DNA from: a virus
Virus record (IMG/VR): IMGVR_UViG_3300040771_000133
Span: 31,877 to 95,876 of that record
Length of the DNA stretch: 64,000 nucleotides
Direction: 5' to 3' (one strand)
The translations under genes and the position numbers were made by a program. A model generated the notes under the pieces. That model saw nothing but the letters and a program-made list of their open reading frames with translations. It had not been told where the DNA came from and ran no database searches. This document shows positions 1 through 64,000 of this stretch, piece after piece (positions within the stretch are counted from its first letter, which is position 1; every line of letters starts with the position of its first letter).

Positions 1-49
1 ATCCACATTTATTATTGTTTAAGGGATGTAAAAGATTAAACTTTAAGGC

Positions 50-123
50 AGTAGTGTAAGTCTCAGTTGGTAGAGCTAAAATTAGAGAAATTTTGGTCAC
101 AGGTTCAAGTCCTGTCACTATTA
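50..123 (+). tRNA. tRNA-like element, isotype uncertain
   Basis: The 3' half is a good tRNA: T-stem ACAGG/CCTGT (99-103/111-115) with loop TTCAAGT, then an acceptor strand CACTATT (116-122) that pairs with AGTAGTG (50-56) with one G-U pair. The D-arm holds CTCAGTTGGTAGAG, close to consensus, but with extra bases before it. The anticodon arm AAAAT/ATTTT (78-82/90-94) encloses TAGAGAA, which would read GAG (Leu) but has A where U33 is expected. No CCA is encoded. It may be a divergent phage tRNA or a decaying one; tRNAscan-SE or Aragorn would decide. Confidence 0.5.
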
Positions 124-244
124 CAAAAGTTAGGATAGTTCAGCAATGTTAATTTCTTAAAGTATTTATGTTTATTAACATTGTCGCTGGAAAAGAACTT
201 ATAAAACTCCTGCCTGACTTTACATTTAAGATTACATTAGTTGA

Positions 245-346
245 AAATGCAGTCGTCGTTACTCATCGTGAGTGTTGGTGCAACCATGAGTCAGGTTACG
301 GACAGATTAAATCGTCCAAGTGCGGGTTCGAGTCCCGCTGCATCCT
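245..346 (+). tRNA. irregular tRNA-like element
   Basis: The T-arm is textbook: GCGGG/CCCGC (322-326/334-338) around TTCGAGT. The following TGCATCC (339-345) pairs over five bases with ATGCA at 247-251. The distance between the two acceptor strands is about 100 nt, too long for a normal tRNA even with a long variable arm. Inside are a hairpin ACTCA/TGAGT (261-273) and a hairpin GGAC/GTCC (300-317). It could be a class II (Leu/Ser) tRNA with an insertion, or a degenerate gene. Confidence 0.35.
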
Positions 347-451
347 CTAATAGTTTTCATAATGCTATTATTTGTTGTAATTTATTAACACGGTGTAAAA
401 ACCGTGTTTTTATTATAACTTTAAAATTAATATTAACAAATAAAAAACCTT

Positions 452-526
452 ATGTTAGAAGAAATAGATTATTTAGACACAATGGATTTAGAAGGTTGGT
501 TTAATAACGAAGTAGTATGTTCTTAA
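452..526 (+). CDS. possible 24-residue leader peptide
   Basis: An ATG at 452 opens a 24-codon frame rich in Glu and Asp that ends with TAA at 524-526, overlapping the start of the next gene by 10 bases. The overlap would allow translational coupling. Nothing else supports it, and it may be chance. Confidence 0.2.
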   Translation: MLEEIDYLDTMDLEGWFNNEVVCS

Positions 527-1332
527 AAATTATAAATAAATTTAAAAAAATGGAAGAAGAGGAAGAAAAAATAGTGTTCAAGAAATTTAACTTTCAATTA
601 GATGACAGAATTAAAGTTTCTAAAAAAGCAAAAATGTATAACCAAAATAAGTTTCATCCAGCTGAGGTTGAAGGAACTATAGTTTACATAGGAAATAACA
701 GTGATTATCAAAGTAATCAAGCTCCACTTTACATAGTTTGGGACAATGATGTATTGTCAGCTAATTGTTTGCAAGATATTGAACTTGTTGAAGCTGAGCG
801 TCTAAAAGATAGATTTACTTACCCTAAATATAAATTATACTTTGAAGAGTTTGTGCCTAAAACAGTTGATGAAGTTTTACCTCATCTATATAGTGGTAAG
901 TATCGCGCAGCAGTTGAAACATTTTACAAAAATGAATTTGGAAATCATCTTCATTGTAAAGCAGGTAAGCTTAGAAGTTTCGATGACATTTATTATCTAT
1001 TTAAATCTTATTTTCTTGAAGAAACTCATGCAAGCGTGTTTGAAAGAATGCTTTTATTTGAAATAAAGTTATCAAACGTAACATTAGGTAATATGCCTAT
1101 ACAACTGTCTGAATGCTCTACAATTAAACGAATTAGATACATGCCATTTGGTTGTGAATCTAGTATGACTAGAATTTGGAATGAATCTCAAGATGCTAAG
1201 CAATATGAATCGTTTATGCATTGGAAAGATTTATTTAAGTTATTAAATATTAATAACAAAGACCAATTAACTGAATGGTATAAATCAAAACTAACTTCAA
1301 CCCCTTATGTAGGAGCTGTAAAAACTGCTTGA
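517..1332 (+). CDS. hypothetical protein, 271 aa
   Basis: I do not recognise this family. After a short Lys/Glu-rich start, residues about 45-90 read as beta strands (TIVYIGNN, PLYIVWDND) compatible with a small SH3- or Tudor-like barrel; the remainder is mixed alpha/beta. A second ATG at 550 (residue 12) is an alternative start. It is the only gene in the window that ends in TGA, and the next small frame starts two bases after that stop. Its position ahead of the replication genes suggests an early function, but no role can be assigned. Confidence 0.7.
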   Translation: MFLKIINKFKKMEEEEEKIVFKKFNFQLDDRIKVSKKAKMYNQNKFHPAEVEGTIVYIGNNSDYQSNQAPLYIVWDNDVLSANCLQDIELVEAERLKDRFTYPKYKLYFEEFVPKTVDEVLPHLYSGKYRAAVETFYKNEFGNHLHCKAGKLRSFDDIYYLFKSYFLEETHASVFERMLLFEIKLSNVTLGNMPIQLSECSTIKRIRYMPFGCESSMTRIWNESQDAKQYESFMHWKDLFKLLNINNKDQLTEWYKSKLTSTPYVGAVKTA

Positions 1333-1333
1333 A

Positions 1334-1507
1334 ATGAAAAAAATAATAACTATCTTGTATACAAGAATCTGCGTGGACACACTAGGTTTTCCAGTGTACC
1401 TAAATTTGTTCGTAAAACCTTATAATGGTTGTGTTAAACGATTAAATGATCCTAGACCATTTAATAATAGTGTAACCTTAGAAAACAAATTAGTCAAACA
1501 ACATTAG
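1334..1507 (+). CDS. small hypothetical protein, 57 aa
   Basis: An ATG at 1334, directly after the TGA stop of the preceding gene, opens a 57-codon frame closed by TAG. The N-terminal 30 residues are hydrophobic with aromatic and Leu/Val residues (ILYTRICVD, VYLNLFVKP); the C-terminal half is polar. The tight spacing supports translation by reinitiation. A membrane association is possible but the segment is broken by charged residues. Function unknown. Confidence 0.45.
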   Translation: MKKIITILYTRICVDTLGFPVYLNLFVKPYNGCVKRLNDPRPFNNSVTLENKLVKQH

Positions 1508-1553
1508 ACATTATATATTGTATTAAAAGTATGAATCACTTTAATATAACTAT

Positions 1554-2150
1554 ATGGCTATAAATGTTACAACTAAATTATTTGAGCGAAAACCTGGTGT
1601 ATATGAAATAAAAAACTTAGTGAACAACAAAATATATATTGGACAAACTAAAAACGTATACCAAAGGTTTATAAACCATCGCGCTCAACTTCGATTAAAT
1701 AAACATAATAATTCTCATCTACAGAGATCTTTTAATAAACATAGTGAACTAAACTTTATCATTAATGTTTTAGAATATTGTGATGAAAAAGATCTTACTG
1801 AAAAGGAAATTTATTATATTAATCAAGCTGAAAGTGTTTATAACATCAGAGAAGCTTCTGATAGTGTGATACATTATAGAAGAGCTTCTATTACAGAAGA
1901 AACTAGGTTAAAACTCTCATTAGTTAAAAAAGGTATAATTCCTTCAAATTTAGCAGAATTACAACAATTAAATCGTAAAAAAATTGCGTATTTTATTAAT
2001 GATGATTTAGTTCAAATATTTGAATCATGTAAAGATGCCGCTAATAATTTTAAAATTACTAGCAAAGCATTTCATTATTATATTGGTAAGAAAACAAATT
2101 GCAATAGTAAATACTTTCCAAAAGGATATAAATTTGAATATTATGTCTAA
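1554..2150 (+). CDS. GIY-YIG homing endonuclease
   Basis: Residues about 14-100 form a GIY-YIG nuclease domain: GVYEIKN followed by KIYIGQTKN, then an Arg-containing helix (VYQRFINH) and EKEIYYINQ carrying the metal-binding Glu. After it come a NUMOD3-like DNA-binding segment (EETRLKLSLVKKG, about 117-130) and a NUMOD1-like helical segment (IFESCKDAANNF, about 155-185). This is the architecture of free-standing phage endonucleases of the Seg type, which cut target DNA and spread by repair. Its stop overlaps the start of the DNA polymerase gene by 8 bases, a typical place for such an intruder. Confidence 0.9.
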   Translation: MAINVTTKLFERKPGVYEIKNLVNNKIYIGQTKNVYQRFINHRAQLRLNKHNNSHLQRSFNKHSELNFIINVLEYCDEKDLTEKEIYYINQAESVYNIREASDSVIHYRRASITEETRLKLSLVKKGIIPSNLAELQQLNRKKIAYFINDDLVQIFESCKDAANNFKITSKAFHYYIGKKTNCNSKYFPKGYKFEYYV

Positions 2151-4146
2151 AGAGTTATACGTGTACGATTTAGAGACGTTCCCAAATTTCTTTCTAGCAA
2201 TGTTTAAATCTACAACTACTGGCGTATATACAAGTTTTGAGATAAGTGATAGAAGAAACGAAATCTATATACTCAAAAAGTTTCTAAGAGACAATGTACG
2301 AGGTTTAATAGGTTTTAACAATCTAAATTTTGATTATCCAGTCATACATAACACAATTTTAAAAACTAATAGAATTATATATGCTCCTGAGATATATGAA
2401 GAAGTCAAAAAAATTATTGGCAATAAGTATTCATCTATTTATGATAATCAAATCAAAATTCCTCAACTAGATTTATATAAAATCTGGCATTATGATAATA
2501 AAAACAAATCTACATCACTAAAGTGGTTAGAGTTTGCTATGCGTTTTCCAAACGTAGAAGATTTACCATATGCACCTGGAACAATATTAACTTCTCAACA
2601 AATGGATAAAATCATCGATTACTGTAAGAATGACATTGATGCAACAGAACAATTTTATAGAAAATCTATTAAGCATATTGAAATTAGACAATTTTATACT
2701 GCTCACGAGGAATTACCGTTAATAAATGCATCTGAGATTAAAATGAGTAAGGAAATCTTTGGTAAATATTTAGCTAAAGAAATGGGCATTCCACTTAAAG
2801 AACTCACATCGATGAGAACTCACAGATCACGAATTGACATAAAAGATATAGTTTTTGACTATATTAAGTTTAATGACGCAGTGAATCAATCTTCTCTTAA
2901 AAGCTTTAAAGACTTTGTATGGCTATACAATGACGACACTGAGAAAGCTTTTGAAAACATTAGATTTACTGTACCATACAAAAATGTAGTAAGAGAATAC
3001 GCTGAAGGTGGATTGCACTCCTTTGGAAAGCCAGGTATATATGAGTCTGACGACGATTATGTATTAGTGGACGTAGATTTCGCAAGTTACTACCCTCACC
3101 TTTCATTTAGAAACAAACTGCATCCAGCTCATATCCCTGAAGAGATATTTAATAAGATATATGAAGGTTTTTATAAAGATCGTAAACTATACGATAAAAA
3201 AGACCCTCGTAATTATGTATTAAAAATTATATTAAATGGTTCTTATGGATTGTCTAAAGATAAGTTTGCATATTTGTACGATGTATTATGGCAATTAGCT
3301 ATATGCGTCAATGGTCAATTAATACTAACTCTTTTAACTGAAAGAATCTTTGAAAAATGTAAAACTGAACCTCAAATCATTTTTGAGAACACAGACGGAG
3401 CTATGTATCGTATTCATCGCTCTGATATGGATTTACTAAATGAAGCTTGCAAAGAAGTTGAGGAAATTGTTAATATACCATTAGAAATACAAACTTGTGA
3501 AAAAATCATAGCAAAAGATGTTAATAACTACATTAACGTTATTGAAACCGGTTTGACAGATAAAAGTAGCGGTGAAAAATATGATAACATAAAGTTTAAA
3601 GGTTGTTTTGAAATCGATAGAGATTATCATAAAAACCATTCTAAAAGGATCGTACCGGTTGCTTTAGCAAATTATTTTATAAATGGCGTGGATCCATTGG
3701 TGACAATAGATAACCATTTAAAAGAAGTAAAGTATTCATTTGCTGAAAACTATGGTATATATGACTTTTGTTTAGGTGCCAAAATGAAAGGTACAAACAA
3801 GCTTATCCAACGATATTGGAAAGGTCACGATCTTATAGAAGAACCTTTATCTAAAATGAACAGATACTATATTTCAAATGTAGGAGTAGATTTGATCAAG
3901 AGGTTAGAGCCACTCGCTAAGAATTACTTAACTAGTACCGACAAACATCAGATGAAGGTGGATGCAAATCAACTTAGTATTTTTGATGTAATCGAGGACG
4001 TTAAAATAGATCCCGAGCTACGTGATGAAAATTTAGAATCTGGTCACAAATGTACATTGTTTAATAAGTATAGTGATTACAACTATGACTTAAACAAATC
4101 GTACTATGTTAATGAGTGTGAAAAAATTATAAACGTTTTAAATTAA
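2143..4146 (+). CDS. family B DNA polymerase
   Basis: Replicative polymerase, 667 aa. The N-terminal 3'-5' exonuclease has D9-L-E11 (Exo I), FNNLNFD with D64 (Exo II) and YCKND with Y160/D164 (Exo III). The polymerase domain has motif A DFASYYP (D312), motif B KIILNGSYG (K361 to G369) and motif C as FENTDG, in which the first of the two usual Asp residues is Asn (N416) while D418 is kept. The start is the ATG at 2143 because Exo I begins within ten residues of it; the frame is open further upstream but that part reads through the endonuclease gene. It is short for a B-family enzyme. It leads a run of replication genes. Confidence 0.95.
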   Translation: MSKELYVYDLETFPNFFLAMFKSTTTGVYTSFEISDRRNEIYILKKFLRDNVRGLIGFNNLNFDYPVIHNTILKTNRIIYAPEIYEEVKKIIGNKYSSIYDNQIKIPQLDLYKIWHYDNKNKSTSLKWLEFAMRFPNVEDLPYAPGTILTSQQMDKIIDYCKNDIDATEQFYRKSIKHIEIRQFYTAHEELPLINASEIKMSKEIFGKYLAKEMGIPLKELTSMRTHRSRIDIKDIVFDYIKFNDAVNQSSLKSFKDFVWLYNDDTEKAFENIRFTVPYKNVVREYAEGGLHSFGKPGIYESDDDYVLVDVDFASYYPHLSFRNKLHPAHIPEEIFNKIYEGFYKDRKLYDKKDPRNYVLKIILNGSYGLSKDKFAYLYDVLWQLAICVNGQLILTLLTERIFEKCKTEPQIIFENTDGAMYRIHRSDMDLLNEACKEVEEIVNIPLEIQTCEKIIAKDVNNYINVIETGLTDKSSGEKYDNIKFKGCFEIDRDYHKNHSKRIVPVALANYFINGVDPLVTIDNHLKEVKYSFAENYGIYDFCLGAKMKGTNKLIQRYWKGHDLIEEPLSKMNRYYISNVGVDLIKRLEPLAKNYLTSTDKHQMKVDANQLSIFDVIEDVKIDPELRDENLESGHKCTLFNKYSDYNYDLNKSYYVNECEKIINVLN

Positions 4147-4157
4147 TATAGATTTTT

Positions 4158-4355
4158 ATGGTAAAATTGTATTCACATTTATCAGTAGCAGTAGATTTAG
4201 TTCAGACAGAGATGAAATTGACTAATGCTATAGAAATAGCTGAAGCAATTGAAATCCATCTTGGATTAGAATTTTCAATACATCAAATATCAGATTATTT
4301 AGATATTAACAAAATGGAAAACTATGAATACGAATCAAGATTAATAAATTATTAA
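4158..4355 (+). CDS. small hypothetical protein, 65 aa
   Basis: A helical acidic protein of 65 residues lying 11 bases after the polymerase. The segment IEIAEAIEIHLG, then IHQISDYLDI, resembles helices of a small helix-turn-helix but no clear family is recognised. Co-directional tight packing supports it being real. Confidence 0.6.
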   Translation: MVKLYSHLSVAVDLVQTEMKLTNAIEIAEAIEIHLGLEFSIHQISDYLDINKMENYEYESRLINY

Positions 4356-4367
4356 ATAAAAAATATA

Positions 4368-4787
4368 ATGGTTAGAGAATCTTTTGCAGGAATTAAAAAA
4401 GGTCAAAAGTTTATTGTAGTTGCTAACACAGGTGGTCATAATTACCCTATAGGAGAAGAACTATATTTTAATAGAGATGGTACAGCCGCTTCTTCAATGG
4501 AAAACATTGCTGTAAGTACCACCGGTAGAACATATAATCATATTAAGATTAGTGAGATTGAGTTAGTAAACGACAGTATAGAGTCAATGAAACTTGAAAT
4601 TGCTAAAATTAAAGGTAAAAGTGAAGCAAGAATTAAAGAGCTTCAATCTCGCATAGATATATGTGAAGAATTAGGTATAGAAGTGTATAATGCACAATTT
4701 GTAAAAGTTTACAGATCTTTGCAAGTTTTAAATTCTGATGCAACTGTGTTAGAGAAAACAAAACTAATTATTAAGCTAATTGAATAA
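4368..4787 (+). CDS. hypothetical protein with beta domain and coiled coil, 139 aa
   Basis: Not recognised as a named family. Residues about 5-65 are beta-rich (KGQKFIVVANTGG, GEELYFNRDGT), suggesting a small barrel. Residues about 70-100 form a charged helix (MKLEIAKIKGKSEARIKEL) of coiled-coil character, then a further helical tail. The beta-barrel start is reminiscent of the protein at 26422-27231 but identity is low. It lies among replication genes. Confidence 0.7.
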   Translation: MVRESFAGIKKGQKFIVVANTGGHNYPIGEELYFNRDGTAASSMENIAVSTTGRTYNHIKISEIELVNDSIESMKLEIAKIKGKSEARIKELQSRIDICEELGIEVYNAQFVKVYRSLQVLNSDATVLEKTKLIIKLIE

Positions 4788-4801
4788 TAGTATGAAAAAA
4801 C

Positions 4802-4981
4802 ATGGATAGTATTTGCCCAAAATGTGTGGGTGCTAAACAAATTATGGAACCTAATGTTAAACCCAAAGTTGGTTTTACTTATAACACTTGTACACTATGT
4901 AACGGTGTAGGTTTTGTTAATTCTGAGTTAGAAGAAGATTTCCTATTATCATTAAATGAAGATAACTTTGATATAGAGTAA
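4802..4981 (+). CDS. small zinc-ribbon protein, 59 aa
   Basis: A 59-codon frame closed by TAA with two CxxC knuckles: CPKC at residues 5-8 and CTLC at 30-33, followed by NGVGF. This pattern is that of a DnaJ-type zinc ribbon. The C-terminus is acidic. The stop is one base from the next start, so translation is likely coupled. Such small ribbons in phages often bind nucleic acid or host proteins; no target is visible. Confidence 0.7.
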   Translation: MDSICPKCVGAKQIMEPNVKPKVGFTYNTCTLCNGVGFVNSELEEDFLLSLNEDNFDIE

Positions 4982-4982
4982 A

Positions 4983-5582
4983 ATGAAAGATACAGCTTAT
5001 ATACTAGATTTTAATCTACTTTACGAGCAAGACCTTTCTGCTGAAGAATTTATAGCTTTGATAAACTTAAATAAGGATATTGAACATATAGATATTTCAC
5101 TAGCAATAAAGTTAGAAGAAAAACAGTTTATAAAAATTAATAGACTGGATAATAATAAACTGGAAATAAGAGAAAAGGGGAAATTATTAATTGACTTTGT
5201 TTCTATAGAAGGTGTTGCATCGATTACAAATAAAAAGACTGTTAAAAAGTCTAATCGTGCTCTCACAGAGGGTATGGTTGAATTTGTAAGAGAATATAGA
5301 GCTCTTTGGAAAGGTTTAAAACCCGGTTCAATGGGCTCTGAGAATACGTGTAAAGACAAATTAATTAAATGGATGTCACTAAATCCATCTTATTCAAAAG
5401 ATGATATATTAAAAGCTGCTAGGATATATCTAAAATCCATTGATAACTATCAATATTTACAACAAGCAGATTATTTCATTTTTAAAAAAGATGCTCATGG
5501 TGAATCTAGTAGACTTTCGTCATTTATTGATGAGATTGATATTAAGATTGTCGATGAAAACTGGACTACAAAACTTAACTAA
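4983..5582 (+). CDS. hypothetical replication-region protein, 199 aa
   Basis: Residues 1-75 are helical with an Ile/Leu/Glu pattern. The middle part has KKTVKKSNRALTEG, and residues about 110-185 form a helical domain (FVREYRALWKGL, CKDKLIKWMS, DDILKAARIYLKS). Its place between zinc-ribbon and helicase genes suggests a helicase-loader or other replisome role, but that is inference from context only. Confidence 0.7.
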   Translation: MKDTAYILDFNLLYEQDLSAEEFIALINLNKDIEHIDISLAIKLEEKQFIKINRLDNNKLEIREKGKLLIDFVSIEGVASITNKKTVKKSNRALTEGMVEFVREYRALWKGLKPGSMGSENTCKDKLIKWMSLNPSYSKDDILKAARIYLKSIDNYQYLQQADYFIFKKDAHGESSRLSSFIDEIDIKIVDENWTTKLN

Positions 5583-5595
5583 AAACAGGATAAAA

Positions 5596-6012
5596 ATGGA
5601 GAAAATATATATCAAAGAAAGTGATATTCCATCAACTAAGTATCGAAAGACACTTATAAGAGCTTTAATTATGCAACAGGGTGTCATTACGTATAGTGAT
5701 CCAGAATGCACTGTAATACAATGCTCTAATAAAGCCGCTTACAGAAGTATTAGTGAATTACATATGATAGTACGTACTAGATTTAAATTTACTTCGTTAG
5801 AAGCCTTAATTAAGATAATCAAAGAGATTATCAATGAGGAAAAATGCATTGCCGTAGTGTGGTGTACTCAAATTAACAAAGTTGTAGTCAAGTATATGAA
5901 GAACATAAGCTCTGAGTATATTACATCTTACAGTAGAGATAGATACTATATTGTTAAAGGTGTTGATGGTTATTCCTTAAAAGACTACGAGGAACTTTAT
6001 AATAAACTGTAA
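5596..6012 (+). CDS. hypothetical protein, 138 aa
   Basis: I place the start at the ATG at 5596, preceded by CAGGATAA, because upstream codons of the same frame overlap the previous gene and read as low-complexity sequence. The protein has an N-terminal helical segment with KYRKTLIRALIMQQG, a Cys-containing turn, and alternating strands and helices to the end. No family recognised. The stop codon shares a base with an out-of-frame ATG and lies three bases before the helicase start. Confidence 0.65.
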   Translation: MEKIYIKESDIPSTKYRKTLIRALIMQQGVITYSDPECTVIQCSNKAAYRSISELHMIVRTRFKFTSLEALIKIIKEIINEEKCIAVVWCTQINKVVVKYMKNISSEYITSYSRDRYYIVKGVDGYSLKDYEELYNKL

Positions 6013-6015
6013 TGA

Positions 6016-7119
6016 ATGCCAGAGATTAAAACCAGTTTGTACTTGAGAACGTTGTCAGCAATTGAAACTAAACGACAACGATTAATAGATGGTAAAATTA
6101 ACTGTATTCCATGAGGGCTTCCACGATTCGAAGAAGAATCACCAGGAATAGAACAGGGTAAATATTACTTAATCACCGCAAACTCAAAAGTTGGTAAAAC
6201 GCAAATCGCAGATCACTTATTTTTATATAATACTGTTAAACAGATTATTGATAATAAATTAGACATAAGATTAAAAGTGTTTTACTTCTCATTAGAAATG
6301 TCCGCTGAAGAAAAAATGCTAGCATGTTTCGCAAATATTTTATACGTTAAAGAGGGCTTGAGGATCAGTCCAACTGATTTAAAATCTACTAAAGCTGATA
6401 GAATGTTATCAGCAGAAGTAATTGAAACAATAAAGTCATATGAACCTTACTTTGCAAAAATTGAGGAAGTAGTAGAATTTATTGATTCTGTAAGGCATCC
6501 ATTTGGTATCTATAACCTAGCTAGAAAATATGCTTTAGCTAATGGTAAAGTACATACCAAAGATATTATAATAGATGGTGAAGTTACTGAAGTTGAAGAT
6601 TATTATGAACCAAACGACCCTGATGAATACGTAATGGTTTTAATAGACCACATTTCATTAATATCACCTGAAAAGCGAGACGGTAAACTCTTTACTTTAC
6701 ATGAAAGCATATCTGTTCTATCATCAGATTATCTTCTTAAACTAAGAAATAGATTTAAATACATACCTGTTGTTATACAACAGCAAGCTCAGTCGCAAGA
6801 AAGCGTTGAGAATAAAAAGTTTAACAAGCTAAAACCTTCTATGGATGGTTTAGGTGATAATAAACTTACTCAACGTGATGCTAATGTTATAATAGGATTG
6901 TTCAGTCCTTTCAGACATGAAATACCTGATTACTTTGGGTATGACATAATGCTATTTAAAGATAGAATTAGATTTTTAGAGATACTTGGTGGTAGAGATG
7001 GTGGTGCTGGAACTACAGCTCCTTTATATTTTGATGGTGCTGTAAACTATTTTAAAGAATTACCATTGCCTACAGACACAAGCACTATGCAAAAAGTATA
7101 TAACTTATTAAAAAAATAA
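6016..7119 (+). CDS. DnaB-like replicative helicase, interrupted by an in-frame TGA
   Basis: From the ATG at 6016 the frame encodes 367 residues if the TGA at 6112-6114 (codon 33) is read through. Around that codon the protein reads NCIP-(TGA)-GLPRFEEESPGIEQG, leading into the RecA-fold core: Walker A NSKVGKT (residues 56-62), FYFSLEM, Walker B VLIDHISLI (D211) and the Gln-rich VVIQQQAQSQE. This is the layout of a DnaB-family ATPase core, in which a Trp fits the interrupted position (TGG to TGA, one change). A GTG at 6277 opens the longest uninterrupted frame but would delete Walker A. Either the TGA is decoded, or this is a mutation or sequence error. A helicase is essential for such a phage, so loss is unlikely. 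Confidence 0.85.
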
Positions 7120-7138
7120 AAAGCAAATTTAAAAAAAC

Positions 7139-7723
7139 ATGAAAAATATAGATTTCAGTTCCCATTATGTAAATTACAAAGTTACTAAATTAGATTTAGT
7201 ACTTATTAATCTAGAATCATCAGCTTGTTTTGGAGATTTATTCAGACTAAAATTTGATAAAAGAAATGTAATTGAACTTTCAGAATTTTTAAGAGTTGAT
7301 ACAAAAACTTATGCTTCTGATTATATTAAAATAATTAGTAAGATATGTGGTGTTAAAACATTTTTTAAATCTGAAGATTGTATTGTAGTTGAAGGTTTTA
7401 AAAATTTATTTATTTTAAAAACTTTTTTAACAATGTATAGGTTGTTATTTGAAGCTAATAAAAATTATGGTAGTTCTTTAAATATTGAACATGTAATCAA
7501 GCAAAGAGTCCTATTTTTTGAAGCTTTAATAAACAAAACTGAAAAATGTAAGTATAGATGTAATTTTAAAAAACTAATTTATTTTCATAATTTATATATA
7601 AAGAATACTTTAGGTAATTCTAATCATTGTTTAAGGTCATATAGCGACATGATTGTAAAATCAAAAGCTCAATTGTTAAATTATAAAATAGATTCACACG
7701 TCCATAATTTTTTTATGGTATAA
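7139..7723 (+). CDS. hypothetical protein, 194 aa
   Basis: Not recognised. It is basic and rich in Phe, Lys and Tyr, with LKFDKRNVIELSEFL near residue 40 and a Cys/His-containing stretch near 137-165 (KCKYRCNF, NSNHCLRSY). Repeated aromatic-Lys pairs and the lack of conserved-looking motifs make it look like a fast-evolving accessory gene or a decayed homing-type protein inserted between helicase and Sak4-like genes. Confidence 0.6.
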   Translation: MKNIDFSSHYVNYKVTKLDLVLINLESSACFGDLFRLKFDKRNVIELSEFLRVDTKTYASDYIKIISKICGVKTFFKSEDCIVVEGFKNLFILKTFLTMYRLLFEANKNYGSSLNIEHVIKQRVLFFEALINKTEKCKYRCNFKKLIYFHNLYIKNTLGNSNHCLRSYSDMIVKSKAQLLNYKIDSHVHNFFMV

Positions 7724-7737
7724 ACAATAATATTTAG

Positions 7738-7743
7738 CGGAGG
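7738..7743 (+). promoter_or_regulatory. strong ribosome binding site for a TTG start
   Basis: CGGAGG lies six bases before the TTG at 7750, ideal spacing for a Shine-Dalgarno interaction. Few genes in the window show one, so it decides the start of the Sak4-like gene in favour of TTG at 7750 over the in-frame ATG at 7765. Confidence 0.6.
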
Positions 7744-7749
7744 TATAGG

Positions 7750-8535
7750 TTGGATAAAAATGAAATGAGTATAATATTACCTACAGAGAAGTCAAAAGCA
7801 ATTAGAATTAATCCTAGAAAGATTATATTATTTGGAAAACCTAAGATTGGGAAATCGACAGCGATGAGTCAGTTAGAAAACTGCTTAATCCTAGACCTTG
7901 AAGGTGGTACAGATTTTATAGATGCTTTAAAGATTGATGTAATTAAACTGTCCAAAGAACGTGAAATAACACCTATCCTTGCACTTAAACAAGTTATTAA
8001 TACAATTAAGGAAGCGAATAAGGCTAAAGGTGGTTATGTATACAAATACGGTGCAATTGATACAATTAGTGTATTAGAAGATATGGTGATGCCAATCGCA
8101 TTAAGTTTGTACAGAGCTACTACAATGGGTAGAAATTTCCAAGGAGATAATGTATTAGATCTTGCCAATGGTGCAGGTTATCAATACACTAGATCAGCGT
8201 TATGGATGGTATTAGATGAGTTAGAAGGATGTTTCGAGACATTAATTATACTTGCTCATTTAAAAGACAAGATGTTAGAAAAAGAAGGTAAGGAAATGAC
8301 TGAAAGAGGTATAGACCTAATAGGTAAGTCAGCAGCCATTCTATCAGCAAATGTCGATGCAATAGGGTATATGTATAGAGAAGATAACGAAACTATCGTA
8401 AACTTCAAACCATCTGAATCCGTTACTTGCGGATCAAGATGTGAACATTTGACAGATAAAAAGATTGTATTAATATCTTCTGATAAAGAAGGTAAAATTA
8501 CAGTTGATTGGTCAGGTATTTTTATCAAAGAATAG
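7750..8535 (+). CDS. Sak4-like RecA-fold ATPase (AAA_24)
   Basis: Phage single-strand annealing/recombination ATPase, 261 aa. The start is TTG, supported by the upstream CGGAGG. Walker A is GKPKIGKST (residues 29-37), followed by CLILDLEGGTDF, typical of the AAA_24 phage nucleotide-binding family that includes Sak4 recombinases. A Walker-B-like YGAIDTISVLEDM lies near residue 100, and TLIILAHLKDK is the sensor-like strand. Sak4 proteins act with a single-strand binding protein, and the next gene is a good candidate. The family call is by motif; the exact recombination activity is inferred. Confidence 0.85.
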   Translation: MDKNEMSIILPTEKSKAIRINPRKIILFGKPKIGKSTAMSQLENCLILDLEGGTDFIDALKIDVIKLSKEREITPILALKQVINTIKEANKAKGGYVYKYGAIDTISVLEDMVMPIALSLYRATTMGRNFQGDNVLDLANGAGYQYTRSALWMVLDELEGCFETLIILAHLKDKMLEKEGKEMTERGIDLIGKSAAILSANVDAIGYMYREDNETIVNFKPSESVTCGSRCEHLTDKKIVLISSDKEGKITVDWSGIFIKE

Positions 8536-8600
8536 TTATACTTCTATAATAAAAAGTAAATTCAATTAATTTTATATAAATTCAAATACAAATAAATAAT

Positions 8601-9188
8601 ATGTTCGATTTAAATAGCGCAGATTTCAAATCACAAACGGTTGCAATTTTTAATAATGCTGAAGCAGGTAGAGTAGAAAACGTTTCATTAACTGTTGATA
8701 AAAAAACAGTTGAAGACGGAGAACGAGATCCAGATTTCAAAATTACATTTACTAACGAAACTGGTAGCATTAATATGGGTATATATTACCCAACAGATAT
8801 GTCCACACCTTCTCAAGAGAAATTAACAGTTGGTAAAGTTGTAGCTATTACAAGAGCTGTAATGGGTGATGATTTCGTTTTTCCAGAAGTGTCTTCTTCT
8901 AAAGAAGCTGTAAGCACTTGTATGAATTTAGTTAAAAAGAATTGTGATGATGCAAAGGTTAATATCCTTGTAACATATGGTACAATCGGTTCGCCTAAAA
9001 GCTACCTAGGTGTGTATAAAAACTTTGATTTCATTGAAAAAGCTGGCACAACACCATCTAAATTGAAATTGACTAAAAATCCAAGTAAACCTCAATACGA
9101 CGATCTTACTGAAAGAATCATGGCTGATGCTCCGGCTCAAGCTGATGCCTCTACGTCAGTAACTAGTAAAGAGGAAAGCTGGGTATAA
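8601..9188 (+). CDS. putative single-stranded DNA binding protein
   Basis: A 195-residue protein with a beta-rich body (KITFTNETGSINMGIYYP, KVVAITRAVMG) and a C-terminal low-complexity tail rich in Ala, Ser, Asp and Glu that ends in Trp-Val. A compact beta domain with an acidic tail, encoded directly after a Sak4-like ATPase, is the usual layout of phage SSB-type proteins. The sequence itself does not show a clear OB-fold signature, so the function rests mainly on context. Confidence 0.6.
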   Translation: MFDLNSADFKSQTVAIFNNAEAGRVENVSLTVDKKTVEDGERDPDFKITFTNETGSINMGIYYPTDMSTPSQEKLTVGKVVAITRAVMGDDFVFPEVSSSKEAVSTCMNLVKKNCDDAKVNILVTYGTIGSPKSYLGVYKNFDFIEKAGTTPSKLKLTKNPSKPQYDDLTERIMADAPAQADASTSVTSKEESWV

Positions 9189-9254
9189 TATTATATAATA
9201 GGATAGCTCTAACCTCTGGAAAACAAGTACCATAGATCACCTATTAATATAATA
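9189..9254 (+). ncRNA. long imperfect hairpin after the putative SSB gene
   Basis: Directly after the stop, TATTATATAATAGG (9189-9202) pairs with CCTATTAATATAATA (9240-9254) over 14 pairs with one bulge. The 37-base interior holds TAGCTCTAACC and a smaller TCTGG/CCATAGA pairing. There is no U-tract, so this is not an ordinary terminator. It could be an mRNA end-processing or stability element, or a structured RNA. Confidence 0.45.
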
Positions 9255-9261
9255 TGATTTT

Positions 9262-9333
9262 AAGCCAGATAGTTACAAGTAGACTTCCTCTAGAAATGGG
9301 GGAGATAGTGAAGTGCAAGTCTTCACCTGGTGT
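9262..9333 (+). ncRNA. cloverleaf-like structured element
   Basis: GTGAAG/CTTCAC (9308-9313/9321-9326) encloses TGCAAGT, one base from a tRNA T-loop. Flanking AAGCCAG (9262-9268) and CTGGTGT (9327-9333) pair with one mismatch as an acceptor-like stem. A middle arm pairs TTCC with GGGG around CTAGAAA, and AGTT/GACT gives a D-like arm without the usual GG. It is a poor tRNA but too well ordered to ignore. It may be a tRNA mimic or a decayed tRNA. Confidence 0.35.
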
Positions 9334-9354
9334 CTAATTAATAAATAAAAGATT

Positions 9355-9606
9355 ATGAAACAAGAAACGCTTGAAGAAGCCGCTAAATTAAACGCTTTAT
9401 CAGAAGTTGAACAATATCAGCCAACTAAAGAAAAATTTAAACTTAGTTATAAAAATTCTTTTCTTAGAGGTGCTAAATGGCAACAAGAAAGAAGTTATAG
9501 CGAGGAAGAAGTTTTAAAAATATTAAATACTTTTAGTATAGATAGTAAGTCTCCTGCAGAAAGAGATGATATTTTAATTTGGTTTAAACAATTTAAAAAT
9601 AAATAA
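9355..9606 (+). CDS. small hypothetical phage protein, 83 aa
   Basis: An acidic helical protein with the pattern SFLRGAKWQQERSYSEEEVLKIL at its centre (F-x-x-GAKWQQE-x-SYSEEEV). I recall this motif from small proteins common in phages of Bacteroidota. No function is known to me. It heads a group of three small genes between the structured region and the primase. Confidence 0.65.
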   Translation: MKQETLEEAAKLNALSEVEQYQPTKEKFKLSYKNSFLRGAKWQQERSYSEEEVLKILNTFSIDSKSPAERDDILIWFKQFKNK

Positions 9607-9608
9607 TT

Positions 9609-9977
9609 ATGGAAAAAGAATTTGTACCTTATGAACAAGCATTAGCTTTAAAAGAATTGGGATTTGATGGAGTTTGTTTAGGTTATTATAACGATGATCA
9701 AGGAAAAGAAGACAGATTAATATTAAAGAGGTGTAATTCTAAAGATTTATATGAATACACTACAATAGCACTTCTTTACCAACAAGCTTTTAGATGGTTT
9801 AGAATTAATAAAAAGTTGGAATATCATATTAAAAGTGATATGATGGGTTATTATACATATATTGTAGATAGAAATGTACATAAAACAATATCTATGGGTT
9901 CTAATATATTTGAAACTTATGAAGAAGCTGAATCAGCTTGTTTAACTAAATTAATAGAATTATGCAAGAAAGTTTAA
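9609..9977 (+). CDS. conserved small phage protein, 122 aa
   Basis: Belongs to a type common in Bacteroidota phages: it opens with VPYEQALALKELGFD, has YQQAFRWFRI in the middle and a Tyr-rich strand YYTYIVDR, then EEAESACLTKLIEL. It appears distantly related to the following protein: each has a Trp/Phe-centred helix (FRWFR here, QKWLRE there) followed by a Tyr-rich strand. Role unknown. Its 3' end overlaps the next gene by 16 bases. Confidence 0.65.
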   Translation: MEKEFVPYEQALALKELGFDGVCLGYYNDDQGKEDRLILKRCNSKDLYEYTTIALLYQQAFRWFRINKKLEYHIKSDMMGYYTYIVDRNVHKTISMGSNIFETYEEAESACLTKLIELCKKV

Positions 9978-10363
9978 TAACATTTGAAACAGCTAAATTA
10001 GCTAAAGAAAAAGAATTTAAAATAAATGAACATTTAAGTATTGATGATGAAAATCCAAGGAATTTAAAATCTAATTATAATCCTAGAGAATATCAACCTT
10101 GGTATTTTAACTTAACACAATCACTATTACAAAAATGGTTAAGAGAAGTTCATAATATTAAAGTGTTTGTAACTACAAATACCGAGGTAAATGCAAAATA
10201 CTCTTATATAGTACTATATCCTCCTACTAAAGGATGGTCTCTATCAAGAGATAAGTTTTTAAGATGGACAAACACAAAAGGCAGTCTTGCGGATGAGTCT
10301 TACGAAAAAATTTTAGAAGAAGGATTACAAGAAGGGCTAAAATTAATACCTGAAAAAACATAA
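9962..10363 (+). CDS. conserved small phage protein, 133 aa
   Basis: Contains FNLTQSLLQKWLREVHNIKVFV near residue 55 and then YSYIVLYPP, the same helix-then-strand core as the preceding gene, so the two are likely divergent tandem paralogs. The start ATG at 9962 lies inside the end of that gene. No enzymatic motif is visible. Confidence 0.65.
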   Translation: MQESLITFETAKLAKEKEFKINEHLSIDDENPRNLKSNYNPREYQPWYFNLTQSLLQKWLREVHNIKVFVTTNTEVNAKYSYIVLYPPTKGWSLSRDKFLRWTNTKGSLADESYEKILEEGLQEGLKLIPEKT

Positions 10364-10364
10364 T

Positions 10365-11384
10365 ATGGTAATAAATTTAAATAAAAAGATGGTGACTAAA
10401 GAGTCATTACTAGAAAAAGTTTCTGACTGGGATGTATATAATATGTACATCCCAGGACAACTAAACCTTAAAGATCCAATACTATCACCTTTAAGAGAAG
10501 AAAGTAAACCATCATTTGGTTTATTTATAGGTGAAAGAGGTGAAATATGTTTTAAAGACTTTAAACTAGGTTCAGGAGATTGCATTAAGTTTGTACAAAT
10601 GAAGTTTGGTTTAGACTACTTTGAAGCTATGAGTAAAATAGCTTTAGATGCAAGACTTGATGGACAATTTATCATTAAAAATACATTTAAAACAAATGTT
10701 AATGCCTCACCTGCAACATCTAGAGCTTCTATTATTACAGCTAATGAACGATTGCATTTAACAAAAAAAAGTAGAAAGTTTGAGTTATTTGACTTATCAT
10801 ATTGGAACCAATTTGGTATAGATCACGAAACATTAGTAAAATACAATGTTACACCAGTAAGTCACATATTCTTTAGTGGTAAAATTGTAGTAGCTGATAA
10901 GCATGCGTATTGTTTCACAGAATGTAAAGACGGTGTAGAAACTTATAAAATCTATCAGCCATTTAATGAAACTTATAAATGGTTAAATAGTCATAATGAA
11001 TCTGTATGGCAAGGTTGGGAGCAACTTCCTAAAACCGGTACAGAAATTATTATTACTAAGTCATTAAAAGATGTAATGGCTATTAACAAGATTCTAGGTA
11101 TACCTGCGGTATCTTTACAAGCAGAAGGCGTTATACCTAAAGAACACATTATTGAGCAGTTAAGAGCTCGTTTTACAATAGTGTTTTTATTATATGACAA
11201 TGATTATGATAAGGAAATAAACTGGGGTAGAGAATTTGGTAAAAAAATTGCAAAAAAACATGAATTAATACAAATAGAAATAAATGAAACCTACAAATCT
11301 AAAGACTTCAGCGATCTTGTTAAAACAATTGGAAAAGAAGAAGCTAAAAAAATACTTGAAGAATCGATCGAGGTTCCTTTTTAA
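10365..11384 (+). CDS. DnaG-like DNA primase
   Basis: A 339-residue primase. Residues about 38-85 match the CHC2-type N-terminal domain of DnaG (SPLREESKPSFGLFI, then CFKDFKLGSGDCIKFVQ) but without a clear set of zinc ligands. Residues about 225-300 form a Toprim domain: IIITKSLKDVMAINKILG, where Lys stands in place of the usual Glu, and IVFLLYDNDYDKE carrying the Asp pair. It should make primers for the polymerase and helicase encoded upstream. An in-frame ATG at 10389 is an alternative start. Confidence 0.85.
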   Translation: MVINLNKKMVTKESLLEKVSDWDVYNMYIPGQLNLKDPILSPLREESKPSFGLFIGERGEICFKDFKLGSGDCIKFVQMKFGLDYFEAMSKIALDARLDGQFIIKNTFKTNVNASPATSRASIITANERLHLTKKSRKFELFDLSYWNQFGIDHETLVKYNVTPVSHIFFSGKIVVADKHAYCFTECKDGVETYKIYQPFNETYKWLNSHNESVWQGWEQLPKTGTEIIITKSLKDVMAINKILGIPAVSLQAEGVIPKEHIIEQLRARFTIVFLLYDNDYDKEINWGREFGKKIAKKHELIQIEINETYKSKDFSDLVKTIGKEEAKKILEESIEVPF

Positions 11385-11402
11385 TGAGGTATACTTAAAA
11401 AT

Positions 11403-11420
11403 AGATGCAATAATGCATCT
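11403..11420 (+). promoter_or_regulatory. hairpin covering a start codon
   Basis: AGATGCA (11403-11409) and TGCATCT (11414-11420) form a perfect 7-bp stem with loop ATAA, flanked by AAAAAT and CTATTTT. The ATG at 11413 straddles the loop and the 3' arm, so pairing would hide it. It may act as a weak terminator after the primase gene or as a translation switch. Confidence 0.4.
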
Positions 11421-11751
11421 CTATTTTAATGAAAATGCTGGACATTATTTACGAATACTAGATGTTAATCTTAGAAAAAATCATTATACAGGAGTTACAC
11501 TTCCTTATATTGAGAAATTTGTTTTAGAAATGAAATTCTCAAAAAGCAATATTGTAGATTACATAATAAAAGCTCATTCTAAAAATAAACTAAAATCTTT
11601 GTATTGTCCAGACATAAAACATATAGTCATACATAATCAATATGCTGGACATAATTATAACCGTGATAATCGTCGTGGATACAGTTATGCTAACCGATCA
11701 AAATACAAATATTTTATTAAACACTTAAATACTTTTAAAAATGCAGGATAA
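11413..11751 (+). CDS. hypothetical protein, 112 aa
   Basis: I take the ATG at 11413 as start, because upstream codons of the frame lie inside the primase gene. The protein has LRILDVNLRKNHYTG, a helical segment IEKFVLEMKFSKSNIVDYIIKAHSK, and a basic, Tyr/Asn/Arg-rich C-terminus (YNRDNRRGYSYANRSKY) suggestive of nucleic-acid contact. Not recognised. It overlaps the next gene by 11 bases. Confidence 0.55.
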   Translation: MHLYFNENAGHYLRILDVNLRKNHYTGVTLPYIEKFVLEMKFSKSNIVDYIIKAHSKNKLKSLYCPDIKHIVIHNQYAGHNYNRDNRRGYSYANRSKYKYFIKHLNTFKNAG

Positions 11752-12169
11752 AAAAGAACCAATTTTAGTAGCGGTATATGGATCATTAAGATCCGGATTT
11801 CATAATCACTCATTATTAAGTGATTCAAAATTATTAGGTACATTTGATACTGAACCTATTTACGATATGTACTCTTGTGGAAGCTTCCCAGGATTAGTAT
11901 TACATGGTTCAACTTCTATTAAAATGGAAATCTATGAAGTTACAGAAGAAGTGAGTAAAAAAGTTGAAAGACTTGAAGGCTATACTAAAGGTGATGAAAT
12001 GGATAACCATTACAATAAAGTAATGATTGATACACCTTATGGTGAAGCTGGTACATACATTTACAATAATTCAACAACTAGACTACCTAAAGTAGATAGT
12101 GGTGATTGGAAAGTATGGAGAGAAATAGTAAGTAAAAATGTTAAGCAAACAGTTTCATTATGGGATTAG
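11741..12169 (+). CDS. gamma-glutamylcyclotransferase-like (AIG2/GGCT) protein
   Basis: 142 aa. The GGCT fold signature YGSLRSGFHN lies at residues 13-22 and binds the glutamyl group in the family. RLEGYTKG (E79) carries the catalytic Glu. Family members cleave gamma-glutamyl amides with release of 5-oxoproline, or remove gamma-glutamyl protecting groups in pathways such as butirosin synthesis. Here it overlaps the ATP-grasp gene by 10 bases and heads the ligase/amidotransferase cluster, so a role in trimming or releasing a gamma-glutamyl intermediate is likely (inference). Confidence 0.85.
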   Translation: MQDKKEPILVAVYGSLRSGFHNHSLLSDSKLLGTFDTEPIYDMYSCGSFPGLVLHGSTSIKMEIYEVTEEVSKKVERLEGYTKGDEMDNHYNKVMIDTPYGEAGTYIYNNSTTRLPKVDSGDWKVWREIVSKNVKQTVSLWD

Positions 12170-13080
12170 TTACAAAAAAAGTATTAGTAAAAAGTTTAAA
12201 TCCTGAGCTTGCAAGACCTGTATCTCAAAAACCTTTTGTAGGTAGAGGTATTTATAGGCCTATGGTACGCTCTAGACATCCTTCGCACAATGGTCTTAGA
12301 ACAGCTATGAAAAGATTACCATTTAGATCAGTGATTAGAATGGGTTCAACTACAGAGCTTACAGATCTTGCAACATTAAATGGCTCTCGTATTGAGTTAA
12401 ACAGTCCAAAAGCTATTGCAAACAGTAGTAGCAAATTCAAGATGAAGACTTGCTTTACAGAAGCAGGAGTTAAGACTGCTCAATGGGTTAACGGTAATAG
12501 TGTTGCAGAAGTTCTACAGTCTCTTAAAAACGAAGACGGTGATACAATTTATCCATTTGTTGCTAAACATTATTTTGGCTCAAGAGGTACAGGTAACACC
12601 CTTATAAAATCAGAAGAAGAGTTCACTCAATGGGCTATTGGTAAAAACTTTGGAACTTATTTATTTGAGAAGTTTTGCAATTTTAACAAAGAGTATAGAC
12701 TGCATGTCACTAAAAATGGATGCTTCTATTCTTGTAGAAAAATGTTAAAATCTGAATTTAAAGACCATCCTAATGCTTGGCAACGTCACGATGATAACTC
12801 TGTATGGATAATGGAACAAAATCCATCTTTTGATAAACCTTCTAACTGGAAAGAAATTGAAGAACATTGTGTTAACGCATTAAAAAGCTGTGGTTTAGAT
12901 TTTGGAGCATGCGATTTAAGAGTTCAAAATAATACTAATTCTAAAGGTGAAGCTAGAGAATCTATTGATTTTATAGTAGTTGAAATTAACTCAGCACCAA
13001 GTTTTGGTGAAGTAACTCTTGAGAAATATAAAGTTGAGCTTTACAACTTGTTAGTTGATAAATATAATAACAAACAGTAA
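12160..13080 (+). CDS. RimK-type ATP-grasp carboxylate-amine ligase
   Basis: 306 aa. ATP-grasp elements in order: FVAKHYFGSRGTGN with K136 and the Gly-rich loop (about 132-146), FEKFCNFNKEYRLHV with E170, and the metal site ACDLRV (D252) with VVEINSAPSF (E275, N277). Such enzymes activate a carboxylate as acyl phosphate and join it to an amine, as in RimK glutamylation or peptide synthesis. Residues 1-80 are a divergent pre-ATP-grasp domain. It is coupled to the GGCT gene upstream and lies near the amidoligases downstream. Confidence 0.9.
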   Translation: MGLVTKKVLVKSLNPELARPVSQKPFVGRGIYRPMVRSRHPSHNGLRTAMKRLPFRSVIRMGSTTELTDLATLNGSRIELNSPKAIANSSSKFKMKTCFTEAGVKTAQWVNGNSVAEVLQSLKNEDGDTIYPFVAKHYFGSRGTGNTLIKSEEEFTQWAIGKNFGTYLFEKFCNFNKEYRLHVTKNGCFYSCRKMLKSEFKDHPNAWQRHDDNSVWIMEQNPSFDKPSNWKEIEEHCVNALKSCGLDFGACDLRVQNNTNSKGEARESIDFIVVEINSAPSFGEVTLEKYKVELYNLLVDKYNNKQ

Positions 13081-13081
13081 A

Positions 13082-13492
13082 ATGGTAGTAGACGAAAGAA
13101 AATGTAAAGAGTTAATGATTACTAATATAGACGGTCGAACCACGAATGTTAGAGTAAGACCATCGGATGGTAGTTATACTAGATCTTTTGGAATAACCAT
13201 AAATCCAACTGATAATTGCCAATTAGCTAGTGCAAATTCAATTGGGCCGTCTATTAAAAGTTTAAATAAGTACCATTTAAGAGACTTGTTTATAAATTTA
13301 AAGCAACATATTAGTAAAAGAATATTACTGTTAGATTTAAATAGACAATTTGTTCAACATCTTTTAGATTGTATACCTGAAAGCGCTGTATTAGTAAAAA
13401 ATGACTATACTTCTACAAATGGTCACTCGATGACTATCTTATTAATAAGATTGTCTTCAATAAGACAGTTACAATTACCAAAAACAAAATAA
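13082..13492 (+). CDS. hypothetical protein in ligase cluster, 136 aa
   Basis: The start at 13082 follows the ATP-grasp stop by one base; an earlier in-frame ATG would lie inside that gene. It is mixed alpha/beta, with TTNVRVRPSDGSY near the N-terminus, RILLLDLNRQFVQHLLDCIP in the middle and STNGHSMTILLIRL as a late strand. I do not recognise the family. Being enclosed by cluster genes on both sides, it is probably part of the same pathway. Confidence 0.65.
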   Translation: MVVDERKCKELMITNIDGRTTNVRVRPSDGSYTRSFGITINPTDNCQLASANSIGPSIKSLNKYHLRDLFINLKQHISKRILLLDLNRQFVQHLLDCIPESAVLVKNDYTSTNGHSMTILLIRLSSIRQLQLPKTK

Positions 13493-13504
13493 ATATAAAA
13501 TAAA

Positions 13505-14221
13505 ATGAAAAAAACAATTGGAGTATACTCGGACACATTCAATGGTAAAGTAGGACAAACTTTTGCATATATGCAATTTTTAAGTCAATTTGGCTACGTT
13601 AGATTAATTTCTACAAGTGATAATTTAGAAACAATAGTTGACCAAGTAGATATGCTTGTGGTTCCTGGTGGAGCAGATGTTGATGCTACTAGATATCGTG
13701 CTGTACCTGGAGTAATGGATGGTAGAACAAACCAACATTATGAATATTTAGACTCTGTATTAATGCCAATCTTTGTTGAAAATAGAAAACCTATCGTAGG
13801 TATTTGTAGAGGTATGCAAAGTTTAAATGTATTTTTTGGCGGTACATTACACCAACATATCGTTGGGCACCAACAAGGTGAAGACAGAGCTGCTACAAGA
13901 CAACCTTTACAATTTGTAGGTTCAGATCAACAAATTTTTGTAAACTCAATGCACCACCAATCTGTGGATGTATTAGGTGTAAATTTAGAGTTAGTAGGTT
14001 ATACAAGAGCTTACCAAGGTTGCTATTCAGGACTCAGACAAGCTCAAAATTGGAGAAACTTTAACAAGAATACTCTAGCTTTAGAAAGTCGTGAAAGAGT
14101 GCCTGTTATAATTGAAGTAATTAAACATGTTGAACTTCCAATTATTGGATTTCAATATCACCCTGAAGAATTCAATTGTGAATATGCTGTTAAAGAAATT
14201 AAAAAACTATTAGAAATATAA
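13505..14221 (+). CDS. class I glutamine amidotransferase / C26 hydrolase
   Basis: 238 aa. Oxyanion strand LVVPGGADVDATRY (51-64), nucleophile elbow GICRGMQ (C101), and the His/Glu pair YHPEE (H219, E221) give a complete Cys-His-Glu triad. The GADVD and HHQSVD motifs are those of peptidase C26 / PuuD, which hydrolyses gamma-glutamyl amides such as gamma-glutamyl-GABA. It could deliver ammonia from glutamine or remove a gamma-glutamyl group; C26-type motifs favour hydrolysis. A second enzyme of the same class follows three bases downstream. Confidence 0.9.
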   Translation: MKKTIGVYSDTFNGKVGQTFAYMQFLSQFGYVRLISTSDNLETIVDQVDMLVVPGGADVDATRYRAVPGVMDGRTNQHYEYLDSVLMPIFVENRKPIVGICRGMQSLNVFFGGTLHQHIVGHQQGEDRAATRQPLQFVGSDQQIFVNSMHHQSVDVLGVNLELVGYTRAYQGCYSGLRQAQNWRNFNKNTLALESRERVPVIIEVIKHVELPIIGFQYHPEEFNCEYAVKEIKKLLEI

Positions 14222-14223
14222 TT

Positions 14224-14916
14224 ATGGAAAGTAAAACTAAAAGAAAAATTGCAGTATTAGTTAATCATTCTCAAAGTATAGGTAAATATATAGCTTTTCT
14301 ATCGCAAGTGTTTGATGTAGAAACTGTAAATGCAAACGAATGGGATTCTTCTAAAAAAATTGACTTAGTTCTATTTACAGGTGGTGAAGATGTTGATCCA
14401 ACTTACTACAATGAAAACGTTGGTGAATATACTCATTGTAATCGTAAAAGAGATGAGTATGAAATGAAACTAATGTTTTCTAGAAGTACTCTTAGAAGAA
14501 TTCCAAAACTTGGAATTTGTCGTGGTGCACAATTTGTAACAGTTATGTCAGGAGGTAAACTTGTACAAGATGTAAATGGTCATGCTATATCTAATTTACA
14601 TAAAATTACATATAAAAATGATTATATTCCAGATATGGATATTACATCTACTCATCACCAAATGATGAATCCATATGATATGGACGAAGCTGCTTATGAA
14701 GTAATAGCTACCTCTACTAACTATTTATCTGACAAGTATTTAAATGGTTTAAACAAAAACATAAGTTTACCAAGAGGATTCAAGGAAGCTGAAATAGTTT
14801 ATTATCCAAAAACTTTAAGTTTGGCTATACAAGGTCATCCGGAAATGGATCATTGCCCAAATGATACTAAACAGTATTGTTTACATTTAATACAAGAATA
14901 TTTAAACTTACAATAA
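14224..14916 (+). CDS. second class I glutamine amidotransferase / C26 hydrolase
   Basis: 230 aa. LVLFTGGEDVDPTYY (48-62), GICRGAQ (C99) and QGHPEM (H205, E207) give an intact triad. Similar to the preceding protein but clearly diverged (GGEDVDPTYY against GGADVDATRY), so the pair is an old duplication and not a recent copy. Paired C26-like enzymes beside amidoligases suggest two distinct gamma-glutamyl cleavage steps or a heteromeric amidase. Confidence 0.9.
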   Translation: MESKTKRKIAVLVNHSQSIGKYIAFLSQVFDVETVNANEWDSSKKIDLVLFTGGEDVDPTYYNENVGEYTHCNRKRDEYEMKLMFSRSTLRRIPKLGICRGAQFVTVMSGGKLVQDVNGHAISNLHKITYKNDYIPDMDITSTHHQMMNPYDMDEAAYEVIATSTNYLSDKYLNGLNKNISLPRGFKEAEIVYYPKTLSLAIQGHPEMDHCPNDTKQYCLHLIQEYLNLQ

Positions 14917-14927
14917 AAAAAATAACA

Positions 14928-15722
14928 ATGAATACATTTAATATTACGTTAGGAGCAGATCCAGAGATATTTATTGAAAATGATGTTGAAATCGTATCAG
15001 CTGAAGGTTTAACAGAAGGTGGTACAAAACATAATCCTAAACCAATTAGTCAACAAGGTCACATGATACAAGAGGATGGTATTATGTTTGAATATAATAT
15101 TCCACCATGTTCAACAGCTGACGAATGGGTAAGACATCATAATTTTTGTTTAAATTACTTAAAAGAACTTGCTGCAAAAAGCAACTTTACTTTAAGTAAA
15201 AAAGTAAGTGATGAAATTAACCCAAAATATTTGGTTACACCTCAAGCAACAACTTTTGGTTGTGAGCCAGATTTCAATGTTTATTTAAAACGTGAGAATA
15301 CTGCTCCTGACAATAACACTAACTTGAGATGTGCTGGTGGTCACGTTGCAGTAGGTTACCCCAATCCTGAGTTTGAAATGTCAGAAAACATTGTTAAAAT
15401 GTTTGACTTGTTTGTTACTTTACCAGCTCTCTTCAAAGACAATGATACGCGTCGAAGAGAGTTGTACGGTAAACCAGGTTCATTTAGGGTAAAAGACTTT
15501 GGTGTAGAATGTAGAGCATTATCTAACTTTTGGATACAATCTGAAGATTTAATGAAATGGGTTTTTAACCAAACTATAATTGCTGTAAATGAAGCATTAA
15601 GTGGTGATCGAAAAGGTTTACTATTAGAATTTTCAGAGAAAGCTAAAAAAGCTATTGATGAAAATGATTTGGTGTCGGCAGAAGGACTGCTTAATCAAAT
15701 TGCTGCAAAGTTAATCAATTAA
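14928..15722 (+). CDS. COOH-NH2 ligase, phiEco32 type (glutamine-synthetase fold)
   Basis: 264 aa. The start is the ATG at 14928, right before TLGADPEIFI (residues 7-16), the signature GADPE of the phage COOH-NH2 ligase type 2 family. DGIMFEYNIPP and a later GGHVAVGYPNP with EFEM-type acids complete the usual metal/ATP site pattern; GVECRALSNFW near 190 matches the family late Arg motif. These ligases are predicted to form amide bonds using ATP. The family was recognised in phiEco32-like phages next to amidotransferase genes, as here. Confidence 0.85.
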   Translation: MNTFNITLGADPEIFIENDVEIVSAEGLTEGGTKHNPKPISQQGHMIQEDGIMFEYNIPPCSTADEWVRHHNFCLNYLKELAAKSNFTLSKKVSDEINPKYLVTPQATTFGCEPDFNVYLKRENTAPDNNTNLRCAGGHVAVGYPNPEFEMSENIVKMFDLFVTLPALFKDNDTRRRELYGKPGSFRVKDFGVECRALSNFWIQSEDLMKWVFNQTIIAVNEALSGDRKGLLLEFSEKAKKAIDENDLVSAEGLLNQIAAKLIN

Positions 15723-15740
15723 AAATAAAAAAATAAACAT

Positions 15741-17720
15741 ATGTGTGGTATATTTGCATGGGCTGGTACGAATCCAAAACAATTTAATAAAGCTAAATAT
15801 GACATCCAAGGTTTGTATAACAACAGTCGAGGTGGGGATTCAAGCGGGGTAAGTACAGATGGTGAAATCTATCATGGTGTATTAATTAATAAAAATTACG
15901 GTGATTTTATTACAGGAACTGGTTATAAAGTTCCTGTGGCAATTCCAACTGTAATAGGTCACACTCGTAAATCAAGTAGTGGTGGTATTAGCGCAGTTAA
16001 TGCACATCCTTTTGGTTTTGGTGACCACAATGAAGGTTTTGAATTTATAGGTGTTCACAATGGTACATTACACAATCAGGATGATTTAGCTTCAGATTAT
16101 GGTGTTGAAGAAAGAGTTTACACTAGAAATAAATTTGGAGTAAAAACTTTTGACAGAACTAAAATAGATTCTGAAATATTATTAGAGTGCATTTTTGTAA
16201 ATGAAAACTTTAGAGTATTATCTGATTACATTGGTGCAGCAGCGTTGTTGTTTACAAATACTAGAGAACCCAATGTGTTATACGCATTTAGAGGAGCTTC
16301 TAAGATGGAAAAACATGGTGCTGGAGGTACAGTAGACGAAAGACCTTTATATTATTATCAAGAGGCTAAAAACAGCGTTTATATTTCTTCAATGCCTGAA
16401 AGCTTAGCGGCCATAGGCGCAACTACAGAAACTATTGAAGAATTTGATGAAAATACTGTTTACAAAATCACTAATGGTAATGTGTTGCATGCTGAAAAGA
16501 TTCTGTTGACTCGATCACATGCTCACCAAAGACCTTTTTACAACTATGGGGGAACTGGTGGTCGTGTTAATAACCAATCGCAAGCATTCACAAATCACTC
16601 ATGTGGTTATGAACCTAAGAATAATAAGTACGCTGGTGGAGCTAAAAGCAGACGTGAAATTAGACAAGCAGCTTTAAATGCTAAAAAAGATCAATCTTCT
16701 AAAAGTACAGCTGTTCAAGGACCGTTTAACATATATGAAGAAGAGATTTCTAAAGTTGGTAAAAATCCAATATATTTTAATAAACTGCGCTATTACAGAA
16801 ATGGTCACTTATTAAATGGTATATATACTTGGGTTCCAGATTTTGGTTTAGTATACTTAACTGATAATACAGATCTTGTTGAAAAAGAACAGGGTGACTT
16901 AATGGATAAACCTTTTAGTCATAAATCAGGAATGTTTATAAATACAATTAATACTAAAGATGTTGTTTATCCTTTTAATAGTATGAATAATCTTAAAGCT
17001 CCAATATTGTATATGTATGAAGGTATTCTAATTTCCAATGATATTGACTTTAAAGCTTTAAGAAATCCAGGATTAACTTTTTCAATATATAATATATCTG
17101 AAATGTCTAAACATCCTATTATTAACTTAAATGCTCTTGATAAAAGCGTTGCTAATAATAATATTATACTTGACAACGAGATCTTTACTGGAACAATATC
17201 TCCATTAGGTTCAGCTTGTATATATGAAATTCAAAATGGAATATTAATGTCTATTAGAAAACTTCCTAATTCAGAATATGAAAATGAAGGTCCAAATGTT
17301 ATTGAATTGCATCCTGAGAAAAAAGTTGAAATTGTAAAAAATGAAACTAAAAGTATATTACTAGATGAATTAAAAAAAAACAATTTATCTCTAGCTAGTT
17401 ATACTGATGTTTTAAAAAAGCAAAATGATGAAGATTTTGAAGATTATCTTCGTGAAAGATATGGTTTAACTGATCAAAGTGGGACTTTATTCCCAGAGGA
17501 AGATTATGTAGACTTACCTATTAATATAGGTACATTTGCAGAAGAAACTATAGCTAATGATCTAGTTAACGAGTTAATGCTTCCAATTTATCTAAAAATT
17601 CAACAAGCTAACACACTTATTGAAATTCATAATAATATACCTTTTGCAAAAGAGGTCATTGATACCAATGAAGAATTTCTAATAACACTAGATGAAATTA
17701 TTGAAAAAACAATTAAGTAA
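15741..17720 (+). CDS. class II glutamine amidotransferase with long C-terminal extension
   Basis: 659 aa. Starts Met-Cys-Gly-Ile-Phe, so Cys2 becomes the N-terminal nucleophile after Met removal. SRGGDSSGV (29-37), GHTRKSSSG (R76), NAHPF (87-91) and HNGTLHN (N107, G108) are the glutamine site of GlmS/PurF/AsnB-like enzymes. The glutaminase domain ends near residue 250. The remaining 400 residues are not a recognisable synthetase or sugar-isomerase domain; about 290-330 is Lys/Ser-rich linker. It would release ammonia for an acceptor. Its stop overlaps the start of the amidoligase by one base (TAATG), so the two are likely made together. Confidence 0.9.
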   Translation: MCGIFAWAGTNPKQFNKAKYDIQGLYNNSRGGDSSGVSTDGEIYHGVLINKNYGDFITGTGYKVPVAIPTVIGHTRKSSSGGISAVNAHPFGFGDHNEGFEFIGVHNGTLHNQDDLASDYGVEERVYTRNKFGVKTFDRTKIDSEILLECIFVNENFRVLSDYIGAAALLFTNTREPNVLYAFRGASKMEKHGAGGTVDERPLYYYQEAKNSVYISSMPESLAAIGATTETIEEFDENTVYKITNGNVLHAEKILLTRSHAHQRPFYNYGGTGGRVNNQSQAFTNHSCGYEPKNNKYAGGAKSRREIRQAALNAKKDQSSKSTAVQGPFNIYEEEISKVGKNPIYFNKLRYYRNGHLLNGIYTWVPDFGLVYLTDNTDLVEKEQGDLMDKPFSHKSGMFINTINTKDVVYPFNSMNNLKAPILYMYEGILISNDIDFKALRNPGLTFSIYNISEMSKHPIINLNALDKSVANNNIILDNEIFTGTISPLGSACIYEIQNGILMSIRKLPNSEYENEGPNVIELHPEKKVEIVKNETKSILLDELKKNNLSLASYTDVLKKQNDEDFEDYLRERYGLTDQSGTLFPEEDYVDLPINIGTFAEETIANDLVNELMLPIYLKIQQANTLIEIHNNIPFAKEVIDTNEEFLITLDEIIEKTIK

Positions 17721-19669
17721 TGGAAAAAGTAATGACATCATTGGGTGAACACCCAAAAGAGAACTGTAGGTTTATAAATGGTGAATACTATTTAATAGGT
17801 GATATTAATGTTGAAAATTCAGGAGATGTGTATCTTATAAACAACAGATTCGTAAGATTTGTTACTGGAAAAATAGTGTTTAATCATAGTGTTAATCAAT
17901 ATCAGTTAAGAAATTCATCAATAGTAGAAGGTGTAGTTAAGTTTGACGGTAATGAAGCTGTTAAAGGATTTTTTGATCCTGCAAAAAGTAACCTGACAAC
18001 TATAATTACATTGTTAAATGGTGAAAGACTTTATGCTATTGATGAAACTAAAATTCCATTATCTTACAGAGAAGTTATTTCTAAAGGTGAATATGCTCAT
18101 ATTTCAAAATATGAAGCTTCAGATTTTATAAAATTGAAATCAGTTAGTCAAAAGTATAAAGAAAGTTTATCTTACGACTCAAAAGGTATTACTGACAGAT
18201 ATTCTGAAAACTTTAGACGTAACTATAATCCTAAGATATCTGCAGATATAGAAAAATATGCTAAATCTATTGGTGATTTAACATTTGGTTTAGAATTTGA
18301 GACTGTAAAAGGTGTAATTCCAGATAATAAACTTGCAGCTTTACCATTAATTCCATTACGAGATGGTAGTATTCAAGGTTTAGAGTATGTAACTATACCT
18401 TTAAGTGGTAAAATTGGAATTCAAGCTGTTATTGATTCTGTAAAGGAGTTAGAGAAAAGAACTGAGTACGATGATAGTTGTGCATTGCATTTACATATTG
18501 GTAACGTACCTAGGACTCCTGAGTTTATTACAGCTTTTTACAAGTTAATTTCACATCATCAAGATGAGATGTTTTCAATGTTTCCGTTATACAAAAAATA
18601 TAACTTTGGAGTAAAACGTAAAAGCTATTCTAAACCATTTCCAGTAAATCTTATCAATCCCCAAATACATCCTAATATAGATGTAAAAAATAGAGAGTCT
18701 ATAATTGCTGGATTTACTCCAATATTTGATTATTTAGCTGAATCTGCAACGTTTGCAGAATACGGTAATGATCTTAACAATGTTGGTGGGCATCCTAGAG
18801 ATCCAGGCGGTAACGCAAAATGGAATATCAATACACGTTATTATGCTGTAAATTTCATACCTCTTATATTTGGTAACCACCAAACTATTGAGTTTAGAAT
18901 TCATACACCAACTTATGATATTGCTAAGATTCTAGACTTTTTATTTATGTGTTCTTATTTAATTAATTACACTATTAAAAATACATCTAAAATACTTTCA
19001 AATCCTAAATTCTTAAATAGTAGAAATTTATCTCAACTTTTAGTAGAGCATGTTATAAATGGTACTAATGTAGATAATAGTACTAAAACTACATTATCTT
19101 CAGAAATGGAAAACTATGTTTATTCTAGAATTAACAGTACTTACAAACAAAACTCAGAAGGTAATGTTAGAGGTGATGAAAACAAAATTAGATTTAATAC
19201 ATATTTAAATTTAAACGGTTTGCACCCATCTAAACCTTTAGAAATTGCTAAAGGAGTTCGTAGAGATAATGATTCTAATAGAGAATCTAGATTTTTTTCA
19301 AAAGGAATGATGCCTAAACCTAAACGTACAGATGGCGCTAGGTTTGATTCAGCAATGAGTGCTAGTATAGCTAGTTTAGATGCGGTATTAGAGAGTGATA
19401 TGCAAGGTTTTATTGAAACTGCGCCTCTTAAATTTACTACTATGGGAACTTATGGTTCAGTAAAATTTCCAGAGCGTAAACCAAATTCAAATCCTCTTGA
19501 AGAATCTTTTAAAGCTTTGCAGCTTGATTTGCAAAACAGACATGCTGGTATAAGTGAATCAATAATTGATATAGATGCTTCAACTTATTATAAAAAGTAT
19601 GGTCATGCAAACTTAGTTGATAAAGTTATAGAAGAAGTTATAAAAGAGCAATCTACTAACGAATGGTAA
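17720..19669 (+). CDS. amidoligase (Amidoligase_2 type, glutamine-synthetase fold)
   Basis: 649 aa. Residues 1-150 form an unknown N-terminal region. The amidoligase core starts at TFGLEFET (E192, E194), continues with DGSIQGLEYVTIPL (D215, E222), ALHLHIG (H257, H259) and IEFRIHTPT with the late Arg near residue 397. These are the metal and ATP ligands of the Amidoligase_2 family, which joins carboxylates to amines. The C-terminal 200 residues are polar and low-complexity. It ends the cluster and is coupled to the class II amidotransferase upstream, a likely ammonia donor. Confidence 0.88.
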   Translation: MEKVMTSLGEHPKENCRFINGEYYLIGDINVENSGDVYLINNRFVRFVTGKIVFNHSVNQYQLRNSSIVEGVVKFDGNEAVKGFFDPAKSNLTTIITLLNGERLYAIDETKIPLSYREVISKGEYAHISKYEASDFIKLKSVSQKYKESLSYDSKGITDRYSENFRRNYNPKISADIEKYAKSIGDLTFGLEFETVKGVIPDNKLAALPLIPLRDGSIQGLEYVTIPLSGKIGIQAVIDSVKELEKRTEYDDSCALHLHIGNVPRTPEFITAFYKLISHHQDEMFSMFPLYKKYNFGVKRKSYSKPFPVNLINPQIHPNIDVKNRESIIAGFTPIFDYLAESATFAEYGNDLNNVGGHPRDPGGNAKWNINTRYYAVNFIPLIFGNHQTIEFRIHTPTYDIAKILDFLFMCSYLINYTIKNTSKILSNPKFLNSRNLSQLLVEHVINGTNVDNSTKTTLSSEMENYVYSRINSTYKQNSEGNVRGDENKIRFNTYLNLNGLHPSKPLEIAKGVRRDNDSNRESRFFSKGMMPKPKRTDGARFDSAMSASIASLDAVLESDMQGFIETAPLKFTTMGTYGSVKFPERKPNSNPLEESFKALQLDLQNRHAGISESIIDIDASTYYKKYGHANLVDKVIEEVIKEQSTNEW

Positions 19670-19686
19670 TAATTCAAAATTATTAA

Positions 19687-20157
19687 ATGGTTGAAATTAA
19701 AATTATTGACGGTGCTGAACATTTATTTATAAAAGGTAATGTACCGTCTCTTAAAAATTCAAAAGTTAAAACTAGTAAAGGTATATTTTCTTCAAAAACT
19801 GTAAATCGTTACATACGATCTCTAGGAATACAAAGTTATTCTTCAGGTAGAAAAGTTGTGAAAGGATATGCTACTAAGCCAAATGAGTTTTTAAAAACAA
19901 TGCCGTTTTTTGAGAAATACTTAGCTGTGAAACCTTACTTAGTAGGGTTTCATTTTGTTAGGGGTAGTAAACATAAATACGATTTCAATAACGCAAACCA
20001 AATTTTAGCCGATTTGATGACGGCGCATGATATTATTGAAGATGATGACACAAGTAACTTCTTTCCAATACCTCTTAAAATAGATGGTAGATTAGACAGT
20101 TATGATAAGGATAATCCTGGTGTCTATATTAAAGTACTTGACCAATCAGTACTTTAA
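19687..20157 (+). CDS. RusA-like Holliday junction resolvase
   Basis: 156 aa. The core KYDFNNANQILADLM (D99) followed by HDIIEDDDTSNF (D119-D121) matches the RusA layout in which acidic residues on a helix and strand bind metal at the crossover. It would cut branched recombination or replication intermediates before packaging. The N-terminal half carries a Lys/Ser-rich insertion not typical of E. coli RusA (120 aa). Replication genes resume here after the ligase cluster. Confidence 0.75.
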   Translation: MVEIKIIDGAEHLFIKGNVPSLKNSKVKTSKGIFSSKTVNRYIRSLGIQSYSSGRKVVKGYATKPNEFLKTMPFFEKYLAVKPYLVGFHFVRGSKHKYDFNNANQILADLMTAHDIIEDDDTSNFFPIPLKIDGRLDSYDKDNPGVYIKVLDQSVL

Positions 20158-20180
20158 AAATATTAACCTAATAAAATAAA

Positions 20181-20504
20181 ATGAAAGAGGAAATTATTAA
20201 AATCAAAAACAAAGCTGCGGTAATATTTAACAATTTGCAATTAGTTAGATTTTGTAAATATATTGACTCACATCAGTATAATAATGCCCGTCTTATGATA
20301 GATGATGAAATTCATAAATTAACTAATGAAGTTGTAACATATGATCACAACGGCTTAGAAATTGCCGCAGCTTGTAATCTAATTGATTTAATAATTGACT
20401 TGATTGTTAATGAAATTGATGATGATAGAGAAAAGCAAATTAAGCCAATTATTAGAAAAAGACGTAAGCGAGGAAGAGATCGACCTAACTCTCTCGTACA
20501 GTAA
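20181..20504 (+). CDS. small hypothetical protein, 107 aa
   Basis: Helical, ending in a strongly basic stretch (IRKRRKRGRDRP), which suggests nucleic-acid or protein binding. Its last 95 bases overlap the start of the nuclease gene in another frame. No family recognised. Confidence 0.6.
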   Translation: MKEEIIKIKNKAAVIFNNLQLVRFCKYIDSHQYNNARLMIDDEIHKLTNEVVTYDHNGLEIAAACNLIDLIIDLIVNEIDDDREKQIKPIIRKRRKRGRDRPNSLVQ

Positions 20505-21459
20505 GTATTCTGATTTTGACAGGAATGGTGCAATATCTTTAATACGTCAACGAGAAGTTACCGGAGCTGGTTTAAAGCACGGTAGCTTAGTTGACGATTT
20601 ACTAGTTGATAACTTAACTGGTAGTGAGATATGTAAAGATACATATTATAGATTTGATGGAGAAAAACCATCAGCCTCATTAGGAGTTTTATGCGATATT
20701 ATAACAAAGAACTTTACGGAAATGCCAAATATAACTCAAGTTGCAGAACTTGTTGTTATAAACAAATTTTGGAGTAACGTTAAAGACCCTTCAATTTTAA
20801 GATCTAAGTATGATGTTCCAGAGTTTTGGGAATATCTAAAGTGTGCGTATGAAGCAGCTGATAAAGTCATAATTACAACACAAGAGTATAATGACGCTAT
20901 TGAAATAGTTAGTATTTTAAAGAATCATAAATATTCTAAACACGTATTAATAAATTCATATGAGAAAATATTTCAGATGAAATTTAATATGGATTACAAA
21001 GGTTTTAAAGTTAGAGGAATTTTAGATTTAATAACTATTGATCATAAAAGTAAACGAGTATGGTTTACAGATTTAAAGACTGGAAAAGGACCCGCACTGG
21101 AATTTGAAGATAGCTTCGTAAAATGGAGATACTATTTTCAAGGAGGTTTATACACTCTAGCTTTTGATGCTATATGTGAAGAACTTGGTTTAGTAGATTA
21201 CACATTAGAACCTTTTCAATTTTTATATATTTCCAAATCAGACAAATTACCATTGTTGTATATAATGTCTGATAAGTGGTTAAAAGCTTCATTTAAAGGC
21301 TTTAAAATTGGGAAATATGTATATAGAGGTATTGATGAACTTACTGACGAAATCTATTGGTGTTGGAAAAATAAGCAGTACGTAATAACTAAGTATATAT
21401 CAGATAATAATGGTGTAGTTGGTTTACGTGATAACTTTATTGAAGTGAATGAGCAGTAA
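20410..21459 (+). CDS. PD-(D/E)XK nuclease, RecB/Cas4-like
   Basis: About 349 aa. LTLSYSKYSDF near the N-terminus is the opening motif of RecB-family nucleases. The catalytic region is VRGILDLITID (first Asp) and VWFTDLKTGKGP (Asp and Lys of the D-x-K motif), followed by YYFQGGLYTLAF, the Gln-x-x-x-Tyr motif of this group. It probably processes DNA ends in recombination or host-DNA degradation. Several start codons (TTG 20404, ATG 20410, 20419, 20422) are possible; all overlap the previous gene, and the SYSKYSDF motif shows that the overlap is real. Confidence 0.8.
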   Translation: MKLMMIEKSKLSQLLEKDVSEEEIDLTLSYSKYSDFDRNGAISLIRQREVTGAGLKHGSLVDDLLVDNLTGSEICKDTYYRFDGEKPSASLGVLCDIITKNFTEMPNITQVAELVVINKFWSNVKDPSILRSKYDVPEFWEYLKCAYEAADKVIITTQEYNDAIEIVSILKNHKYSKHVLINSYEKIFQMKFNMDYKGFKVRGILDLITIDHKSKRVWFTDLKTGKGPALEFEDSFVKWRYYFQGGLYTLAFDAICEELGLVDYTLEPFQFLYISKSDKLPLLYIMSDKWLKASFKGFKIGKYVYRGIDELTDEIYWCWKNKQYVITKYISDNNGVVGLRDNFIEVNEQ

Positions 21460-22018
21460 ATCTTATAACCTTTCGAAAACATATTTACTCCCATTAGTAT
21501 CAGAGTTAATTGATATTAATCCAAAGTTTATAAACAATTTAGACAATACTTATCTATTTGATGAAAACAATGAATATAATGAATGCTTTTTTATACTTCA
21601 AAGTTTTAGTTTTAAGAACCCTGAGTACACAGCATATGAGCATAAATTAACTAGCAGTAGTTTGTTTCTGAAACATATTGATTTGGGCTCTAAAGTATTG
21701 TATATTTTTAAATTTCCTGAAGAATACTTACCAGAATATTATGCTTTTCAAAGAGGTGAATATTCTAAATTTGGTAATGACGCTAAGGAGCTTATAAATA
21801 AATTTTGGAAAAGTATTTATGGAAAACAGTTAGGTGCAAAACCTGCACTAGATAAAGTTTCACAAGTGTTATACAAAGATCCTGTACTAAAAGAAATCAT
21901 TGAAGAGAGACTAAGTAGTGAAAAACACAAAGTATCTCTTGGTGATAGTGAGTTAGGTGAGATGATGAATTCGTCATCTGAAACATACCGTAAAATAATT
22001 TACAGTGATGCGTGGTAA
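21449..22018 (+). CDS. hypothetical protein, 189 aa
   Basis: Starts 11 bases inside the nuclease gene. Contains EYTAYEHKLTSSSLFLKHIDLG, then KVLYIFKFPEEYLPEYYAFQRGEYSKFG and a helical acidic C-terminus. I recall similar Bacteroidota phage proteins with the FKFPEEY...F..G.YS pattern but no function. It sits between the nuclease and ribonucleotide reductase genes. Confidence 0.65.
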   Translation: MSSKSYNLSKTYLLPLVSELIDINPKFINNLDNTYLFDENNEYNECFFILQSFSFKNPEYTAYEHKLTSSSLFLKHIDLGSKVLYIFKFPEEYLPEYYAFQRGEYSKFGNDAKELINKFWKSIYGKQLGAKPALDKVSQVLYKDPVLKEIIEERLSSEKHKVSLGDSELGEMMNSSSETYRKIIYSDAW

Positions 22019-22054
22019 ACACGCTAATGATTTAAATCTATTAAAATAATAATA

Positions 22055-23020
22055 TTGAGTGAAATTACAACTAAGAGGGTAGCTTTCAAACCATTCAGAT
22101 ATCAGTGGGCATACGATTATTGGTTCGACCAACAAAACGCACACTGGTTACATACTGAGATATCTATGATGCAAGACGTCAGAGATTGGAAAGAAAACTT
22201 AAATGAGAGTGAGAAAAATGTAATAGGTGGCATTCTAAAAGGCTTTACGCAAGCTGAATGTGAAATTGGTAGTTACTGGTCTACAATGGTTCCAAGATGG
22301 TTCCCAGTACCAGAGATTAAAATGCTAGGTAAATGCTTTGGATCTGTAGAGGATATTCACGCATCAGCTTATTCGTATCTTAATGATACATTAGGTCTCG
22401 ATGACTTTGAATCATTTTTAGAAGATGAGGCTACAATGACTAAGTTAAAAGTATTAATGGATATTGATCCGTATACTAAAGACTTATCAAAAATAGCTAA
22501 GAGTATAGCTTTATTTAGTGCATGCGCAGAAGGAATACAATTATTTAGTTCTTTTGCAGTACTATTATCATTTAGAAAATCTAATCGATTAATCGGTGTA
22601 GGTCAACAAATGATTTATAGTGTAAGAGATGAAAGTCTTCACTCTGAAGCAGGATGTAAAATATTCAGAACTATTATAGAAGAAAATCCTGAAATATGGA
22701 CAGAAGCTTTTAGAGCTGATTTATATGCTGGAATTGAGTTAGCAATACATAATGAATTTACGTTCATTAATAAAACTTTTGAAATGGGTGACTTAGATAC
22801 TATATCTAAAGCTCAACTTAAAAACTTTATGTATGATAGGGCTAATAGAAAACTAGCTGAACTAATGCTTCCTCCAAAATACATTGTAAATGCTGAATTA
22901 CTCGATCAAATGTCGTGGTTTTACATGCTAATTTCTGGAGAACAACAAACTGACTTTTTTGCAAACAAAGAAACCGGATACGCTAAACCAAATAGCGACT
23001 GGAATGATGATTTGTTTTAA
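22055..23020 (+). CDS. nrdB: class I ribonucleotide reductase, beta subunit
   Basis: 321 aa. Diiron ligands and radical Tyr are all visible: D41 in SMMQD, E99 and H102 with Y106 in SVEDIHASAY, E159 in CAEGIQLF, and E193/H196 in RDESLH. The subunit houses the diiron-tyrosyl cofactor that starts the reaction in the alpha subunit encoded next. The start is TTG at 22055; no in-frame ATG exists before the conserved sequence. It supplies deoxynucleotides for phage replication together with the thymidylate synthase downstream. Confidence 0.95.
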   Translation: MSEITTKRVAFKPFRYQWAYDYWFDQQNAHWLHTEISMMQDVRDWKENLNESEKNVIGGILKGFTQAECEIGSYWSTMVPRWFPVPEIKMLGKCFGSVEDIHASAYSYLNDTLGLDDFESFLEDEATMTKLKVLMDIDPYTKDLSKIAKSIALFSACAEGIQLFSSFAVLLSFRKSNRLIGVGQQMIYSVRDESLHSEAGCKIFRTIIEENPEIWTEAFRADLYAGIELAIHNEFTFINKTFEMGDLDTISKAQLKNFMYDRANRKLAELMLPPKYIVNAELLDQMSWFYMLISGEQQTDFFANKETGYAKPNSDWNDDLF

Positions 23021-23054
23021 TAAATAAATAAGTGGAGGTTGGTCGGAAATATGT

Positions 23055-24782
23055 ATGATTGAAACACACAAAATCGCATTAGATTTAGGATGGAATGTAG
23101 GAGAAGATTACCCAGAGTGGGGTAATAATGATTTGTATTTAACAACTATCAAAGGTGGATACCTTCAAAAAGGAGAATCGCCTAAAGATGGTTATAATAG
23201 ATTAGCATCTAATGCTTGTAAATACTTAGATAGATTTGATTTATTTGATAAGTTTTTTAACATATTTTGGAATGGATGGTTAATACCATCTACGCCAGTA
23301 ATGTCAAGTTTTGGTACTACTAAAGGTTTACCAATATCTTGTTTTAGCGGAGTTATTCCTGACGATATGTACGACATTGGTCGTAAAGAGTTAGAAATGA
23401 GGATGCTATCTAAACACGGTGGAGGTACAGCTTATAGTTTTAGTGAAGTTAGACCTGCTGGTGCACCAATTCAAAATGGAGCATTAGGAACATCTGACGG
23501 TATTATACCTTTTATGAAGTCATTTGATAGTACAATTATGTCTGCAAAACAAGGTCAATTACGACGTGGAGCAGTAGCTATGTATTTAGACATAGAGCAT
23601 AAAGACTATCCTGAGTTCTTAGAAGTTCGTGAACCAAAGGGTGATATTAATAGACAATGCCACAACATACACCAAGGAGCTGTAGTAAGCGATAGGTTTA
23701 TGAAAGCGGTTAGAGAAGGTTCAGGAGCTGAACGTGCTTTATGGACTGAAACCCTTAAGAAACGTGTTAAAACTGGTGAACCTTATATAATGTTTATTGA
23801 TAACGCTAACAAAGCTTTACCTAATAACTGGAGAGAGAATAATCTGATTATAAAGCATTCAAATTTATGCTCAGAGATATTCTTACCAACAGATGGTGAT
23901 CACACGTTAGTATGTTGTCTAAGTTCATTAAACTTACATAAGTTTGATGAGTGGAAAAACACTGACACTGTAAAACTAGCTATCTATTTCCTTGATGCAG
24001 TAATTGAAGAATTTATTCAGAAATCTGCAGGTATTAAAGGTATTGAAGATGCAACTAGATTTGCAATCAAGAGTAGGGCGTTAGGATTAGGTACATTGGG
24101 GTATCACTCTTACTTACAAAGTAAAGGTATTCCATTTATATCTATTTATGCTAATGGTCAAACTCATAAAATATTTGGATTAATTAAATCCCAATCTGAT
24201 GAAGCTTCTAAAGAATTAGCTGTAACTTATGGAGAGCCTGAATGGTGTAAAGGTACGGGAAACCGTAATTTAACTAAGATGGCCATTGCTCCAAATAGAA
24301 GTAGCTCTAAACTTGCAGGAGGTTTATCACAAGGTGTAGAACCTATCGCAGCTAATATTTACGTTGATGACGACTCTAAAGGTCTTCACATTAGACGTAA
24401 TCCAGAACTTATCAAAGTTCTCAAAGCTAAAAATAAAGATATACCTGAAGTATGGGATCAAATTATGGCAGACAAAGGTTCAGTAATAAATGTTAGATGT
24501 TTGTCAGATGATGAAAAAGATATTTTTAAAACATTTAAAGAAATTAATCAATTGGAACTAGTTAAACAAGCTGGTTTTAGACAAGCTTATATTGACCAAG
24601 GACAATCTATTAATTTAGCATTTGCACAAGATGCACCAGCTAAGTTTATCAATCTAGTTCACTACACCGCATGGGAAGTAGGTTTGAAGTCACTTTATTA
24701 TTTTAGAAGTGAAAGCAACATAAAAGCTGATTCAGCTCAAAAGAGAGATTTATATAGTGAATGTATAATGTGTGAAGGATAA
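23055..24782 (+). CDS. nrdA: class I ribonucleotide reductase, alpha subunit
   Basis: 575 aa. Active-site elements: first redox Cys in PISCFSG (C96), radical Cys in SNLCSEIF (N270, C272, E274), the partner Cys in VCCLSSLNL (C287/C288) and the C-terminal redox tail CIMC (C570, C573). It is shorter than the usual 700-750 residues and has no N-terminal ATP cone, so the common dATP inhibition site is absent, which suits a phage enzyme. GTGGAGG lies about 20 bases upstream of the ATG. A stable hairpin follows the stop. Confidence 0.95.
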   Translation: MIETHKIALDLGWNVGEDYPEWGNNDLYLTTIKGGYLQKGESPKDGYNRLASNACKYLDRFDLFDKFFNIFWNGWLIPSTPVMSSFGTTKGLPISCFSGVIPDDMYDIGRKELEMRMLSKHGGGTAYSFSEVRPAGAPIQNGALGTSDGIIPFMKSFDSTIMSAKQGQLRRGAVAMYLDIEHKDYPEFLEVREPKGDINRQCHNIHQGAVVSDRFMKAVREGSGAERALWTETLKKRVKTGEPYIMFIDNANKALPNNWRENNLIIKHSNLCSEIFLPTDGDHTLVCCLSSLNLHKFDEWKNTDTVKLAIYFLDAVIEEFIQKSAGIKGIEDATRFAIKSRALGLGTLGYHSYLQSKGIPFISIYANGQTHKIFGLIKSQSDEASKELAVTYGEPEWCKGTGNRNLTKMAIAPNRSSSKLAGGLSQGVEPIAANIYVDDDSKGLHIRRNPELIKVLKAKNKDIPEVWDQIMADKGSVINVRCLSDDEKDIFKTFKEINQLELVKQAGFRQAYIDQGQSINLAFAQDAPAKFINLVHYTAWEVGLKSLYYFRSESNIKADSAQKRDLYSECIMCEG

Positions 24783-24798
24783 CATTATTAATATTATT

Positions 24799-24828
24799 AG
24801 GAGGTAAGTTGTAATAAGCTTACCTCTT
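24799..24828 (+). terminator. hairpin between ribonucleotide reductase and helicase genes
   Basis: GAGGTAAG (24801-24808) and CTTACCTC (24819-24826) are a perfect 8-bp inverted repeat, extended at both ends to about 10-12 pairs. The following sequence is TAATATAATACAATT, U-rich only in part. It could terminate the upstream transcript partially or protect the mRNA 3' end. Confidence 0.5.
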
Positions 24829-24846
24829 AATATAATACAATTAAAA

Positions 24847-26115
24847 GTGGATGTAAACCAAAGAAAAGACGAAGTACAAAATGAAGCTATAGCCAAATGG
24901 ATTGTAAAGGATAAGCATGGGACTGCTGAGATTATAACAGGAGCTGGTAAAACTTTTTTAGGTTTAAAAGCTTTATACACAATGCCTAGACATAGTGATC
25001 TTACACATTTGTTTTTAGCTGAACAAAAAGATAGAGAAGTAGATTTAGAAGCTGATATAATCAAGTTTAATAAAATTAATAGTTGTGATGTTCACAAGGA
25101 TTACAATTTAAGATTTGTATGTTATCAAACTGTAAGAAATTGGAGTGGTTATAAATTAGGATTAGTAATAGCAGATGAGATTCATGACTCAATGACTCCT
25201 GAAAATTACAAATTTTATATTAATAATACTTATAATGCTATTATAGGTTTGACAGCTAAATTTGATGGTAAACTACAGTATGCTGTTAAAAATAATGATG
25301 TTCTTAAAGCTTTCTTTAATGAAAACATAGTTTCTAAATTAGACATGTTAAATAAAGTTGCACCAATTATATTTTCATATACTACAATTCAAGGTCAATC
25401 TGAAGGTACTTCAAGATTATTAAATATTTATATAGTTGAATCAGAAATTGATCGTAATAATAAAAATATTGAATCTGGAAATGCTACAACTAAGTTTTTT
25501 CAGTCTGAAGAAGCAGCGATAAAATATGCTAATAAAAATGTCAAAATTGCATTAGGTTTACAACCTTTTCCAACTGAAGATTATTATGAATATCAAGAAC
25601 GTAGAAATTTAGCAATATTTAAATCTTCATTAAAAAGATGTTCCTTAATTTATGATTTGCCAAGTAAAGTAGCAGTAGCTAATAAAGTTATGGCAAGTTT
25701 GATTGGTAAAACAATAGTATTTAGCAACTCTTTAAAAGCTGTAAAAAAAGTTACAACGTTTGTAGTAGCTTCATCTAATACTGATTCTGAAAATATATTT
25801 AATAGAGCTATGTTTGATGAAGGTCAAATTAAAACTATAGGTTCATTTAAAAAGCTTAAACAAGGTGCAAACTTAGAACAAGCTGATAATGTAATACTAA
25901 TGTCTTATTATAGTACAGAAGTTGATTTTATACAAAGAATAGGTAGATTACGACAAAACAAAAATTTAGTTGGAAATGTATTTATTTTAGTTACTAAAGA
26001 TACTCAGGAAGAAGTGTGGTTATCTAAAATGATGACAAGTAGCACAAATTACAAAGTTGTAAGAGGTACTTTAGAGCAATGTATGGATAAATATTTAATT
26101 AATCTTAAAGAATAA
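24847..26115 (+). CDS. SF2 DNA/RNA helicase (UvsW-like)
   Basis: 422 aa with a GTG start. Motif I is ITGAGKT (30-36), motif II is ADEIHDS (D110-H113), motif III reads GLTAKF near 135, and the second RecA fold ends with motif VI QRIGRLRQ near residue 365. The DEIH box and compact size resemble phage branch-migration helicases such as UvsW. It would unwind recombination or origin structures. It overlaps the MazG-like gene by one base. Confidence 0.85.
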   Translation: MDVNQRKDEVQNEAIAKWIVKDKHGTAEIITGAGKTFLGLKALYTMPRHSDLTHLFLAEQKDREVDLEADIIKFNKINSCDVHKDYNLRFVCYQTVRNWSGYKLGLVIADEIHDSMTPENYKFYINNTYNAIIGLTAKFDGKLQYAVKNNDVLKAFFNENIVSKLDMLNKVAPIIFSYTTIQGQSEGTSRLLNIYIVESEIDRNNKNIESGNATTKFFQSEEAAIKYANKNVKIALGLQPFPTEDYYEYQERRNLAIFKSSLKRCSLIYDLPSKVAVANKVMASLIGKTIVFSNSLKAVKKVTTFVVASSNTDSENIFNRAMFDEGQIKTIGSFKKLKQGANLEQADNVILMSYYSTEVDFIQRIGRLRQNKNLVGNVFILVTKDTQEEVWLSKMMTSSTNYKVVRGTLEQCMDKYLINLKE

Positions 26116-26420
26116 TGAAGTTTATAAAATTAAAAAAAAAGATAGTTTACAATCATTTATTAAATGTAAATGATAGAGATTATACTTTAAGAAAAACAAT
26201 CGAGGAGCTTCAAGAATTATCTTTAGTATTAATTCAACGTTTAAATAAAAACGAAGTTTTAGTTCCGGATTCAAATATAATTGAAGAAATCGGAGATGTT
26301 AAAATACGATTGAAAGTGTTAGAAAAAATGTTTTCATCAGAATTAATAAAAAAAAGAATAAATTATAAACTAAAAAAATTCTACAAATATATTGTAGATA
26401 AAACTTATAAAAATATATAA
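26115..26420 (+). CDS. MazG-like nucleotide pyrophosphohydrolase, small
   Basis: 101 aa. KTIEELQELSLVLIQ followed after about 20 residues by IIEEIGDVKIRLKVLE is the E-x-x-E...E-x-x-D metal-site pattern of all-alpha NTP pyrophosphohydrolases (MazG/dUTPase-like). In phages such enzymes cleanse or rebalance nucleotides or ppGpp. The C-terminus is strongly basic, which is unusual. The assignment rests on the acidic motif alone. Confidence 0.6.
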   Translation: MKFIKLKKKIVYNHLLNVNDRDYTLRKTIEELQELSLVLIQRLNKNEVLVPDSNIIEEIGDVKIRLKVLEKMFSSELIKKRINYKLKKFYKYIVDKTYKNI

Positions 26421-26421
26421 C

Positions 26422-27231
26422 ATGGTAATTATTTGCGAAAAAGTAGGTTCAACAAAGTCAATTAGAGTGGGAACAGTATATGAAGTTTTATCTGAAACCG
26501 ATACTCGTTACAGAATTATTAATGAAAATGGCGTAGAAGCCAATTATTGCAAAACATTATTTGGTGAAGTATTTGCAGATAGTCGTCGTGAAAGAAGAAA
26601 TGAACAACGTCGTAGACTTGCTAATGCAAGACAGGAATTAGAAGCTGCAATGCCAGTAGCTCCTGTAGCTCCAGTAATACCAGTTATTGCTGAAATTAAT
26701 GTTGAAACTTCAGCTATTGTTAAAGAAGTTGAAAATGATGATGATGAGGAGCATGCTTCTATTACATTAAAAGTTAATTTTATAATTAATAATGCAATTA
26801 ATCTAGTTCTTGTATCAAATTCAGTATTATCTGTTTATAGATCAAATATTGGCTGTGGAATTAGAGAAGTGTCAGGTATAAATACGTTAATGAGCTTTAC
26901 AACAAGTTTAAAACCTAAACTTGTAGAATTTATTAGAGTTAAATCTGAAGCAAATTTGTTTACGTTAGTTGAAGGTTTTGATATTGATGAATTAATTAAA
27001 GATATTTATGAATCATTATTGCAAGATATAATCTCTAAATTTCAAGGAGAAGATATTGAATCAATAATGAAAGCCGGATTAATTAATTTTTCTACAAATA
27101 TTAACAATAATGGTCATAAAGATGAGTTATTACTTGAAATATTTGATGATAAAGCCGATTCTACTGTAGAGTTTGTTAACCCAAATGGAGGAAATATTTG
27201 TAAAATGTGGAGTTTTAAAACCGCAGAATAA
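26422..27231 (+). CDS. hypothetical protein with Pro/Val linker, 269 aa
   Basis: Three parts: a beta-rich N-terminal domain (residues 1-50, RVGTVYEVLSE), an Arg-rich helix (DSRRERRNEQRRRLANARQ) running into an Ala/Pro/Val linker (about 75-95), an acidic patch ENDDDEEH, and a C-terminal alpha/beta domain of about 150 residues. No family recognised. The domain-linker-domain form suggests a scaffold or regulator. Confidence 0.65.
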   Translation: MVIICEKVGSTKSIRVGTVYEVLSETDTRYRIINENGVEANYCKTLFGEVFADSRRERRNEQRRRLANARQELEAAMPVAPVAPVIPVIAEINVETSAIVKEVENDDDEEHASITLKVNFIINNAINLVLVSNSVLSVYRSNIGCGIREVSGINTLMSFTTSLKPKLVEFIRVKSEANLFTLVEGFDIDELIKDIYESLLQDIISKFQGEDIESIMKAGLINFSTNINNNGHKDELLLEIFDDKADSTVEFVNPNGGNICKMWSFKTAE

Positions 27232-27241
27232 AAAATTATAA

Positions 27242-27367
27242 ATGTTTATAAAAACAATAATTAATAATGAACTATACCTATACTACAATGGAACACTTAT
27301 TTATAAGAGATGGTTGAATTATGGGTATAGCAAATTATTTCAAAACTATAAAATATGGCATCAATAG
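27242..27367 (+). CDS. possible 41-residue protein
   Basis: An ATG at 27242 opens a 41-codon frame, rich in Tyr, Asn and Lys, closed by TAG and overlapping the thymidylate synthase start by 13 bases. It fills an otherwise empty 120-base gap in a densely packed block. Function unknown; it could be untranslated leader. Confidence 0.35.
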   Translation: MFIKTIINNELYLYYNGTLIYKRWLNYGYSKLFQNYKIWHQ

Positions 27368-28494
27368 ATGTGAGTTATCATGCATTATTGCATGAAATAT
27401 TAGAGAAAGGTTATACTTACAAAGATCCTAATAGAAAAGATGTGAATAGAATAGAAATACTTTCTCATACTTTTAGACACGATTTTAAAAAGGGTTTTCC
27501 AGCAATAACTACAAAAAAACTTAATTACAAAAATGTTGTAACAGAGTTAATATGGTTTTTAAGTGGAGATACAAATATTAAATACCTTGTAGATAATGAT
27601 TGTAACATTTGGAACAAAGATGCTTATAAGTATTATCTAAAATTGCATACAGTACATATAAGTCATAAACCAGTATGGAATATTGAAACTTTTATTAAAA
27701 CATGCAAACAAGATGCTTTAATAATTGGTATTCCTAATTATAAAGTTGGTGATTTGGGACCTGTTTACGGTAAACAATGGAGAAACTTTAATGGTATTGA
27801 TCAAATTTCCAAATTAATTCAAAGACTTAAAGACAAGCCTTTAGGAACTGAACATATTGTAAATTCTTGGAATGCTGGTTATTTATCAGATATGGCTTTA
27901 CCACCATGCCATTATGGATTTCAAATAGTTGTAAAACCTTTAGAATTTGATTATGTTGCAGATTACACAGGATTAAAAGAAGATATTTGGTTTAATAAAG
28001 CATGTAAAAATTTAGAACATGGTGATATTATTAAATGTAATAATAAATATTATCAAATATTTTTTGGACCAGAACATGACTCATTTGAAGAATATGTTCA
28101 AGAATATGGATTTGAACTTCATTGGAATCAAAGAAGTGTTGATACATTTCTTGGTTTACCTTATAACATAGCTTCGTATGCTACATTAGCATTGATTTTA
28201 GAGAAGATAACTGGTTATAAAGCATTAGCTATACAAGGTAACTTAAACAAGGTTCATTTGTACGATAATAGCTTAGATGCTGTTAAGGAACAATTGAGTA
28301 GAGATGTACTTCAATTTGATAAATTTAAACTAAAAATACAAGATAAGTCTGAATATTATAAGATTAAAACTTATGGTTTAGAAATTTGTAGTTTAGATAA
28401 TTTACTATCTAATGTTGAAATTGAAGATTTTGAATTAGAAAATTATGAATCATACCCAGCTATTAATGTTAAAATGTTAGAAAGAGATGCGTAA
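27355..28494 (+). CDS. thyA: thymidylate synthase, enlarged
   Basis: 379 aa against about 264 for E. coli ThyA. Conserved: FPAITTKKL (48-56), ELIWFLSGDTN (64-74), GDLGPVYGKQWR (132-143), catalytic LPPCHYGFQ (C185), QRSVDTFLGLPYNIASYA (259-276) and GNLNKVHLYDN (295-305). N271 in PYNIA is the residue that distinguishes dUMP enzymes from dCMP hydroxymethylases, so dUMP is the expected substrate. Extra length comes from an insertion near 91-128 and one of about 55 residues near 198-255 between catalytic Cys and the RSVD strand. A dUMP hydroxymethylase activity cannot be ruled out by sequence. Confidence 0.93.
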   Translation: MASIDVSYHALLHEILEKGYTYKDPNRKDVNRIEILSHTFRHDFKKGFPAITTKKLNYKNVVTELIWFLSGDTNIKYLVDNDCNIWNKDAYKYYLKLHTVHISHKPVWNIETFIKTCKQDALIIGIPNYKVGDLGPVYGKQWRNFNGIDQISKLIQRLKDKPLGTEHIVNSWNAGYLSDMALPPCHYGFQIVVKPLEFDYVADYTGLKEDIWFNKACKNLEHGDIIKCNNKYYQIFFGPEHDSFEEYVQEYGFELHWNQRSVDTFLGLPYNIASYATLALILEKITGYKALAIQGNLNKVHLYDNSLDAVKEQLSRDVLQFDKFKLKIQDKSEYYKIKTYGLEICSLDNLLSNVEIEDFELENYESYPAINVKMLERDA

Positions 28495-28711
28495 TATAAA
28501 AAAAATTACAGGACAAGTAGTAAATTATTGTGATATACCTGAAAAATTGACCGAAGGTAAATGGTTTAATGAATATAGCTCAGGCTGCTACATTGAATGT
28601 CATATAGATTTATCAGATAGTGCACAAAGTGCAGATGAACTTGATAATTGGCTAATGAATAACTACCCAGGTATTGAAAATGAAACTTTTTATATTGAAA
28701 TAAATTATTAA
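28487..28711 (+). CDS. small acidic hypothetical protein, 74 aa
   Basis: Overlaps the end of the thymidylate synthase gene by 8 bases. Beta-strand N-terminus (KITGQVVNYCDIP), then GKWFNEYSSGCYIECHIDL and an acidic helix. Unknown family; its compact alpha/beta form and acidity fit a small phage inhibitor or adaptor, but that is speculation. Confidence 0.55.
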   Translation: MRNIKKITGQVVNYCDIPEKLTEGKWFNEYSSGCYIECHIDLSDSAQSADELDNWLMNNYPGIENETFYIEINY

Positions 28712-28712
28712 T

Positions 28713-28937
28713 ATGCAAGCAGCAGAAGAATTTTTAAAAGAAAAAGATGATTATGGAAATTTATCAGTATATGCTAATGAAACAGCTATAATTATGATAG
28801 AATTTGCTAAACTTAATGTAGAAGCAGCTTTGAAAGAAGCCGATATTAAAGGGTCTGAATATATGAGCGGTGGCGCTGACTATGACGAATATCAAGAATC
28901 TGTTTTAAATTCATACCCATTGACTAATATTAAATAA
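28713..28937 (+). CDS. small acidic hypothetical protein, 74 aa
   Basis: Acidic helical protein with MIEFAKLNVEAALKEAD in the middle, a pattern seen in many small Bacteroidota phage proteins of unknown function. It starts two bases after the preceding stop and ends two bases before the next start. Confidence 0.55.
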   Translation: MQAAEEFLKEKDDYGNLSVYANETAIIMIEFAKLNVEAALKEADIKGSEYMSGGADYDEYQESVLNSYPLTNIK

Positions 28938-28938
28938 T

Positions 28939-29271
28939 ATGACAGAAAAAAGATTTGAAGAAGTAGTTAGTATATTTTTAGATGGTATTAAAGAAACTCT
29001 TGTTGTAAAAGGTCGTGAGTATCGTCGTAATAACAATCCATTTCATAACTTTGATATTGGTTCGCAACGTAGCGGTTTAATTCGAGAGAAAGTATTAGAT
29101 GGGTTTTTGTTAAAACATGAAATATCTATTGCTGATATAACTAATGATTTAGAAAAAGATGTTTTACCTAAAATTTCAACATTAGATGAGAAGTTTGGAG
29201 ACAACGTAATTTATCTTATAATTAAGATGGCATCAATAATTGATAGAATTGAAGAAAATGATATGGTTTAA
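28939..29271 (+). CDS. DUF1599-like nucleotide-modification-associated protein
   Basis: 110 aa. GREYRRNNNPFHNFDIGS (about 26-43), LLKHEISIADI and KFGDNVIYLIIKM follow the DUF1599 pattern (Y...NPF.NF, KH..SI.D, E/D..YL). That family is listed as associated with nucleotide modification in phages; its biochemical role is unknown. The neighbouring thymidylate synthase and upstream MazG-like gene make a nucleotide-metabolism role plausible. Confidence 0.65.
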   Translation: MTEKRFEEVVSIFLDGIKETLVVKGREYRRNNNPFHNFDIGSQRSGLIREKVLDGFLLKHEISIADITNDLEKDVLPKISTLDEKFGDNVIYLIIKMASIIDRIEENDMV

Positions 29272-29683
29272 AAAAAAGAGAGTTGAATTAGGTGAAGGTC
29301 ATATTATTCAATATACCATATTTGAATCAAAATATTTTGGTGGAATATGGATATATAATTGGAAAACTATTGGTCAAAACAGATTTCACACTCATGCTTT
29401 TAAATCAATAGCTATAACATTAAATGGTAGTTACATACAAGAAGTAATAAAAGATAATAAAATTATTGCTCAAGTTGTAAAAAGTAAATTTATACCAAGA
29501 TATTTACCAAGAAATTATTGTCATAGAATATTAGAAGCTAAACCTAATACTTGGACAATTGTATTTTTTGGTAAATGGTCTGAATATTGGTGGGAATATT
29601 TTCAAGATTCAAAAACTTGGGTAAAATATACTTGGGGAAGAAAAGTAATTTTAAAAACTAAAAATAAAGATGGTGCAGTATAG
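29258..29683 (+). CDS. cupin-like conserved phage protein
   Basis: 141 aa from the ATG at 29258, with another in-frame ATG at 29240 possible; both overlap the preceding gene. NRFHTHAFKSIAITLNGSY resembles the first cupin motif with two His, and RYLPRNYCHRI with TWTIVFFGKW resembles the second, so a metal-binding double-stranded beta-helix is likely. Trp/Tyr-rich C-terminus (WWEYF, YTWGRKV). Related proteins occur widely in phages without known substrate. Confidence 0.6.
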   Translation: MIWFKKKRVELGEGHIIQYTIFESKYFGGIWIYNWKTIGQNRFHTHAFKSIAITLNGSYIQEVIKDNKIIAQVVKSKFIPRYLPRNYCHRILEAKPNTWTIVFFGKWSEYWWEYFQDSKTWVKYTWGRKVILKTKNKDGAV

Positions 29684-29945
29684 AAACAAAAACAGTGGTG
29701 TAATAGTTTCATCATCTGAATATTACTCGATGTCGTATTCGGAAAAACAAAACTATAGGCTTATAAATAGTCAATCAACTAGTAATATGACAAATAACAG
29801 TTCTAATAATGGATCAAGTGGATTTTTAACATCAGCTATTATAGGTCATGTTACAGACTCTGCTTTATTAGGTGGGTTAGTTGGAGGAGACATTGTCGAA
29901 GGTATTGTTGGAGATATGTTCGGTGATAGTGATTTAATAGACTAA
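29670..29945 (+). CDS. small protein with glycine-zipper segment, 91 aa
   Basis: Starts 14 bases inside the preceding gene. After a Ser/Asn-rich linker, residues about 50-85 contain SAIIGHV, LLGGLVGGDIVEGIVGD, a glycine-zipper pattern that often packs helices or inserts in membranes. Unknown function. Confidence 0.6.
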   Translation: MVQYRNKNSGVIVSSSEYYSMSYSEKQNYRLINSQSTSNMTNNSSNNGSSGFLTSAIIGHVTDSALLGGLVGGDIVEGIVGDMFGDSDLID

Positions 29946-29946
29946 A

Positions 29947-30441
29947 ATGTCAGTTACACGCTATTATAGTGATCCACATTTTAGTCATAGAAATATGGCC
30001 ATTAGACGTGGATTTAAAAATGAATATGAGATGAATGAGCATATTGTATCAGAATGGAATAAAGTTGTATCTAAAAGAGATGTAACTTTTATTCTAGGAG
30101 ATATAACTATGGAAAAATCATCTGAATATTACTGGCTAGACCAATTAAATGGTATTAAAAAAGTAATTCTTGGTAATCATGATAAACCTCAACACGTTCC
30201 GGAATTATTAAAATATGTAAATAATGTTTCATCAATGAAATATACTAAAGATAAGCAATATGGTAACATTATTTTAACACACGCCCCAATTCATCCATGT
30301 GAACTAGAATATAGATTTAAAATCAATATTCATGGTCATGTCCATGAACATACTTTAGATGATAAGCGTTATATTAATGTCTCAGCTGAAGTAATAGATT
30401 ACAAACCTAAATTATTAAGCGAATTATTAAATAAAATATAA
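29947..30441 (+). CDS. calcineurin-like metallophosphoesterase
   Basis: 164 aa. The dinuclear metal motifs appear in order: SDPHFSH (D and H near residues 8-10), LGDITMEK, LGNHDKP, LTHAPIH and NIHGHVHEH. Compact phosphoesterases of this kind in phages remove 2',3'-cyclic or terminal phosphates or hydrolyse nucleotides. First of two consecutive phosphoesterases in this strand, separated by a mini zinc-ribbon gene. Confidence 0.88.
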   Translation: MSVTRYYSDPHFSHRNMAIRRGFKNEYEMNEHIVSEWNKVVSKRDVTFILGDITMEKSSEYYWLDQLNGIKKVILGNHDKPQHVPELLKYVNNVSSMKYTKDKQYGNIILTHAPIHPCELEYRFKINIHGHVHEHTLDDKRYINVSAEVIDYKPKLLSELLNKI

Positions 30442-30444
30442 ATT

Positions 30445-30537
30445 ATGGCATGCAAATATTGTAATCAAGATAAACCTATAACATCAGATAGAATATGTGA
30501 TGAATGTAGAGAATTATTAATTGATAGAGGAATGTAA
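30445..30537 (+). CDS. mini zinc-ribbon peptide, 30 aa
   Basis: An ATG at 30445 opens a 30-codon frame with two CxxC pairs (CKYC at residues 3-6, CDEC at 18-21), enough for one zinc site. Its stop overlaps the next start as TAATG, so it is probably translated with the phosphoesterase that follows. Confidence 0.55.
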   Translation: MACKYCNQDKPITSDRICDECRELLIDRGM

Positions 30538-31322
30538 TGAGTAAAACATTAGTAATAGGAGATATTCATGGTAATCATAAAGGTTTGTTACAGTGTTTAG
30601 AACGATCTAATTTTAATAATAGTATTGATACATTAATTTCTTTAGGTGATGTTGTAGATGGACACTGTGATAGTTTTGAAGTGATTGAAGAATTACTTAA
30701 AATTAAAAATTTGATTGCTGTTAAAGGTAATCATGATGATTGGTTTAATAGTTGGATAGAAACTGGTATTAATCCTTCTAATTGGCAACAAGGACAAAAA
30801 GCTACAGGCTTAAGTTATTTGAAACATTCTAGACCTACTCAATCTTGGATGGGAGTTAATAATGGATTAACAGTATTTGAACCCGCTATTAGAAGTAATG
30901 ATATTCCTGATAGTCATATTGCATTTTTTGCAAATCAATTACCATATTATAGGGATGATCAAAATAATATATTTGTACACGGTGGATTTAATAGACATTT
31001 TTACTTACGTGAACAAACGCCATACACATTTTGGTGGGATAGAGATTTATGGAGTCAAGCTTTGTCATTTGGTAATATGACTGCCGTAGAAGGTATATCT
31101 CAATCTAGATTTAAAATGATTGAAAATTTTAAAGAAGTTTTTATTGGTCATACAACTACTGAATGTTGGGGTGAAACTGAACCTATGAACGCTGCTAATA
31201 TTTGGAATTTAGATACTGGTGGTGGAATGTTTGGTAAAGTTTCAATTATGGACATTGACACTAAGGAATTCTGGCAAAGCGATACTGGTAGAGAACTATA
31301 TCCTGATTATTTAGGAAGATAA
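30537..31322 (+). CDS. Ser/Thr phosphatase-like metallophosphoesterase
   Basis: 261 aa. GDIHGNHKG (8-16), LGDVVDGH, KGNHDDWF, VHGGFNR and IGHTTTEC give the full PPP/ApaH-type active site. The family includes protein phosphatases such as lambda PP and diadenosine tetraphosphatases; both substrates are possible. The extra middle region rich in Trp/Gln may set specificity. Confidence 0.88.
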   Translation: MSKTLVIGDIHGNHKGLLQCLERSNFNNSIDTLISLGDVVDGHCDSFEVIEELLKIKNLIAVKGNHDDWFNSWIETGINPSNWQQGQKATGLSYLKHSRPTQSWMGVNNGLTVFEPAIRSNDIPDSHIAFFANQLPYYRDDQNNIFVHGGFNRHFYLREQTPYTFWWDRDLWSQALSFGNMTAVEGISQSRFKMIENFKEVFIGHTTTECWGETEPMNAANIWNLDTGGGMFGKVSIMDIDTKEFWQSDTGRELYPDYLGR

Positions 31323-31340
31323 TAATATAAAACAACTGAA

Positions 31341-31919
31341 ATGATTGATAATATAAAATTAATTTTACCTTTTTTAAAATTTGAGTCAAAAGATGATTTT
31401 TATTATCTTCAAATTCTGCAACGTAAAAAAGAAAATCCTCAAATAGGAAGTAATTCAAGAGTTATCAAAAACTATTATATTACATCTGAACAATATTTGT
31501 TAGATAGATATGATGAAATTACTACAATGTGTTGTATGTTTAATGCCAGAGCAATGATTCGTTTAAATAAACGTTCATTTGAAAAAGTTGGATTTAAATG
31601 TATGACTAATTTAGCTAATACTATGATGAACAAAGAATATAGCTTTCTTAAAGCATCATATGATAGAGCATGTGGTTTAGGTCATAATGATTCTGAAAAA
31701 AAATGGATCTTGGATATTGATGAAGATATTACTAATCATTTATTAATAGTAGATTATATTATAGATATTGAACCAAAAGGTCAAAAAGTATATGATATGA
31801 TTAAAAGTAAAAATGGAGGTCATCTAATAACAAAACCTTTTAATTTAGAAAAATTTAGATTAAAATATCCAGAAATTGAAGTTCATAAAGATAACCCAAC
31901 TAATTTATACATACCTTAA
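31341..31919 (+). CDS. conserved phage protein with primase-polymerase-like motifs
   Basis: 192 aa. It has a Lys/Arg-rich front (QILQRKKENP, RVIKNYYITS), an EITTMCCMFNARAMI helix, then KKWILDIDEDI and, about 50 residues later, GGHLITKPFN. The hhDhD and GGH motifs recall motifs 1 and 2 of archaeo-eukaryotic type primases, but a third acidic motif is not clear. I have seen this type in Bacteroidota phages without assigned function. Replication context is compatible, the DnaG-like gene already being present. Confidence 0.55.
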   Translation: MIDNIKLILPFLKFESKDDFYYLQILQRKKENPQIGSNSRVIKNYYITSEQYLLDRYDEITTMCCMFNARAMIRLNKRSFEKVGFKCMTNLANTMMNKEYSFLKASYDRACGLGHNDSEKKWILDIDEDITNHLLIVDYIIDIEPKGQKVYDMIKSKNGGHLITKPFNLEKFRLKYPEIEVHKDNPTNLYIP

Positions 31920-32068
31920 TGAAAAAAGTAATATTTACATTTGAAACTGAAGAAGATTACGCTACTTTTATTAAAGAAGCTGTAGAAGCTGTTAAACCAG
32001 AAGTTGGTACAGTTACAATTACTGATGGAACTATCGAAGTTCACATCACTGACCTATTAAAACAATAA
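31919..32068 (+). CDS. small hypothetical protein, 49 aa
   Basis: Starts by overlap with the previous stop. A compact beta-alpha-beta pattern (KKVIFTFET, helix DYATFIKEAVEAV, GTVTITDGTIEVHI) gives it the look of a small folded protein. No family recognised. Confidence 0.5.
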   Translation: MKKVIFTFETEEDYATFIKEAVEAVKPEVGTVTITDGTIEVHITDLLKQ

Positions 32069-32069
32069 T

Positions 32070-32171
32070 ATGAAAAGATATAAAAACGCATGCACAGATC
32101 GTGAAGATTCTAATTACTGCAATCAACATCTTGAAACTTGTAGTAATCCAAACTGCTTTCAGCATAACTAA
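32070..32171 (+). CDS. Cys-rich small peptide, 33 aa
   Basis: A 33-codon frame with Cys at residues 8, 17, 24 and 29, near-regular spacing plus His residues, suggesting a metal- or disulfide-stabilised mini-protein. It starts one base after the preceding stop, supporting translation. Confidence 0.45.
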   Translation: MKRYKNACTDREDSNYCNQHLETCSNPNCFQHN

Positions 32172-32181
32172 ATTATAATAA

Positions 32182-32457
32182 ATGATATACGAAATATTAA
32201 TTATGTTAGGATTAACTATCCTACAAAACGCAAGTTTTACTTTAGTAAGTAGAGCTAGAAATAGTAACAGTATTAAGTACCATACAATAGCTTCAGTGCT
32301 ATCTAATGGTATTTGGTTATTGGTGATTAGACAAGTTGTTACAAACTTTGATAACTGGATATTAATGCTAACTTATTTAGTAGGTTCAGTTATTGGTAGT
32401 ATCAGTATGCACTATGTTGCTATGAAGTATTTTGAAAAACCTAAAATTAAAAAATAA
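32182..32457 (+). CDS. small membrane protein, 91 aa
   Basis: Three hydrophobic segments at residues about 3-22, 38-53 and 61-80, with a Lys-rich C-terminus (PKIKK) likely in the cytoplasm. Resembles small membrane proteins of phages and bacteria of unknown role, perhaps superinfection or membrane stress. It is the last sizeable gene of the plus-strand block. Confidence 0.65.
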   Translation: MIYEILIMLGLTILQNASFTLVSRARNSNSIKYHTIASVLSNGIWLLVIRQVVTNFDNWILMLTYLVGSVIGSISMHYVAMKYFEKPKIKK

Positions 32458-32519
32458 TGAAAAACTCAATTGATAGTGAATATAATGATGAATCTGATAT
32501 AAATTTCTATAATAGATAA
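32457..32519 (+). CDS. possible 20-residue peptide
   Basis: An ATG overlapping the membrane protein stop opens 20 acidic, Asn/Ser-rich codons ending in TAA, just before the terminator. Could be a real mini-gene or chance. Confidence 0.25.
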   Translation: MKNSIDSEYNDESDINFYNR

Positions 32520-32530
32520 ATATTAAACAC

Positions 32531-32580
32531 AAAAAAAAGGCAGTAACCGTATCTTTAGATATAGCTACTGCCTTTTTTTT
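32531..32580. terminator. bidirectional intrinsic terminator between convergent blocks
   Basis: AAAAAAAAGGCAGTA (32531-32545) pairs with TACTGCCTTTTTTTT (32566-32580), and the loop holds a second small repeat TATCT/AGATA. A-tract on one side and T-tract on the other give a U-run in both directions. It ends the plus-strand early block and the minus-strand late block whose last gene stops at 32590. Confidence 0.92.
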
Positions 32581-32589
32581 TAGACCCTT

Positions 32590-35500
32590 TTAATTATTCA
32601 TTATTTTGTAAAATACACCCTCTTCATATGGCGCTAATAAACCTCTATTCATACCTTGAAGTACGCTTTCTGCATTTTTATCAGGTCTCATTGCTCCTGG
32701 AATAACAACCTTTTCAAAAACCTTATAAGCTCTTGATGTACCATCTTCAGTTTCAGAAAACCAAAGCCCTGGTGATACTGTAAATTTAGCTACATTTAGC
32801 AAATCTTCAATTAAGTTCATAGAAGCAATTGGATTTTTAGTAACTTTTTGAGCATCATTTGGATCGCTATAAAAAGATAATTCTTGCTCAAGTCGTCTAG
32901 ATAGCATAGCTAAGTAAATTATTGAATCATCATCATCTGCTCCACCAGCCATACCTACCATTAATGGTACGATGATAGTTTGTAACATTATTAATACACT
33001 TGCTTCAAGTAAACCTTTTCTAATATTAGCTTTCTCATATTCAGTTAAAGTATTCCAATCTTTACTAATCATGTCAAATTTCATTTTAACTAAGTTTTGA
33101 ACTAGACCTCTAGTTATAAATCTAAATGTAGTTACATAAAACCCTTCTTCATACTGTTGGAGTGATTCATTCCAGTGTCTATCATCAGCTGATAAATCAT
33201 CTCTTTTAGTAAGAGCTTTAGCAAAACCTCGGTATCTAGTTACACCTAATGGTATTATAAACTTTTTATACATCATAACAAGTTGACCTATCCAATACTT
33301 TTGTATTTCTGTTTGAAAGTTTTTATCATATTCACCCATTGAGTCAAATATCTTTTTCTTTATAAACAGTCTTACATTTTCTAAACCACCTTCGTCAAAT
33401 TTAGTTGCAGTACTTTTATCAGTATATGTAAATTTATTATTAAACTTAACCTGTTTAGTATCAGGATCTTGTTCAACCATATCAAATAATGATGCTGCAG
33501 ATTTAGTATCTGTAACAGTACCATCAGCTTTGATATACTGACCTTTATCATTCATAACTTTAGTAGACTTAAGCAACGCCATATTAAGCACAGATTGTAT
33601 CATGTGTTCACCTCCAGTTTGTAAAACCTGTAATGTACTAGGATCAGTTATACTTTTAAGTATAGTATTTTTAATAAAGTCATTTTGCTCGTGTGTTAAA
33701 CCCCCAAATACATCTGTTAGTAGGTTTAGCTGATTAACTAAAGAATGTTTAGTAGGTCGACCTGTATCAGCTAATATATTAGGTAAATCTTTAGCATAAG
33801 CTAAGTGAGCTGATTTAAGATTACTTGCACTAATATCTCCACCAACTTTAAGTAAAAATGTCTGAAATTCAGCATTCATTACGTTGACAGGAGCATTAAA
33901 GTAGTTAATAGTCATACCTAAAAACGAAGTATGTTTATTTACCGATTGAACAATTTTATTAACATCTTTACCACCTATTTTAAAAGATTCTTCTGTAAAT
34001 ACATTATACAATGTTTGATTGATAATAGTTTGAAGTCTTTTATATTCGTTAGATTCTACACCTTTTTTAGTAACATATTTAGTTTTAACTCCAAGTAGAT
34101 TTGAAACAAAATTATTAGTTCCAGGTTTAGTCTTTAAATATGTCTTCTCTCTAGATATATCAACAAATGCGTTTAAGATAACTTCACTCTTAGATTTAAC
34201 TTTAAAATTAACTTGGTTATGGTTTTCTAATCTCATTAATGTTAATAAATCAAATGATTGGTCAGCCAATAACTGTTTATGTTTTTCAGGATCTTGAACT
34301 CTAGAAATATTGTTTCTATAATGGATTGGAATATTAAATATTCTAGTACCATCATGTTTGTACATTTCTTCAGTATTCTCTAAATCATCTAATTTCCAAT
34401 CTGTAAAGTTAGATATAGATTGCTTAACAGTATCTTTAACATTAATTCTATCAGTCATAACTCTTTCAAGTTTAGATACTGTAGCGTAAGGTAATGAGAA
34501 GTATTCTGCTGAAAAACTAGTTTTTATTAAAGAGTTATTTGTACCAAACACCATTTCACTATTTCTAGCTAATGTCATATATTCATCATAAATAGCTTGC
34601 TCACTTTTGGTGAACTTTAAATCATTTTTGTACTTAGGATGAGGTTGAATAATTTTGTTGACTGTAACGGTATTTTCATCACGCCAAGTTTTCAGTTTTC
34701 TATACAAATCATTTACATCTGCAAATTGATTAATCTCGAACTCTTGAAAACCATTAGCTCTATGTTTTTCTTTTAAAACATTTACTTCATCTAACATTTT
34801 AGAGTATTCGTTAATATACTTATCTCTAAACTTGATGGAATACTTACCTTTTACAAATACTTCTCCTGAGTCACTTTTATCATATAAATTAGTTATATCG
34901 TATTTACCACGTTCTTTAACTAAATTTGAATGTAACTTATCTAAAACAAAATCATTATCTCTAACTAACTTATCAATCGTAGTCTTCATTTTAGTTATAA
35001 CCTTAGTTACAATTTGTATAAGTCTAGATTTGGTATTTAAAGAAGATAACAATAAATGGTCAAATCCGTCAATATCTGCGGATAAACCACCTATAACTTC
35101 ATCTATATCATTTTCAACTAATGCATCAAGCTCGTTTTTTCTAAGTATAACTTGCTCATTGACCCACTCTTTCTTAGATTTAGAAGAATTCTGAGGATAA
35201 CCTTTACCAACTTCTTCTCTAAAATTTTGCACAGCTATTTCAGAATAATAAGAACTTCTTAATTCCTTTCTAAAAGCTTCTATAGTATGAGTTCTAAACT
35301 TAGACTTAATTTGATCATGCATTCCGGAAACCATAGTTAGCTTATCTTGAATAGCATTTATGATATCTAAATCTGCTTGAAGTAGATCTTTAGTTCTAGT
35401 GTCATTCAAAGTATCCATAATTGGAGTAAGTAAATCACTTGCTCCTAAATAAGATTTATATCTTTCAATAGTTTCAAGTTTTTCTAATTCTCCAGTCGTA

Positions 35501-36795
35501 CTAGAAGTATTAATGGTTTTATAAATATGCTCAATTTGAGCAATCATAAAATCGGTGTAGTGATTTATAGCATCAAACTTATTAGTTTTTAGAGCTTTAT
35601 TTACTTCTACATCTAACTTCTTAATTGAAGCTAAGAACGCTTTATTTTTAGTACCAGACTTTTTACTAGCTGATTGAGCTCTACTAATAATGTTACTAAT
35701 GTTATTTAACTGACTATTAGTTAGCAAATCAATTTGATTTTGCAATGTAGCACTTTCAGGCTTATTAACCTTATTGAAAAACTCTGTAGCAAACTTATTA
35801 TATCTAGGGTCATACACTCTAGTACCAGTCCAGTTAGATGAATTTCTAGTTGCAAAATCTTGAACTGTTTCAAATAGTATAGCTGATTTAATTAACTCGT
35901 TGTTTAAAATAGACCTAGACATCCCAAATAAACGTCTTACATTATCTACAAACTGATTCCACCAAGTTTTCTCAATATTTTGGAGTTCTTTTCTAAATTC
36001 AGGATTTGAAAATATTTCAGCAATAAATTCAGCTTGATTAGTAAAACCATACATTAAATTACCTTCACTGTTGCGTTTTAAAGAAAGATATTTGTATTGA
36101 GCATATGATTTATCAATGAACGCTTTAAACTCTTTCTCATCAAACGATTTAGGATTAAAATAAGCTTTAACTGTAGTACTATGTACAACCTCATGTATTA
36201 AAGTAGAAGCTAAAGTTGCTGCACTAAAGTTTTCTAATGCTGTATCAGTAACATAAATAGTATTAGTTATACTATCAAACATCATTACTGAGTTAGAATC
36301 AAACTTATCGTATATAGCTCTGTTTGAAGTTTTAGTAACTACTTTTAAAGTTGCTCCAGACTTATATAATAAGTTCATAGCTTGTTGTAAAAAGAATCCT
36401 ACGTTCTCAGTGCTTTCAAATACATTGCTTGATATTAAGTTTGTTAATACATTATTAATAGGTAAACTATTAACTTCATTGCTACCAAATAGTAACTCTT
36501 TGTTTTTATTATCACTTTTTTGAACAACTGGTTCAGAATTAGTTTTGTTTTCAAATATTGAATCTACACTTTCAGAAGTTACATCTGAAAAATCAAACCC
36601 TACTGTATTATTTTCAATTTTATCTACTATTAGAGTTTTATCAGATTTAATAACATCTTTTAACTCAGGATAAGTGTCTAAACCATATTTGTCCTGAAAG
36701 ATAGAAATTCTAGCCTTCAGGATTAATGGATTTAATTTTGATTGTTCTAGAAGCTCTTTATATTGAGCATCATTTATATTTATGCAATTTGCCAT
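32590..36795 (-). CDS. giant virion protein with zincin-like motif
   Basis: 1401 aa. Residues about 190-215 contain STLIHEVVHSTTVKAYF; HEVVH (H201, E202, H205) is the metal-binding motif of zincin metalloproteases, and acids follow within 20 residues. The remaining part is helical and charged, with a hydrophobic stretch near residue 1270 (LIMLQTIIVPLMVGMAG). Crass-like phages carry giant proteins of this kind beside the virion RNA polymerase, packaged and ejected with it. It directly abuts the polymerase gene and is the last gene of the late operon. Proteolytic activity is inferred from the motif. Confidence 0.8.
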   Translation of the reverse strand: MANCININDAQYKELLEQSKLNPLILKARISIFQDKYGLDTYPELKDVIKSDKTLIVDKIENNTVGFDFSDVTSESVDSIFENKTNSEPVVQKSDNKNKELLFGSNEVNSLPINNVLTNLISSNVFESTENVGFFLQQAMNLLYKSGATLKVVTKTSNRAIYDKFDSNSVMMFDSITNTIYVTDTALENFSAATLASTLIHEVVHSTTVKAYFNPKSFDEKEFKAFIDKSYAQYKYLSLKRNSEGNLMYGFTNQAEFIAEIFSNPEFRKELQNIEKTWWNQFVDNVRRLFGMSRSILNNELIKSAILFETVQDFATRNSSNWTGTRVYDPRYNKFATEFFNKVNKPESATLQNQIDLLTNSQLNNISNIISRAQSASKKSGTKNKAFLASIKKLDVEVNKALKTNKFDAINHYTDFMIAQIEHIYKTINTSSTTGELEKLETIERYKSYLGASDLLTPIMDTLNDTRTKDLLQADLDIINAIQDKLTMVSGMHDQIKSKFRTHTIEAFRKELRSSYYSEIAVQNFREEVGKGYPQNSSKSKKEWVNEQVILRKNELDALVENDIDEVIGGLSADIDGFDHLLLSSLNTKSRLIQIVTKVITKMKTTIDKLVRDNDFVLDKLHSNLVKERGKYDITNLYDKSDSGEVFVKGKYSIKFRDKYINEYSKMLDEVNVLKEKHRANGFQEFEINQFADVNDLYRKLKTWRDENTVTVNKIIQPHPKYKNDLKFTKSEQAIYDEYMTLARNSEMVFGTNNSLIKTSFSAEYFSLPYATVSKLERVMTDRINVKDTVKQSISNFTDWKLDDLENTEEMYKHDGTRIFNIPIHYRNNISRVQDPEKHKQLLADQSFDLLTLMRLENHNQVNFKVKSKSEVILNAFVDISREKTYLKTKPGTNNFVSNLLGVKTKYVTKKGVESNEYKRLQTIINQTLYNVFTEESFKIGGKDVNKIVQSVNKHTSFLGMTINYFNAPVNVMNAEFQTFLLKVGGDISASNLKSAHLAYAKDLPNILADTGRPTKHSLVNQLNLLTDVFGGLTHEQNDFIKNTILKSITDPSTLQVLQTGGEHMIQSVLNMALLKSTKVMNDKGQYIKADGTVTDTKSAASLFDMVEQDPDTKQVKFNNKFTYTDKSTATKFDEGGLENVRLFIKKKIFDSMGEYDKNFQTEIQKYWIGQLVMMYKKFIIPLGVTRYRGFAKALTKRDDLSADDRHWNESLQQYEEGFYVTTFRFITRGLVQNLVKMKFDMISKDWNTLTEYEKANIRKGLLEASVLIMLQTIIVPLMVGMAGGADDDDSIIYLAMLSRRLEQELSFYSDPNDAQKVTKNPIASMNLIEDLLNVAKFTVSPGLWFSETEDGTSRAYKVFEKVVIPGAMRPDKNAESVLQGMNRGLLAPYEEGVFYKIMNN

Positions 36796-39700
36796 TTATT
36801 TACAATTTAATTTTTGCCACTCTATTGTAGCTTTTTCTTCATCTGTAAGTTCACTTAGTTCGTTCTCACTACCTTTAATTTTAATAGTTTCAGGATTTTT
36901 AGTTTCAGTTTCAGCAGTTTCAAATTCAGTTAAAGGTTCTTTAATTACAATTTGTTCTTGACCAAATTCATCAGTTTGTACAGTTTGATTGTTATCATCA
37001 TTAATCTCAGCTAAAGCTATATCTAAACTCATAATTGTTTCAGGTGTAAGTGTTGCATCTGTTGATAAAGCTATCCTGCTAGAACTATAATTGTTAATTG
37101 AAATACCTTTATCTCGTTCAGAAACAACCGGTGCAATTAATGCATAACCACCTTCAACTTTTACATATCTAGTATATATATTTTCAGACACACCTTTAAC
37201 CTCTCTAGTACCAACTCTTTTATAGTATTCACCTTTCATATTTAAGTACTCCTTAGTTACACCAGCGTTAAACAATGTTAAACCTTCCTTCAAATAAGGT
37301 TGACCTTTCATTAACATACCTTTGTTAACATACTTTACAATTTGACTATCTTCTAAATTAGATAAGTAAAAGTGGTCTATGAAGTTTTGGTCAACACTTC
37401 CCGGATGATTTACAAAGCTTTTAATATAACTATTAAAATCATTTTGGAAAAAGAAACTTGGTGGTATAAACTGAAAGAAACTAACAACGTTATTGTTAAA
37501 TCCAGATGTTAAGAATGAATATCTTATCAAGTCCGTACCAATTTCAGGATAATACTTAATTAAATCTCTCCAAGAATTAATCATACTATCTGTATATTCT
37601 TTAGAGTTAGTTTTATTATCTAAAGTAATATAAAGTCTTTTCTCAGTTTTCTTGACATTAAGTTCATCAATTATTTTATATTTACCAGCATATTTATTTT
37701 TAAATTCAATAAACCTTACAGGAAAGTTTTCTATAATTTCAGATTTCTCAGCATTACTTAAGTTAAAAGGTTCAAATCCTGACATTAAATAAGTATTAAA
37801 TACTTTATCAAGCTTATCTCCTAAACCATCTTGAACATCATCTTCTAAGTTAATACTGTAAATATTTTTAGAAACTTGATTGTAACTATTCCACACAAAA
37901 GGTGATGATGATACAAATAGTAAAGGATTGTTTTGAACTATATTTTGAGTACGGTCTAAGTTATTAGTTTTCAAATGTGATAAAAACTTAGGAGCACCGT
38001 CATCATAATACATTTTAGTATTATAGTTTATTACACCTTTTTGTTCAATATTAGCTATCCTGTTTAAAGCTACTAATAGTTGAGTAGTATTCTTACCCAT
38101 ACCGTTTACACCGTGCTTAGAAGCGTCTATACTTGATTTAAGTTTCTTTGAAAAACCTTGAAATTCTAAAAATGTATTAAACGTTTTAGCTTGGAATCTC
38201 ATATCATATTTAAAAACATTCTCTCTAAGCGTACCTAAATCTACATCAATAATATAATCTTTAAAGTTTTCAGTAAAGAATATACCATGATTTCTAATAA
38301 TAGGTTTAATAGATTCTTTTAACTGATCTATATCAGCTTCAGTAAACTTATGTTCTTTTGGTAAACCTACAGCTTCTTTAATTTTCTCTAAATTTCTAGG
38401 TGCTGTAAAATCTTTTTCACCAAGCTTATTTAAATCAAAGTTGTAAAGTGTTACAATATCATATAAAGCTCTAGCATTAATCTCAGCAACTTCCCCATTG
38501 TCAAATTTACTAATTGGTATTAAATCATTTTTAATCAATTCTCCGACTTTATAAATTCTAAAAGCATCTTTACTATTAGAAACCTGAGTTGATTTATCAC
38601 GATTCTCGTATTGACTTGTAAACTCTATATACTCGTTAATAATAGGTTGTGCTAAAAATGACATAACTACAAATGGATGAACACCTGCTCTAAGCATCAT
38701 GTTACCAGTATTAGTAGTCATCATATTCCAGTTAACGTTTGTAATATACGGATCTTTTGCAATATCCACAAATGCATTCATTAAAGCTGAAATGTTATCA
38801 CTGATTTCAAATGACTTATATGACTTAACCATTTCAAATGTAAGTTTCTTTTTAGGATCACTTACTCTTTTATTATAAGATTCTAACCAAGATTTTAATT
38901 CAGCATCTGATATATCCATAGATTTTATTTTATCAAACTTAGTTAAAGGTTTAACTACTTGATAAGGTCTACCATCTTTACCAATCATTGTTGATTCAAA
39001 TGATTCACCTTGATGAGATCTTTCACCTAAATTTACATCTTGTAAATACACGTTAGACATTGTACCCATTGCATAATCAGATGAAGTATTAGCTTCTTGA
39101 CCAACACCTGCTAAACCTGCTAAGAATGAATACTTGGTTACGATATCTTGAATAAATTCATAATTGTCCAAATCACTTTTAGTTTTAGCTGGTGCTAAAT
39201 TCTGAGCTTCCATTTTGATATGCTCGTGATCTAAAGATGTCATAATCTTAGTAATATTATCTTTGTGTAATATTAAAGTTTTGTATAACTCAATTACTTT
39301 ATTTTGATTACCTTCTTTAGAACCATCTGATGAATCAGTATATTTAAGCTTACCATCAACTTCTTTGTAGTTAGGAAACATTATATACATTTTATCAATA
39401 TCAAAATCCGAACCAGTTTTCTTAGTAATACCTGTAAAAGCTACAATAGTATCACCTGCGCCCGGAGGTAATATACCTACTACTTTCATAGCCCCATTAG
39501 ACGAAGGTCCTTGGTTAGGAATACGATAACCTATTATGGTATCAAGGATTTTGTTATCAATCATTCCACCTTCGAGTTCTCCAGTTTCAAGATTTAATCT
39601 ACCGAACAATTCTTCAGAACTAAACTCTTCATAGTTTGGAATATACTTAGCTATAAATGAACCAGATATTAATATTTCTTCTGGTACAATAACTGGATCA

Positions 39701-42700
39701 CCAAATATGTTAGTTACTATTTCACCATTAACATCTCTTTTTAAAGTGTAAGGTCTAGTAGTTTCACCATTCTGAACAGTTGGTGACCATTTAATACCGT
39801 CATACTTCTTAGTAGCTTCATCTTTTGATAAACCAAAGTTTGACATTTGGATAAATGAACCACCGTTAGTTTTAATTTTAACAGTTCTGTCATTAACAAT
39901 AGATGCAAATATGTTATCAAGTTTATTCTTTAAACCTGGCATTGCATAAATTGATAATTTAGCTCTAAGAGCTTTTACAATTTCTGAACTACCATCTCTT
40001 GATACAACTTCATCAGCTAAAGCATTATAAAACTTTTCAATGTTATTTATAACACCATCTTCACTTATCTCAAACTCTCTAGCTAAATCACTATAACCTG
40101 ACTTAACTAAATTACCTAATGCTGAATCAAGTTCTTTTGCAATTTCTTCAGCAGTATAAGCTTCACCATTATGATCAAAAGTCTTTTGACCAGTACCAGT
40201 TAAGTGAGATATTAAAACTAGCATGTTTTTAATAATCTGACTACCAATATCAGTTTCCTTATACGTTTTAGTAGGTAAGTCTTGTTGAAGTTTCCATCCT
40301 CTAGAAGATAGTGTCATAACGTTTAGACGCTTGATATTACCGTTTTCATCATTTATTACAACATTACCTTCTGCATCATGTATCTTAGTAGGAATACTAG
40401 CTCCAGCTTTAATAGCATCAAAAGTTAATAATTCGTCTAGCTTATGATGTTTCATAAACGTATCTAAATTTTTTAACTTACTGTTATTAATCATCTGAGG
40501 TATTAACACTGCTTGAGAGTACTTCAAATAGATTGGGGCACCATTTGTATCTCTTTCAAAATATACACCTTTTAAAGGTTGTGCTACAAGTTTTAATTCA
40601 TCGGGCAATAAAGCTTCAGTACCGTTCATTAACTTCTTGAATACCTTATCATGCTTGACTGTGTACTTACCTACACCGGTTAATATGTTTTTCCATCTAG
40701 TAGGTGTAATCCAAGCTTGAGCATCGGCAGCATTAATTGTACCTTCCCAGTCTTTTATTAAGTTTTCATCAGACTTAATGACTTCTTTTAATTGTTTTAA
40801 GTAAGGTTCTACAAACTCTACAGCTTCTACTACACCAATCTTAAAATCTTTAGTATCATTTGTTAGGTATTCATATACACCATCAGTGTAAGAGGCCCCA
40901 ATACGTTTAATATAATCTACAGAGTCTTTATAATAAGCTACGTCTCCTGAAAATAGTTTGGAGTATTCCATATGATTAACTAATCCGTTTAACCATATAT
41001 CACCCATCATTGAAAATAAAGTTTCTTCATCTAGATTAAATCTACCTTCAGAATATTTAGTTATTATATTACCGTCAATACCTTTATTAATATAAGAACT
41101 TGTACCGGATCTTTCAATAATGTTATACTTTAGTAAATCATTTTTTAAATCTTCAATATGCTCTAATATCTTACTCTCAATAAACTCTAACATTGGTTCT
41201 TTGTAAAACCTAACGTTCTCCATTATAATACTTCCATCAGAATTATATAATGGGTATGCTGGATTTATTTCAATAGCTTTGTCAACTTGATCAAAACTTA
41301 AACTAGGAAATAATTGAGACTTAAAAGCGTTACCAACAAGTTTACCATTAGAATCAAGAGTTTCGTGAGTATCGGTACTTTTATTATATTTAGTATGATA
41401 ATATACTTTAAGTTGTTCATCAGAATTTAGCTTTTTATATTCAGCTTCCATTCTTTTAAACTCACCCATTAAATATGTATCATACATAAGGTTTACAGTA
41501 GTGCTAATTTCAGAGTCACCATTTTCATCAATGCTAAAACCTGCTTTAAGAAACATATCGTGCTCAATATTAAATTGAGTAGATTTACCCGGAGCAGTAG
41601 TAGTTCTAGTATGAGTAACACCATTTATATGATAATGTAATAAGCCATTAATGGTATCTTTTATGTATTCTGACTTACTAATATCTTTATTAGTCTTAGA
41701 CTTACCTTTATCGTTAGTTTTATCTAAGAAGCTACTAAAATGATTAATAGAGAACTTTTCAATACGCTCAAGACTCTTTGAAAGCTGAAGTTCTTTATTA
41801 TTAGTTATATCTAATCCTAATAAATGACTATATAGTTTAGAGTTAGTGTCATTATCGCCATAAGACTCATATAAGTCTACCAAAAGCTGTCTATCTTTTT
41901 TCCAACCATTTATTAAGTTATGTAAGTAAGAAGGGTTAGAATATACATATCTAGTTTCACCGGCTGTAAATACAGATGACTCAGAACCGTCTTCTCTATA
42001 AAACGCTTCAGCTTTAGCCATTTGTCTATACCAATATGATTCAAGTAATGGTTTACCTTGATTATGATTAACTACAATTGATTTAAACATCTTAACTGTA
42101 TTATCAATTAAGTTATATCGATTCAAATTTAGTTTAACATCATCAATTTTTTCATTTTTTAATTCATTTAAAGCATAACTTACAGCAGCTTCATTAATAT
42201 TGATACCAACTAATGGTAATAATTTGTTTATAATGTTATCAACCTTCTGCTCATTAGTAAACTTTGAATTGGTTTGTAAAGCTTCTAACTTTGCAATAAT
42301 ATCTTTTAAAACTTGTTTCTTACTTTCTCCAATTAAACCTTTAGCTTCGTCAGTCAATTTAAAGAAGTCTGTTAAAGATAACTCCCAACCTGTTGAAATA
42401 CTTTTTTCAATTTTAGTATCAGTTGTTGCATCTAGTTTCGTATACTTATAAAAAAAACCTTTTATAGCTTCTTTAATAGTTTTCTTTATAATAGCACCAT
42501 TATCTAGCGTAACATTTTCTGTTACAGCGGGTGTAACAACAACTTCTTCAGCTGATATTTCAGAATACTCTAAGTTATTTTTCTGAAGATTCATTACATT
42601 AACAAAACTCGCTTTGAAGTTCATTATGTTTATACCTTCTTCAGTAGATAAATCTACAGGTAACCTACTAATCTTTTCTAAATACTCAGCAACATTATTA

Positions 42701-43629
42701 AGATATTTTATATTACCTGAATGTTGATAAAGTTTATCAATTATAGTTTCAAAAATATCTTCAGTCTTACCATTTTTAGATACAGTAACTGGATTATTCT
42801 TTAAGATAGCTGTCATTTTGTTGTACAAATTGTCATAATCTATAGACTTAGGTTGTCCAAAATCTAAATCTAAATCCAAAGGGTTCTTAATTAATGACAA
42901 TCTAATTTTAACCATTGACGTAATTTTGTTACGAGGGTTAATTTTAAATGACGATTGATTAAAAACAGGATCTTTTTGATTTTCAGTTTCAGAAATAGCA
43001 TCTTCTAAACTATAATCTTCATTATAATTAATTTGTTTAGAGTTGTAAAAGTCTTTAATTTTAACAATAAGTTCATCTAAAGCAGCTTCATCATTTACAA
43101 TTTGATATAAAGCTCCACCATTGTTCATAAAATGATCACTATCACTTTGTATTAATTCCAAACCAAGCTCTTCTAAACGTGTTTTAACAGCTTCTAAGAG
43201 ACTAACTTTAGATTTATTATCTGACATATCAAGTGTATCAAAATCTAAGTTAAAACCACCTTTCTCAATATAGTCATTTCCTAGTATTTCTACTAAGGAA
43301 TTGACTGCTCTTTGAGATTGTAATATGTTATATAGATTAGATTCAGCAATATCGATGTATTGCTTTTGATATTGACTGTCTAAATAATAAGTACCAGATT
43401 CGTCATCAAATATCTCAGGTTCAAACTTATCATTTAGTCTACCTTTAAACATTTTAGGTATGAATTCAGATTTCTCATCTATCAATTTGGTGTAATCTCC
43501 AAATTCTTTTATAAAGGCTTCCGATTGAAACATTGCCATTTTTTTATCAGCAACTTCTTTATCGTACTTTTGAATAAGTTTTTTATGTAAACTTGATTCT
43601 AAACCATTTTTTAATATTATACAATCCAT
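36796..43629 (-). CDS. virion-packaged RNA polymerase, crAss-like
   Basis: 2277 aa. TKKTGSDFDIDKMYIMF contains the DxDxD catalytic loop (D1408, D1410, D1412) that binds Mg in single-chain crAss-like RNA polymerases with two double-psi beta-barrels, related to eukaryotic RNA-dependent polymerases. Length and motif position agree with the characterised enzyme of Cellulophaga phage phi14:2 (about 2180 aa, triad near 1361-1365). It is expected to be carried in the virion, ejected into the cell and used for early transcription. The flanking giant genes lie with 0-2 bases between them, indicating one polycistronic mRNA. The first base after it begins the zincin-like giant. Confidence 0.93.
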   Translation of the reverse strand: MDCIILKNGLESSLHKKLIQKYDKEVADKKMAMFQSEAFIKEFGDYTKLIDEKSEFIPKMFKGRLNDKFEPEIFDDESGTYYLDSQYQKQYIDIAESNLYNILQSQRAVNSLVEILGNDYIEKGGFNLDFDTLDMSDNKSKVSLLEAVKTRLEELGLELIQSDSDHFMNNGGALYQIVNDEAALDELIVKIKDFYNSKQINYNEDYSLEDAISETENQKDPVFNQSSFKINPRNKITSMVKIRLSLIKNPLDLDLDFGQPKSIDYDNLYNKMTAILKNNPVTVSKNGKTEDIFETIIDKLYQHSGNIKYLNNVAEYLEKISRLPVDLSTEEGINIMNFKASFVNVMNLQKNNLEYSEISAEEVVVTPAVTENVTLDNGAIIKKTIKEAIKGFFYKYTKLDATTDTKIEKSISTGWELSLTDFFKLTDEAKGLIGESKKQVLKDIIAKLEALQTNSKFTNEQKVDNIINKLLPLVGININEAAVSYALNELKNEKIDDVKLNLNRYNLIDNTVKMFKSIVVNHNQGKPLLESYWYRQMAKAEAFYREDGSESSVFTAGETRYVYSNPSYLHNLINGWKKDRQLLVDLYESYGDNDTNSKLYSHLLGLDITNNKELQLSKSLERIEKFSINHFSSFLDKTNDKGKSKTNKDISKSEYIKDTINGLLHYHINGVTHTRTTTAPGKSTQFNIEHDMFLKAGFSIDENGDSEISTTVNLMYDTYLMGEFKRMEAEYKKLNSDEQLKVYYHTKYNKSTDTHETLDSNGKLVGNAFKSQLFPSLSFDQVDKAIEINPAYPLYNSDGSIIMENVRFYKEPMLEFIESKILEHIEDLKNDLLKYNIIERSGTSSYINKGIDGNIITKYSEGRFNLDEETLFSMMGDIWLNGLVNHMEYSKLFSGDVAYYKDSVDYIKRIGASYTDGVYEYLTNDTKDFKIGVVEAVEFVEPYLKQLKEVIKSDENLIKDWEGTINAADAQAWITPTRWKNILTGVGKYTVKHDKVFKKLMNGTEALLPDELKLVAQPLKGVYFERDTNGAPIYLKYSQAVLIPQMINNSKLKNLDTFMKHHKLDELLTFDAIKAGASIPTKIHDAEGNVVINDENGNIKRLNVMTLSSRGWKLQQDLPTKTYKETDIGSQIIKNMLVLISHLTGTGQKTFDHNGEAYTAEEIAKELDSALGNLVKSGYSDLAREFEISEDGVINNIEKFYNALADEVVSRDGSSEIVKALRAKLSIYAMPGLKNKLDNIFASIVNDRTVKIKTNGGSFIQMSNFGLSKDEATKKYDGIKWSPTVQNGETTRPYTLKRDVNGEIVTNIFGDPVIVPEEILISGSFIAKYIPNYEEFSSEELFGRLNLETGELEGGMIDNKILDTIIGYRIPNQGPSSNGAMKVVGILPPGAGDTIVAFTGITKKTGSDFDIDKMYIMFPNYKEVDGKLKYTDSSDGSKEGNQNKVIELYKTLILHKDNITKIMTSLDHEHIKMEAQNLAPAKTKSDLDNYEFIQDIVTKYSFLAGLAGVGQEANTSSDYAMGTMSNVYLQDVNLGERSHQGESFESTMIGKDGRPYQVVKPLTKFDKIKSMDISDAELKSWLESYNKRVSDPKKKLTFEMVKSYKSFEISDNISALMNAFVDIAKDPYITNVNWNMMTTNTGNMMLRAGVHPFVVMSFLAQPIINEYIEFTSQYENRDKSTQVSNSKDAFRIYKVGELIKNDLIPISKFDNGEVAEINARALYDIVTLYNFDLNKLGEKDFTAPRNLEKIKEAVGLPKEHKFTEADIDQLKESIKPIIRNHGIFFTENFKDYIIDVDLGTLRENVFKYDMRFQAKTFNTFLEFQGFSKKLKSSIDASKHGVNGMGKNTTQLLVALNRIANIEQKGVINYNTKMYYDDGAPKFLSHLKTNNLDRTQNIVQNNPLLFVSSSPFVWNSYNQVSKNIYSINLEDDVQDGLGDKLDKVFNTYLMSGFEPFNLSNAEKSEIIENFPVRFIEFKNKYAGKYKIIDELNVKKTEKRLYITLDNKTNSKEYTDSMINSWRDLIKYYPEIGTDLIRYSFLTSGFNNNVVSFFQFIPPSFFFQNDFNSYIKSFVNHPGSVDQNFIDHFYLSNLEDSQIVKYVNKGMLMKGQPYLKEGLTLFNAGVTKEYLNMKGEYYKRVGTREVKGVSENIYTRYVKVEGGYALIAPVVSERDKGISINNYSSSRIALSTDATLTPETIMSLDIALAEINDDNNQTVQTDEFGQEQIVIKEPLTEFETAETETKNPETIKIKGSENELSELTDEEKATIEWQKLNCK

Positions 43630-43630
43630 A

Positions 43631-46600
43631 TTAACATTTTTGTTGTTTTTTAATATTATCAGCTAACTCTATTAATTTAGCTTCAGTTTCAGAAATTATC
43701 TTTTCAAATTTAGAAACTACTGAAGGATTAGTCTTTCTAAACATTTCAGCATTTTTAATTGCTACATTTAAAGTTCTTTCCAAACCCTCTTGCAATAATA
43801 GATTGTCTCCTTCTACTTTTAAATTATTAAAAGCTTTTTTATAATCAAGGTTATCTTGTGTACCAGGAGTGTTAATAGTATTAGTTAAAGTAATAGTTGG
43901 CAAAGATACAACATTTTTCTGAGACTGCAAAATATTATTGTAGTTATTTTCAATAGTTTCTGAAATAAATTCTTTTATTACATCATATGTTTCAAGACCA
44001 TCGCCTGGATTAAACCCTTCATCTGTATATATACCTGTACCATTTTCAACAATTTCATTTAACTCATTCACTAAGTAATCAGGACCTTTTATAGTATCTT
44101 GACCTTCTTTGCGTTTAGATAATATGTATGTAACTAACTTATTATATTCAGCTATTTTAGATTTAATTAAGTCCTGCTTAGACATTGTGTTTACAACAGG
44201 CGCAGTAATAGCTGGTTTAACTTCAGTTGCACCTGCTTTCTCACTTTTTAACAAAGGTGATATTTTTTCATCGTATTCATCATAAAGTTGTTTTTGCTCA
44301 ACGTCGTATTTAGCATTAACTTTTTCTTGTATGTTTTTTCTTTCTAATAAACTTTTATTTTCTCTTAAATTAAAATCTATTCCAACTGGTAATAACCAAT
44401 TGGCATTTCTGTCAACAAGCTCTTTATCTCTTCTTTGCTCAATATCAGCTTTTTTAACTTGTTCTTCAGCTCTCAATTGTTCTACAGTTGAAGTATTTGA
44501 AGCAGCAAGTGTAGTAGTTACTGGAGCTTTAGCACCAGTAGATTCAACTACAGAACTTATCCATAACTCTGAACCTGTGTTCTTAGCTTTATCACCAGCT
44601 TTAGTATCAGTAAATTGTTTAAAAGCAAATCCATCCGTGTTCAAGTTTGTAGATACAATTCCATTATCAAATAAATACTTAAGATAAATAGGATTCTTAA
44701 AACTTAAATTCTCGTTGGCATTCTTTTCTTTGGCTATAGTAATAACATTGTGATATTTACTTTGTAAAGCTACACCAAGTTCATCTATATTATCATTGTT
44801 GTATAATGTTCCATCAAATAATATAGCTGGATTGTTTTCAATATCGTTAGTAAATACAATAGCTTTATCATTCATACTATCTTCGTAGACTAATGCTTGA
44901 ATAACCTCACTTATATTTATTGTAGCAGGATTTCCTCCTAACAACTCTAATTCATCTTTAAATGAACTTAAGATTTCATTAAACAACCCTAAATCAGAAC
45001 TCTTTAAGCTAATCAAATTCTTACTTCTTATAGTAGTATCTGTTAGCATTTTACCATATAGTCTAGCTAATGTTGAAGCTTTGGTAGCATTAAGTTTGCT
45101 AAAGTTTAATTTAACTGGAACATTAACTCCTTTTGGGTTTTTAACTACAATAAAAATTTGACCCTTTTGAGTACTAATATCTTTCTTAATCTCAGCTTCT
45201 AAAGGAAGTTTATTATTAGATACTATTACTAAATCACCTTTTACATTTACGTGATATAATGTAACTTTATTTTCAGGATTACTTTCATCTAAAGTTTTTA
45301 TAAAATCTATTTCTAAAGGATTATTTATAACAGGTTTACCATTTTCAAACTTAGTATTAAAACTTGCAGATTCTTGATTAGTAACTACAGTTTTCAATTC
45401 AGAAAGTTTAGCACCATTTATTATAGCATCTACTATATTAGTTCTTAATTTAATGGCATTCGGACCTTTAAATGATGACCAAGACTTAGCTTGACCATTA
45501 TTGTAAACAAAAGTAATAGGTAGTGTATCTATAAGAAGTTGTCTATTACCTATTAAATTAGTACTGTTTTTAATAATATCAACAGCTTTTTGACCTTCAG
45601 GTGATAAATTTAATTCATTTAATTCAAATGTTATAACATCACCTTTCTTATCTCTAGCTTCCATTAAATAACCTGCAAACGTAGGGTTATTATTATCATA
45701 ACCTACACCTTTATGATCTGAATGCGTAGATCCTGCTGGAACAACCGATACCTTAGTAGGATCAATATCATCTGCAGAATTATCATCGTTTAAATCTTCT
45801 TCAAATTCGTATGTAAAAGATTCACCAGTTACAGCATTAGCTAAAGTAATACTGTTTTTTTCAATATGAGTTATGATAGATTCTTCTAATGTAAAAGGAT
45901 CTAATTCTACATTACCTATTTTAGAAGTTTTTGCATAATTCTTAACTATTGTTGCATTTTCAGCAGCTTCTAATTCAGCAGCTTTTCTTTCAGCTTCTTC
46001 TTCTTCAATGGTTTTAACAGTTCCAGCAGCTTTAGCGGCTTGCAATTCAATTTTTTTAGTGTTATAATAACCTTTATAACCTAAATTATTTTTTAAATCG
46101 ATAGCGTCTAATTCTTCTAAAGTACTAGCAGCTTGTATAGCATTTAATATATTATCAGCTTCATCAACAACTTCTGGACTAGTGGCAGTTTCTAACTTTT
46201 CAACAGCATTAACTATTTGATTAAATGCTCCATTTACTATTTCAGAATTCCATATTTCAAAGTTTAAAAGTTTTGATGCATCAGATAGCTCTTTTTTTAC
46301 TTCAGCAATTTTTTTGTTTACTAAATCTAATCTAGGGTTACTTCTAGTAGTTGTAGTTCTATCAGCTTCATTAGAGTTGAATTCTTCAAAGTTTGTATTA
46401 TCAACTTCTTCAACTATAGTTAGTTTTTCTAAATCAGCTTTATCTTTATTAAGTTTATCCAACCTTTTTTGATTATCATAAACTTCAGAAGTTTCTTTAA
46501 TAAATTCTTTTGACATTTGCTCCATGAAACTACTAACTTGATCAGGAGTAGCTTTTTCATTGTTTAGTTTAACAATAGAAGTCGACATATCTCTAAAAGA

Positions 46601-48445
46601 AACTAATTCTTTTTGTAAATATTTAGCTTTCTCAATTATCTCAGTTTGACGTTTTAAGTTATCAGATTTAGTTTTGGCATCAACATCTGTTGTAGGCAAA
46701 GTAACTTTTAAATGCTCTTGTAAAGCATCGATAGTCATTTCATCTTCACCTATAAAGTTCATTATTAATTCATGCTCACCATACTTTCTTAAAGAATCTA
46801 TTGTATCAACATCCCCAGCTTCAACAGCTGCATCATATCGTTTAGATAAACCTTCATGTAAGTCTAGCGCATGTTTAACTTTTTGAACATTCTCAGGTAT
46901 CAAAACTTTTTGACCTTTATCATCTTGAGAATATACTTCAGTTTCTTCTCCAGTTTCTGGGTTAGTCATAACCTCAGTTTTGTATATTGGAAGATGAATG
47001 TCATTTAATGATACACCTGTAGTTTCTATTTTAGACCTAAGTTTATCACTTTTAACTTGATCTTTCTTATCTTGCCTAAAACCTTGAACTATAGATATTG
47101 GTGCACCTAACATACCTCCTAAGAAACCAGCAACTTGACCTTCAGTCGTACCCAGTGACTTTATAAAATCTTTACCAAATGTAAATGGATCCATATCTTG
47201 TGCAAAAGTATCACTAAGTTCACCTTTAAAACCTTTTTCAGCATTACGTTGTTCAGTAGATGTTTGAGCAACTTCTTCACTACCTTCAGTTAAGAATGAC
47301 TCACCCAATCTTTTACCAGCTTGTTTTAAACCATTCTTTTTAGTAACATTGTTTAATAGGTTAGTTGAGCCATTCTTACCATACATTATTTTAGACTGTA
47401 TATAGTTTGGTCCAGCTAATATTAAAAGGTTAGTTAAAAATGTATTACGAGCAGCTTTACTTTTTTGATCATCATACTCTTCCCTAGCAGTTCTATTACT
47501 TATATCGTTAGATAATTGATTAGCTTCTTCAACACTTATTTCACCACGTTGTCTACGCTCATCAACTTCTTGTAATTTTTTTAATTGATATTCTGGAAAG
47601 CCTTTTTCAAATTCAGGAAATCTAGCTTCCATACTATCAGTAACACCTTTTGATTCAGCACCAGCTTCAAAAAACGTATTAGCTGCTGGTATAGCAAAGC
47701 TATCAATCTTATCTACAGTTATACCGGCTTGAAGTAAAGCTCTTCTAGAAACATCTAATGATTTACCATACCTCATCGAAGTAAGTTTTGCTAAACCTCC
47801 AAACAGTTTATTACTAGCTCCTAAAGCTTTAAGAGCAGCTCCAGGTGCAAAAGCTGATATTAAATATCCAGCTCCATCAGCACCTTCTGTAGCCCAAAAT
47901 TCACCACTAGTAATTTTATTAAAAAAGCCACCATTTGTTACAGTGTCACTAACGTATACTGGTAATGCAGCGTTGTTAAACTTATTAAAGTTTTCATCTA
48001 CAGCTCTTATAAAACTATTATCAAAAGCATCTTTTAATAAGTCAGTATTATCTTCTCCTGTAACCATGTCAGCAGCATTACCGGCTAATCCCCAAGCTGT
48101 ACCTGCTATAGCACCAGCTGTTTTTAAAACTTCTCTAGTTACTTTAGAACCCACTCTACCTAGACCTGCGCCTAGTTCTCCCCAACCACCTTGTTGTTGA
48201 GATCTAAATTCATTTAATGATTTGTTTACATTATCTGTATTAATATCTGTTTCAAAATTTAATTTTTCATCATATTTTGATTTACCATAATCTGTGTTAT
48301 AAAATCTATTATTATTTATGACATTGCTATATAAAGACATTGGTGTGGCATTTTTTTTATCACTTGTTATTTTATTAGCTAGATTGGACGGAGATGGTTT
48401 TTTAAAATTATTTGGGCTACTATTTACTAATTCTTCCTCTTCCAT
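43631..48445 (-). CDS. giant virion/ejection protein, 1604 aa
   Basis: Companion of the RNA polymerase. Residues 1-60 are polar and disordered-looking. Residues about 85-225 carry Gly/Ala-rich amphipathic segments (GWGELGAGLGRVG, AGAIAGTAWGLAGNAADM, YLISAFAPGAALKALG), the kind that line or cross membranes in ejected proteins. A long Glu/Lys-rich coiled-coil region lies near 650-860, including AAKAAGTVKTIEEEEAERKAAELEAAE. No catalytic motif is seen. By position and size it matches the giant cargo proteins of crAss-like phages; forming part of the ejection channel is inferred. Confidence 0.8.
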   Translation of the reverse strand: MEEEELVNSSPNNFKKPSPSNLANKITSDKKNATPMSLYSNVINNNRFYNTDYGKSKYDEKLNFETDINTDNVNKSLNEFRSQQQGGWGELGAGLGRVGSKVTREVLKTAGAIAGTAWGLAGNAADMVTGEDNTDLLKDAFDNSFIRAVDENFNKFNNAALPVYVSDTVTNGGFFNKITSGEFWATEGADGAGYLISAFAPGAALKALGASNKLFGGLAKLTSMRYGKSLDVSRRALLQAGITVDKIDSFAIPAANTFFEAGAESKGVTDSMEARFPEFEKGFPEYQLKKLQEVDERRQRGEISVEEANQLSNDISNRTAREEYDDQKSKAARNTFLTNLLILAGPNYIQSKIMYGKNGSTNLLNNVTKKNGLKQAGKRLGESFLTEGSEEVAQTSTEQRNAEKGFKGELSDTFAQDMDPFTFGKDFIKSLGTTEGQVAGFLGGMLGAPISIVQGFRQDKKDQVKSDKLRSKIETTGVSLNDIHLPIYKTEVMTNPETGEETEVYSQDDKGQKVLIPENVQKVKHALDLHEGLSKRYDAAVEAGDVDTIDSLRKYGEHELIMNFIGEDEMTIDALQEHLKVTLPTTDVDAKTKSDNLKRQTEIIEKAKYLQKELVSFRDMSTSIVKLNNEKATPDQVSSFMEQMSKEFIKETSEVYDNQKRLDKLNKDKADLEKLTIVEEVDNTNFEEFNSNEADRTTTTRSNPRLDLVNKKIAEVKKELSDASKLLNFEIWNSEIVNGAFNQIVNAVEKLETATSPEVVDEADNILNAIQAASTLEELDAIDLKNNLGYKGYYNTKKIELQAAKAAGTVKTIEEEEAERKAAELEAAENATIVKNYAKTSKIGNVELDPFTLEESIITHIEKNSITLANAVTGESFTYEFEEDLNDDNSADDIDPTKVSVVPAGSTHSDHKGVGYDNNNPTFAGYLMEARDKKGDVITFELNELNLSPEGQKAVDIIKNSTNLIGNRQLLIDTLPITFVYNNGQAKSWSSFKGPNAIKLRTNIVDAIINGAKLSELKTVVTNQESASFNTKFENGKPVINNPLEIDFIKTLDESNPENKVTLYHVNVKGDLVIVSNNKLPLEAEIKKDISTQKGQIFIVVKNPKGVNVPVKLNFSKLNATKASTLARLYGKMLTDTTIRSKNLISLKSSDLGLFNEILSSFKDELELLGGNPATINISEVIQALVYEDSMNDKAIVFTNDIENNPAILFDGTLYNNDNIDELGVALQSKYHNVITIAKEKNANENLSFKNPIYLKYLFDNGIVSTNLNTDGFAFKQFTDTKAGDKAKNTGSELWISSVVESTGAKAPVTTTLAASNTSTVEQLRAEEQVKKADIEQRRDKELVDRNANWLLPVGIDFNLRENKSLLERKNIQEKVNAKYDVEQKQLYDEYDEKISPLLKSEKAGATEVKPAITAPVVNTMSKQDLIKSKIAEYNKLVTYILSKRKEGQDTIKGPDYLVNELNEIVENGTGIYTDEGFNPGDGLETYDVIKEFISETIENNYNNILQSQKNVVSLPTITLTNTINTPGTQDNLDYKKAFNNLKVEGDNLLLQEGLERTLNVAIKNAEMFRKTNPSVVSKFEKIISETEAKLIELADNIKKQQKC

Positions 48446-48447
48446 AA

Positions 48448-50259
48448 TTAATTATTTAAATCTATTAACCATTCGTTTAATTGATTGTCATTGAGTTTAT
48501 GATCTTCTTTAATAAGATTTTTACCATCATTATAATGATAGCTTACATCATATGTTCCGCTATTTCTATTAAATTTTATTTCAACATTCTTCATACCATG
48601 ATTTTTAAAACCTGAAATTTTATCAGAATTTAAGTGATGGTATATACTTGGGGAAGTTGTAACTTGATTTTTTATTAAGTTAATGTCAGAAGCCCCTTTA
48701 TATTGAGGAGTTTTGAAATCGTCTGTATTTCTAGAAACATAAACTGGTATAATATTACCTTCTATATCTACTACTGAACCTACATGCGGTATGATATTCA
48801 TTTTTGGATTATTTTTAAAAGCTTTTACTTTAGATTCAGGAGTCATATCTCCATTATATTCAAAGCTTCGTATGCTAGATGCAGGTATGATATTTCCATT
48901 AAAATCTACAACTGATGATGCTCCTAATTTTATTTTGCCAAGTAAATTTAAAGATGCTGCCTTTTTTTCTTTTGGTAAATTTCTGTTGGCAAATAACATT
49001 CCAACTTGAGAACTATTTGGATCAACGTACCTATTTTGAATAGTAACATTTGCGTTTTCAGATAAATATTTTTTAACAGCATTATATTCTTCAGTACTAT
49101 TTCTTTTGAATTTTAATTCTTTTGGTAAATTTCTATTTAAACCGTTTGCTATATTTACATATTTTGGGTCATTGAATACTTTTGATTTTTCAGTTTTACC
49201 TCCAATTTTAAACAAAGGGGCGTTAAAAGGGCTTTGTTTATCACGCTCTTCTTTAGTAAACTGAGTAATTTTACCATTAGCTAAAATTCCCATACTTTCA
49301 GCTAAAGCAGTATTAGATTCATTTAAAACACCTTCTCCTAAATTAACACCTTCTAATTCTATAGGGTTAGAACCTTTGCCATCTTTAGGCTCTGAAGGTG
49401 GATTATATCCACTTATTTGAGAACTTGAGCTACTAGCTACATTATTCTTTACAAATACTGGAGCTAAATTTTGAATATCTTTTAATGCATCTTCAGGACT
49501 TTTAAAATTATATTTCAATGATTTACCAACATCAGAGTTGGGATTCATTATTTCAGTATTTAAAAAGTTAACTGCAGCTTGTAATGCTGCTACATTTGAT
49601 GAACTAGCATTTTTACCACTTTCTGTTAATACATAAGTTCCACCATCACCAGTTTTAGCGATGCGTGATGATAAATTTTCAATATCACGAGAGCTTAAAC
49701 CAGCTTTATCTGCTATATCTTTAAATCTAGCAACGTGATCTACGTACTTAGGTGGTAATTTATTAATTGACATTCCAGTAACTTTACCACTTTTATCATA
49801 AACTGGAGCAGCATTATATTCATCTTGTATAGCTTTTAAGTTTTGTTGAACTACTTCAGGTGAATGACCTAATGCTGTAGCACTTTTAAGGTATTCATCG
49901 GAATCTTTTTCATAAGCTGTTTTAGCAGCATTAATTTGACCCAAAGCTCCAGTAGGCGAATACATATCTGCAACACTTCTATTAGTTTTAAATATACTAC
50001 TTGTAGTATTATTATTAAAACCCTCTGTAGCAAGTTTTTCAGCTTGTGAAGTTATCGTACCAGTTAATTCAGATTTAATTCGTTGAGCTTCATTATAATG
50101 TTTATCTAATGGACTAACTTTATTTAACTCAAGTATTTGATTTTCTAATTGTTTATTAGCTTCATCATGTTGTTGACGTCTCATCATAGGAACCATAAGA
50201 GTCTCTTGAAGACTCCTAGGGTTGTATGTACTTAATTCAATATTATCGTATCTATTCAT
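48448..50259 (-). CDS. cargo-region virion protein, 603 aa
   Basis: Helical N-terminal half (residues 25-75, MMRRQQHDEANKQLENQILEL), a Ser/Asn-rich linker near 270-295 (VASSSSSQISGYNPP), and a C-terminal beta-rich part with repeated GNIIPASS / GNIIPVYV-type strands. It lies between the 803-residue and 1604-residue cargo proteins with 2-6 base gaps. Not recognised beyond that context, which indicates a structural or ejected protein. Confidence 0.7.
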   Translation of the reverse strand: MNRYDNIELSTYNPRSLQETLMVPMMRRQQHDEANKQLENQILELNKVSPLDKHYNEAQRIKSELTGTITSQAEKLATEGFNNNTTSSIFKTNRSVADMYSPTGALGQINAAKTAYEKDSDEYLKSATALGHSPEVVQQNLKAIQDEYNAAPVYDKSGKVTGMSINKLPPKYVDHVARFKDIADKAGLSSRDIENLSSRIAKTGDGGTYVLTESGKNASSSNVAALQAAVNFLNTEIMNPNSDVGKSLKYNFKSPEDALKDIQNLAPVFVKNNVASSSSSQISGYNPPSEPKDGKGSNPIELEGVNLGEGVLNESNTALAESMGILANGKITQFTKEERDKQSPFNAPLFKIGGKTEKSKVFNDPKYVNIANGLNRNLPKELKFKRNSTEEYNAVKKYLSENANVTIQNRYVDPNSSQVGMLFANRNLPKEKKAASLNLLGKIKLGASSVVDFNGNIIPASSIRSFEYNGDMTPESKVKAFKNNPKMNIIPHVGSVVDIEGNIIPVYVSRNTDDFKTPQYKGASDINLIKNQVTTSPSIYHHLNSDKISGFKNHGMKNVEIKFNRNSGTYDVSYHYNDGKNLIKEDHKLNDNQLNEWLIDLNN

Positions 50260-50264
50260 TGCTA

Positions 50265-52676
50265 TTATTTGTTTCTTTTAGTATTTAAGTAACCGCCATA
50301 TTTAAAAGTTTGAACTTTTCCATTTTCATCAGTGTACTTATCACCTTTCTTTAAAGTTGGAAGTGTTGATTCAGTAACAGATTTGAGTTTACTTATTTGC
50401 TCTGGCGTAACTTTAGTTCCATCAGGTTTGTATAAATACTTACCTTTGCGAGTATAACCTGTTAAAGCTGATGCTAACTGAGAATCAGCAATCTCTTTAC
50501 CTATTGCTCCTGCAGAATTACCTAAACTTGCAATCATTTTAGATTTAGCACTTCTATAAGCCGAATCATCCATTCTATTTTCATCGATAGTTTTATTAGC
50601 TGTAGCGGCATTAGATTGATCTATATTAGCATCAAACTGTTGCTTTTGAGCATCTTGAGCTCTATTTTGAGCAGATGAATTAGCGTATACATCGCTTAAA
50701 GCTTTAGTTCGGTTAAGACTTGCACCTAAAATAGAATTACGAATAGCACCTTGAGATGCTCCAGATTGACTAATTGCAGATATAGCATTATTACTTTCAG
50801 CATCCACTATATTTCTACCTTGAGCTTCATCTATGTATAATGGTTTATATTTATTATTTAAAGTTTTATATTGAACACCTGTAGGTTTCTTTAAGTTTTT
50901 CATTTGAAGTAAGTTAGCAGCTATAGGAGCATATCTTAAAGCTTCACCTGCATTATCACCAACAAACTTTGATACATCTTTACCTATTAATTTAGCCTTA
51001 TCTAGATATGGATTGCTGTCATAAGGATTTTGTATATCTAATGGTATTGATGTTGGTAACATAGCTTCGTTTTTAGATGTAACTAATCCAGTAGGTGTTA
51101 GTTCAGAAACTGGTTTTAAATTACCACCTTTTTTAAATTTAGTTTGACCTTTCATATAATTAGCCCATTCAGGAGTTCTTTGAACAGTCATCATTTCAGA
51201 TTGTTTAACAAACTCCCTATCCTTATTTACATCGAATCCAGGATCGGTTACATTTTTACTATACAAATAAAAACCACTTCCCATCTTATCATTCATTACA
51301 CCGGGTTGATACCTTACAATAGGTTTTGTATTAAATCTCATATCATCGCTAATAGGAGTAGTACTTATTCCATTTAAAGATTGTGGATTAATAGTTGGTT
51401 TAACTGGCGGGTCAATTAGTCCACCATTAGCATATTTGTATATATTTAAATTACCACCATTAGCGGCATAATTTTCAAAACGCATACGGTTGTTATTAGC
51501 TTGGAATCTTTCATTATTTAAAACTTCAGCTTTTCTAGCTTTACCTAAACCAGCTACACCAGCTATTAAACCTACACCACCACCGATAGCTGCTCCTACA
51601 GGACCAAACGCTGCACCGGCTGCTGCACCTTTAACTGCAGAACCTCCAATCATGCTTACTCCACCAACTCTATTAGAAGCATAAGCTCCACTAGTATCTT
51701 GAGCAGCTTTTCCAAATGCAGTTTGACCTAATGCCAAAGCTGTGCCTAAACCATTTGTTACACCAGCTGTAATTTGTGAACCAGTCATACCGTCTTCTCC
51801 AGGAACATCGGATGCGTCTACTTTACCATCTAAATTAGCATCACCTTGTATGTATCCGCCATCATTATATTTTTTTTGCATACCACCGTAAACAGCCATT
51901 GGTTGAGATTCTTCAGGTTGAACAAATTCTTCCATACCTTCAGGAATTTGACCTTGCATCATATCTTCTGGAGCTTGCTCAGAATTAGCTTGCATAGCTT
52001 GCTTAGTTTGATCTTGTTCAGCTTTAACAGACTCTTGAGCATTAGCTAATCTATCTAGTAAAGCTTTCTTAGTTTCAGAAGCATATTTATCATTTCTATC
52101 TTTAAATTTGTCCTCAATAGCTTTAGAAGCAGCTGATACAGATTTATTTGCAGCATAACCTGGTAAATTAAATTGTTTAACTCTACTAGAGTCTAATGTA
52201 ATTCTATCTGAATAAACAAAATTACCAGATTTAGTTTCCCCTTGTTCAACTGTATTCATATTACCTTGAGCGTCTTGACCTTGAGGTATACCACCTAATG
52301 GATTTTGTTCATGAGTACCACCTTCGTTAAATCTTGTTAAATTTCCTCCATCTGCATATTGAGTTTGAGGTTTAACATTATATTTTTTTTCCATAAAGTC
52401 AACACCTTCAGTTATTATATTATCAGTTTGTGCTAAACCAAGCATTTTAGCTTGATGTTTCATAGTATTAAATGCACCTTTTGCTAAATTAACACTGTAT
52501 TTAGGAATTCCCATATATAGGTTTCCTGGCAGATTCCATAATGCGGAATCAGTTACATCTTTCATATTTTTTTGAACATATTCTTGAGCTAGTTCTTTTC
52601 TTGCTTGTAGTAAAGACTTTTGATAAGCTTCTCTGTTTAGTTGTTCACCACTTTTCTTTTTAGTTGGATCTGGCAT
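50265..52676 (-). CDS. cargo-type virion protein with repeated GG motif, 803 aa
   Basis: First gene after the leader terminator. Features in order: Lys/Gln-rich helix (1-45); YADGGNLTRFNEGG (107-120) leading into THEQNPLGGIPQG; an Asp-rich EF-hand/dockerin-like loop DANLDGKVDASD (279-290); a Gly/Ala-rich zipper of about 60 residues (about 345-400); further YKYANGG, FKKGGNL and terminal FKYGGYL motifs. The 107-135 block is familiar from structural genes of Bacteroidota phages. It is probably packaged in capsid or tail; the zipper may insert in membranes or oligomerise. Function otherwise unknown. Confidence 0.75.
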   Translation of the reverse strand: MPDPTKKKSGEQLNREAYQKSLLQARKELAQEYVQKNMKDVTDSALWNLPGNLYMGIPKYSVNLAKGAFNTMKHQAKMLGLAQTDNIITEGVDFMEKKYNVKPQTQYADGGNLTRFNEGGTHEQNPLGGIPQGQDAQGNMNTVEQGETKSGNFVYSDRITLDSSRVKQFNLPGYAANKSVSAASKAIEDKFKDRNDKYASETKKALLDRLANAQESVKAEQDQTKQAMQANSEQAPEDMMQGQIPEGMEEFVQPEESQPMAVYGGMQKKYNDGGYIQGDANLDGKVDASDVPGEDGMTGSQITAGVTNGLGTALALGQTAFGKAAQDTSGAYASNRVGGVSMIGGSAVKGAAAGAAFGPVGAAIGGGVGLIAGVAGLGKARKAEVLNNERFQANNNRMRFENYAANGGNLNIYKYANGGLIDPPVKPTINPQSLNGISTTPISDDMRFNTKPIVRYQPGVMNDKMGSGFYLYSKNVTDPGFDVNKDREFVKQSEMMTVQRTPEWANYMKGQTKFKKGGNLKPVSELTPTGLVTSKNEAMLPTSIPLDIQNPYDSNPYLDKAKLIGKDVSKFVGDNAGEALRYAPIAANLLQMKNLKKPTGVQYKTLNNKYKPLYIDEAQGRNIVDAESNNAISAISQSGASQGAIRNSILGASLNRTKALSDVYANSSAQNRAQDAQKQQFDANIDQSNAATANKTIDENRMDDSAYRSAKSKMIASLGNSAGAIGKEIADSQLASALTGYTRKGKYLYKPDGTKVTPEQISKLKSVTESTLPTLKKGDKYTDENGKVQTFKYGGYLNTKRNK

Positions 52677-52692
52677 AGTATAATTTATTTAT

Positions 52693-52725
52693 AAAAAAAG
52701 GGATAGAAACTTAATTCTACCCCTT
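52693..52725 (-). terminator. intrinsic terminator in leader of cargo operon
   Basis: On the minus strand, AAGGGGTAGAA (from 52725) pairs with TTCTATCCCTT over 11 base pairs including one G-U, with a 6-base loop and a run of seven U (52699-52693). It lies between the tail protein gene and the start of the 803-residue protein at 52676, and downstream of the promoter at 52752-52783. Confidence 0.85.
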
Positions 52726-52751
52726 ATATTTGGTTGTTAAATTTTATATTA

Positions 52752-52783
52752 CAAATATACGGAATATTTATTATATATCCAAA
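52752..52783 (-). promoter_or_regulatory. Bacteroidota-type promoter for the cargo/RNA polymerase operon
   Basis: Minus strand: TTTG (52783-52780), 20 bases, then TATATTTG (52759-52752). This fits the primary sigma consensus of Bacteroidota, TTTG at -33 and TAnnTTTG at -7. It lies in the only sizeable gap of the minus-strand structural block, directly ahead of the cargo genes. Transcription would start near 52745 and meet the terminator within about 20 bases. Confidence 0.65.
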
Positions 52784-52814
52784 GTATTATCCATATATTT
52801 TATAATATTTATTA

Positions 52815-55800
52815 TTATGAAGTATAATACACATCAATATCATGCAATATTAACTTCTCATTATTAGTTGGTAAATACTCTAGTTTTAACTTCATCCACG
52901 ACGATCTAATTCTAGTTCTACCTTGTCTAGGTATTAAAGCGTTCCAAGTTCTAAATTTACGTCTTATATTATTATTACGACCAACTGTCAATGAGATTTT
53001 ACCAGAGTTTTGATGATCGTTATAAGCTGTAATACTATTCAAAGTTAATAGTGATTGATCTACACCGTTTATATATACTTCAGAGTTGTAACTTATGTTA
53101 TCAAATATACACTCTGAATTAGGCTCAGGATTAACATTTAAAGTTATAGTTGAAGGATACTTAACACCATAAAATGTATTGTAATCACCTTTCTCTTGAC
53201 GATAGATAGATTTATTTAATGGGTTAGTTGTAAATATATGATCACCTTTACTAATATATATACTTGGTAAATAGTCATGATATGATATAAACTGACCTCT
53301 AGTTTCATTAAAAGATAATGTAAAAGGTGTTTTACCAGTTTGATTAAATGTCATAAACATATCATTGTTATTATAATCATAACCTGATGATACTCCAGTT
53401 TTTATTAACGGATTATCTATTTTAAGAGATTCTGAGGATGTATTATTTATAAAGAAAGTATGAAGTCCTTTACTATTAGTTAAGTCTTCTAAACCACCTT
53501 TAAATGACATTAAAGAGCTATTTAAAGTATCGTAGTAATATAAACTCTGAGGAGTTGTAATTACACTCCACTTATTTAAAGTTCCTGAGTCAGTAGATAT
53601 ATACTTATATCTATCTAACACACTTCCACTTCCTAACTGTATAGCTAAACCATCTTGACCTTGAACTTGCACCCTAGGGTTAATAGATAAAAATGATAAC
53701 GCTGTATCCTGAATAGCATACAACTCATCGTTAAAACTAACTAAGGAGTTAATTTCTCCATACTTACCATCTAAAGTCAATACTTCATTTACTTGCAAAT
53801 CTGTCCAGCTATCAATAGTTTCACCTGCTGATTTTAATTTACTAGATATTATGTTTGTATCAAAATTATTAAAAGTTTTAATATTATAATTCAAACCTCT
53901 TCTTTCTAATAAAGTTGGTTGTTGAGAATAAACTCTGTTATATTGGTTGTATACTTCAAAACTTGGTTGAAATGTACTATCCCAAGATTGATTACTAGAA
54001 TCATTTCTATTTTTAATATCAAGAGTTGTTTCAAGCTTTACATTAACAATTTCTGTAATTTGAGCTTCAGATGTGTCAGTTATATTTATTTCAGTTTTTA
54101 CTAATTTAGTAAATTTAAAATTATCAACGTATGTATCACCTGGATTAAAACAATTGTAAGTTGGAGTTTGTATATCTACAACATTACCAAATTCCAAGTA
54201 AGAACTTCTTTTTTTAGATTCATATGAATTACCACCGTATATATTACCAGTATAGATTACATTATTTGGAATTGTAAACTCAGCAATCATACCGTGATAA
54301 TCACTACTGTTATTACCAGCTCCAGAATATAAAATTCCTCCGGCATCAGTAAATAAATCTTCAAAATAAGTAGTATTACCAACAGCGCCTACAGTTTCAG
54401 AAGCTCTATTACCTTTTAAAGCAAATATTGAATTCCTGCATCCCCAAGAAAGAACTGTTGTTAATCTTTCAGCATCATCACCTTGATCACCACCATCTGT
54501 ACCTAAAGGTTGCAAAGAATTTACTATTCTAAATGAAGCGTCATTATTGTAAGTAGTAGGACCTTCACCTTTATCAAGTATAATTGGTTTTTTATAAACA
54601 TCATATACGCGTCTGGTGTTCAATATATCACCAGTATAAGATCTATAAAACTGAGTAAGACTAGAAGTATTAGTGTCATTAGTATGAGATATTAAACCCA
54701 TAAACTGTATACCTGTAGGATCATATTCTGAAACTTCAGTTAAGTTACCAGCAGCTTTTACATCATATTTACTAATTGCAGTATTAATTTTTAAAGTCTC
54801 TTTAGTAAATCCAGAAGTTAATATTTTTTCACGAAGCCAAACTCTATTTTCATCATTTTTAATTCTACCAACAACTGTTAGTTGAGTAGCATTTATATTG
54901 TTAACCTCATTGAATAATATTTCAGGAGAAAACATTTGCATAAGCTTTGTATACTGAACTGTTGTAAAGAATAATGGTCCAGCATTATTAGCTTGTATTT
55001 CTCTAGCAGGAGCTCCACCAGAATTAGTTGAGTTAGGATGAGTTGGTCGCCAAGAACTTACTTTAGAATAGTTTTTAGTTCTACGCATAGGTGCTAAATA
55101 AGCGTCAAACCTTCTCATTAATGATGGAATTTTTACACCAGTTTCACCTCTAGTTACAAGAGATGCATTACCATCTTCTTCATTAGGATCACTACCTGTA
55201 CTAATTGACATCATGCCATTTAACAAACCTTGACAAAGTATAGTCCTATCTGTAGTATCCCTTTCGCTTCTTAGCAGTCTATAACCTACTGGTTTTAAAC
55301 TATCATCGTATGTTCCAGATTCATCTAAGAAGTTTGAGTTATTGTTAAGCCATGTATAAAATGCGGGTTTAAAGTCTATCTTAAAACCGGAATAATATCC
55401 ATTTAAGTTTGAAAGATTACCGTTAGTTTTTACTTTAAAATCATTTATCCATTTTGGACTAGTGTTTTGACCGTATTTATTGTAAAATTGCAAAGCAGTT
55501 CTATAAACTTCATTATCTTTGAAAAATTGTTTTTTAGAATCTTCAATTGTAAATCCGTTTACACCAATTTGATTTCTAGTCAGTTCATATTTTATAAACT
55601 TACCTTCACCACCAATAGTTGTACCATTACTTTGAAAGCAATATGTATCAAAATTAATATTAGAAGATGCATGTGTAGAAACTGGTAAAGTTAAAAAAGA
55701 ACTTGATATAGTTACTTCATCTGTACCTACTAATAAACCTGATATGTTTTCAGTTATATTGTTATAAACTTTAGCTAAACCTGATGAGTCAAAACTGAAT

Positions 55801-56903
55801 GATCTAAAATCAATTGTAGCAGGTGTTTTAACATCTATATCAAAGTTTTTTTCATTATAATTTGCAAAAAACATTCTGTTAAACTTTGTACTTATATGCT
55901 TTGGTATGATTATGTCAGATCCTAGAAACGTAAATTCTTCTAAAGATATTGATTGAATGATATTACCATCATCTGAGTACGTAAACTCAGTTAATCCAAC
56001 AATGTTTCTATCAGCAATTAAGCTTACAGCTGGTATTTCATTATAGCTGGTATACTTAATAGCATATAATCTTATATTAGTATAAGTATCATCTAATGAT
56101 GGTATATTTACTACAGGTATTGAACTTACAACCTCGTTTACAGCACCTCCGCCAGAACCAACACCTTTATTTAAACTAATTAGTTCACTTAAAGGGCTTA
56201 TTTTTGTTTGAGAACTATTTATCTTATATAAATTATAAGCATATTGTATCATTCCTGCAGTATGAGAACCACCTGAATTAATGTCTATTATTTTAGGTTG
56301 AGATAACTCAAAACTCCCAGTAGAATTTATAATATTAGAATCTATATCTATAAGTTCCTCAGCGTCTTGATTAGCTATAGAATGATTTATATTTAAAAAC
56401 CTCATTTGATTTAAACCGTCTACCCAATATACTTTATCAATAAGTTTGTTTTCAAAGTTATTAACAGCTTGTATAGGTTTTAAAATGTTAAAACCCATAT
56501 TTCTTAAGTACAATAATGTTAAATCATTTGCTGCAAAGTTGTACTTCCATACACAATCAAATCCTAAACTATCAGTTGTAAACAATATTGCACCGTCTCT
56601 ATACAACGTATGACCAATTATAATTTGATCAAGACTTTGTGACGGTCCAATTAATTCAGAAGTGTTATAAGATAAAGATTTTATACCATAAGAAATTGTT
56701 TTAGCAGAATAGTTAATAATTGGTACAGGAATTGTTAAAGTTAATAAATTACCTTTTTCATTAGTTACTGCACCTGTACTTTGAGAATCAGTGGCTGCTA
56801 TTTTGATATTCTTACCTTCAAAATAAAATCCGTTACTAAACTTATTAGTAGTAACGTCTTGCATCATACCTCCGTATGAATGCTGAATATTCTTATTTGC
56901 CAT
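52815..56903 (-). CDS. large tail protein (muzzle / tail-stabilisation type)
   Basis: 1362 aa, starting MANKNIQHSYGGMMQDV. Almost wholly beta-rich with Asn/Ser/Thr-rich strands and no coiled coil or enzymatic motif, as expected for a beta-propeller/barrel tail protein. Position after three ring-type genes and before the cargo operon matches the crAss-like gene order in which this protein closes the distal end of the short tail, described as P22 gp10-like tail stabilisation or muzzle protein. Placement is by size, composition and neighbours. Confidence 0.8.
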   Translation of the reverse strand: MANKNIQHSYGGMMQDVTTNKFSNGFYFEGKNIKIAATDSQSTGAVTNEKGNLLTLTIPVPIINYSAKTISYGIKSLSYNTSELIGPSQSLDQIIIGHTLYRDGAILFTTDSLGFDCVWKYNFAANDLTLLYLRNMGFNILKPIQAVNNFENKLIDKVYWVDGLNQMRFLNINHSIANQDAEELIDIDSNIINSTGSFELSQPKIIDINSGGSHTAGMIQYAYNLYKINSSQTKISPLSELISLNKGVGSGGGAVNEVVSSIPVVNIPSLDDTYTNIRLYAIKYTSYNEIPAVSLIADRNIVGLTEFTYSDDGNIIQSISLEEFTFLGSDIIIPKHISTKFNRMFFANYNEKNFDIDVKTPATIDFRSFSFDSSGLAKVYNNITENISGLLVGTDEVTISSSFLTLPVSTHASSNINFDTYCFQSNGTTIGGEGKFIKYELTRNQIGVNGFTIEDSKKQFFKDNEVYRTALQFYNKYGQNTSPKWINDFKVKTNGNLSNLNGYYSGFKIDFKPAFYTWLNNNSNFLDESGTYDDSLKPVGYRLLRSERDTTDRTILCQGLLNGMMSISTGSDPNEEDGNASLVTRGETGVKIPSLMRRFDAYLAPMRRTKNYSKVSSWRPTHPNSTNSGGAPAREIQANNAGPLFFTTVQYTKLMQMFSPEILFNEVNNINATQLTVVGRIKNDENRVWLREKILTSGFTKETLKINTAISKYDVKAAGNLTEVSEYDPTGIQFMGLISHTNDTNTSSLTQFYRSYTGDILNTRRVYDVYKKPIILDKGEGPTTYNNDASFRIVNSLQPLGTDGGDQGDDAERLTTVLSWGCRNSIFALKGNRASETVGAVGNTTYFEDLFTDAGGILYSGAGNNSSDYHGMIAEFTIPNNVIYTGNIYGGNSYESKKRSSYLEFGNVVDIQTPTYNCFNPGDTYVDNFKFTKLVKTEINITDTSEAQITEIVNVKLETTLDIKNRNDSSNQSWDSTFQPSFEVYNQYNRVYSQQPTLLERRGLNYNIKTFNNFDTNIISSKLKSAGETIDSWTDLQVNEVLTLDGKYGEINSLVSFNDELYAIQDTALSFLSINPRVQVQGQDGLAIQLGSGSVLDRYKYISTDSGTLNKWSVITTPQSLYYYDTLNSSLMSFKGGLEDLTNSKGLHTFFINNTSSESLKIDNPLIKTGVSSGYDYNNNDMFMTFNQTGKTPFTLSFNETRGQFISYHDYLPSIYISKGDHIFTTNPLNKSIYRQEKGDYNTFYGVKYPSTITLNVNPEPNSECIFDNISYNSEVYINGVDQSLLTLNSITAYNDHQNSGKISLTVGRNNNIRRKFRTWNALIPRQGRTRIRSSWMKLKLEYLPTNNEKLILHDIDVYYTS

Positions 56904-56905
56904 AA

Positions 56906-57619
56906 TTAGTTATATTTTTTTATAATCTCTTTTTCACCTAAGTTTTTAAATACATTAGCGTGACTATTTGTAACGATTATTAATCTGTTCAAACTATTCA
57001 TAAGAGTTTCCATTTTATCCATTGTTGGCATTTGTAAACTAGTAAATGCTGATGGTATATAAAAATATCTCTTTTGTTGAATATATTCAAAAGCTTTATC
57101 TGTAATCTTACCCATAAGCCACATTGGCTCTAAATATCTACTTAGTATATAATACTCCATACCAAGCATAACCTTTTGATTATCAGGTATCATAGGATAT
57201 CCATCTTCATCAGTAGCTATACCTCTGTAAGATACTTGAACATATCCAGTTGGTTGAGACGTAAATATAATACCTTTAGAGATGCTATAAGTATTTTCAG
57301 TAGAGTCACTATCACCAGCTTTATGGTATACATCTGTAGCAGATCTTAATGCTGAACCAGATGTAACTTTTAGATGTTTATCAACTTCTACACTGCGTAC
57401 CCCCTGTAAATATAATATATCGCAAGGTAATTCAGCTTTATGCATTGTAAGTGGTAAAGGATCTGAAACTTTATCTTCATAAGCTACAGGTGCTCCTAAT
57501 AACTTTAAAAATTCCAACCCGTATTCTGAAGCTTCATCAGCTGTTAGTTCTGCAGCTAAAGGATTCCTAAGCACTGTCCAAAGTACCGATCCCATTGATT
57601 TGTATGATATTACATCCAT
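56906..57619 (-). CDS. tail ring/adaptor protein, 237 aa
   Basis: N-terminal helix SVLWTVLRNPLAAELTADEASEYGLEFLKLLG, then LPCDILYLQGVRSVE and a beta region (TYSISKGIIFTSQP, YVQVSYRGIATDEDGYPMIPD) followed by helices. The DEDGYPMIPD turn and the strand-helix order are typical of the ring proteins that stack below the portal in crAss-like podoviruses. It lies two bases upstream of the muzzle-type gene and six bases after the next ring gene. Confidence 0.75.
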   Translation of the reverse strand: MDVISYKSMGSVLWTVLRNPLAAELTADEASEYGLEFLKLLGAPVAYEDKVSDPLPLTMHKAELPCDILYLQGVRSVEVDKHLKVTSGSALRSATDVYHKAGDSDSTENTYSISKGIIFTSQPTGYVQVSYRGIATDEDGYPMIPDNQKVMLGMEYYILSRYLEPMWLMGKITDKAFEYIQQKRYFYIPSAFTSLQMPTMDKMETLMNSLNRLIIVTNSHANVFKNLGEKEIIKKYN

Positions 57620-57625
57620 AGTTTT

Positions 57626-58141
57626 TTAATATAATAAGTGAGTGTCGTATTTTGGTTTATTTTCATCGTTAATACGTTCTCCAAGTTGTCTTGCAAAAGT
57701 TCTGTTAACTTTAAATGAAAATAAAGATTTATTTTTAAAATACAGTTTATATTTTTTAAAATGTATTCTAAACACATATTTAGAAGTATGTGTATTTAAA
57801 TATCTAACTAATAACTTTTTAAATTTAGCTTCAGCATCTTCAAACCACAACTTGTTAGTAGCAAGCCAATCTACAGGTGATGTATTATAAAGTTTACCAT
57901 TTTTAATCTTAGGTACACGTTTATCCTTCTTAATACTTAGTGTAGATCCAAGGTAAGGTATTGAATACTCAATATTATCTTCTATTATTAAGTTTATAAG
58001 TTCTTTGTTAAACATACTTATTACAGACGTGTATTTTGAATAAGGTATATTCAGTTCATGGTTATCTGATTTAAAAAAATTATAATAGTCTCTAATACCG
58101 TAGTCAGCTTTTATCTTACCTTTAGTACGTGTTTTATTCAT
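57626..58141 (-). CDS. tail ring/adaptor protein, 171 aa
   Basis: Basic protein (many Lys, Arg, Tyr) with YGIRDYYNFFKSDN near the start, SIPYLGSTLSIKKDKRVP in the middle and a basic beta hairpin (YVFRIHFKKYKLYFKN). The basic character suits contact with DNA in the tail channel. Assigned as structural by position between two ring-type genes; it overlaps the upstream one by 8 bases. Confidence 0.65.
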   Translation of the reverse strand: MNKTRTKGKIKADYGIRDYYNFFKSDNHELNIPYSKYTSVISMFNKELINLIIEDNIEYSIPYLGSTLSIKKDKRVPKIKNGKLYNTSPVDWLATNKLWFEDAEAKFKKLLVRYLNTHTSKYVFRIHFKKYKLYFKNKSLFSFKVNRTFARQLGERINDENKPKYDTHLLY

Positions 58142-58805
58142 TGTTAGAGTTGTTAGTTGTATCTTCAGGTATTTTTAACTTACCTAATAGTTCATTTACA
58201 ATTTCAGTTTTAATTAAATCTATTAGATGTGATTGTAGCGGGTAATCTGTAGTTGCATCATCAAAGCATATTGTACCAGCAGGAGCCATATAAGACCTTA
58301 ATTCTAAAGGGTCTTCAAATACTCCGGAAATACTAATTGATTCCATCATACCTACTGTATTTGACTCACTAAGTATGTAAATATACTTATCTGTATCTAA
58401 GAATGCAAATATAGATCTCTTATAAGGAGAGTGCTTGCTATAAATAGCTTTTTCTTTAGATACAAAGTTAAAAGGTAACGCTATTCTATTTGTAGGTTTA
58501 ACTACAGTTATTGCAACTTTAGTATGTAACTCTAATGGATTTGGAATAGGTCTTTTAGTTCTAAGTATTTTATCACACTCAATATCTAAACCACATTGAT
58601 TAATAGACACATACTCTAGCTCTAAACAAAAAGTTTGAGTTACAGATATGTCTGTAGTCTTTCTAGTATCATTTAGCTCTTGTCTAAGATACTTAGCTCT
58701 TTTTATACCATATAAGTATGTTATATATCTATCAGATATATTACTGTCATCAGTATAAGCTTTTACACCTTCTCTGACGTCATAGATTATTTTTTGTAAA
58801 TTCAT
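58134..58805 (-). CDS. tail ring/adaptor protein, 223 aa
   Basis: DISDRYITYLYGIKRAKYLRQEL-type start (an N-terminal helical hairpin), then TQTFCLELEYVSI, CDKILRTKRPIPNP, and beta strands with IYILSESNTVGMMESISISGVFEDPLELRSY. This mix of an initial helical part and an oligomerising beta body fits a portal-proximal ring protein of crAss-like phages. First gene after the terminator at 58819-58858; no promoter is obvious in the short gap. Confidence 0.75.
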   Translation of the reverse strand: MNLQKIIYDVREGVKAYTDDSNISDRYITYLYGIKRAKYLRQELNDTRKTTDISVTQTFCLELEYVSINQCGLDIECDKILRTKRPIPNPLELHTKVAITVVKPTNRIALPFNFVSKEKAIYSKHSPYKRSIFAFLDTDKYIYILSESNTVGMMESISISGVFEDPLELRSYMAPAGTICFDDATTDYPLQSHLIDLIKTEIVNELLGKLKIPEDTTNNSNNE

Positions 58806-58818
58806 ATGTGTTTAAATG

Positions 58819-58858
58819 AAAAAAGGCTCTCACTAATAGTTATATCGGTGAGAGCCTT
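58819..58858 (-). terminator. intrinsic terminator upstream of ring genes
   Basis: AAGGCTCTCAC (58858-58848 read on the minus strand) pairs perfectly over 11 bp with GTGAGAGCCTT (58833-58823), followed by a U-run of six (58824-58819). It stops transcripts of the metallophosphoesterase gene and lies only 14 bases before the ring gene start. Confidence 0.88.
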
Positions 58859-58878
58859 GGTTATAAGTTTTAGTTTTT

Positions 58879-59835
58879 TTAAAGTTCCATCATTACGTTA
58901 ATAGGTGTAATACCTTGTAGTATAACACCGCATGCGATTGCAGGTTTAGGTCCTTCTTTACCATATGCCATAGCGTATGATTTAGCGTTTACACCACATC
59001 CAAGTTGCATCCCAAATATTTTAAATTTGCTACCTACAATCCACTCAGTATAAGCTTGAGAGTGTAAATGGCCTTGCACAATAGACTGTAAGTCTCTACG
59101 AGCTCTAGAGCGAGCTGTACCACCTTCACCGTGTATGTATAATACATTATCTATTTCAATTGATTCAATGAATTTCCAATTAGGTGTACCTAATACATCT
59201 GCATAATCTTTAATCCATAACTTTGATAGTCCGCTTGAATAAGCTTTTCTCATAATTAAACGATCGTGATTACCTATAATTACACTAGCTTTTGGAAAAG
59301 CCTCGTACCAAAGTTTAACTTGACTAATAGCTAATCTAAGCTCTTGTCCTGCACTATGACCATCAGGGTCAGTCTCGTGGTAGCTTGATGCATGGTTATC
59401 AATGATATCACCAATAAATACTACTTCATTACATTTGTACTTATTATAAGTTTCAACACAATGTTCTAGATATCCATCTAATCCAAATGGTAAATGTAAA
59501 TCACCTATTGCTAATACATTTTTACCAGTCTTAGACTTCCTTACTTCTAAAGTAGGTTGTTTAACTTTATCTTTAAATTTAAAAGCTTCTATAAACACAT
59601 TTCTATTACTTTTAACATTTAAATTATCAATTTCTTTTCTGTAATCTTTAGCTTGATAAGAAGTTGGTAAATTAGAAATTTTGTTTTCAAATCTAATTTC
59701 TCTTAAAGCAGCTTCACAATTGTCAATTGAACTAAGGTTTAAAGCTTTAGCTAAAGCATATTTTCCAAACTTTTGGTAACCTGGTTTGCTAATCAAAAAT
59801 TCTTTTATTGATTCTTTACTTTTAATATGGCTCAT
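58879..59835 (-). CDS. metallophosphoesterase with N-terminal winged-helix-like domain
   Basis: 318 aa. Residues 1-60 form a helical DNA-binding-like unit (KESIKEFLISKPG, KYALAKALNLSS, CEAALREIRF) with a helix-turn-helix look. The phosphoesterase domain has IGDLHLPFG, IGDIIDNHAS, IGNHDRL, YIHGEGG and QGHLHSQ, a complete dinuclear metal site. Enzymes of this build in phages may act on DNA or RNA ends. It is the third calcineurin-like enzyme in the window and the only one in the late block, followed by its own strong terminator. Confidence 0.85.
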   Translation of the reverse strand: MSHIKSKESIKEFLISKPGYQKFGKYALAKALNLSSIDNCEAALREIRFENKISNLPTSYQAKDYRKEIDNLNVKSNRNVFIEAFKFKDKVKQPTLEVRKSKTGKNVLAIGDLHLPFGLDGYLEHCVETYNKYKCNEVVFIGDIIDNHASSYHETDPDGHSAGQELRLAISQVKLWYEAFPKASVIIGNHDRLIMRKAYSSGLSKLWIKDYADVLGTPNWKFIESIEIDNVLYIHGEGGTARSRARRDLQSIVQGHLHSQAYTEWIVGSKFKIFGMQLGCGVNAKSYAMAYGKEGPKPAIACGVILQGITPINVMMEL

Positions 59836-59854
59836 ATATATAATTTAATTTTAG

Positions 59855-59862
59855 CAAAGATA
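59855..59862 (-). promoter_or_regulatory. possible -7 element for the metallophosphoesterase gene
   Basis: TATCTTTG on the minus strand fits TAnnTTTG and lies 19 bases before the ATG at 59835 in the 73-base gap. The -33 position has no clear TTTG, so promoter strength is doubtful. The same gap contains the palindrome CCTAATTTTTAGG. Confidence 0.35.
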
Positions 59863-59908
59863 AGCATTTTTAAGTTAATAACCTAATTTTTAGGCAATTA
59901 TTTTATAA

Positions 59909-60538
59909 TTATTTTGTAATGTTCAATATTCTAAACACATAAGTAGCTTGAATTGTCTTATTCGAACCAAACCCTCCTAATATAATATCTCCTCGTTTAT
60001 TTTGAATTCCAGCATTAACAAAGTATTCAGGTTTAATATCTATTAAGTTAACATTTAAACCTCCACCTGCGTATGCTGCAAATGTAGTCCTTTTGATTAT
60101 AACTGGTAAATCAACTTTAATATCTTTACTTTTATAAGTTAAGTCTAATAAGTTTAAAGTTCCAGTAGTTTCAGCGTTAACTGTGATATCAATTTTTTCG
60201 TCTGAAAAAGTTTTAGTGTATGTATTAGTTTGCACTGAGTTTACATATAAGCTTAGCTTTGTAATACTATCGTTAGCTTTTAAATAATCTTCTACTAACT
60301 TTTTATCTACAGGTCTGTCAACTTTAACAATCTTATCTTTATATACAATACTATCTAAATATACAGTATCGATAACATTAGGTATAGGTTTAACTTTATC
60401 AAATTTACCTTTTATAATAGGTAAGCTTGTAGATTGAACTTTTTGTTTAGAGTTATTATAACAACTTCTCTGTACGAAGATTACTCCTAGTAATAAAACT
60501 ATTATTACAAGCTTTATATTATTTTTTATTATTTCCAT
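59909..60538 (-). CDS. membrane-anchored protein next to endolysin (spanin candidate)
   Basis: 209 aa. One N-terminal membrane segment (IKLVIIVLLLGVIFV, about residues 8-22), then a Val/Lys-rich stretch, a helical linker (KKLVEDYLKANDSITKLSLYV), and a beta-rich C-terminus with YAGGGLNVNLIDIKPEYFVN resembling a small outer-membrane or periplasmic domain. Bacteroidota phages often encode such a protein beside their lysozyme; it may link inner and outer membranes at lysis. No lipobox is seen. Confidence 0.6.
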   Translation of the reverse strand: MEIIKNNIKLVIIVLLLGVIFVQRSCYNNSKQKVQSTSLPIIKGKFDKVKPIPNVIDTVYLDSIVYKDKIVKVDRPVDKKLVEDYLKANDSITKLSLYVNSVQTNTYTKTFSDEKIDITVNAETTGTLNLLDLTYKSKDIKVDLPVIIKRTTFAAYAGGGLNVNLIDIKPEYFVNAGIQNKRGDIILGGFGSNKTIQATYVFRILNITK

Positions 60539-60544
60539 AATTGA

Positions 60545-61120
60545 CTATATTAATGACTCTTTGAATAACTTATAATAGATAGCTATCAACTCAGCTTTGT
60601 CTGTACCATTTATAATTCTACGAGCACTTATTGGATTTTCAGTAGTATTATTAAAATACATTTCTAAACACTTACCAGTAAAGTCACCTACTGAAGATGA
60701 CCCTTTAGTCATACCTTCGAATAGTATTTTAGTAGATATTTTTAAATCTAAAGCTAGTTCAGGCTTATTAAGTAAGTCTACGTTTAATAACCGCCCTAAA
60801 AGTTGATAATTTTCATACCAAGTTAATTGTACAAAACCTCTACCATAGTATAACTTGTTAGGAGTTGTATACGGCACCTTAGAATGCTTTATTTTTTTAC
60901 CGTAAGGTCTAGTTCCACCTTTACCGTATTCTTCGATTGGCTGCATTGTTTTGGCTGTTTCGTGCCATACTGTTGCTAGCATATAAGCTAGCCAACGAGT
61001 ATCTTTATATTTTATAGCGTCCCATTCATTTATAATAGCCTCAAACCCCTCAACTTGAAGTTGAGAGAGTTTGGTGAAATTAGAACGAACTTTCTTATAA
61101 AAATTAGCTTTGTTTATCAT
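60545..61120 (-). CDS. endolysin, GH19 chitinase/lysozyme-like
   Basis: 191 aa from the ATG at 61120; a further ATG lies at 61132. The GH19 signature is clear: YMLATVWHETAKTMQPIEEYG (catalytic Glu near residue 53 and second Glu near 62), and YYGRGFVQLTWYENY, which lines the substrate groove. It should cleave host peptidoglycan at the end of infection. No signal peptide is visible, so release depends on a holin, for which 61616-61873 is the candidate. Its stop is TAG. Confidence 0.9.
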   Translation of the reverse strand: MINKANFYKKVRSNFTKLSQLQVEGFEAIINEWDAIKYKDTRWLAYMLATVWHETAKTMQPIEEYGKGGTRPYGKKIKHSKVPYTTPNKLYYGRGFVQLTWYENYQLLGRLLNVDLLNKPELALDLKISTKILFEGMTKGSSSVGDFTGKCLEMYFNNTTENPISARRIINGTDKAELIAIYYKLFKESLI

Positions 61121-61307
61121 TTTCAATATCATTTAGATTAAATCTATCGCAATTTACGATAAACTGTGTTTTTAATTTGCAAAGTTTTTTAAGTGTCTTT
61201 TCAGATTTAGCTAATGAATTCTCTAATTGAGCTCTAGTATGTTGGATTTCAGATATCATCTCATCAAAAACATTGTTGTCTATACATACTAATGTCTCTG
61301 AGCTCAT
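61104..61307 (-). CDS. small coiled-coil protein in lysis region, 67 aa
   Basis: Residues about 12-55 form a heptad-like helix (EMISEIQHTRAQLENSLAKSEKTLKKLCKL). Its end overlaps the endolysin start and its start overlaps the stop of the membrane protein upstream, so it is translated within the lysis cassette. Function unknown. Confidence 0.6.
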   Translation of the reverse strand: MSSETLVCIDNNVFDEMISEIQHTRAQLENSLAKSEKTLKKLCKLKTQFIVNCDRFNLNDIENDKQS

Positions 61308-61588
61308 TATTTATGCTTGTTTAATGCAATCATATTGTTAACAAATTCATTTTGAAAGTTATTAACTTTAATCAATGCTTCATTATTAGCTTTTAATTCA
61401 GCTACAAATTCTTTATTTAAGCTTTCAAACTTTTCCATATAGGTTTTTGAAAGGTCTTGGTTTGTTTTAAATAGATATCTAATAACAAGCCCGAAAGATA
61501 TTGCTATTGCTATTAATACGCCAGCGATAGTAGCATCTGTTGTTGAAAGCACACTATGTAGGTCATTAGTTGTTTGGAGTCCAATCAT
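61307..61588 (-). CDS. membrane protein with cytoplasmic or periplasmic coiled coil, 93 aa
   Basis: One membrane segment at about 16-34 (TIAGVLIAIAISFGLVIRYL) followed by a charged coiled coil of about 50 residues (MEKFESLNKEFVAELKANNEAL). This is the shape of an inner-membrane spanin or of a holin partner. It lies between the holin candidate and the endolysin. Confidence 0.65.
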   Translation of the reverse strand: MIGLQTTNDLHSVLSTTDATIAGVLIAIAISFGLVIRYLFKTNQDLSKTYMEKFESLNKEFVAELKANNEALIKVNNFQNEFVNNMIALNKHK

Positions 61589-61615
61589 TTTAGTTTTTAT
61601 TTTATTGTAAATATA

Positions 61616-61873
61616 TTATTCTTCGTTTATAGGTGCTTGTTTATTTATGAATTTTTTAGAAGCTTCTGATAGTCCCATTAGTAATCCTTCAAAAACTAGT
61701 AAGCTATCAAATACACTAATTGCATATCTATTAACTTCTTTTTCTAAAATTTTATCACTAATTACTATAAAAGTTCCTAACATTAATATAAAAACAAATG
61801 TTGTTAAAATAGTTAAACTTTTTCTAGACCATTTTCCATTTGTTTTTAAAGTGTCATTTATTATTTTTTTCAT
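61616..61873 (-). CDS. holin candidate, 85 aa
   Basis: Two hydrophobic segments (about 20-40, SLTILTTFVFILMLGTFIV, and about 52-70, ISVFDSLLVFEGLLMGL) with a basic N-terminus and a Lys/Glu tail. KWSRKSLTIL before the first segment is usual for holins of Bacteroidota phages. Placed first in the lysis group, upstream of endolysin. It would form the inner-membrane lesion that frees the endolysin. Confidence 0.7.
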   Translation of the reverse strand: MKKIINDTLKTNGKWSRKSLTILTTFVFILMLGTFIVISDKILEKEVNRYAISVFDSLLVFEGLLMGLSEASKKFINKQAPINEE

Positions 61874-61883
61874 ATTATTTGTT

Positions 61884-62420
61884 TTAATTTCGTGAAATTC
61901 CTTGAATATTTAAAGAAGAATATTGTATTGATGTGCTACCTAAAACAGAGTTTGAAAGCCTTGCCATTATACGAAATCCGTTCACTTTTAATGCGTCACC
62001 AATATACAAAGAACTTTTATAAGTTTTGTTATTTACTGCAGTATTAAAAAGCGTAACATCATACACATCTGTAAAACCTCCGTTATTTTCATAAGGGAAA
62101 TTTAAATCAACTCCTGCACTTATTCCGTTTGGTATTGAAAACCTTAATTGCATTGTCGCTTTCGTGCTTATAATTGTGCTTAGTGTTGTAAATTCAAACT
62201 CTAAGTTAAAATTATGCGGATAATTTTCGTTATAAGTAAACAAATTTGTTACGGGGTCGTAATGAAACATAAATTTACCTGTTACAGGGTCTTTACCGAA
62301 GGTATTAATAGTTTTATTTGCTTCTGTAGCATCAAAAACAATTGGTTGAAATGTTGTTGTAAGTACTAAAGGTGTATTTTTGCTTACAATTAAACGAGGG
62401 TCTGCTGATGACTGTGACAT
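61884..62420 (-). CDS. virion appendage protein with beta-sandwich, 178 aa
   Basis: Nearly all beta strand (LVLTTTFQPIVFD, KATMQLRFSIPNG, IQYSSLNIQGISRN), resembling TNF/C1q-like trimeric heads found at the tips of phage fibres. No enzyme motif. It lies directly after the fibre gene, so it probably caps or binds it. Confidence 0.6.
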   Translation of the reverse strand: MSQSSADPRLIVSKNTPLVLTTTFQPIVFDATEANKTINTFGKDPVTGKFMFHYDPVTNLFTYNENYPHNFNLEFEFTTLSTIISTKATMQLRFSIPNGISAGVDLNFPYENNGGFTDVYDVTLFNTAVNNKTYKSSLYIGDALKVNGFRIMARLSNSVLGSTSIQYSSLNIQGISRN

Positions 62421-62423
62421 AAA

Positions 62424-64000
62424 TTAAAAAATTATATATTGTGTTAAATTTGCCCCTATAGTTGCTTTACCATATTGTCCACTTATAATTAATGTACTTG
62501 CACCATCTATATTGACAGCGCCCACACCTGTAACTGTTACGCTATTTGCTGAACTGTCTGTCTTTTTAACGGTTACTTTATAGCCTTGTAAAGCAGTAAA
62601 AGTTGGTAATGTAATGGTAATATTACCACTTGTAGCGTTTACACTTAAAACCAATTCATTGTTGTTTACAAACTCCGAAATTGTTACAGTTTTATTTACT
62701 ACTATTGTTTGGTTGGTGTATAGTGTTTGCGCTTTTACAAAAGCAGTAGTAGCAATTTGAGTTGTATTCGTTCCTGCTGTGGCTGTTGGGGCTGTTGGTG
62801 TTCCCGTGAGTGATGCTGAACCTATAAAATTTGTTGCCTTAATATTACCGTTAACTTCTAATTTTTCTGTTGGATTTGAAGTACCTATACCAATATTACC
62901 AACTGGAGAAATACGCATTTTTTCACTTATATCAGACCCATTACCAGTTATAAATGACAAATCAATTTCATTGTTACCACCGTTAGTTGATCTAATTGCA
63001 GAATACCTAGTACTATTAGATGCAGAAGGTCCAAATCTTAATTCAGAGCTAGACCCTAATGCCGTATTAGGATTAACTATAGCCATTACACCACCTAACC
63101 CAGCAGAAACAGATTTTGAAATTTCTAACTGAGTAAATGGAGCAGTTGTTCCTATACCTACATTACCACTACCTGTAATTTGCATTCTTTCTAAAGCATT
63201 AGTGAAAAACGAAATGGGTTTTAAAGCTGAATTAAACATAAACATTTTACCATCATCATATTGCCCAAAAAGACCTGATTCACCAGCAGTTACGTTTGGA
63301 CCACCTTTTACAGCTACATGAGCAAAAGAAGTTGCTGTTGTATTTTCTACTCTTATACCAGCTGTACCTCCACCATTATTTATAACTTTAAAATTTCTAC
63401 TAGTACCATTGAGTAACACATTACCTGCGCCATCATCAGTCATGCTTCCATTACCTTGAGTATTTGCCCCCGTCCATCTTGTAGATGTATTTACCGTTCC
63501 CGTTCCTGTGATTGGGTTTGTAATAATGTTTTGTTTTAAATCCAACTGCGACTTAACTACAACTTGATTTGATAGTGTTGCTGGACTTGCTGAAATTGTA
63601 TTGCTTGCTACTATTTCTCCATTACCTGCTACTGAAATTAAGTTACTTGTATTTGCATTATTTCTGACTCTAAAAGCAATGTCTGTAGATAAATCACCTT
63701 GCGACCTTACATCTAGCCTTGCACCTGCGGTTGTAGCACCAATAACTAAAGATGTATTTCCACCTGTTAAATCAATTCTTATTTTTTCGCTTAAAGCACT
63801 GTCAGAAAAACTAAAAATATTAGCAGTGTTGTAAAATCTTGTTGCTAAAGTTGAAAATATATTTGTACTTGAATTTGTCGCAAAAAGTCTTAAATGTTGA
63901 ATATTATCGGGGCTTTGGATTTGTATATTTCTACCTCCATTCACTACCATTTGTGCTGAACTAAAATTGTACATAATTGCCGAAGCACTAGGATTAGCAG
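62424..64000 (-). CDS. tail fibre protein, 5' end beyond window
   Basis: At least 525 codons are visible. The ATG at 63974 is not a convincing start, because the frame stays open to the window edge (A-N-P-S-A-S-A-I precede it) with similar composition, so the gene continues to the right. Repeating beta motifs such as MRISPVGNIGIGTSNP and MQITGSGNVGIGTTAP are fibre shaft repeats. GTPTAPTATAGTNTTQIATTAFV at about 385-410 of the visible part is widespread in phage tail fibres, followed by a C-terminal beta domain. It presumably recognises the host surface. Confidence 0.85.
   Translation of the reverse strand, partial: ANPSASAIMYNFSSAQMVVNGGRNIQIQSPDNIQHLRLFATNSSTNIFSTLATRFYNTANIFSFSDSALSEKIRIDLTGGNTSLVIGATTAGARLDVRSQGDLSTDIAFRVRNNANTSNLISVAGNGEIVASNTISASPATLSNQVVVKSQLDLKQNIITNPITGTGTVNTSTRWTGANTQGNGSMTDDGAGNVLLNGTSRNFKVINNGGGTAGIRVENTTATSFAHVAVKGGPNVTAGESGLFGQYDDGKMFMFNSALKPISFFTNALERMQITGSGNVGIGTTAPFTQLEISKSVSAGLGGVMAIVNPNTALGSSSELRFGPSASNSTRYSAIRSTNGGNNEIDLSFITGNGSDISEKMRISPVGNIGIGTSNPTEKLEVNGNIKATNFIGSASLTGTPTAPTATAGTNTTQIATTAFVKAQTLYTNQTIVVNKTVTISEFVNNNELVLSVNATSGNITITLPTFTALQGYKVTVKKTDSSANSVTVTGVGAVNIDGASTLIISGQYGKATIGANLTQYIIF

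Follow-up and report, generated by a model that had tools for sequence, protein, structure and literature searches.

The eight consecutive plus-strand genes at 11741-19669 of the window (the whole 64,000-nucleotide stretch of viral DNA that was analysed) raise the question of whether their products act in a single pathway and, if so, on which substrate. The answer proposed here, held tentatively and with somewhat less than even confidence, is that the cassette constitutes one phage pathway, probably an early one, that most likely edits the peptide of an envelope precursor at the inner membrane face so that the wall is altered. Its reference to the envelope is the least secure element of this proposal.

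Gene layout and source genome

The ORF list agrees with the positions, plus strand and tight spacing described in the sequence-only reading. No junction gap in the cassette (Table 1) exceeds 18 bases: the GGCT and ATP-grasp genes overlap by 10 bases, followed by gaps of 1, 12, 2, 11 and 18 bases, a 1-base overlap of GAT2 and AMID2, and 17 bases to the RusA-like gene. An ORF at 11284-11751 sits between the DNA primase gene and the cassette. ATG starts were chosen for the small ORF (13082) and the COOH-NH2 ligase (14928), for both of which upstream TTG starts are listed. The Pfam matches of GGCT, C26a, C26b, CNL and AMID2 are all above the Pfam cut-offs.

Table 1. Cassette genes and flanking genes in the window
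Feature	Position	Strand	Evidence
DNA primase, upstream flank	10365..11384	+	phrog_12622 2.5e-67
GGCT, gamma-glutamyl cyclotransferase-fold, YtfP/AIG2-like	11741..12169	+	PF06094 3.5e-17; phrog_2520; PDB 1xhs YtfP 2.9e-13
ATP-grasp carboxylate-amine ligase	12160..13080	+	phrog_2599 3.4e-33; weak PDB-profile matches to ATP-grasp enzymes; conserved residues
Small protein, predicted GNAT-like fold	13082..13492	+	AF2, Foldseek; without Pfam or PHROG match
C26a, class I glutamine amidotransferase / gamma-glutamyl hydrolase-like	13505..14221	+	PF07722 4.7e-26; PDB matches
C26b, second class I amidotransferase / gamma-glutamyl hydrolase-like	14224..14916	+	PF07722 1.8e-20; conserved Cys-His-Glu
CNL, COOH-NH2 ligase type 2, phiEco32-like	14928..15722	+	PF14395 2.6e-7; phrog_3815 2.2e-68; conserved residues
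GAT2, class II glutamine amidotransferase, Ntn domain about 1-260 plus C-terminal region	15741..17720	+	phrog_4736 2.1e-9; profile to GFAT/PurF 8.4e-13
AMID2, Amidoligase_2, about 180 aa ahead of amidoligase core	17720..19669	+	PF12224 2.5e-5; phrog_2443 5.3e-38
RusA-like resolvase, downstream flank	19687..20157	+	phrog_1682 1.2e-10

The crAss-like setting suggested earlier is borne out by TerL, by head, portal and terminase PHROGs and by a counterpart of the cassette in phage phi14:2. TerL of the genome matches 149 records, and the eight matches listed are cr111_1, cr85_1 and cr126_1 (two records each), bajarodcaudo virus 1 and a Kolpuevirus, which are crAss-type by name; portal, major head and terminase PHROGs were also matched in the genome. 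Judged by its terminase, portal and capsid proteins, the source genome is crAss-like (Crassvirales).

Enzyme families and conserved residues

Pfam, PHROG and profile matches uphold the families assigned earlier to GGCT, both C26 proteins, the COOH-NH2 ligase, the class II amidotransferase, Amidoligase_2 and the ATP-grasp protein, and do not uphold the RimK label given to the last. This protein lies below every Pfam cut-off, its only ATP-grasp-type Pfam match being CPSase_L_D2 (E 0.11), and it matched no RimK model, so 'RimK-type' goes back to a PHROG name only (PHROG 2599, 'ribosomal protein S6 glutaminyl transferase', 3.4e-33). Matches to PDB profiles of ATP-grasp enzymes are weak (best 5.7e-6). 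Among homologues K92, E178, R180, K194, D252 and E275 are each conserved in 110 of 110 sequences and N277 in 99 of 110. This similarity and the conserved Lys, Asp, Glu and Asn place the protein, as judged from its sequence, in the ATP-grasp superfamily.

The catalytic residues that had been called intact are, GGCT apart, conserved across the homologue alignments. In C26a and C26b the Cys-His-Glu triad is complete, and in their pooled homologues C99 was found in 130/136, H205 in 132/135 and E207 in 134/135 sequences, by which both proteins are assigned to Peptidase C26 / class I amidotransferases. The window C26 proteins match PuuD in the PDB, among others, and C26a also matches the probable glutamine amidotransferase 7d4r and Lin1909. 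CNL shows conserved residues in its alignment and gave no matches in the PDB profile search; AMID2, for which that search gave insignificant matches only, has conserved GxExE, DGS, HxH and EFR residues. GGCT enzymes have a catalytic glutamate; in the automatic alignment E63 is conserved in 85 of 90 homologues and the glutamate of the LEG motif in fewer than 90 %.

GAT2 falls just under its Pfam cut-off (PF13522, 26.5 bits versus 27), and its family profile finds GFAT/PurF at 8.4e-13. C2, H74, R76, N107, G108 and D143 are each present in 112 of 112 homologues, and with residue roles known from the family the catalytic cysteine and glutamine-binding residues identify it, on sequence grounds, as an Ntn class II glutamine amidotransferase. 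Its AF2 model matches GFAT, PurF, ASNS and EgtC in Foldseek, GFAT and PurF ranking above EgtC. The C-terminal part could be assigned to no family and is modelled with low confidence; the 50 matches listed for GAT2 are to class II amidotransferases, and no synthase domain was recognised on GAT2 by Pfam or by AF2 with Foldseek.

The gene earlier described as the one unknown still has no Pfam or PHROG match, and it now has a predicted fold. The AF2 model of its product (pLDDT 75.7, alignment of six sequences) has GNAT acetyltransferases as best Foldseek matches (E 0.0057, probability 0.99; none at E <= 0.001 in the PDB), with VIA Z values of up to 8.3, a middling value. The acetyl-CoA loop Q/RxxGxG/A, as the motif is generally known, was not seen by eye in the six-sequence alignment. 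A GNAT-like fold is predicted with moderate certainty. No similarity of the small protein to phrog_4877 was found by hhalign, for which the profiles are shallow.

The cassette in other phages

Two sets of loci were compiled. The 60-locus set comprises 46 loci from one search, phi14:2, nine hand-picked annotated phages, three loci from the contig profile search and the window; counting began after removal of rows L001 (the window itself), L061 and L062. Bacterial homologues gave no pointer to function: a ligase-alignment search of genome contigs, limited to a single peptide pattern and so no evidence that such homologues do not exist, yielded three metagenome-bin contigs. The 79-locus set, of which 78 loci came from the best 80 of 180 amidoligase relatives, is taken as crAss-type by gene order and amidoligase similarity, and its lowest-scoring loci may belong to phages of other kinds. 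Some contigs occur in both sets, and the 60-locus set served to train the HMMs used for the 79 loci; eight loci from a GAT2 query stand outside every count.

In the 79-locus set GAT2 was found in 78 loci, ATP-grasp in 76, GGCT in 72, the ligase in 71 and C26 in 63; no cassette gene lies on the other strand, and 71 loci have a primase-family match. The COOH-NH2 ligase, Amidoligase_2, ATP-grasp protein and class II amidotransferase are all present in 48 of the 60 ligase-containing loci, with GGCT in or beside the cluster in 27. The small-protein HMM matched 8/60 loci (window included; crAss-type loci only) and 15/79. A phrog_4877 protein is encoded in 29/60 loci, in none of the 79 and not in the window. 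C26b adjoins the COOH-NH2 ligase in the window, and a C26 gene precedes the ligase in many loci. Across dozens of contigs of this type the cassette recurs regularly and in a set order. The idea of a joint pathway would have been refuted, by the condition named earlier, if the genes never occurred together outside this genome; they co-occur in dozens of loci. The earlier link to phiEco32-like phages also holds, the set being present in Kuravirus 172-1.

A close annotated counterpart is in Cellulophaga phage phi14:2 (NC_021806, Crassvirales, Steigviridae), whose g037-g041 locus has the same order of primase, GGCT, ATP-grasp, COOH-NH2 ligase, class II amidotransferase and amidoligase, but without the C26 and GNAT-like genes between ATP-grasp and ligase. 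As a cultured example, phi14:2 on Cellulophaga offers a practical system for testing the pathway. Phages of the RIO-1/PSA-HP1, LUZ24, PaP3, PA11, CW02 and phiEco32 type share the COOH-NH2 (gamma-glutamyl) ligase, a second amidoligase, ATP-grasp, glutamine amidotransferase and GGCT, and records of the RIO-1/LUZ24/phiEco32 type also resemble the window in C26 (in several), in a single strand and in proximity to replication genes. Their order, however, is different (C26-CNL-P4877-AMID2-GAT2-ATPG in many), and these sets of the podovirus type often, not universally, have between CNL and AMID2 the phrog_4877 protein of about 200 aa that the window lacks. The part of AMID2 ahead of its core has no similarity to its counterpart in these phages detectable by hhalign; with the same method, on shallow profiles, it did not prove homologous to phrog_4877 or other cassette domains.

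The implied novelty of the set was not sustained. In PMC5498523 and PMC11945000 comparable sets of RIO-1- and LUZ24-type phages are termed peptidoglycan modification genes; from such sets these papers and PMC10580990 deduce that peptidoglycan or the cell wall is modified and superinfection excluded, which is a prediction, and PMC10580990 cites Iyer et al. 2009 for a pathway predicted in phages years ago. C26-type genes also occur in such sets of annotated phage records, and phi14:2 has annotated genes for every family except C26. The cassette is a version of an already predicted phage pathway and is not new as a kind. New are the crAss-type gene order, the GNAT-like partner and a short hydrophobic GAT2 extension in 41/78; besides the GNAT-like gene, the presence of several C26 copies also counts as a new part. 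No open-licence paper pairing crAss-like phages with an amidoligase was found, nor in that literature a published experiment identifying the cassette substrate, and the available parts of the papers on phages PPAT/PPAY and mycobacteriophage Giles contain no test of the cassette. According to PMC4281155, proteins named ATP-grasp ('graze'), glutamine amidotransferase and YtfP were detected among early products of the phiEco32-related SU10. A location of the enzymes in the virion was not accepted, as the SU10 material used for mass spectrometry had been precipitated with PEG and not purified on CsCl.

Putative membrane anchor, proposed pathway and alternatives

A short hydrophobic extension ahead of the catalytic cysteine was detected in 41 of 78 GAT2 ORFs of the 79-locus set, whereas the other seven families scanned there had 0 or 1 such N-terminus each. 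Hydrophobicity was scored with a Kyte-Doolittle window, not a dedicated topology predictor, and the anchor is putative; two GAT2 rows have no recognisable CG motif and two lie just below the hydrophobicity cut. Judged from these ORFs, roughly half of the nearest relatives studied appear to have a membrane anchor on one of the cassette enzymes. In phi14:2 the extension lies inside the annotated gene, whereas the window GAT2 begins with Met-Cys and has none. On a 102-row FastTree tree, which gave long-branch warnings, the anchor requires at least 24 changes (16 of them forced by starred branches; shuffled mean 32). Since the window GAT2 has no anchor and the changes are so many, the anchor is not essential. 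In the anchored row L134 an ATG also stands directly before the cysteine. The amidoligase of row L031 in the 60-locus set has a hydrophobic stretch near its N-terminus too.

By the positive-inside rule, basic residues beside a membrane segment stay on the cytoplasmic side. By eye, basic residues usually come after the hydrophobic stretch, which would put extended GAT2 on the cytoplasmic face of the membrane. The extension hints that the pathway works on the inner side of the cytoplasmic membrane, fits envelope-precursor editing and points to where the substrate may be. Among the titles listed in a search of the open-licence literature, none describes an anchored phage amidotransferase.

Amidoligases and ATP-grasp enzymes use ATP to form amide bonds, in most cases with glutamate or some other amino acid; enzymes of the class I and class II glutamine amidotransferase folds can supply ammonia or strip gamma-glutamyl groups, and GGCT can free a gamma-glutamyl end as 5-oxoproline. 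In the proposed pathway the two amidoligases and the ATP-grasp enzyme would form amide bonds, the amidotransferases and GGCT would supply ammonia or trim, and the small GNAT-like protein may attach or cap an additional group. A single pathway is favoured because the families co-occur, share a strand, keep their order and also cluster in unrelated phages in another order. The enzymes would work one after another on a shared acceptor, for which a peptide carried by an envelope precursor, for instance the peptidoglycan stem peptide, is the most likely candidate; expression in the window's phage would probably be early. Editing at the inner membrane face would alter the wall and lead to superinfection exclusion or affect lysis timing; if true, this bears on how these phages exclude competitors or control lysis. 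A more specific version, which we consider doubtful, is that crAss-like phages perform membrane-tethered amide editing: about half would make the class II amidotransferase in a precursor form that inserts into the membrane, and only processing behind the membrane segment would release its catalytic cysteine, coupling activity to insertion; with the two amidoligases, the ATP-grasp and the GNAT-like protein the enzyme would rewrite a lipid-linked host envelope precursor.

The envelope reading is supported by the conserved active-site residues, the lack of a recognised synthase domain on GAT2, the anchored GAT2 forms, the published inferences and the early products of SU10. It is weakened by the window GAT2 having no anchor, by the published peptidoglycan idea being itself a prediction, and by the cassette families having no match to a Mur ligase or MurT-like partner in Pfam and PHROGs. 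Glutamine amidotransferases of the MurT/GatD (PMC3267633) and AsnB/LtsA type amidate cell-wall peptides, but the cassette has no Pfam match to a MurT-like ligase or an asparagine-synthetase domain. The ligases might instead glutamylate a small-molecule amine, with C26, the class II fold or GGCT removing the glutamate after a middle step; the outcome would then be a metabolite free to diffuse, such as a signal, an inhibitor, a counter-ion or a redox compound, and not cell wall. This is possible, though on balance improbable. The Puu (PuuA ligase, PuuD of the C26 fold), ergothioneine (EgtA, EgtC of the class II amidotransferase fold) and butirosin (BtrJ ATP-grasp, BtrG a GGCT) pathways each combine a gamma-glutamyl ligase with one such remover, as in the cassette, but they are cellular with a known product, and the phage set unites all three remover folds. 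The PuuD matches, EgtC among the Foldseek matches of GAT2, and C26 adjoining or preceding the ligase agree with such a route, but GFAT and PurF outrank EgtC for the GAT2 model, no constant middle-step enzyme (oxidase, aminotransferase) was seen among the families scanned, and a membrane anchor is unexpected for soluble metabolite chemistry.

Attachment of amino acids or peptides by the ATP-grasp enzyme and amidoligases to a host or phage protein (e.g. RNA polymerase or a ribosomal protein), with trimming by the hydrolases, is unlikely. It agrees with the name of PHROG 2599, with the position near replication genes and with the peptide modification of proteins that Iyer et al. 2009 are said to have proposed for such families, but no RimK Pfam model is matched, a set of five or six enzymes seems large for a single tag and no constant target gene was seen in the neighbourhood. 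An amino-acid adduct built on phage DNA bases is the least probable explanation of all: the cassette lies beside, or at most two small genes from, a primase or primase/helicase in several phages, and the PHROG scan found a thymidylate synthase family protein at 27355-28494, yet nothing in the analysis favours a DNA adduct, and none of the 40 genome proteins scanned, a set outside stretch L062, the large late window genes and other ORFs, matched a PHROG named as a DNA hypermodification enzyme. It is also very unlikely that the genes are merely neighbours by descent and belong to no single pathway. In the mirror-tree analysis cassette gene distances also follow the primase (rho 0.64-0.94), so that shared descent explains part of the linkage, and the correlation was rejected as proof of a joint pathway, primase having tracked as well or better. 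However, clusters of these families also occur, in differing orders, in phage groups unrelated to one another, and unrelated families of complementary chemistry remain linked.

Composition and family assignment of the cassette

An ORF scan of the window placed eight genes head-to-tail on the + strand, in the order GGCT, ATP-grasp protein, small protein, C26a and C26b (two Peptidase_C26 class I amidotransferases), COOH-NH2 ligase, GAT2 (class II glutamine amidotransferase) and Amidoligase_2. The junctions comprise overlaps of at most 10 bases and gaps of at most 18 bases, with the start of the small ORF taken as 13082 and that of the ligase as 14928, which confirms the compact cluster described in the sequence-only reading. 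The families named there for GGCT, both C26 proteins, the COOH-NH2 ligase and Amidoligase_2 were borne out by Pfam scores above the curated cut-offs. GAT2 fell 0.5 bit short of its Pfam cut-off, and its assignment as a class II amidotransferase was upheld by its PHROG name and a PDB profile match to GFAT/PurF (8.4e-13). For the protein proposed as a RimK-type ATP-grasp enzyme the ATP-grasp part stood, on a PHROG name and weak PDB profile matches (best 5.7e-6); the RimK type is a PHROG label only, since no Pfam family exceeded the cut-off in the Pfam search and the PDB profiles point weakly to ATP-grasp. In PDB profile comparisons GGCT resembled YtfP (2.9e-13), and the C26 proteins resembled probable glutamine amidotransferases, Lin1909 and PuuD.

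Alignments of 90-140 distinct sequences per family revealed invariant or nearly invariant positions, which we take from family knowledge to be active-site residues: Cys2, His74, Arg76, Asn107, Gly108 and Asp143 of GAT2 (112/112 each), Glu192, Glu194, His257, Glu391 and Arg393 of Amidoligase_2 (108/108), Asp11, Glu13 and Glu55 of the ligase (110/110), Lys92, Glu178, Arg180, Asp252 and Glu275 of the ATP-grasp protein (110/110), and, with C26a and C26b homologues pooled, Cys99 (130/136), His205 (132/135) and Glu207 (134/135). The catalytic Glu of GGCT was sought in the family alignment and could not be placed with certainty.

The AlphaFold model of the small protein (pLDDT 75.7) had GNAT acyltransferases as its best PDB matches (E 0.0057, probability 0.99; none at E <= 0.001). 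After realignment nearly all top rows were GNATs or acyl-homoserine lactone synthases, with an antizyme first at a middling Z of 8.3. The top viral match was a phi14:2 protein of 204 residues (E 6.4e-4), with an annotated acetyltransferase next. Inspection by eye did not reveal the usual acetyl-CoA loop motif. We tentatively assign the protein a GNAT-like fold. Five clear relatives were present among the 60 ligase-carrying loci, with more found by HMM.

Features of the window and of related loci (window positions unless a locus is named)
Feature	Position	Strand	Remark
Homing endonuclease, GIY-YIG-type match	1554-2147	+	overlaps start of DNA polymerase ORF
DNA primase	10365-11384	+	one flank of cassette
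Eight-gene cassette	11741-19669	+	
Small protein	13082-13489	+	
RusA-like resolvase	19687-20157	+	other flank of cassette
Cysteine dioxygenase-like protein	29240-29680	+	phrog_4786, 2.1e-32; same + strand block as cassette
GAT2 of phi14:2	L002 21354-23270		extension inside annotated gene
phrog_4877	L050 7782-8360		podovirus-type cassette
phrog_4877	L052 8796-9413		podovirus-type cassette
Second class II amidotransferase-like ORF	L018 13968		
Second class II amidotransferase-like ORF	L037 10604		
Second class II amidotransferase-like ORF	L038 14171		
Second class II amidotransferase-like ORF	L056 13459		
GroEL-like chaperonin	L061 15066-16439	-	458 aa, phrog_5725, 8e-107; adjoins terminase gene

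Occurrence of the cassette among phages

In a tblastn search of 50,697 phage records the ligase was found in 311 and C26b in 58. The only cassette match at the DNA level in these records was the cultured crAss-like phage phi14:2 (two records, 6 % of the query, 69.6 %). Its genes for primase, GGCT, the ATP-grasp protein, COOH-NH2 ligase, class II amidotransferase and amidoligase follow the order of the window, but the C26 genes and the small gene are missing. In the human-gut phage cr108_1 the primase gene is followed by a small gene, ATP-grasp, two genes without assignment, C26, the ligase, the amidotransferase and an amidoligase; GGCT was not found at this locus.

Family HMMs applied to a first set of 60 loci, all with the ligase and nine picked by hand, detected ATP-grasp in 57, GAT2 in 54, Amidoligase_2 in 51, C26 in 48, phrog_4877 in 29, GGCT in 27 and the small protein in 8; because several loci stop near the ligase, a missing gene may in some cases reflect truncation of the locus. 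Ligase, GAT2, Amidoligase_2 and ATP-grasp occurred all together in 48 of the 60. A second set, sharing some contigs with the first, comprised 78 loci anchored on the amidoligase (from the best 80 of 180 relatives) and Leptolyngbya phage Lbo-JY46. Here GAT2 was present in 78 of 79 loci, ATP-grasp in 76, GGCT in 72, ligase and primase in 71 each, C26 in 63 (at least two C26 ORFs in 40) and the small protein in 15, and no cassette match lay on the opposite strand. By these counts the gene set of the window, including its C26 pair, is ordinary for the group, in which the crAss-type label rests on gene order and amidoligase similarity.

In podovirus-type cassettes (L050, L052 and 27 other loci) the ligase and amidoligase genes are separated by one for phrog_4877, a functionally unassigned protein of about 200 aa; none of the 79 second-set loci gave a match to it. 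Some cassettes (L018, L037, L038 and L056) contain another class II amidotransferase-like ORF, located 3' of the gene for the amidoligase or the ATP-grasp protein. Genes of NAD-salvage type, for phosphoribosyl pyrophosphate synthetase together with nicotinamide or nicotinic acid phosphoribosyltransferase, are found close to the cassette in the phages Salmonella SE131, Aeromonas 4_4572 and Leptolyngbya Lbo-JY46 (L054, L057 and L064).

N-terminal extension of the class II amidotransferase

In class II amidotransferases the catalytic Cys must be the first residue of the mature protein. A start codon directly precedes this Cys in the window GAT2 and in 33 of the 78 second-set GAT2 ORFs. In another 41 of the 78 the Cys is preceded by an extension that contains a hydrophobic stretch (mean Kyte-Doolittle value of 2.0 or more across 17 residues), after which, as judged by eye, basic residues usually come; in one of these (L134) a start at the Cys is also possible. 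Two further ORFs were just below the hydrophobicity cut and two had no recognisable motif. The same test on other second-set proteins gave 0/83 for GGCT, 0/76 for ATP-grasp, 0/107 for C26, 1/75 for ligase, 0/82 for amidoligase, 0/19 for the small protein and 0/72 for primase. In the first set a hydrophobic N-terminus was present in 25 of the 848 + strand ORFs that reach 150 residues. Near the N-terminus the cut was reached there by eight ORFs for GAT2 and by a single amidoligase (L031), and L037 has a similar, shorter stretch.

The extension was 24-33 codons long in 41 of 43 cases. In twelve non-overlapping pairs, 75 differences fell on first, 43 on second and 86 on third codon positions, a pattern expected of a protein sequence under selection. 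On a 102-row FastTree tree, which carried long-branch warnings, the trait required at least 24 changes (mean after shuffling, 32), of which starred branches impose 16, and the three nearest relatives of the unextended window GAT2 possess it. Judged from this tree, the extension has evidently been gained or lost many times. The sequence features suggest that the extended GAT2 is a membrane-anchored precursor facing the cytoplasm.

Proposed pathway and genomic setting

Ligases make amide bonds at the expense of ATP, amidotransferases supply ammonia or remove gamma-glutamyl groups, and GGCT releases gamma-glutamyl ends. The linkage of these genes across unrelated phages leads us to infer that the enzymes would act jointly on one acceptor. 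The main rival product is a soluble gamma-glutamyl-protected metabolite: each of the cellular Puu, ergothioneine and butirosin pathways employs one of the cassette's three remover folds, and EgtC was among the matches listed for the GAT2 model. An envelope precursor is tentatively favoured as the acceptor, at somewhat less than even odds, because of the likely membrane-anchored GAT2 variant and of earlier authors' proposals of peptidoglycan modification and superinfection exclusion.

Published work describes a peptidoglycan modification cassette of seven genes in podoviruses of the RIO1 type, naming also phiEco32, 7-11, PA11, tf, MR299-2, LUZ24, PaP3 and CW02 (PMC5498523), a LUZ24-like phage with a putative module for peptidoglycan modification (PMC11945000), the gene set in the gene table of UFV-P2 (PMC3890496) and a predicted cell-wall modification in phiEco32 (Iyer et al. 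2009, cited by PMC10580990). In the phiEco32 relative SU10, ATP-grasp, glutamine amidotransferase and YtfP-named proteins were among early gene products detected by mass spectrometry of PEG-concentrated lysate (PMC4281155), so cassette-type genes are expressed in SU10; a lysate of this kind does not place the proteins in virions. In the open-licence literature no paper on the crAss-type cassette and no functional experiment was found. The cassette is genuine, shows strong conservation and is a variant of a pathway previously predicted for phages. What it adds is the crAss-type gene order, the GNAT-like gene and an amidotransferase that, in roughly half of the relatives covered, is likely to be membrane-anchored.

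The window represents bases 31877-95876 of the 95,876-base virus record. The terminase, portal and major head protein of this virus have PHROG matches; the terminase matches 149 phage records, and 8/8 among the matches listed are crAss-type by name. The + strand block around the cassette also contains DNA polymerase, a weak DnaB-like match, a Sak4-like gene, ribonucleotide reductase and a thymidylate synthase family gene. The cysteine dioxygenase-like gene in the same block possibly links a sulfur metabolite to the cassette. A homing endonuclease lies in the window, and a GroEL-like chaperonin gene of this crAss-like phage was noted to its left (L061, same record).

Follow-up and report, generated by a model that had tools for sequence, protein, structure and literature searches.

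The textbook case of a late promoter leading directly into a terminator of its own is the pR′-tR′ pair of phage lambda, in which the terminator lies much farther from the start site than it does in the unit described here. Partial terminators are also used to set stoichiometry in phage operons, as seen for Tφ after gene 10 of T7 and for the terminator between genes VIII and III of M13. The pR′-tR′/Q arrangement is present in Stx phages (PMC6266700). In crAss-like phages, the late genes are probably transcribed by the host RNA polymerase, and in crAss001 expression of the polymerase subunits partly precedes that of the structural genes (PMC10136315, PMC8375218). The timing and dosing of late genes in crAss-like phages are little understood so far, and no description of a promoter feeding its own terminator in these phages was found in the limited literature searched.

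The unit analysed here lies between the tail and cargo genes of a crAss-like phage. Similar to lambda pR′-tR′/Q, it has a late promoter whose transcripts meet a terminator before they reach the genes it feeds, so that expression of these genes needs readthrough. The sequence-only reading of this DNA had suggested that a switch of this kind would be new, an overstatement in view of lambda pR′-tR′. The differences from the lambda system are that no Q-type gene was found here, that the unit feeds a cargo sub-operon rather than all late genes, that its terminator begins ~22 nt after the predicted start site, that any regulation of the unit is putative, and that the arrangement is absent in sister phages. 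The unit would work like an attenuated promoter and is not assigned to the Q system. As with the T7 and M13 terminators, the focal terminator is in line within a structural operon whose downstream genes are reached by readthrough; it differs from them in having a conserved promoter just upstream and in that its leakiness is assumed.

Genes around the gap

The window, that is, the whole 64,000-nucleotide stretch analysed (G000:C1:31877-95876), comes from a virus record of 95,876 bases. Among named phages, the nearest relative is Cellulophaga phage phi14:2 (Steigviridae), with which the 1362-aa tail protein shares 42% identity. The genes flanking the focal gap, in order of transcription, are as follows.

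52815 to 56903, minus strand: tail “stabilization”/virion structural protein, 1362 aa, upstream of the gap (sequence comparison)
50265 to 52676, minus strand: crAss_CARG1 (Crassvirus cargo protein 1), 803 aa, first gene downstream (Pfam PF25725)
48448 to 50259, minus strand: second gene of the cargo operon, 603 aa (ORF)
43631 to 48445, minus strand: third gene of the cargo operon, 1604 aa (ORF)
36796 to 43629, minus strand: virion RNA polymerase of 2277 aa, homologous to gp66 of phi14:2 (PDB 6vr4, E = 1.5e-164)
32590 to 36795, minus strand: final gene of the operon, 1401 aa (position)

Judged by position, the 1401-aa protein is the counterpart of the RNA-polymerase-associated protein of phi14:2. 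The gene after the gap had been labelled the first cargo gene, correctly so, because residues 109-228 of its 803-aa product constitute a crAss_CARG1 domain (PF25725, E = 3.7e-21). The gap had also been called the only real one; at 138 nt it is the largest in the structural block, but other gaps of 57-103 nt carry promoters or terminators as well. In two further structural-block gaps (G000:C1:10224-10325 and 12726-12828), a promoter has its −33 box overlapped or directly flanked by the 3′ arm of a long hairpin.

The promoter before CARG1

The elements within the gap are listed below.

52780 to 52783, minus strand: −33 box of the late promoter, TTTG (sequence; conserved in relatives)
52752 to 52759, minus strand: −7 box, TATATTTG, exactly 20 nt past the −33 box (sequence; spacing shared by relatives)
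52747, minus strand: predicted transcription start (from the placement of the Flavobacterium −7 box)
52726 to 52751, minus strand: A-rich, G-free stretch of 26 nt from the −7 box to the hairpin (sequence)
52698 to 52725, minus strand: intrinsic-terminator hairpin, 11 bp with a 6-nt loop (fold, shuffles, covariation)
52693 to 52699, minus strand: T7 tract of the terminator, two of its T's lying within the stem (sequence)

As the sequence-only reading had it, the minus strand carries TTTG-N20-TAnnTTTG, followed by an 11-bp hairpin with seven U and then by the start of CARG1. The promoter contains the TAnnTTTG element and the TTTG ~20 nt upstream that characterize primary-sigma promoters of Bacteroidetes. 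Both boxes and the 20-nt spacing match those of Bacteroidetes sigma-A promoters (TTTG/TAnnTTTG), with no difference in the features compared. In Flavobacterium sigma-A promoters, TAnnTTTG is located at −12 to −5 (PMC9723704), which would place +1 at ~52747 and the first base of the hairpin at ~+23.

Across the window, TTTG-N17-23-TAnnTTTG matches 10 times against 5.8 expected; this chance-level count was rejected as proof of a promoter. The earlier argument that the promoter exceeds chance is instead borne out by two other observations. In 20 genomes, TTTG-N20-TAnnTTTG yields 62 matches, mostly on one strand per genome, compared with 19 for a reversed control. In addition, the promoter is kept in the same gap of ~40 of 60 crAss-like relatives, as far as crAss001, with a spacing of 20 nt and rarely 19. 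Because of this conservation and the genome-wide count, the promoter is beyond chance.

By eye, the late promoters of the 20 related genomes have an extended consensus of approximately TTTGGAAATGTCAAATATTTTTTGTAYMTTTG and a strong one-strand bias per genome. An operator-like dyad, TAT[AC]TTTG-N8-CAAA[GT]ATA, spans the −7 box and start site in L010, L011, L022, and L029 (L numbers denote the loci of relatives), all of which have the terminator first, and near-matches are present in L025, L026, and L055. The window has TATATTTG-N19-CAAATATA. The dyad looks real in several of the terminator-first relatives and was dropped as a defining feature of the window.

The leader and terminator

The hairpin, AAGGGGTAGAA-TTAAGT-TTCTATCCCTT, has a predicted stability of −14.6 kcal/mol. 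Stems with at least 11 perfect pairs and a T tract occur once in the window and in none of 40 shuffles; the stable stem, the immediate U tract, and the departure from chance are those of an intrinsic terminator. The arms covary in relatives, where pairing in register holds at 78 of 80 stem positions as opposed to 40-53 when the arms are slid, and where arms pair with their own partners at 9.75 of 10 positions and at 7.9 of 10 after swapping, counts that come from related sequences and hence from non-independent events. MAFFT alignments A2 and A3 placed some hairpins out of register; therefore, a script with a fixed register was used to count the pairs. The relatives' terminators retain the U tract alongside the covarying arms, and the terminator appears to be genuine.

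The T7 tract is followed by 16 nt and then by the CARG1 ATG at 52676. Inspection of this interval shows no room for another promoter, so the CARG1 mRNA must traverse the terminator, and any such mRNA starts either at the focal promoter or in the tail operon. The 26-nt stretch before the hairpin contains no start codon (ATG, GTG, or TTG) and does not fold by itself. Neither a leader peptide nor an alternative antiterminator stem of the trp type was found in the leader, where the terminator is the only notable fold. Since the leader lacks both a peptide and a competing fold, an RNA-only switch is unlikely. An Rfam search of the window returned only a tRNA and no riboswitch or known cis-regulatory RNA. 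The tRNA gene, at 50-123 of the window, matches at 38.6 bits and was missed by ARAGORN.

A short leader ending in a terminator is also the minimal architecture of a small RNA. The unit might thus encode an RNA of ~55-57 nt, composed of a short single-stranded 5′ part and the terminator hairpin, with readthrough being secondary. The 5′ part is invariant between the window and its relative L003, as a small RNA would lead one to expect. The complementarity of the leader to translation starts of the phage's own genome, the only targets considered, is at chance level (39% of shuffled leaders equal it), the leaders differ between families, and there is no Rfam match; a small RNA is quite improbable.

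Three arrangements of the same gap

The orthologous gap was located by the upstream 1362-aa tail protein, the alignment of which added 76 further loci. Three arrangements, A to C, were read by eye from a listing of the gaps, and a stricter script recognises fewer of them. The promoter → terminator order (class A) is observed in ~11 relatives, counted as the window, L003, L008, L009, L026, L028, L031, L032, L035, L036, and L049. In L035 the −7 box is degraded, and L042 is a near-copy of L036. L047 was left out, its apparent hairpin being judged coding sequence of the start of the downstream gene, as was L019, in which the promoter-hairpin order is looser (~50 nt). At every class A locus, the distance from promoter to hairpin is 26-30 nt, though the leaders differ. 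Exact searches of viral contigs for the hairpin and promoter found only the contig of L003, and a DNA search of named phage records with the element matched only its poly-T/AT tail, an uninformative stretch.

The reverse order, terminator → promoter (class B), is seen in L010, L022, L025, L048, and L056, among others. In crAss001 (L068), the promoter is of the same type as in the window and also precedes the cargo genes, but a hairpin with a T-rich tail comes before it. Class C has the promoter alone, with the ATG near the predicted start, and includes phi14:2, L015, L020, L043, and others; phi14:2 has the promoter type of the window in front of the cargo genes and no terminator. In the promoter-only loci L015, L016, L020, L021, L041, and L043, a set that includes phi14:2, the ATG coincides with the predicted start or lies only a few bases from it, and these phages possibly produce leaderless mRNAs for the cargo operon. 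L082 and L083 are crAss-like contigs in a metagenome-assembled genome labelled “uncultured archaeon” and are probably mis-binned.

The downstream gene families are identical across classes A, B, and C. In a tail-protein tree built by a quick method, the arrangement switches repeatedly: L002, the row closest to the window, is class B behind an inserted endonuclease gene, L003 adjoins the class B locus L010, and L049 adjoins L024. The gap therefore offers natural variants with the same neighbouring genes, close sisters included, in which the effect of the terminator on cargo dose can be tested.

These arrangements bear on the possibility that the terminator acts mainly as an insulator, ending tail-operon transcripts, while the output of an inherited promoter past the terminator hardly matters. 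Many relatives have a terminator directly after the tail gene, ahead of the promoter, and the order switches several times on the tree, as such a role would allow. Nonetheless, the promoter and leader are conserved as well as the hairpin, and with no promoter past the terminator the cargo genes would be wholly dependent on readthrough, which makes a purely insulating role improbable. Of the related earlier suggestion, that a chance promoter precedes the terminator of the upstream operon, the first part fails, as the promoter appears genuine; it may well be, though, that transcripts of the tail operon also end at this terminator.

Preservation of the unit

From the −33 box through the end of the T tract, the window and L003 are identical at 93 of 93 bases, whereas 30 of 53 four-fold sites (57%) are identical in the last 200 codons of the preceding gene. 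Homology between the two ends directly after the T tract. The same contrast between unit and four-fold sites is seen in L031/L032 and L035/L049 and is weaker in L008/L009. This pattern suggests that selection has maintained the promoter-terminator pair in relatives. Gene conversion may have contributed to the identity, because the focal gap is a hot spot for homing endonucleases; the recurrence of the contrast in several pairs weighs against gene conversion alone.

Directly past the conserved terminator, the N-terminal ~105 residues of CARG1 (window 52360-52676) cannot be aligned with L003 (from 5007 on), which points to an N-terminal swap. GIY-YIG genes are present in the focal gap of ~12 of the 60 relatives (L002, L008, L023, L024, L027-L030, L036, L038, L056, and L057), where they lie ahead of the promoter, past the terminator, or in the interval separating the two. 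The gap of L039 holds an HNH-like gene recognised by eye only, with no Pfam match.

A promoter-gene-terminator cassette that lost or never gained its gene, and now lacks a function, could leave the same arrangement. Genes do sit between promoter and terminator in L023 and L024 (GIY-YIG) and in L038 (a 98-aa gene), the class A leader is as long as leaders ordinarily are in these phages, and endonucleases home to this gap. The empty unit is, however, conserved and its hairpin covaries, unlike a mere relic. An emptied cassette is good as an origin and weak as a function, and as an explanation of the present unit it is highly improbable.

Other late promoters and terminators

Outside the focal gap, 40 further TTTG-N20-TAnnTTTG sites were found, of which ~34-36 are intergenic, with the ATG mostly 15-30 nt past the −7 box. 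These late promoters have an extended consensus in common, and at none of the 40 does a terminator lie between promoter and ATG; the promoter → terminator order is for this reason peculiar to the focal gap. Terminators that are in line within an operon recur elsewhere, one of them in the window.

58823 to 58858, minus strand: another in-line terminator, 17 nt ahead of the start codon (ATG) of a 223-aa tail-operon gene (sequence; relatives)

In this gap (58806-58878), no promoter follows the terminator, which has counterparts in ~33 relatives, including crAss001. Because promoterless in-line terminators are common before the ATGs of late-operon genes, readthrough or antitermination must occur in these operons anyway. 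A terminator hairpin before a 191-aa gene at G000:C1:4749-4816 (AAAGGGGAGAGAG..CTTTCTTCCCTTT), also without a promoter, is very similar to the hairpin in the focal gap of L036.

A proposed attenuated late promoter

The reading preferred here, tentatively and at somewhat less than even confidence, is that of an attenuated late promoter at which readthrough sets a fixed level rather than serving as an on/off switch. Host RNA polymerase carrying the primary sigma factor would start at ~52747 and soon reach the intrinsic terminator, where most transcripts would stop after ~55-57 nt, leaving a by-product RNA. The fraction that reads through, together with readthrough from the tail operon, would provide the mRNA for CARG1 and the 603-aa and 1604-aa proteins, presumably at a low dose. 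The terminator would both separate the tail operon from the cargo operon and reduce the yield of the cargo promoter. Level setting suits the locus better than an essential switch because sister phages without the terminator keep the same genes, and readthrough is likely to be normal in these operons because in-line terminators before ATGs recur at ~33 loci. Leakiness has to be assumed, since the terminator looks strong by sequence (11 bp, T7, −14.6 kcal/mol). Two observations speak against a level setter: it does not require an invariant leader such as that identical in L003, to which gene conversion could contribute, and none of the other intergenic promoters examined, all of this kind, is arranged in this way.

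Next in rank is regulated antitermination, which is possible though unlikely. The polymerase would be halted at the terminator unless a factor from phage or host, acquired at the promoter or in the leader, allowed it to proceed, and the cargo would be made late. The order and compactness of the unit are as in lambda pR′-tR′, the spacing of promoter and terminator is near-fixed, the spacer and leader are strongly conserved within families (leaders differ between them), and several more in-line terminators in the late operons could be served by one processive factor. A profile search of the genome for the known families NusG (PF02357) and Antiterm (PF03589) found no homologue, and unfamiliar factors would escape it. 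In addition, the other late promoters have no downstream terminator, and sister phages manage without the promoter → terminator unit. A fixed attenuator is the simplest reading. The broader proposal that in this phage group the cargo genes, which encode ejection proteins, are under the control of factor-dependent antitermination at a minimal promoter-terminator unit, rearranged in sisters to terminator → promoter, is likewise unlikely; if true, the unit would be the first antitermination switch in Crassvirales. Regulated readthrough would be a sign that an abundant order of viruses has an antitermination factor.

Promoters of the RNA polymerase gene

A switch that keeps the whole 20-kb operon off, as the sequence-only reading proposed, is not supported. 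The claim falls because several relatives have a separate promoter next to the RNA polymerase gene, namely in the genomes of L003 (a TTAG variant), L032, L025, and L023, and probably in that of L009; L003, L032, and L009 are themselves class A. Further reasons are that sisters with the same genes have the terminator first or none, that the leader shows no RNA-based switch, and that promoterless in-line terminators are common in late operons. The earlier expression of polymerase subunits in crAss001 is consistent with separate promoters. A promoter is located directly upstream of the virion RNA polymerase gene in L128, L131, L132, L133, and L092. The window has a weaker candidate at 43931-43901 on the minus strand, with a 19-nt spacing, 302 nt upstream of the polymerase gene and within the preceding gene; similar sites recur in L125, L126, and L130, perhaps because the encoded peptides have a motif in common that ends in VSL.
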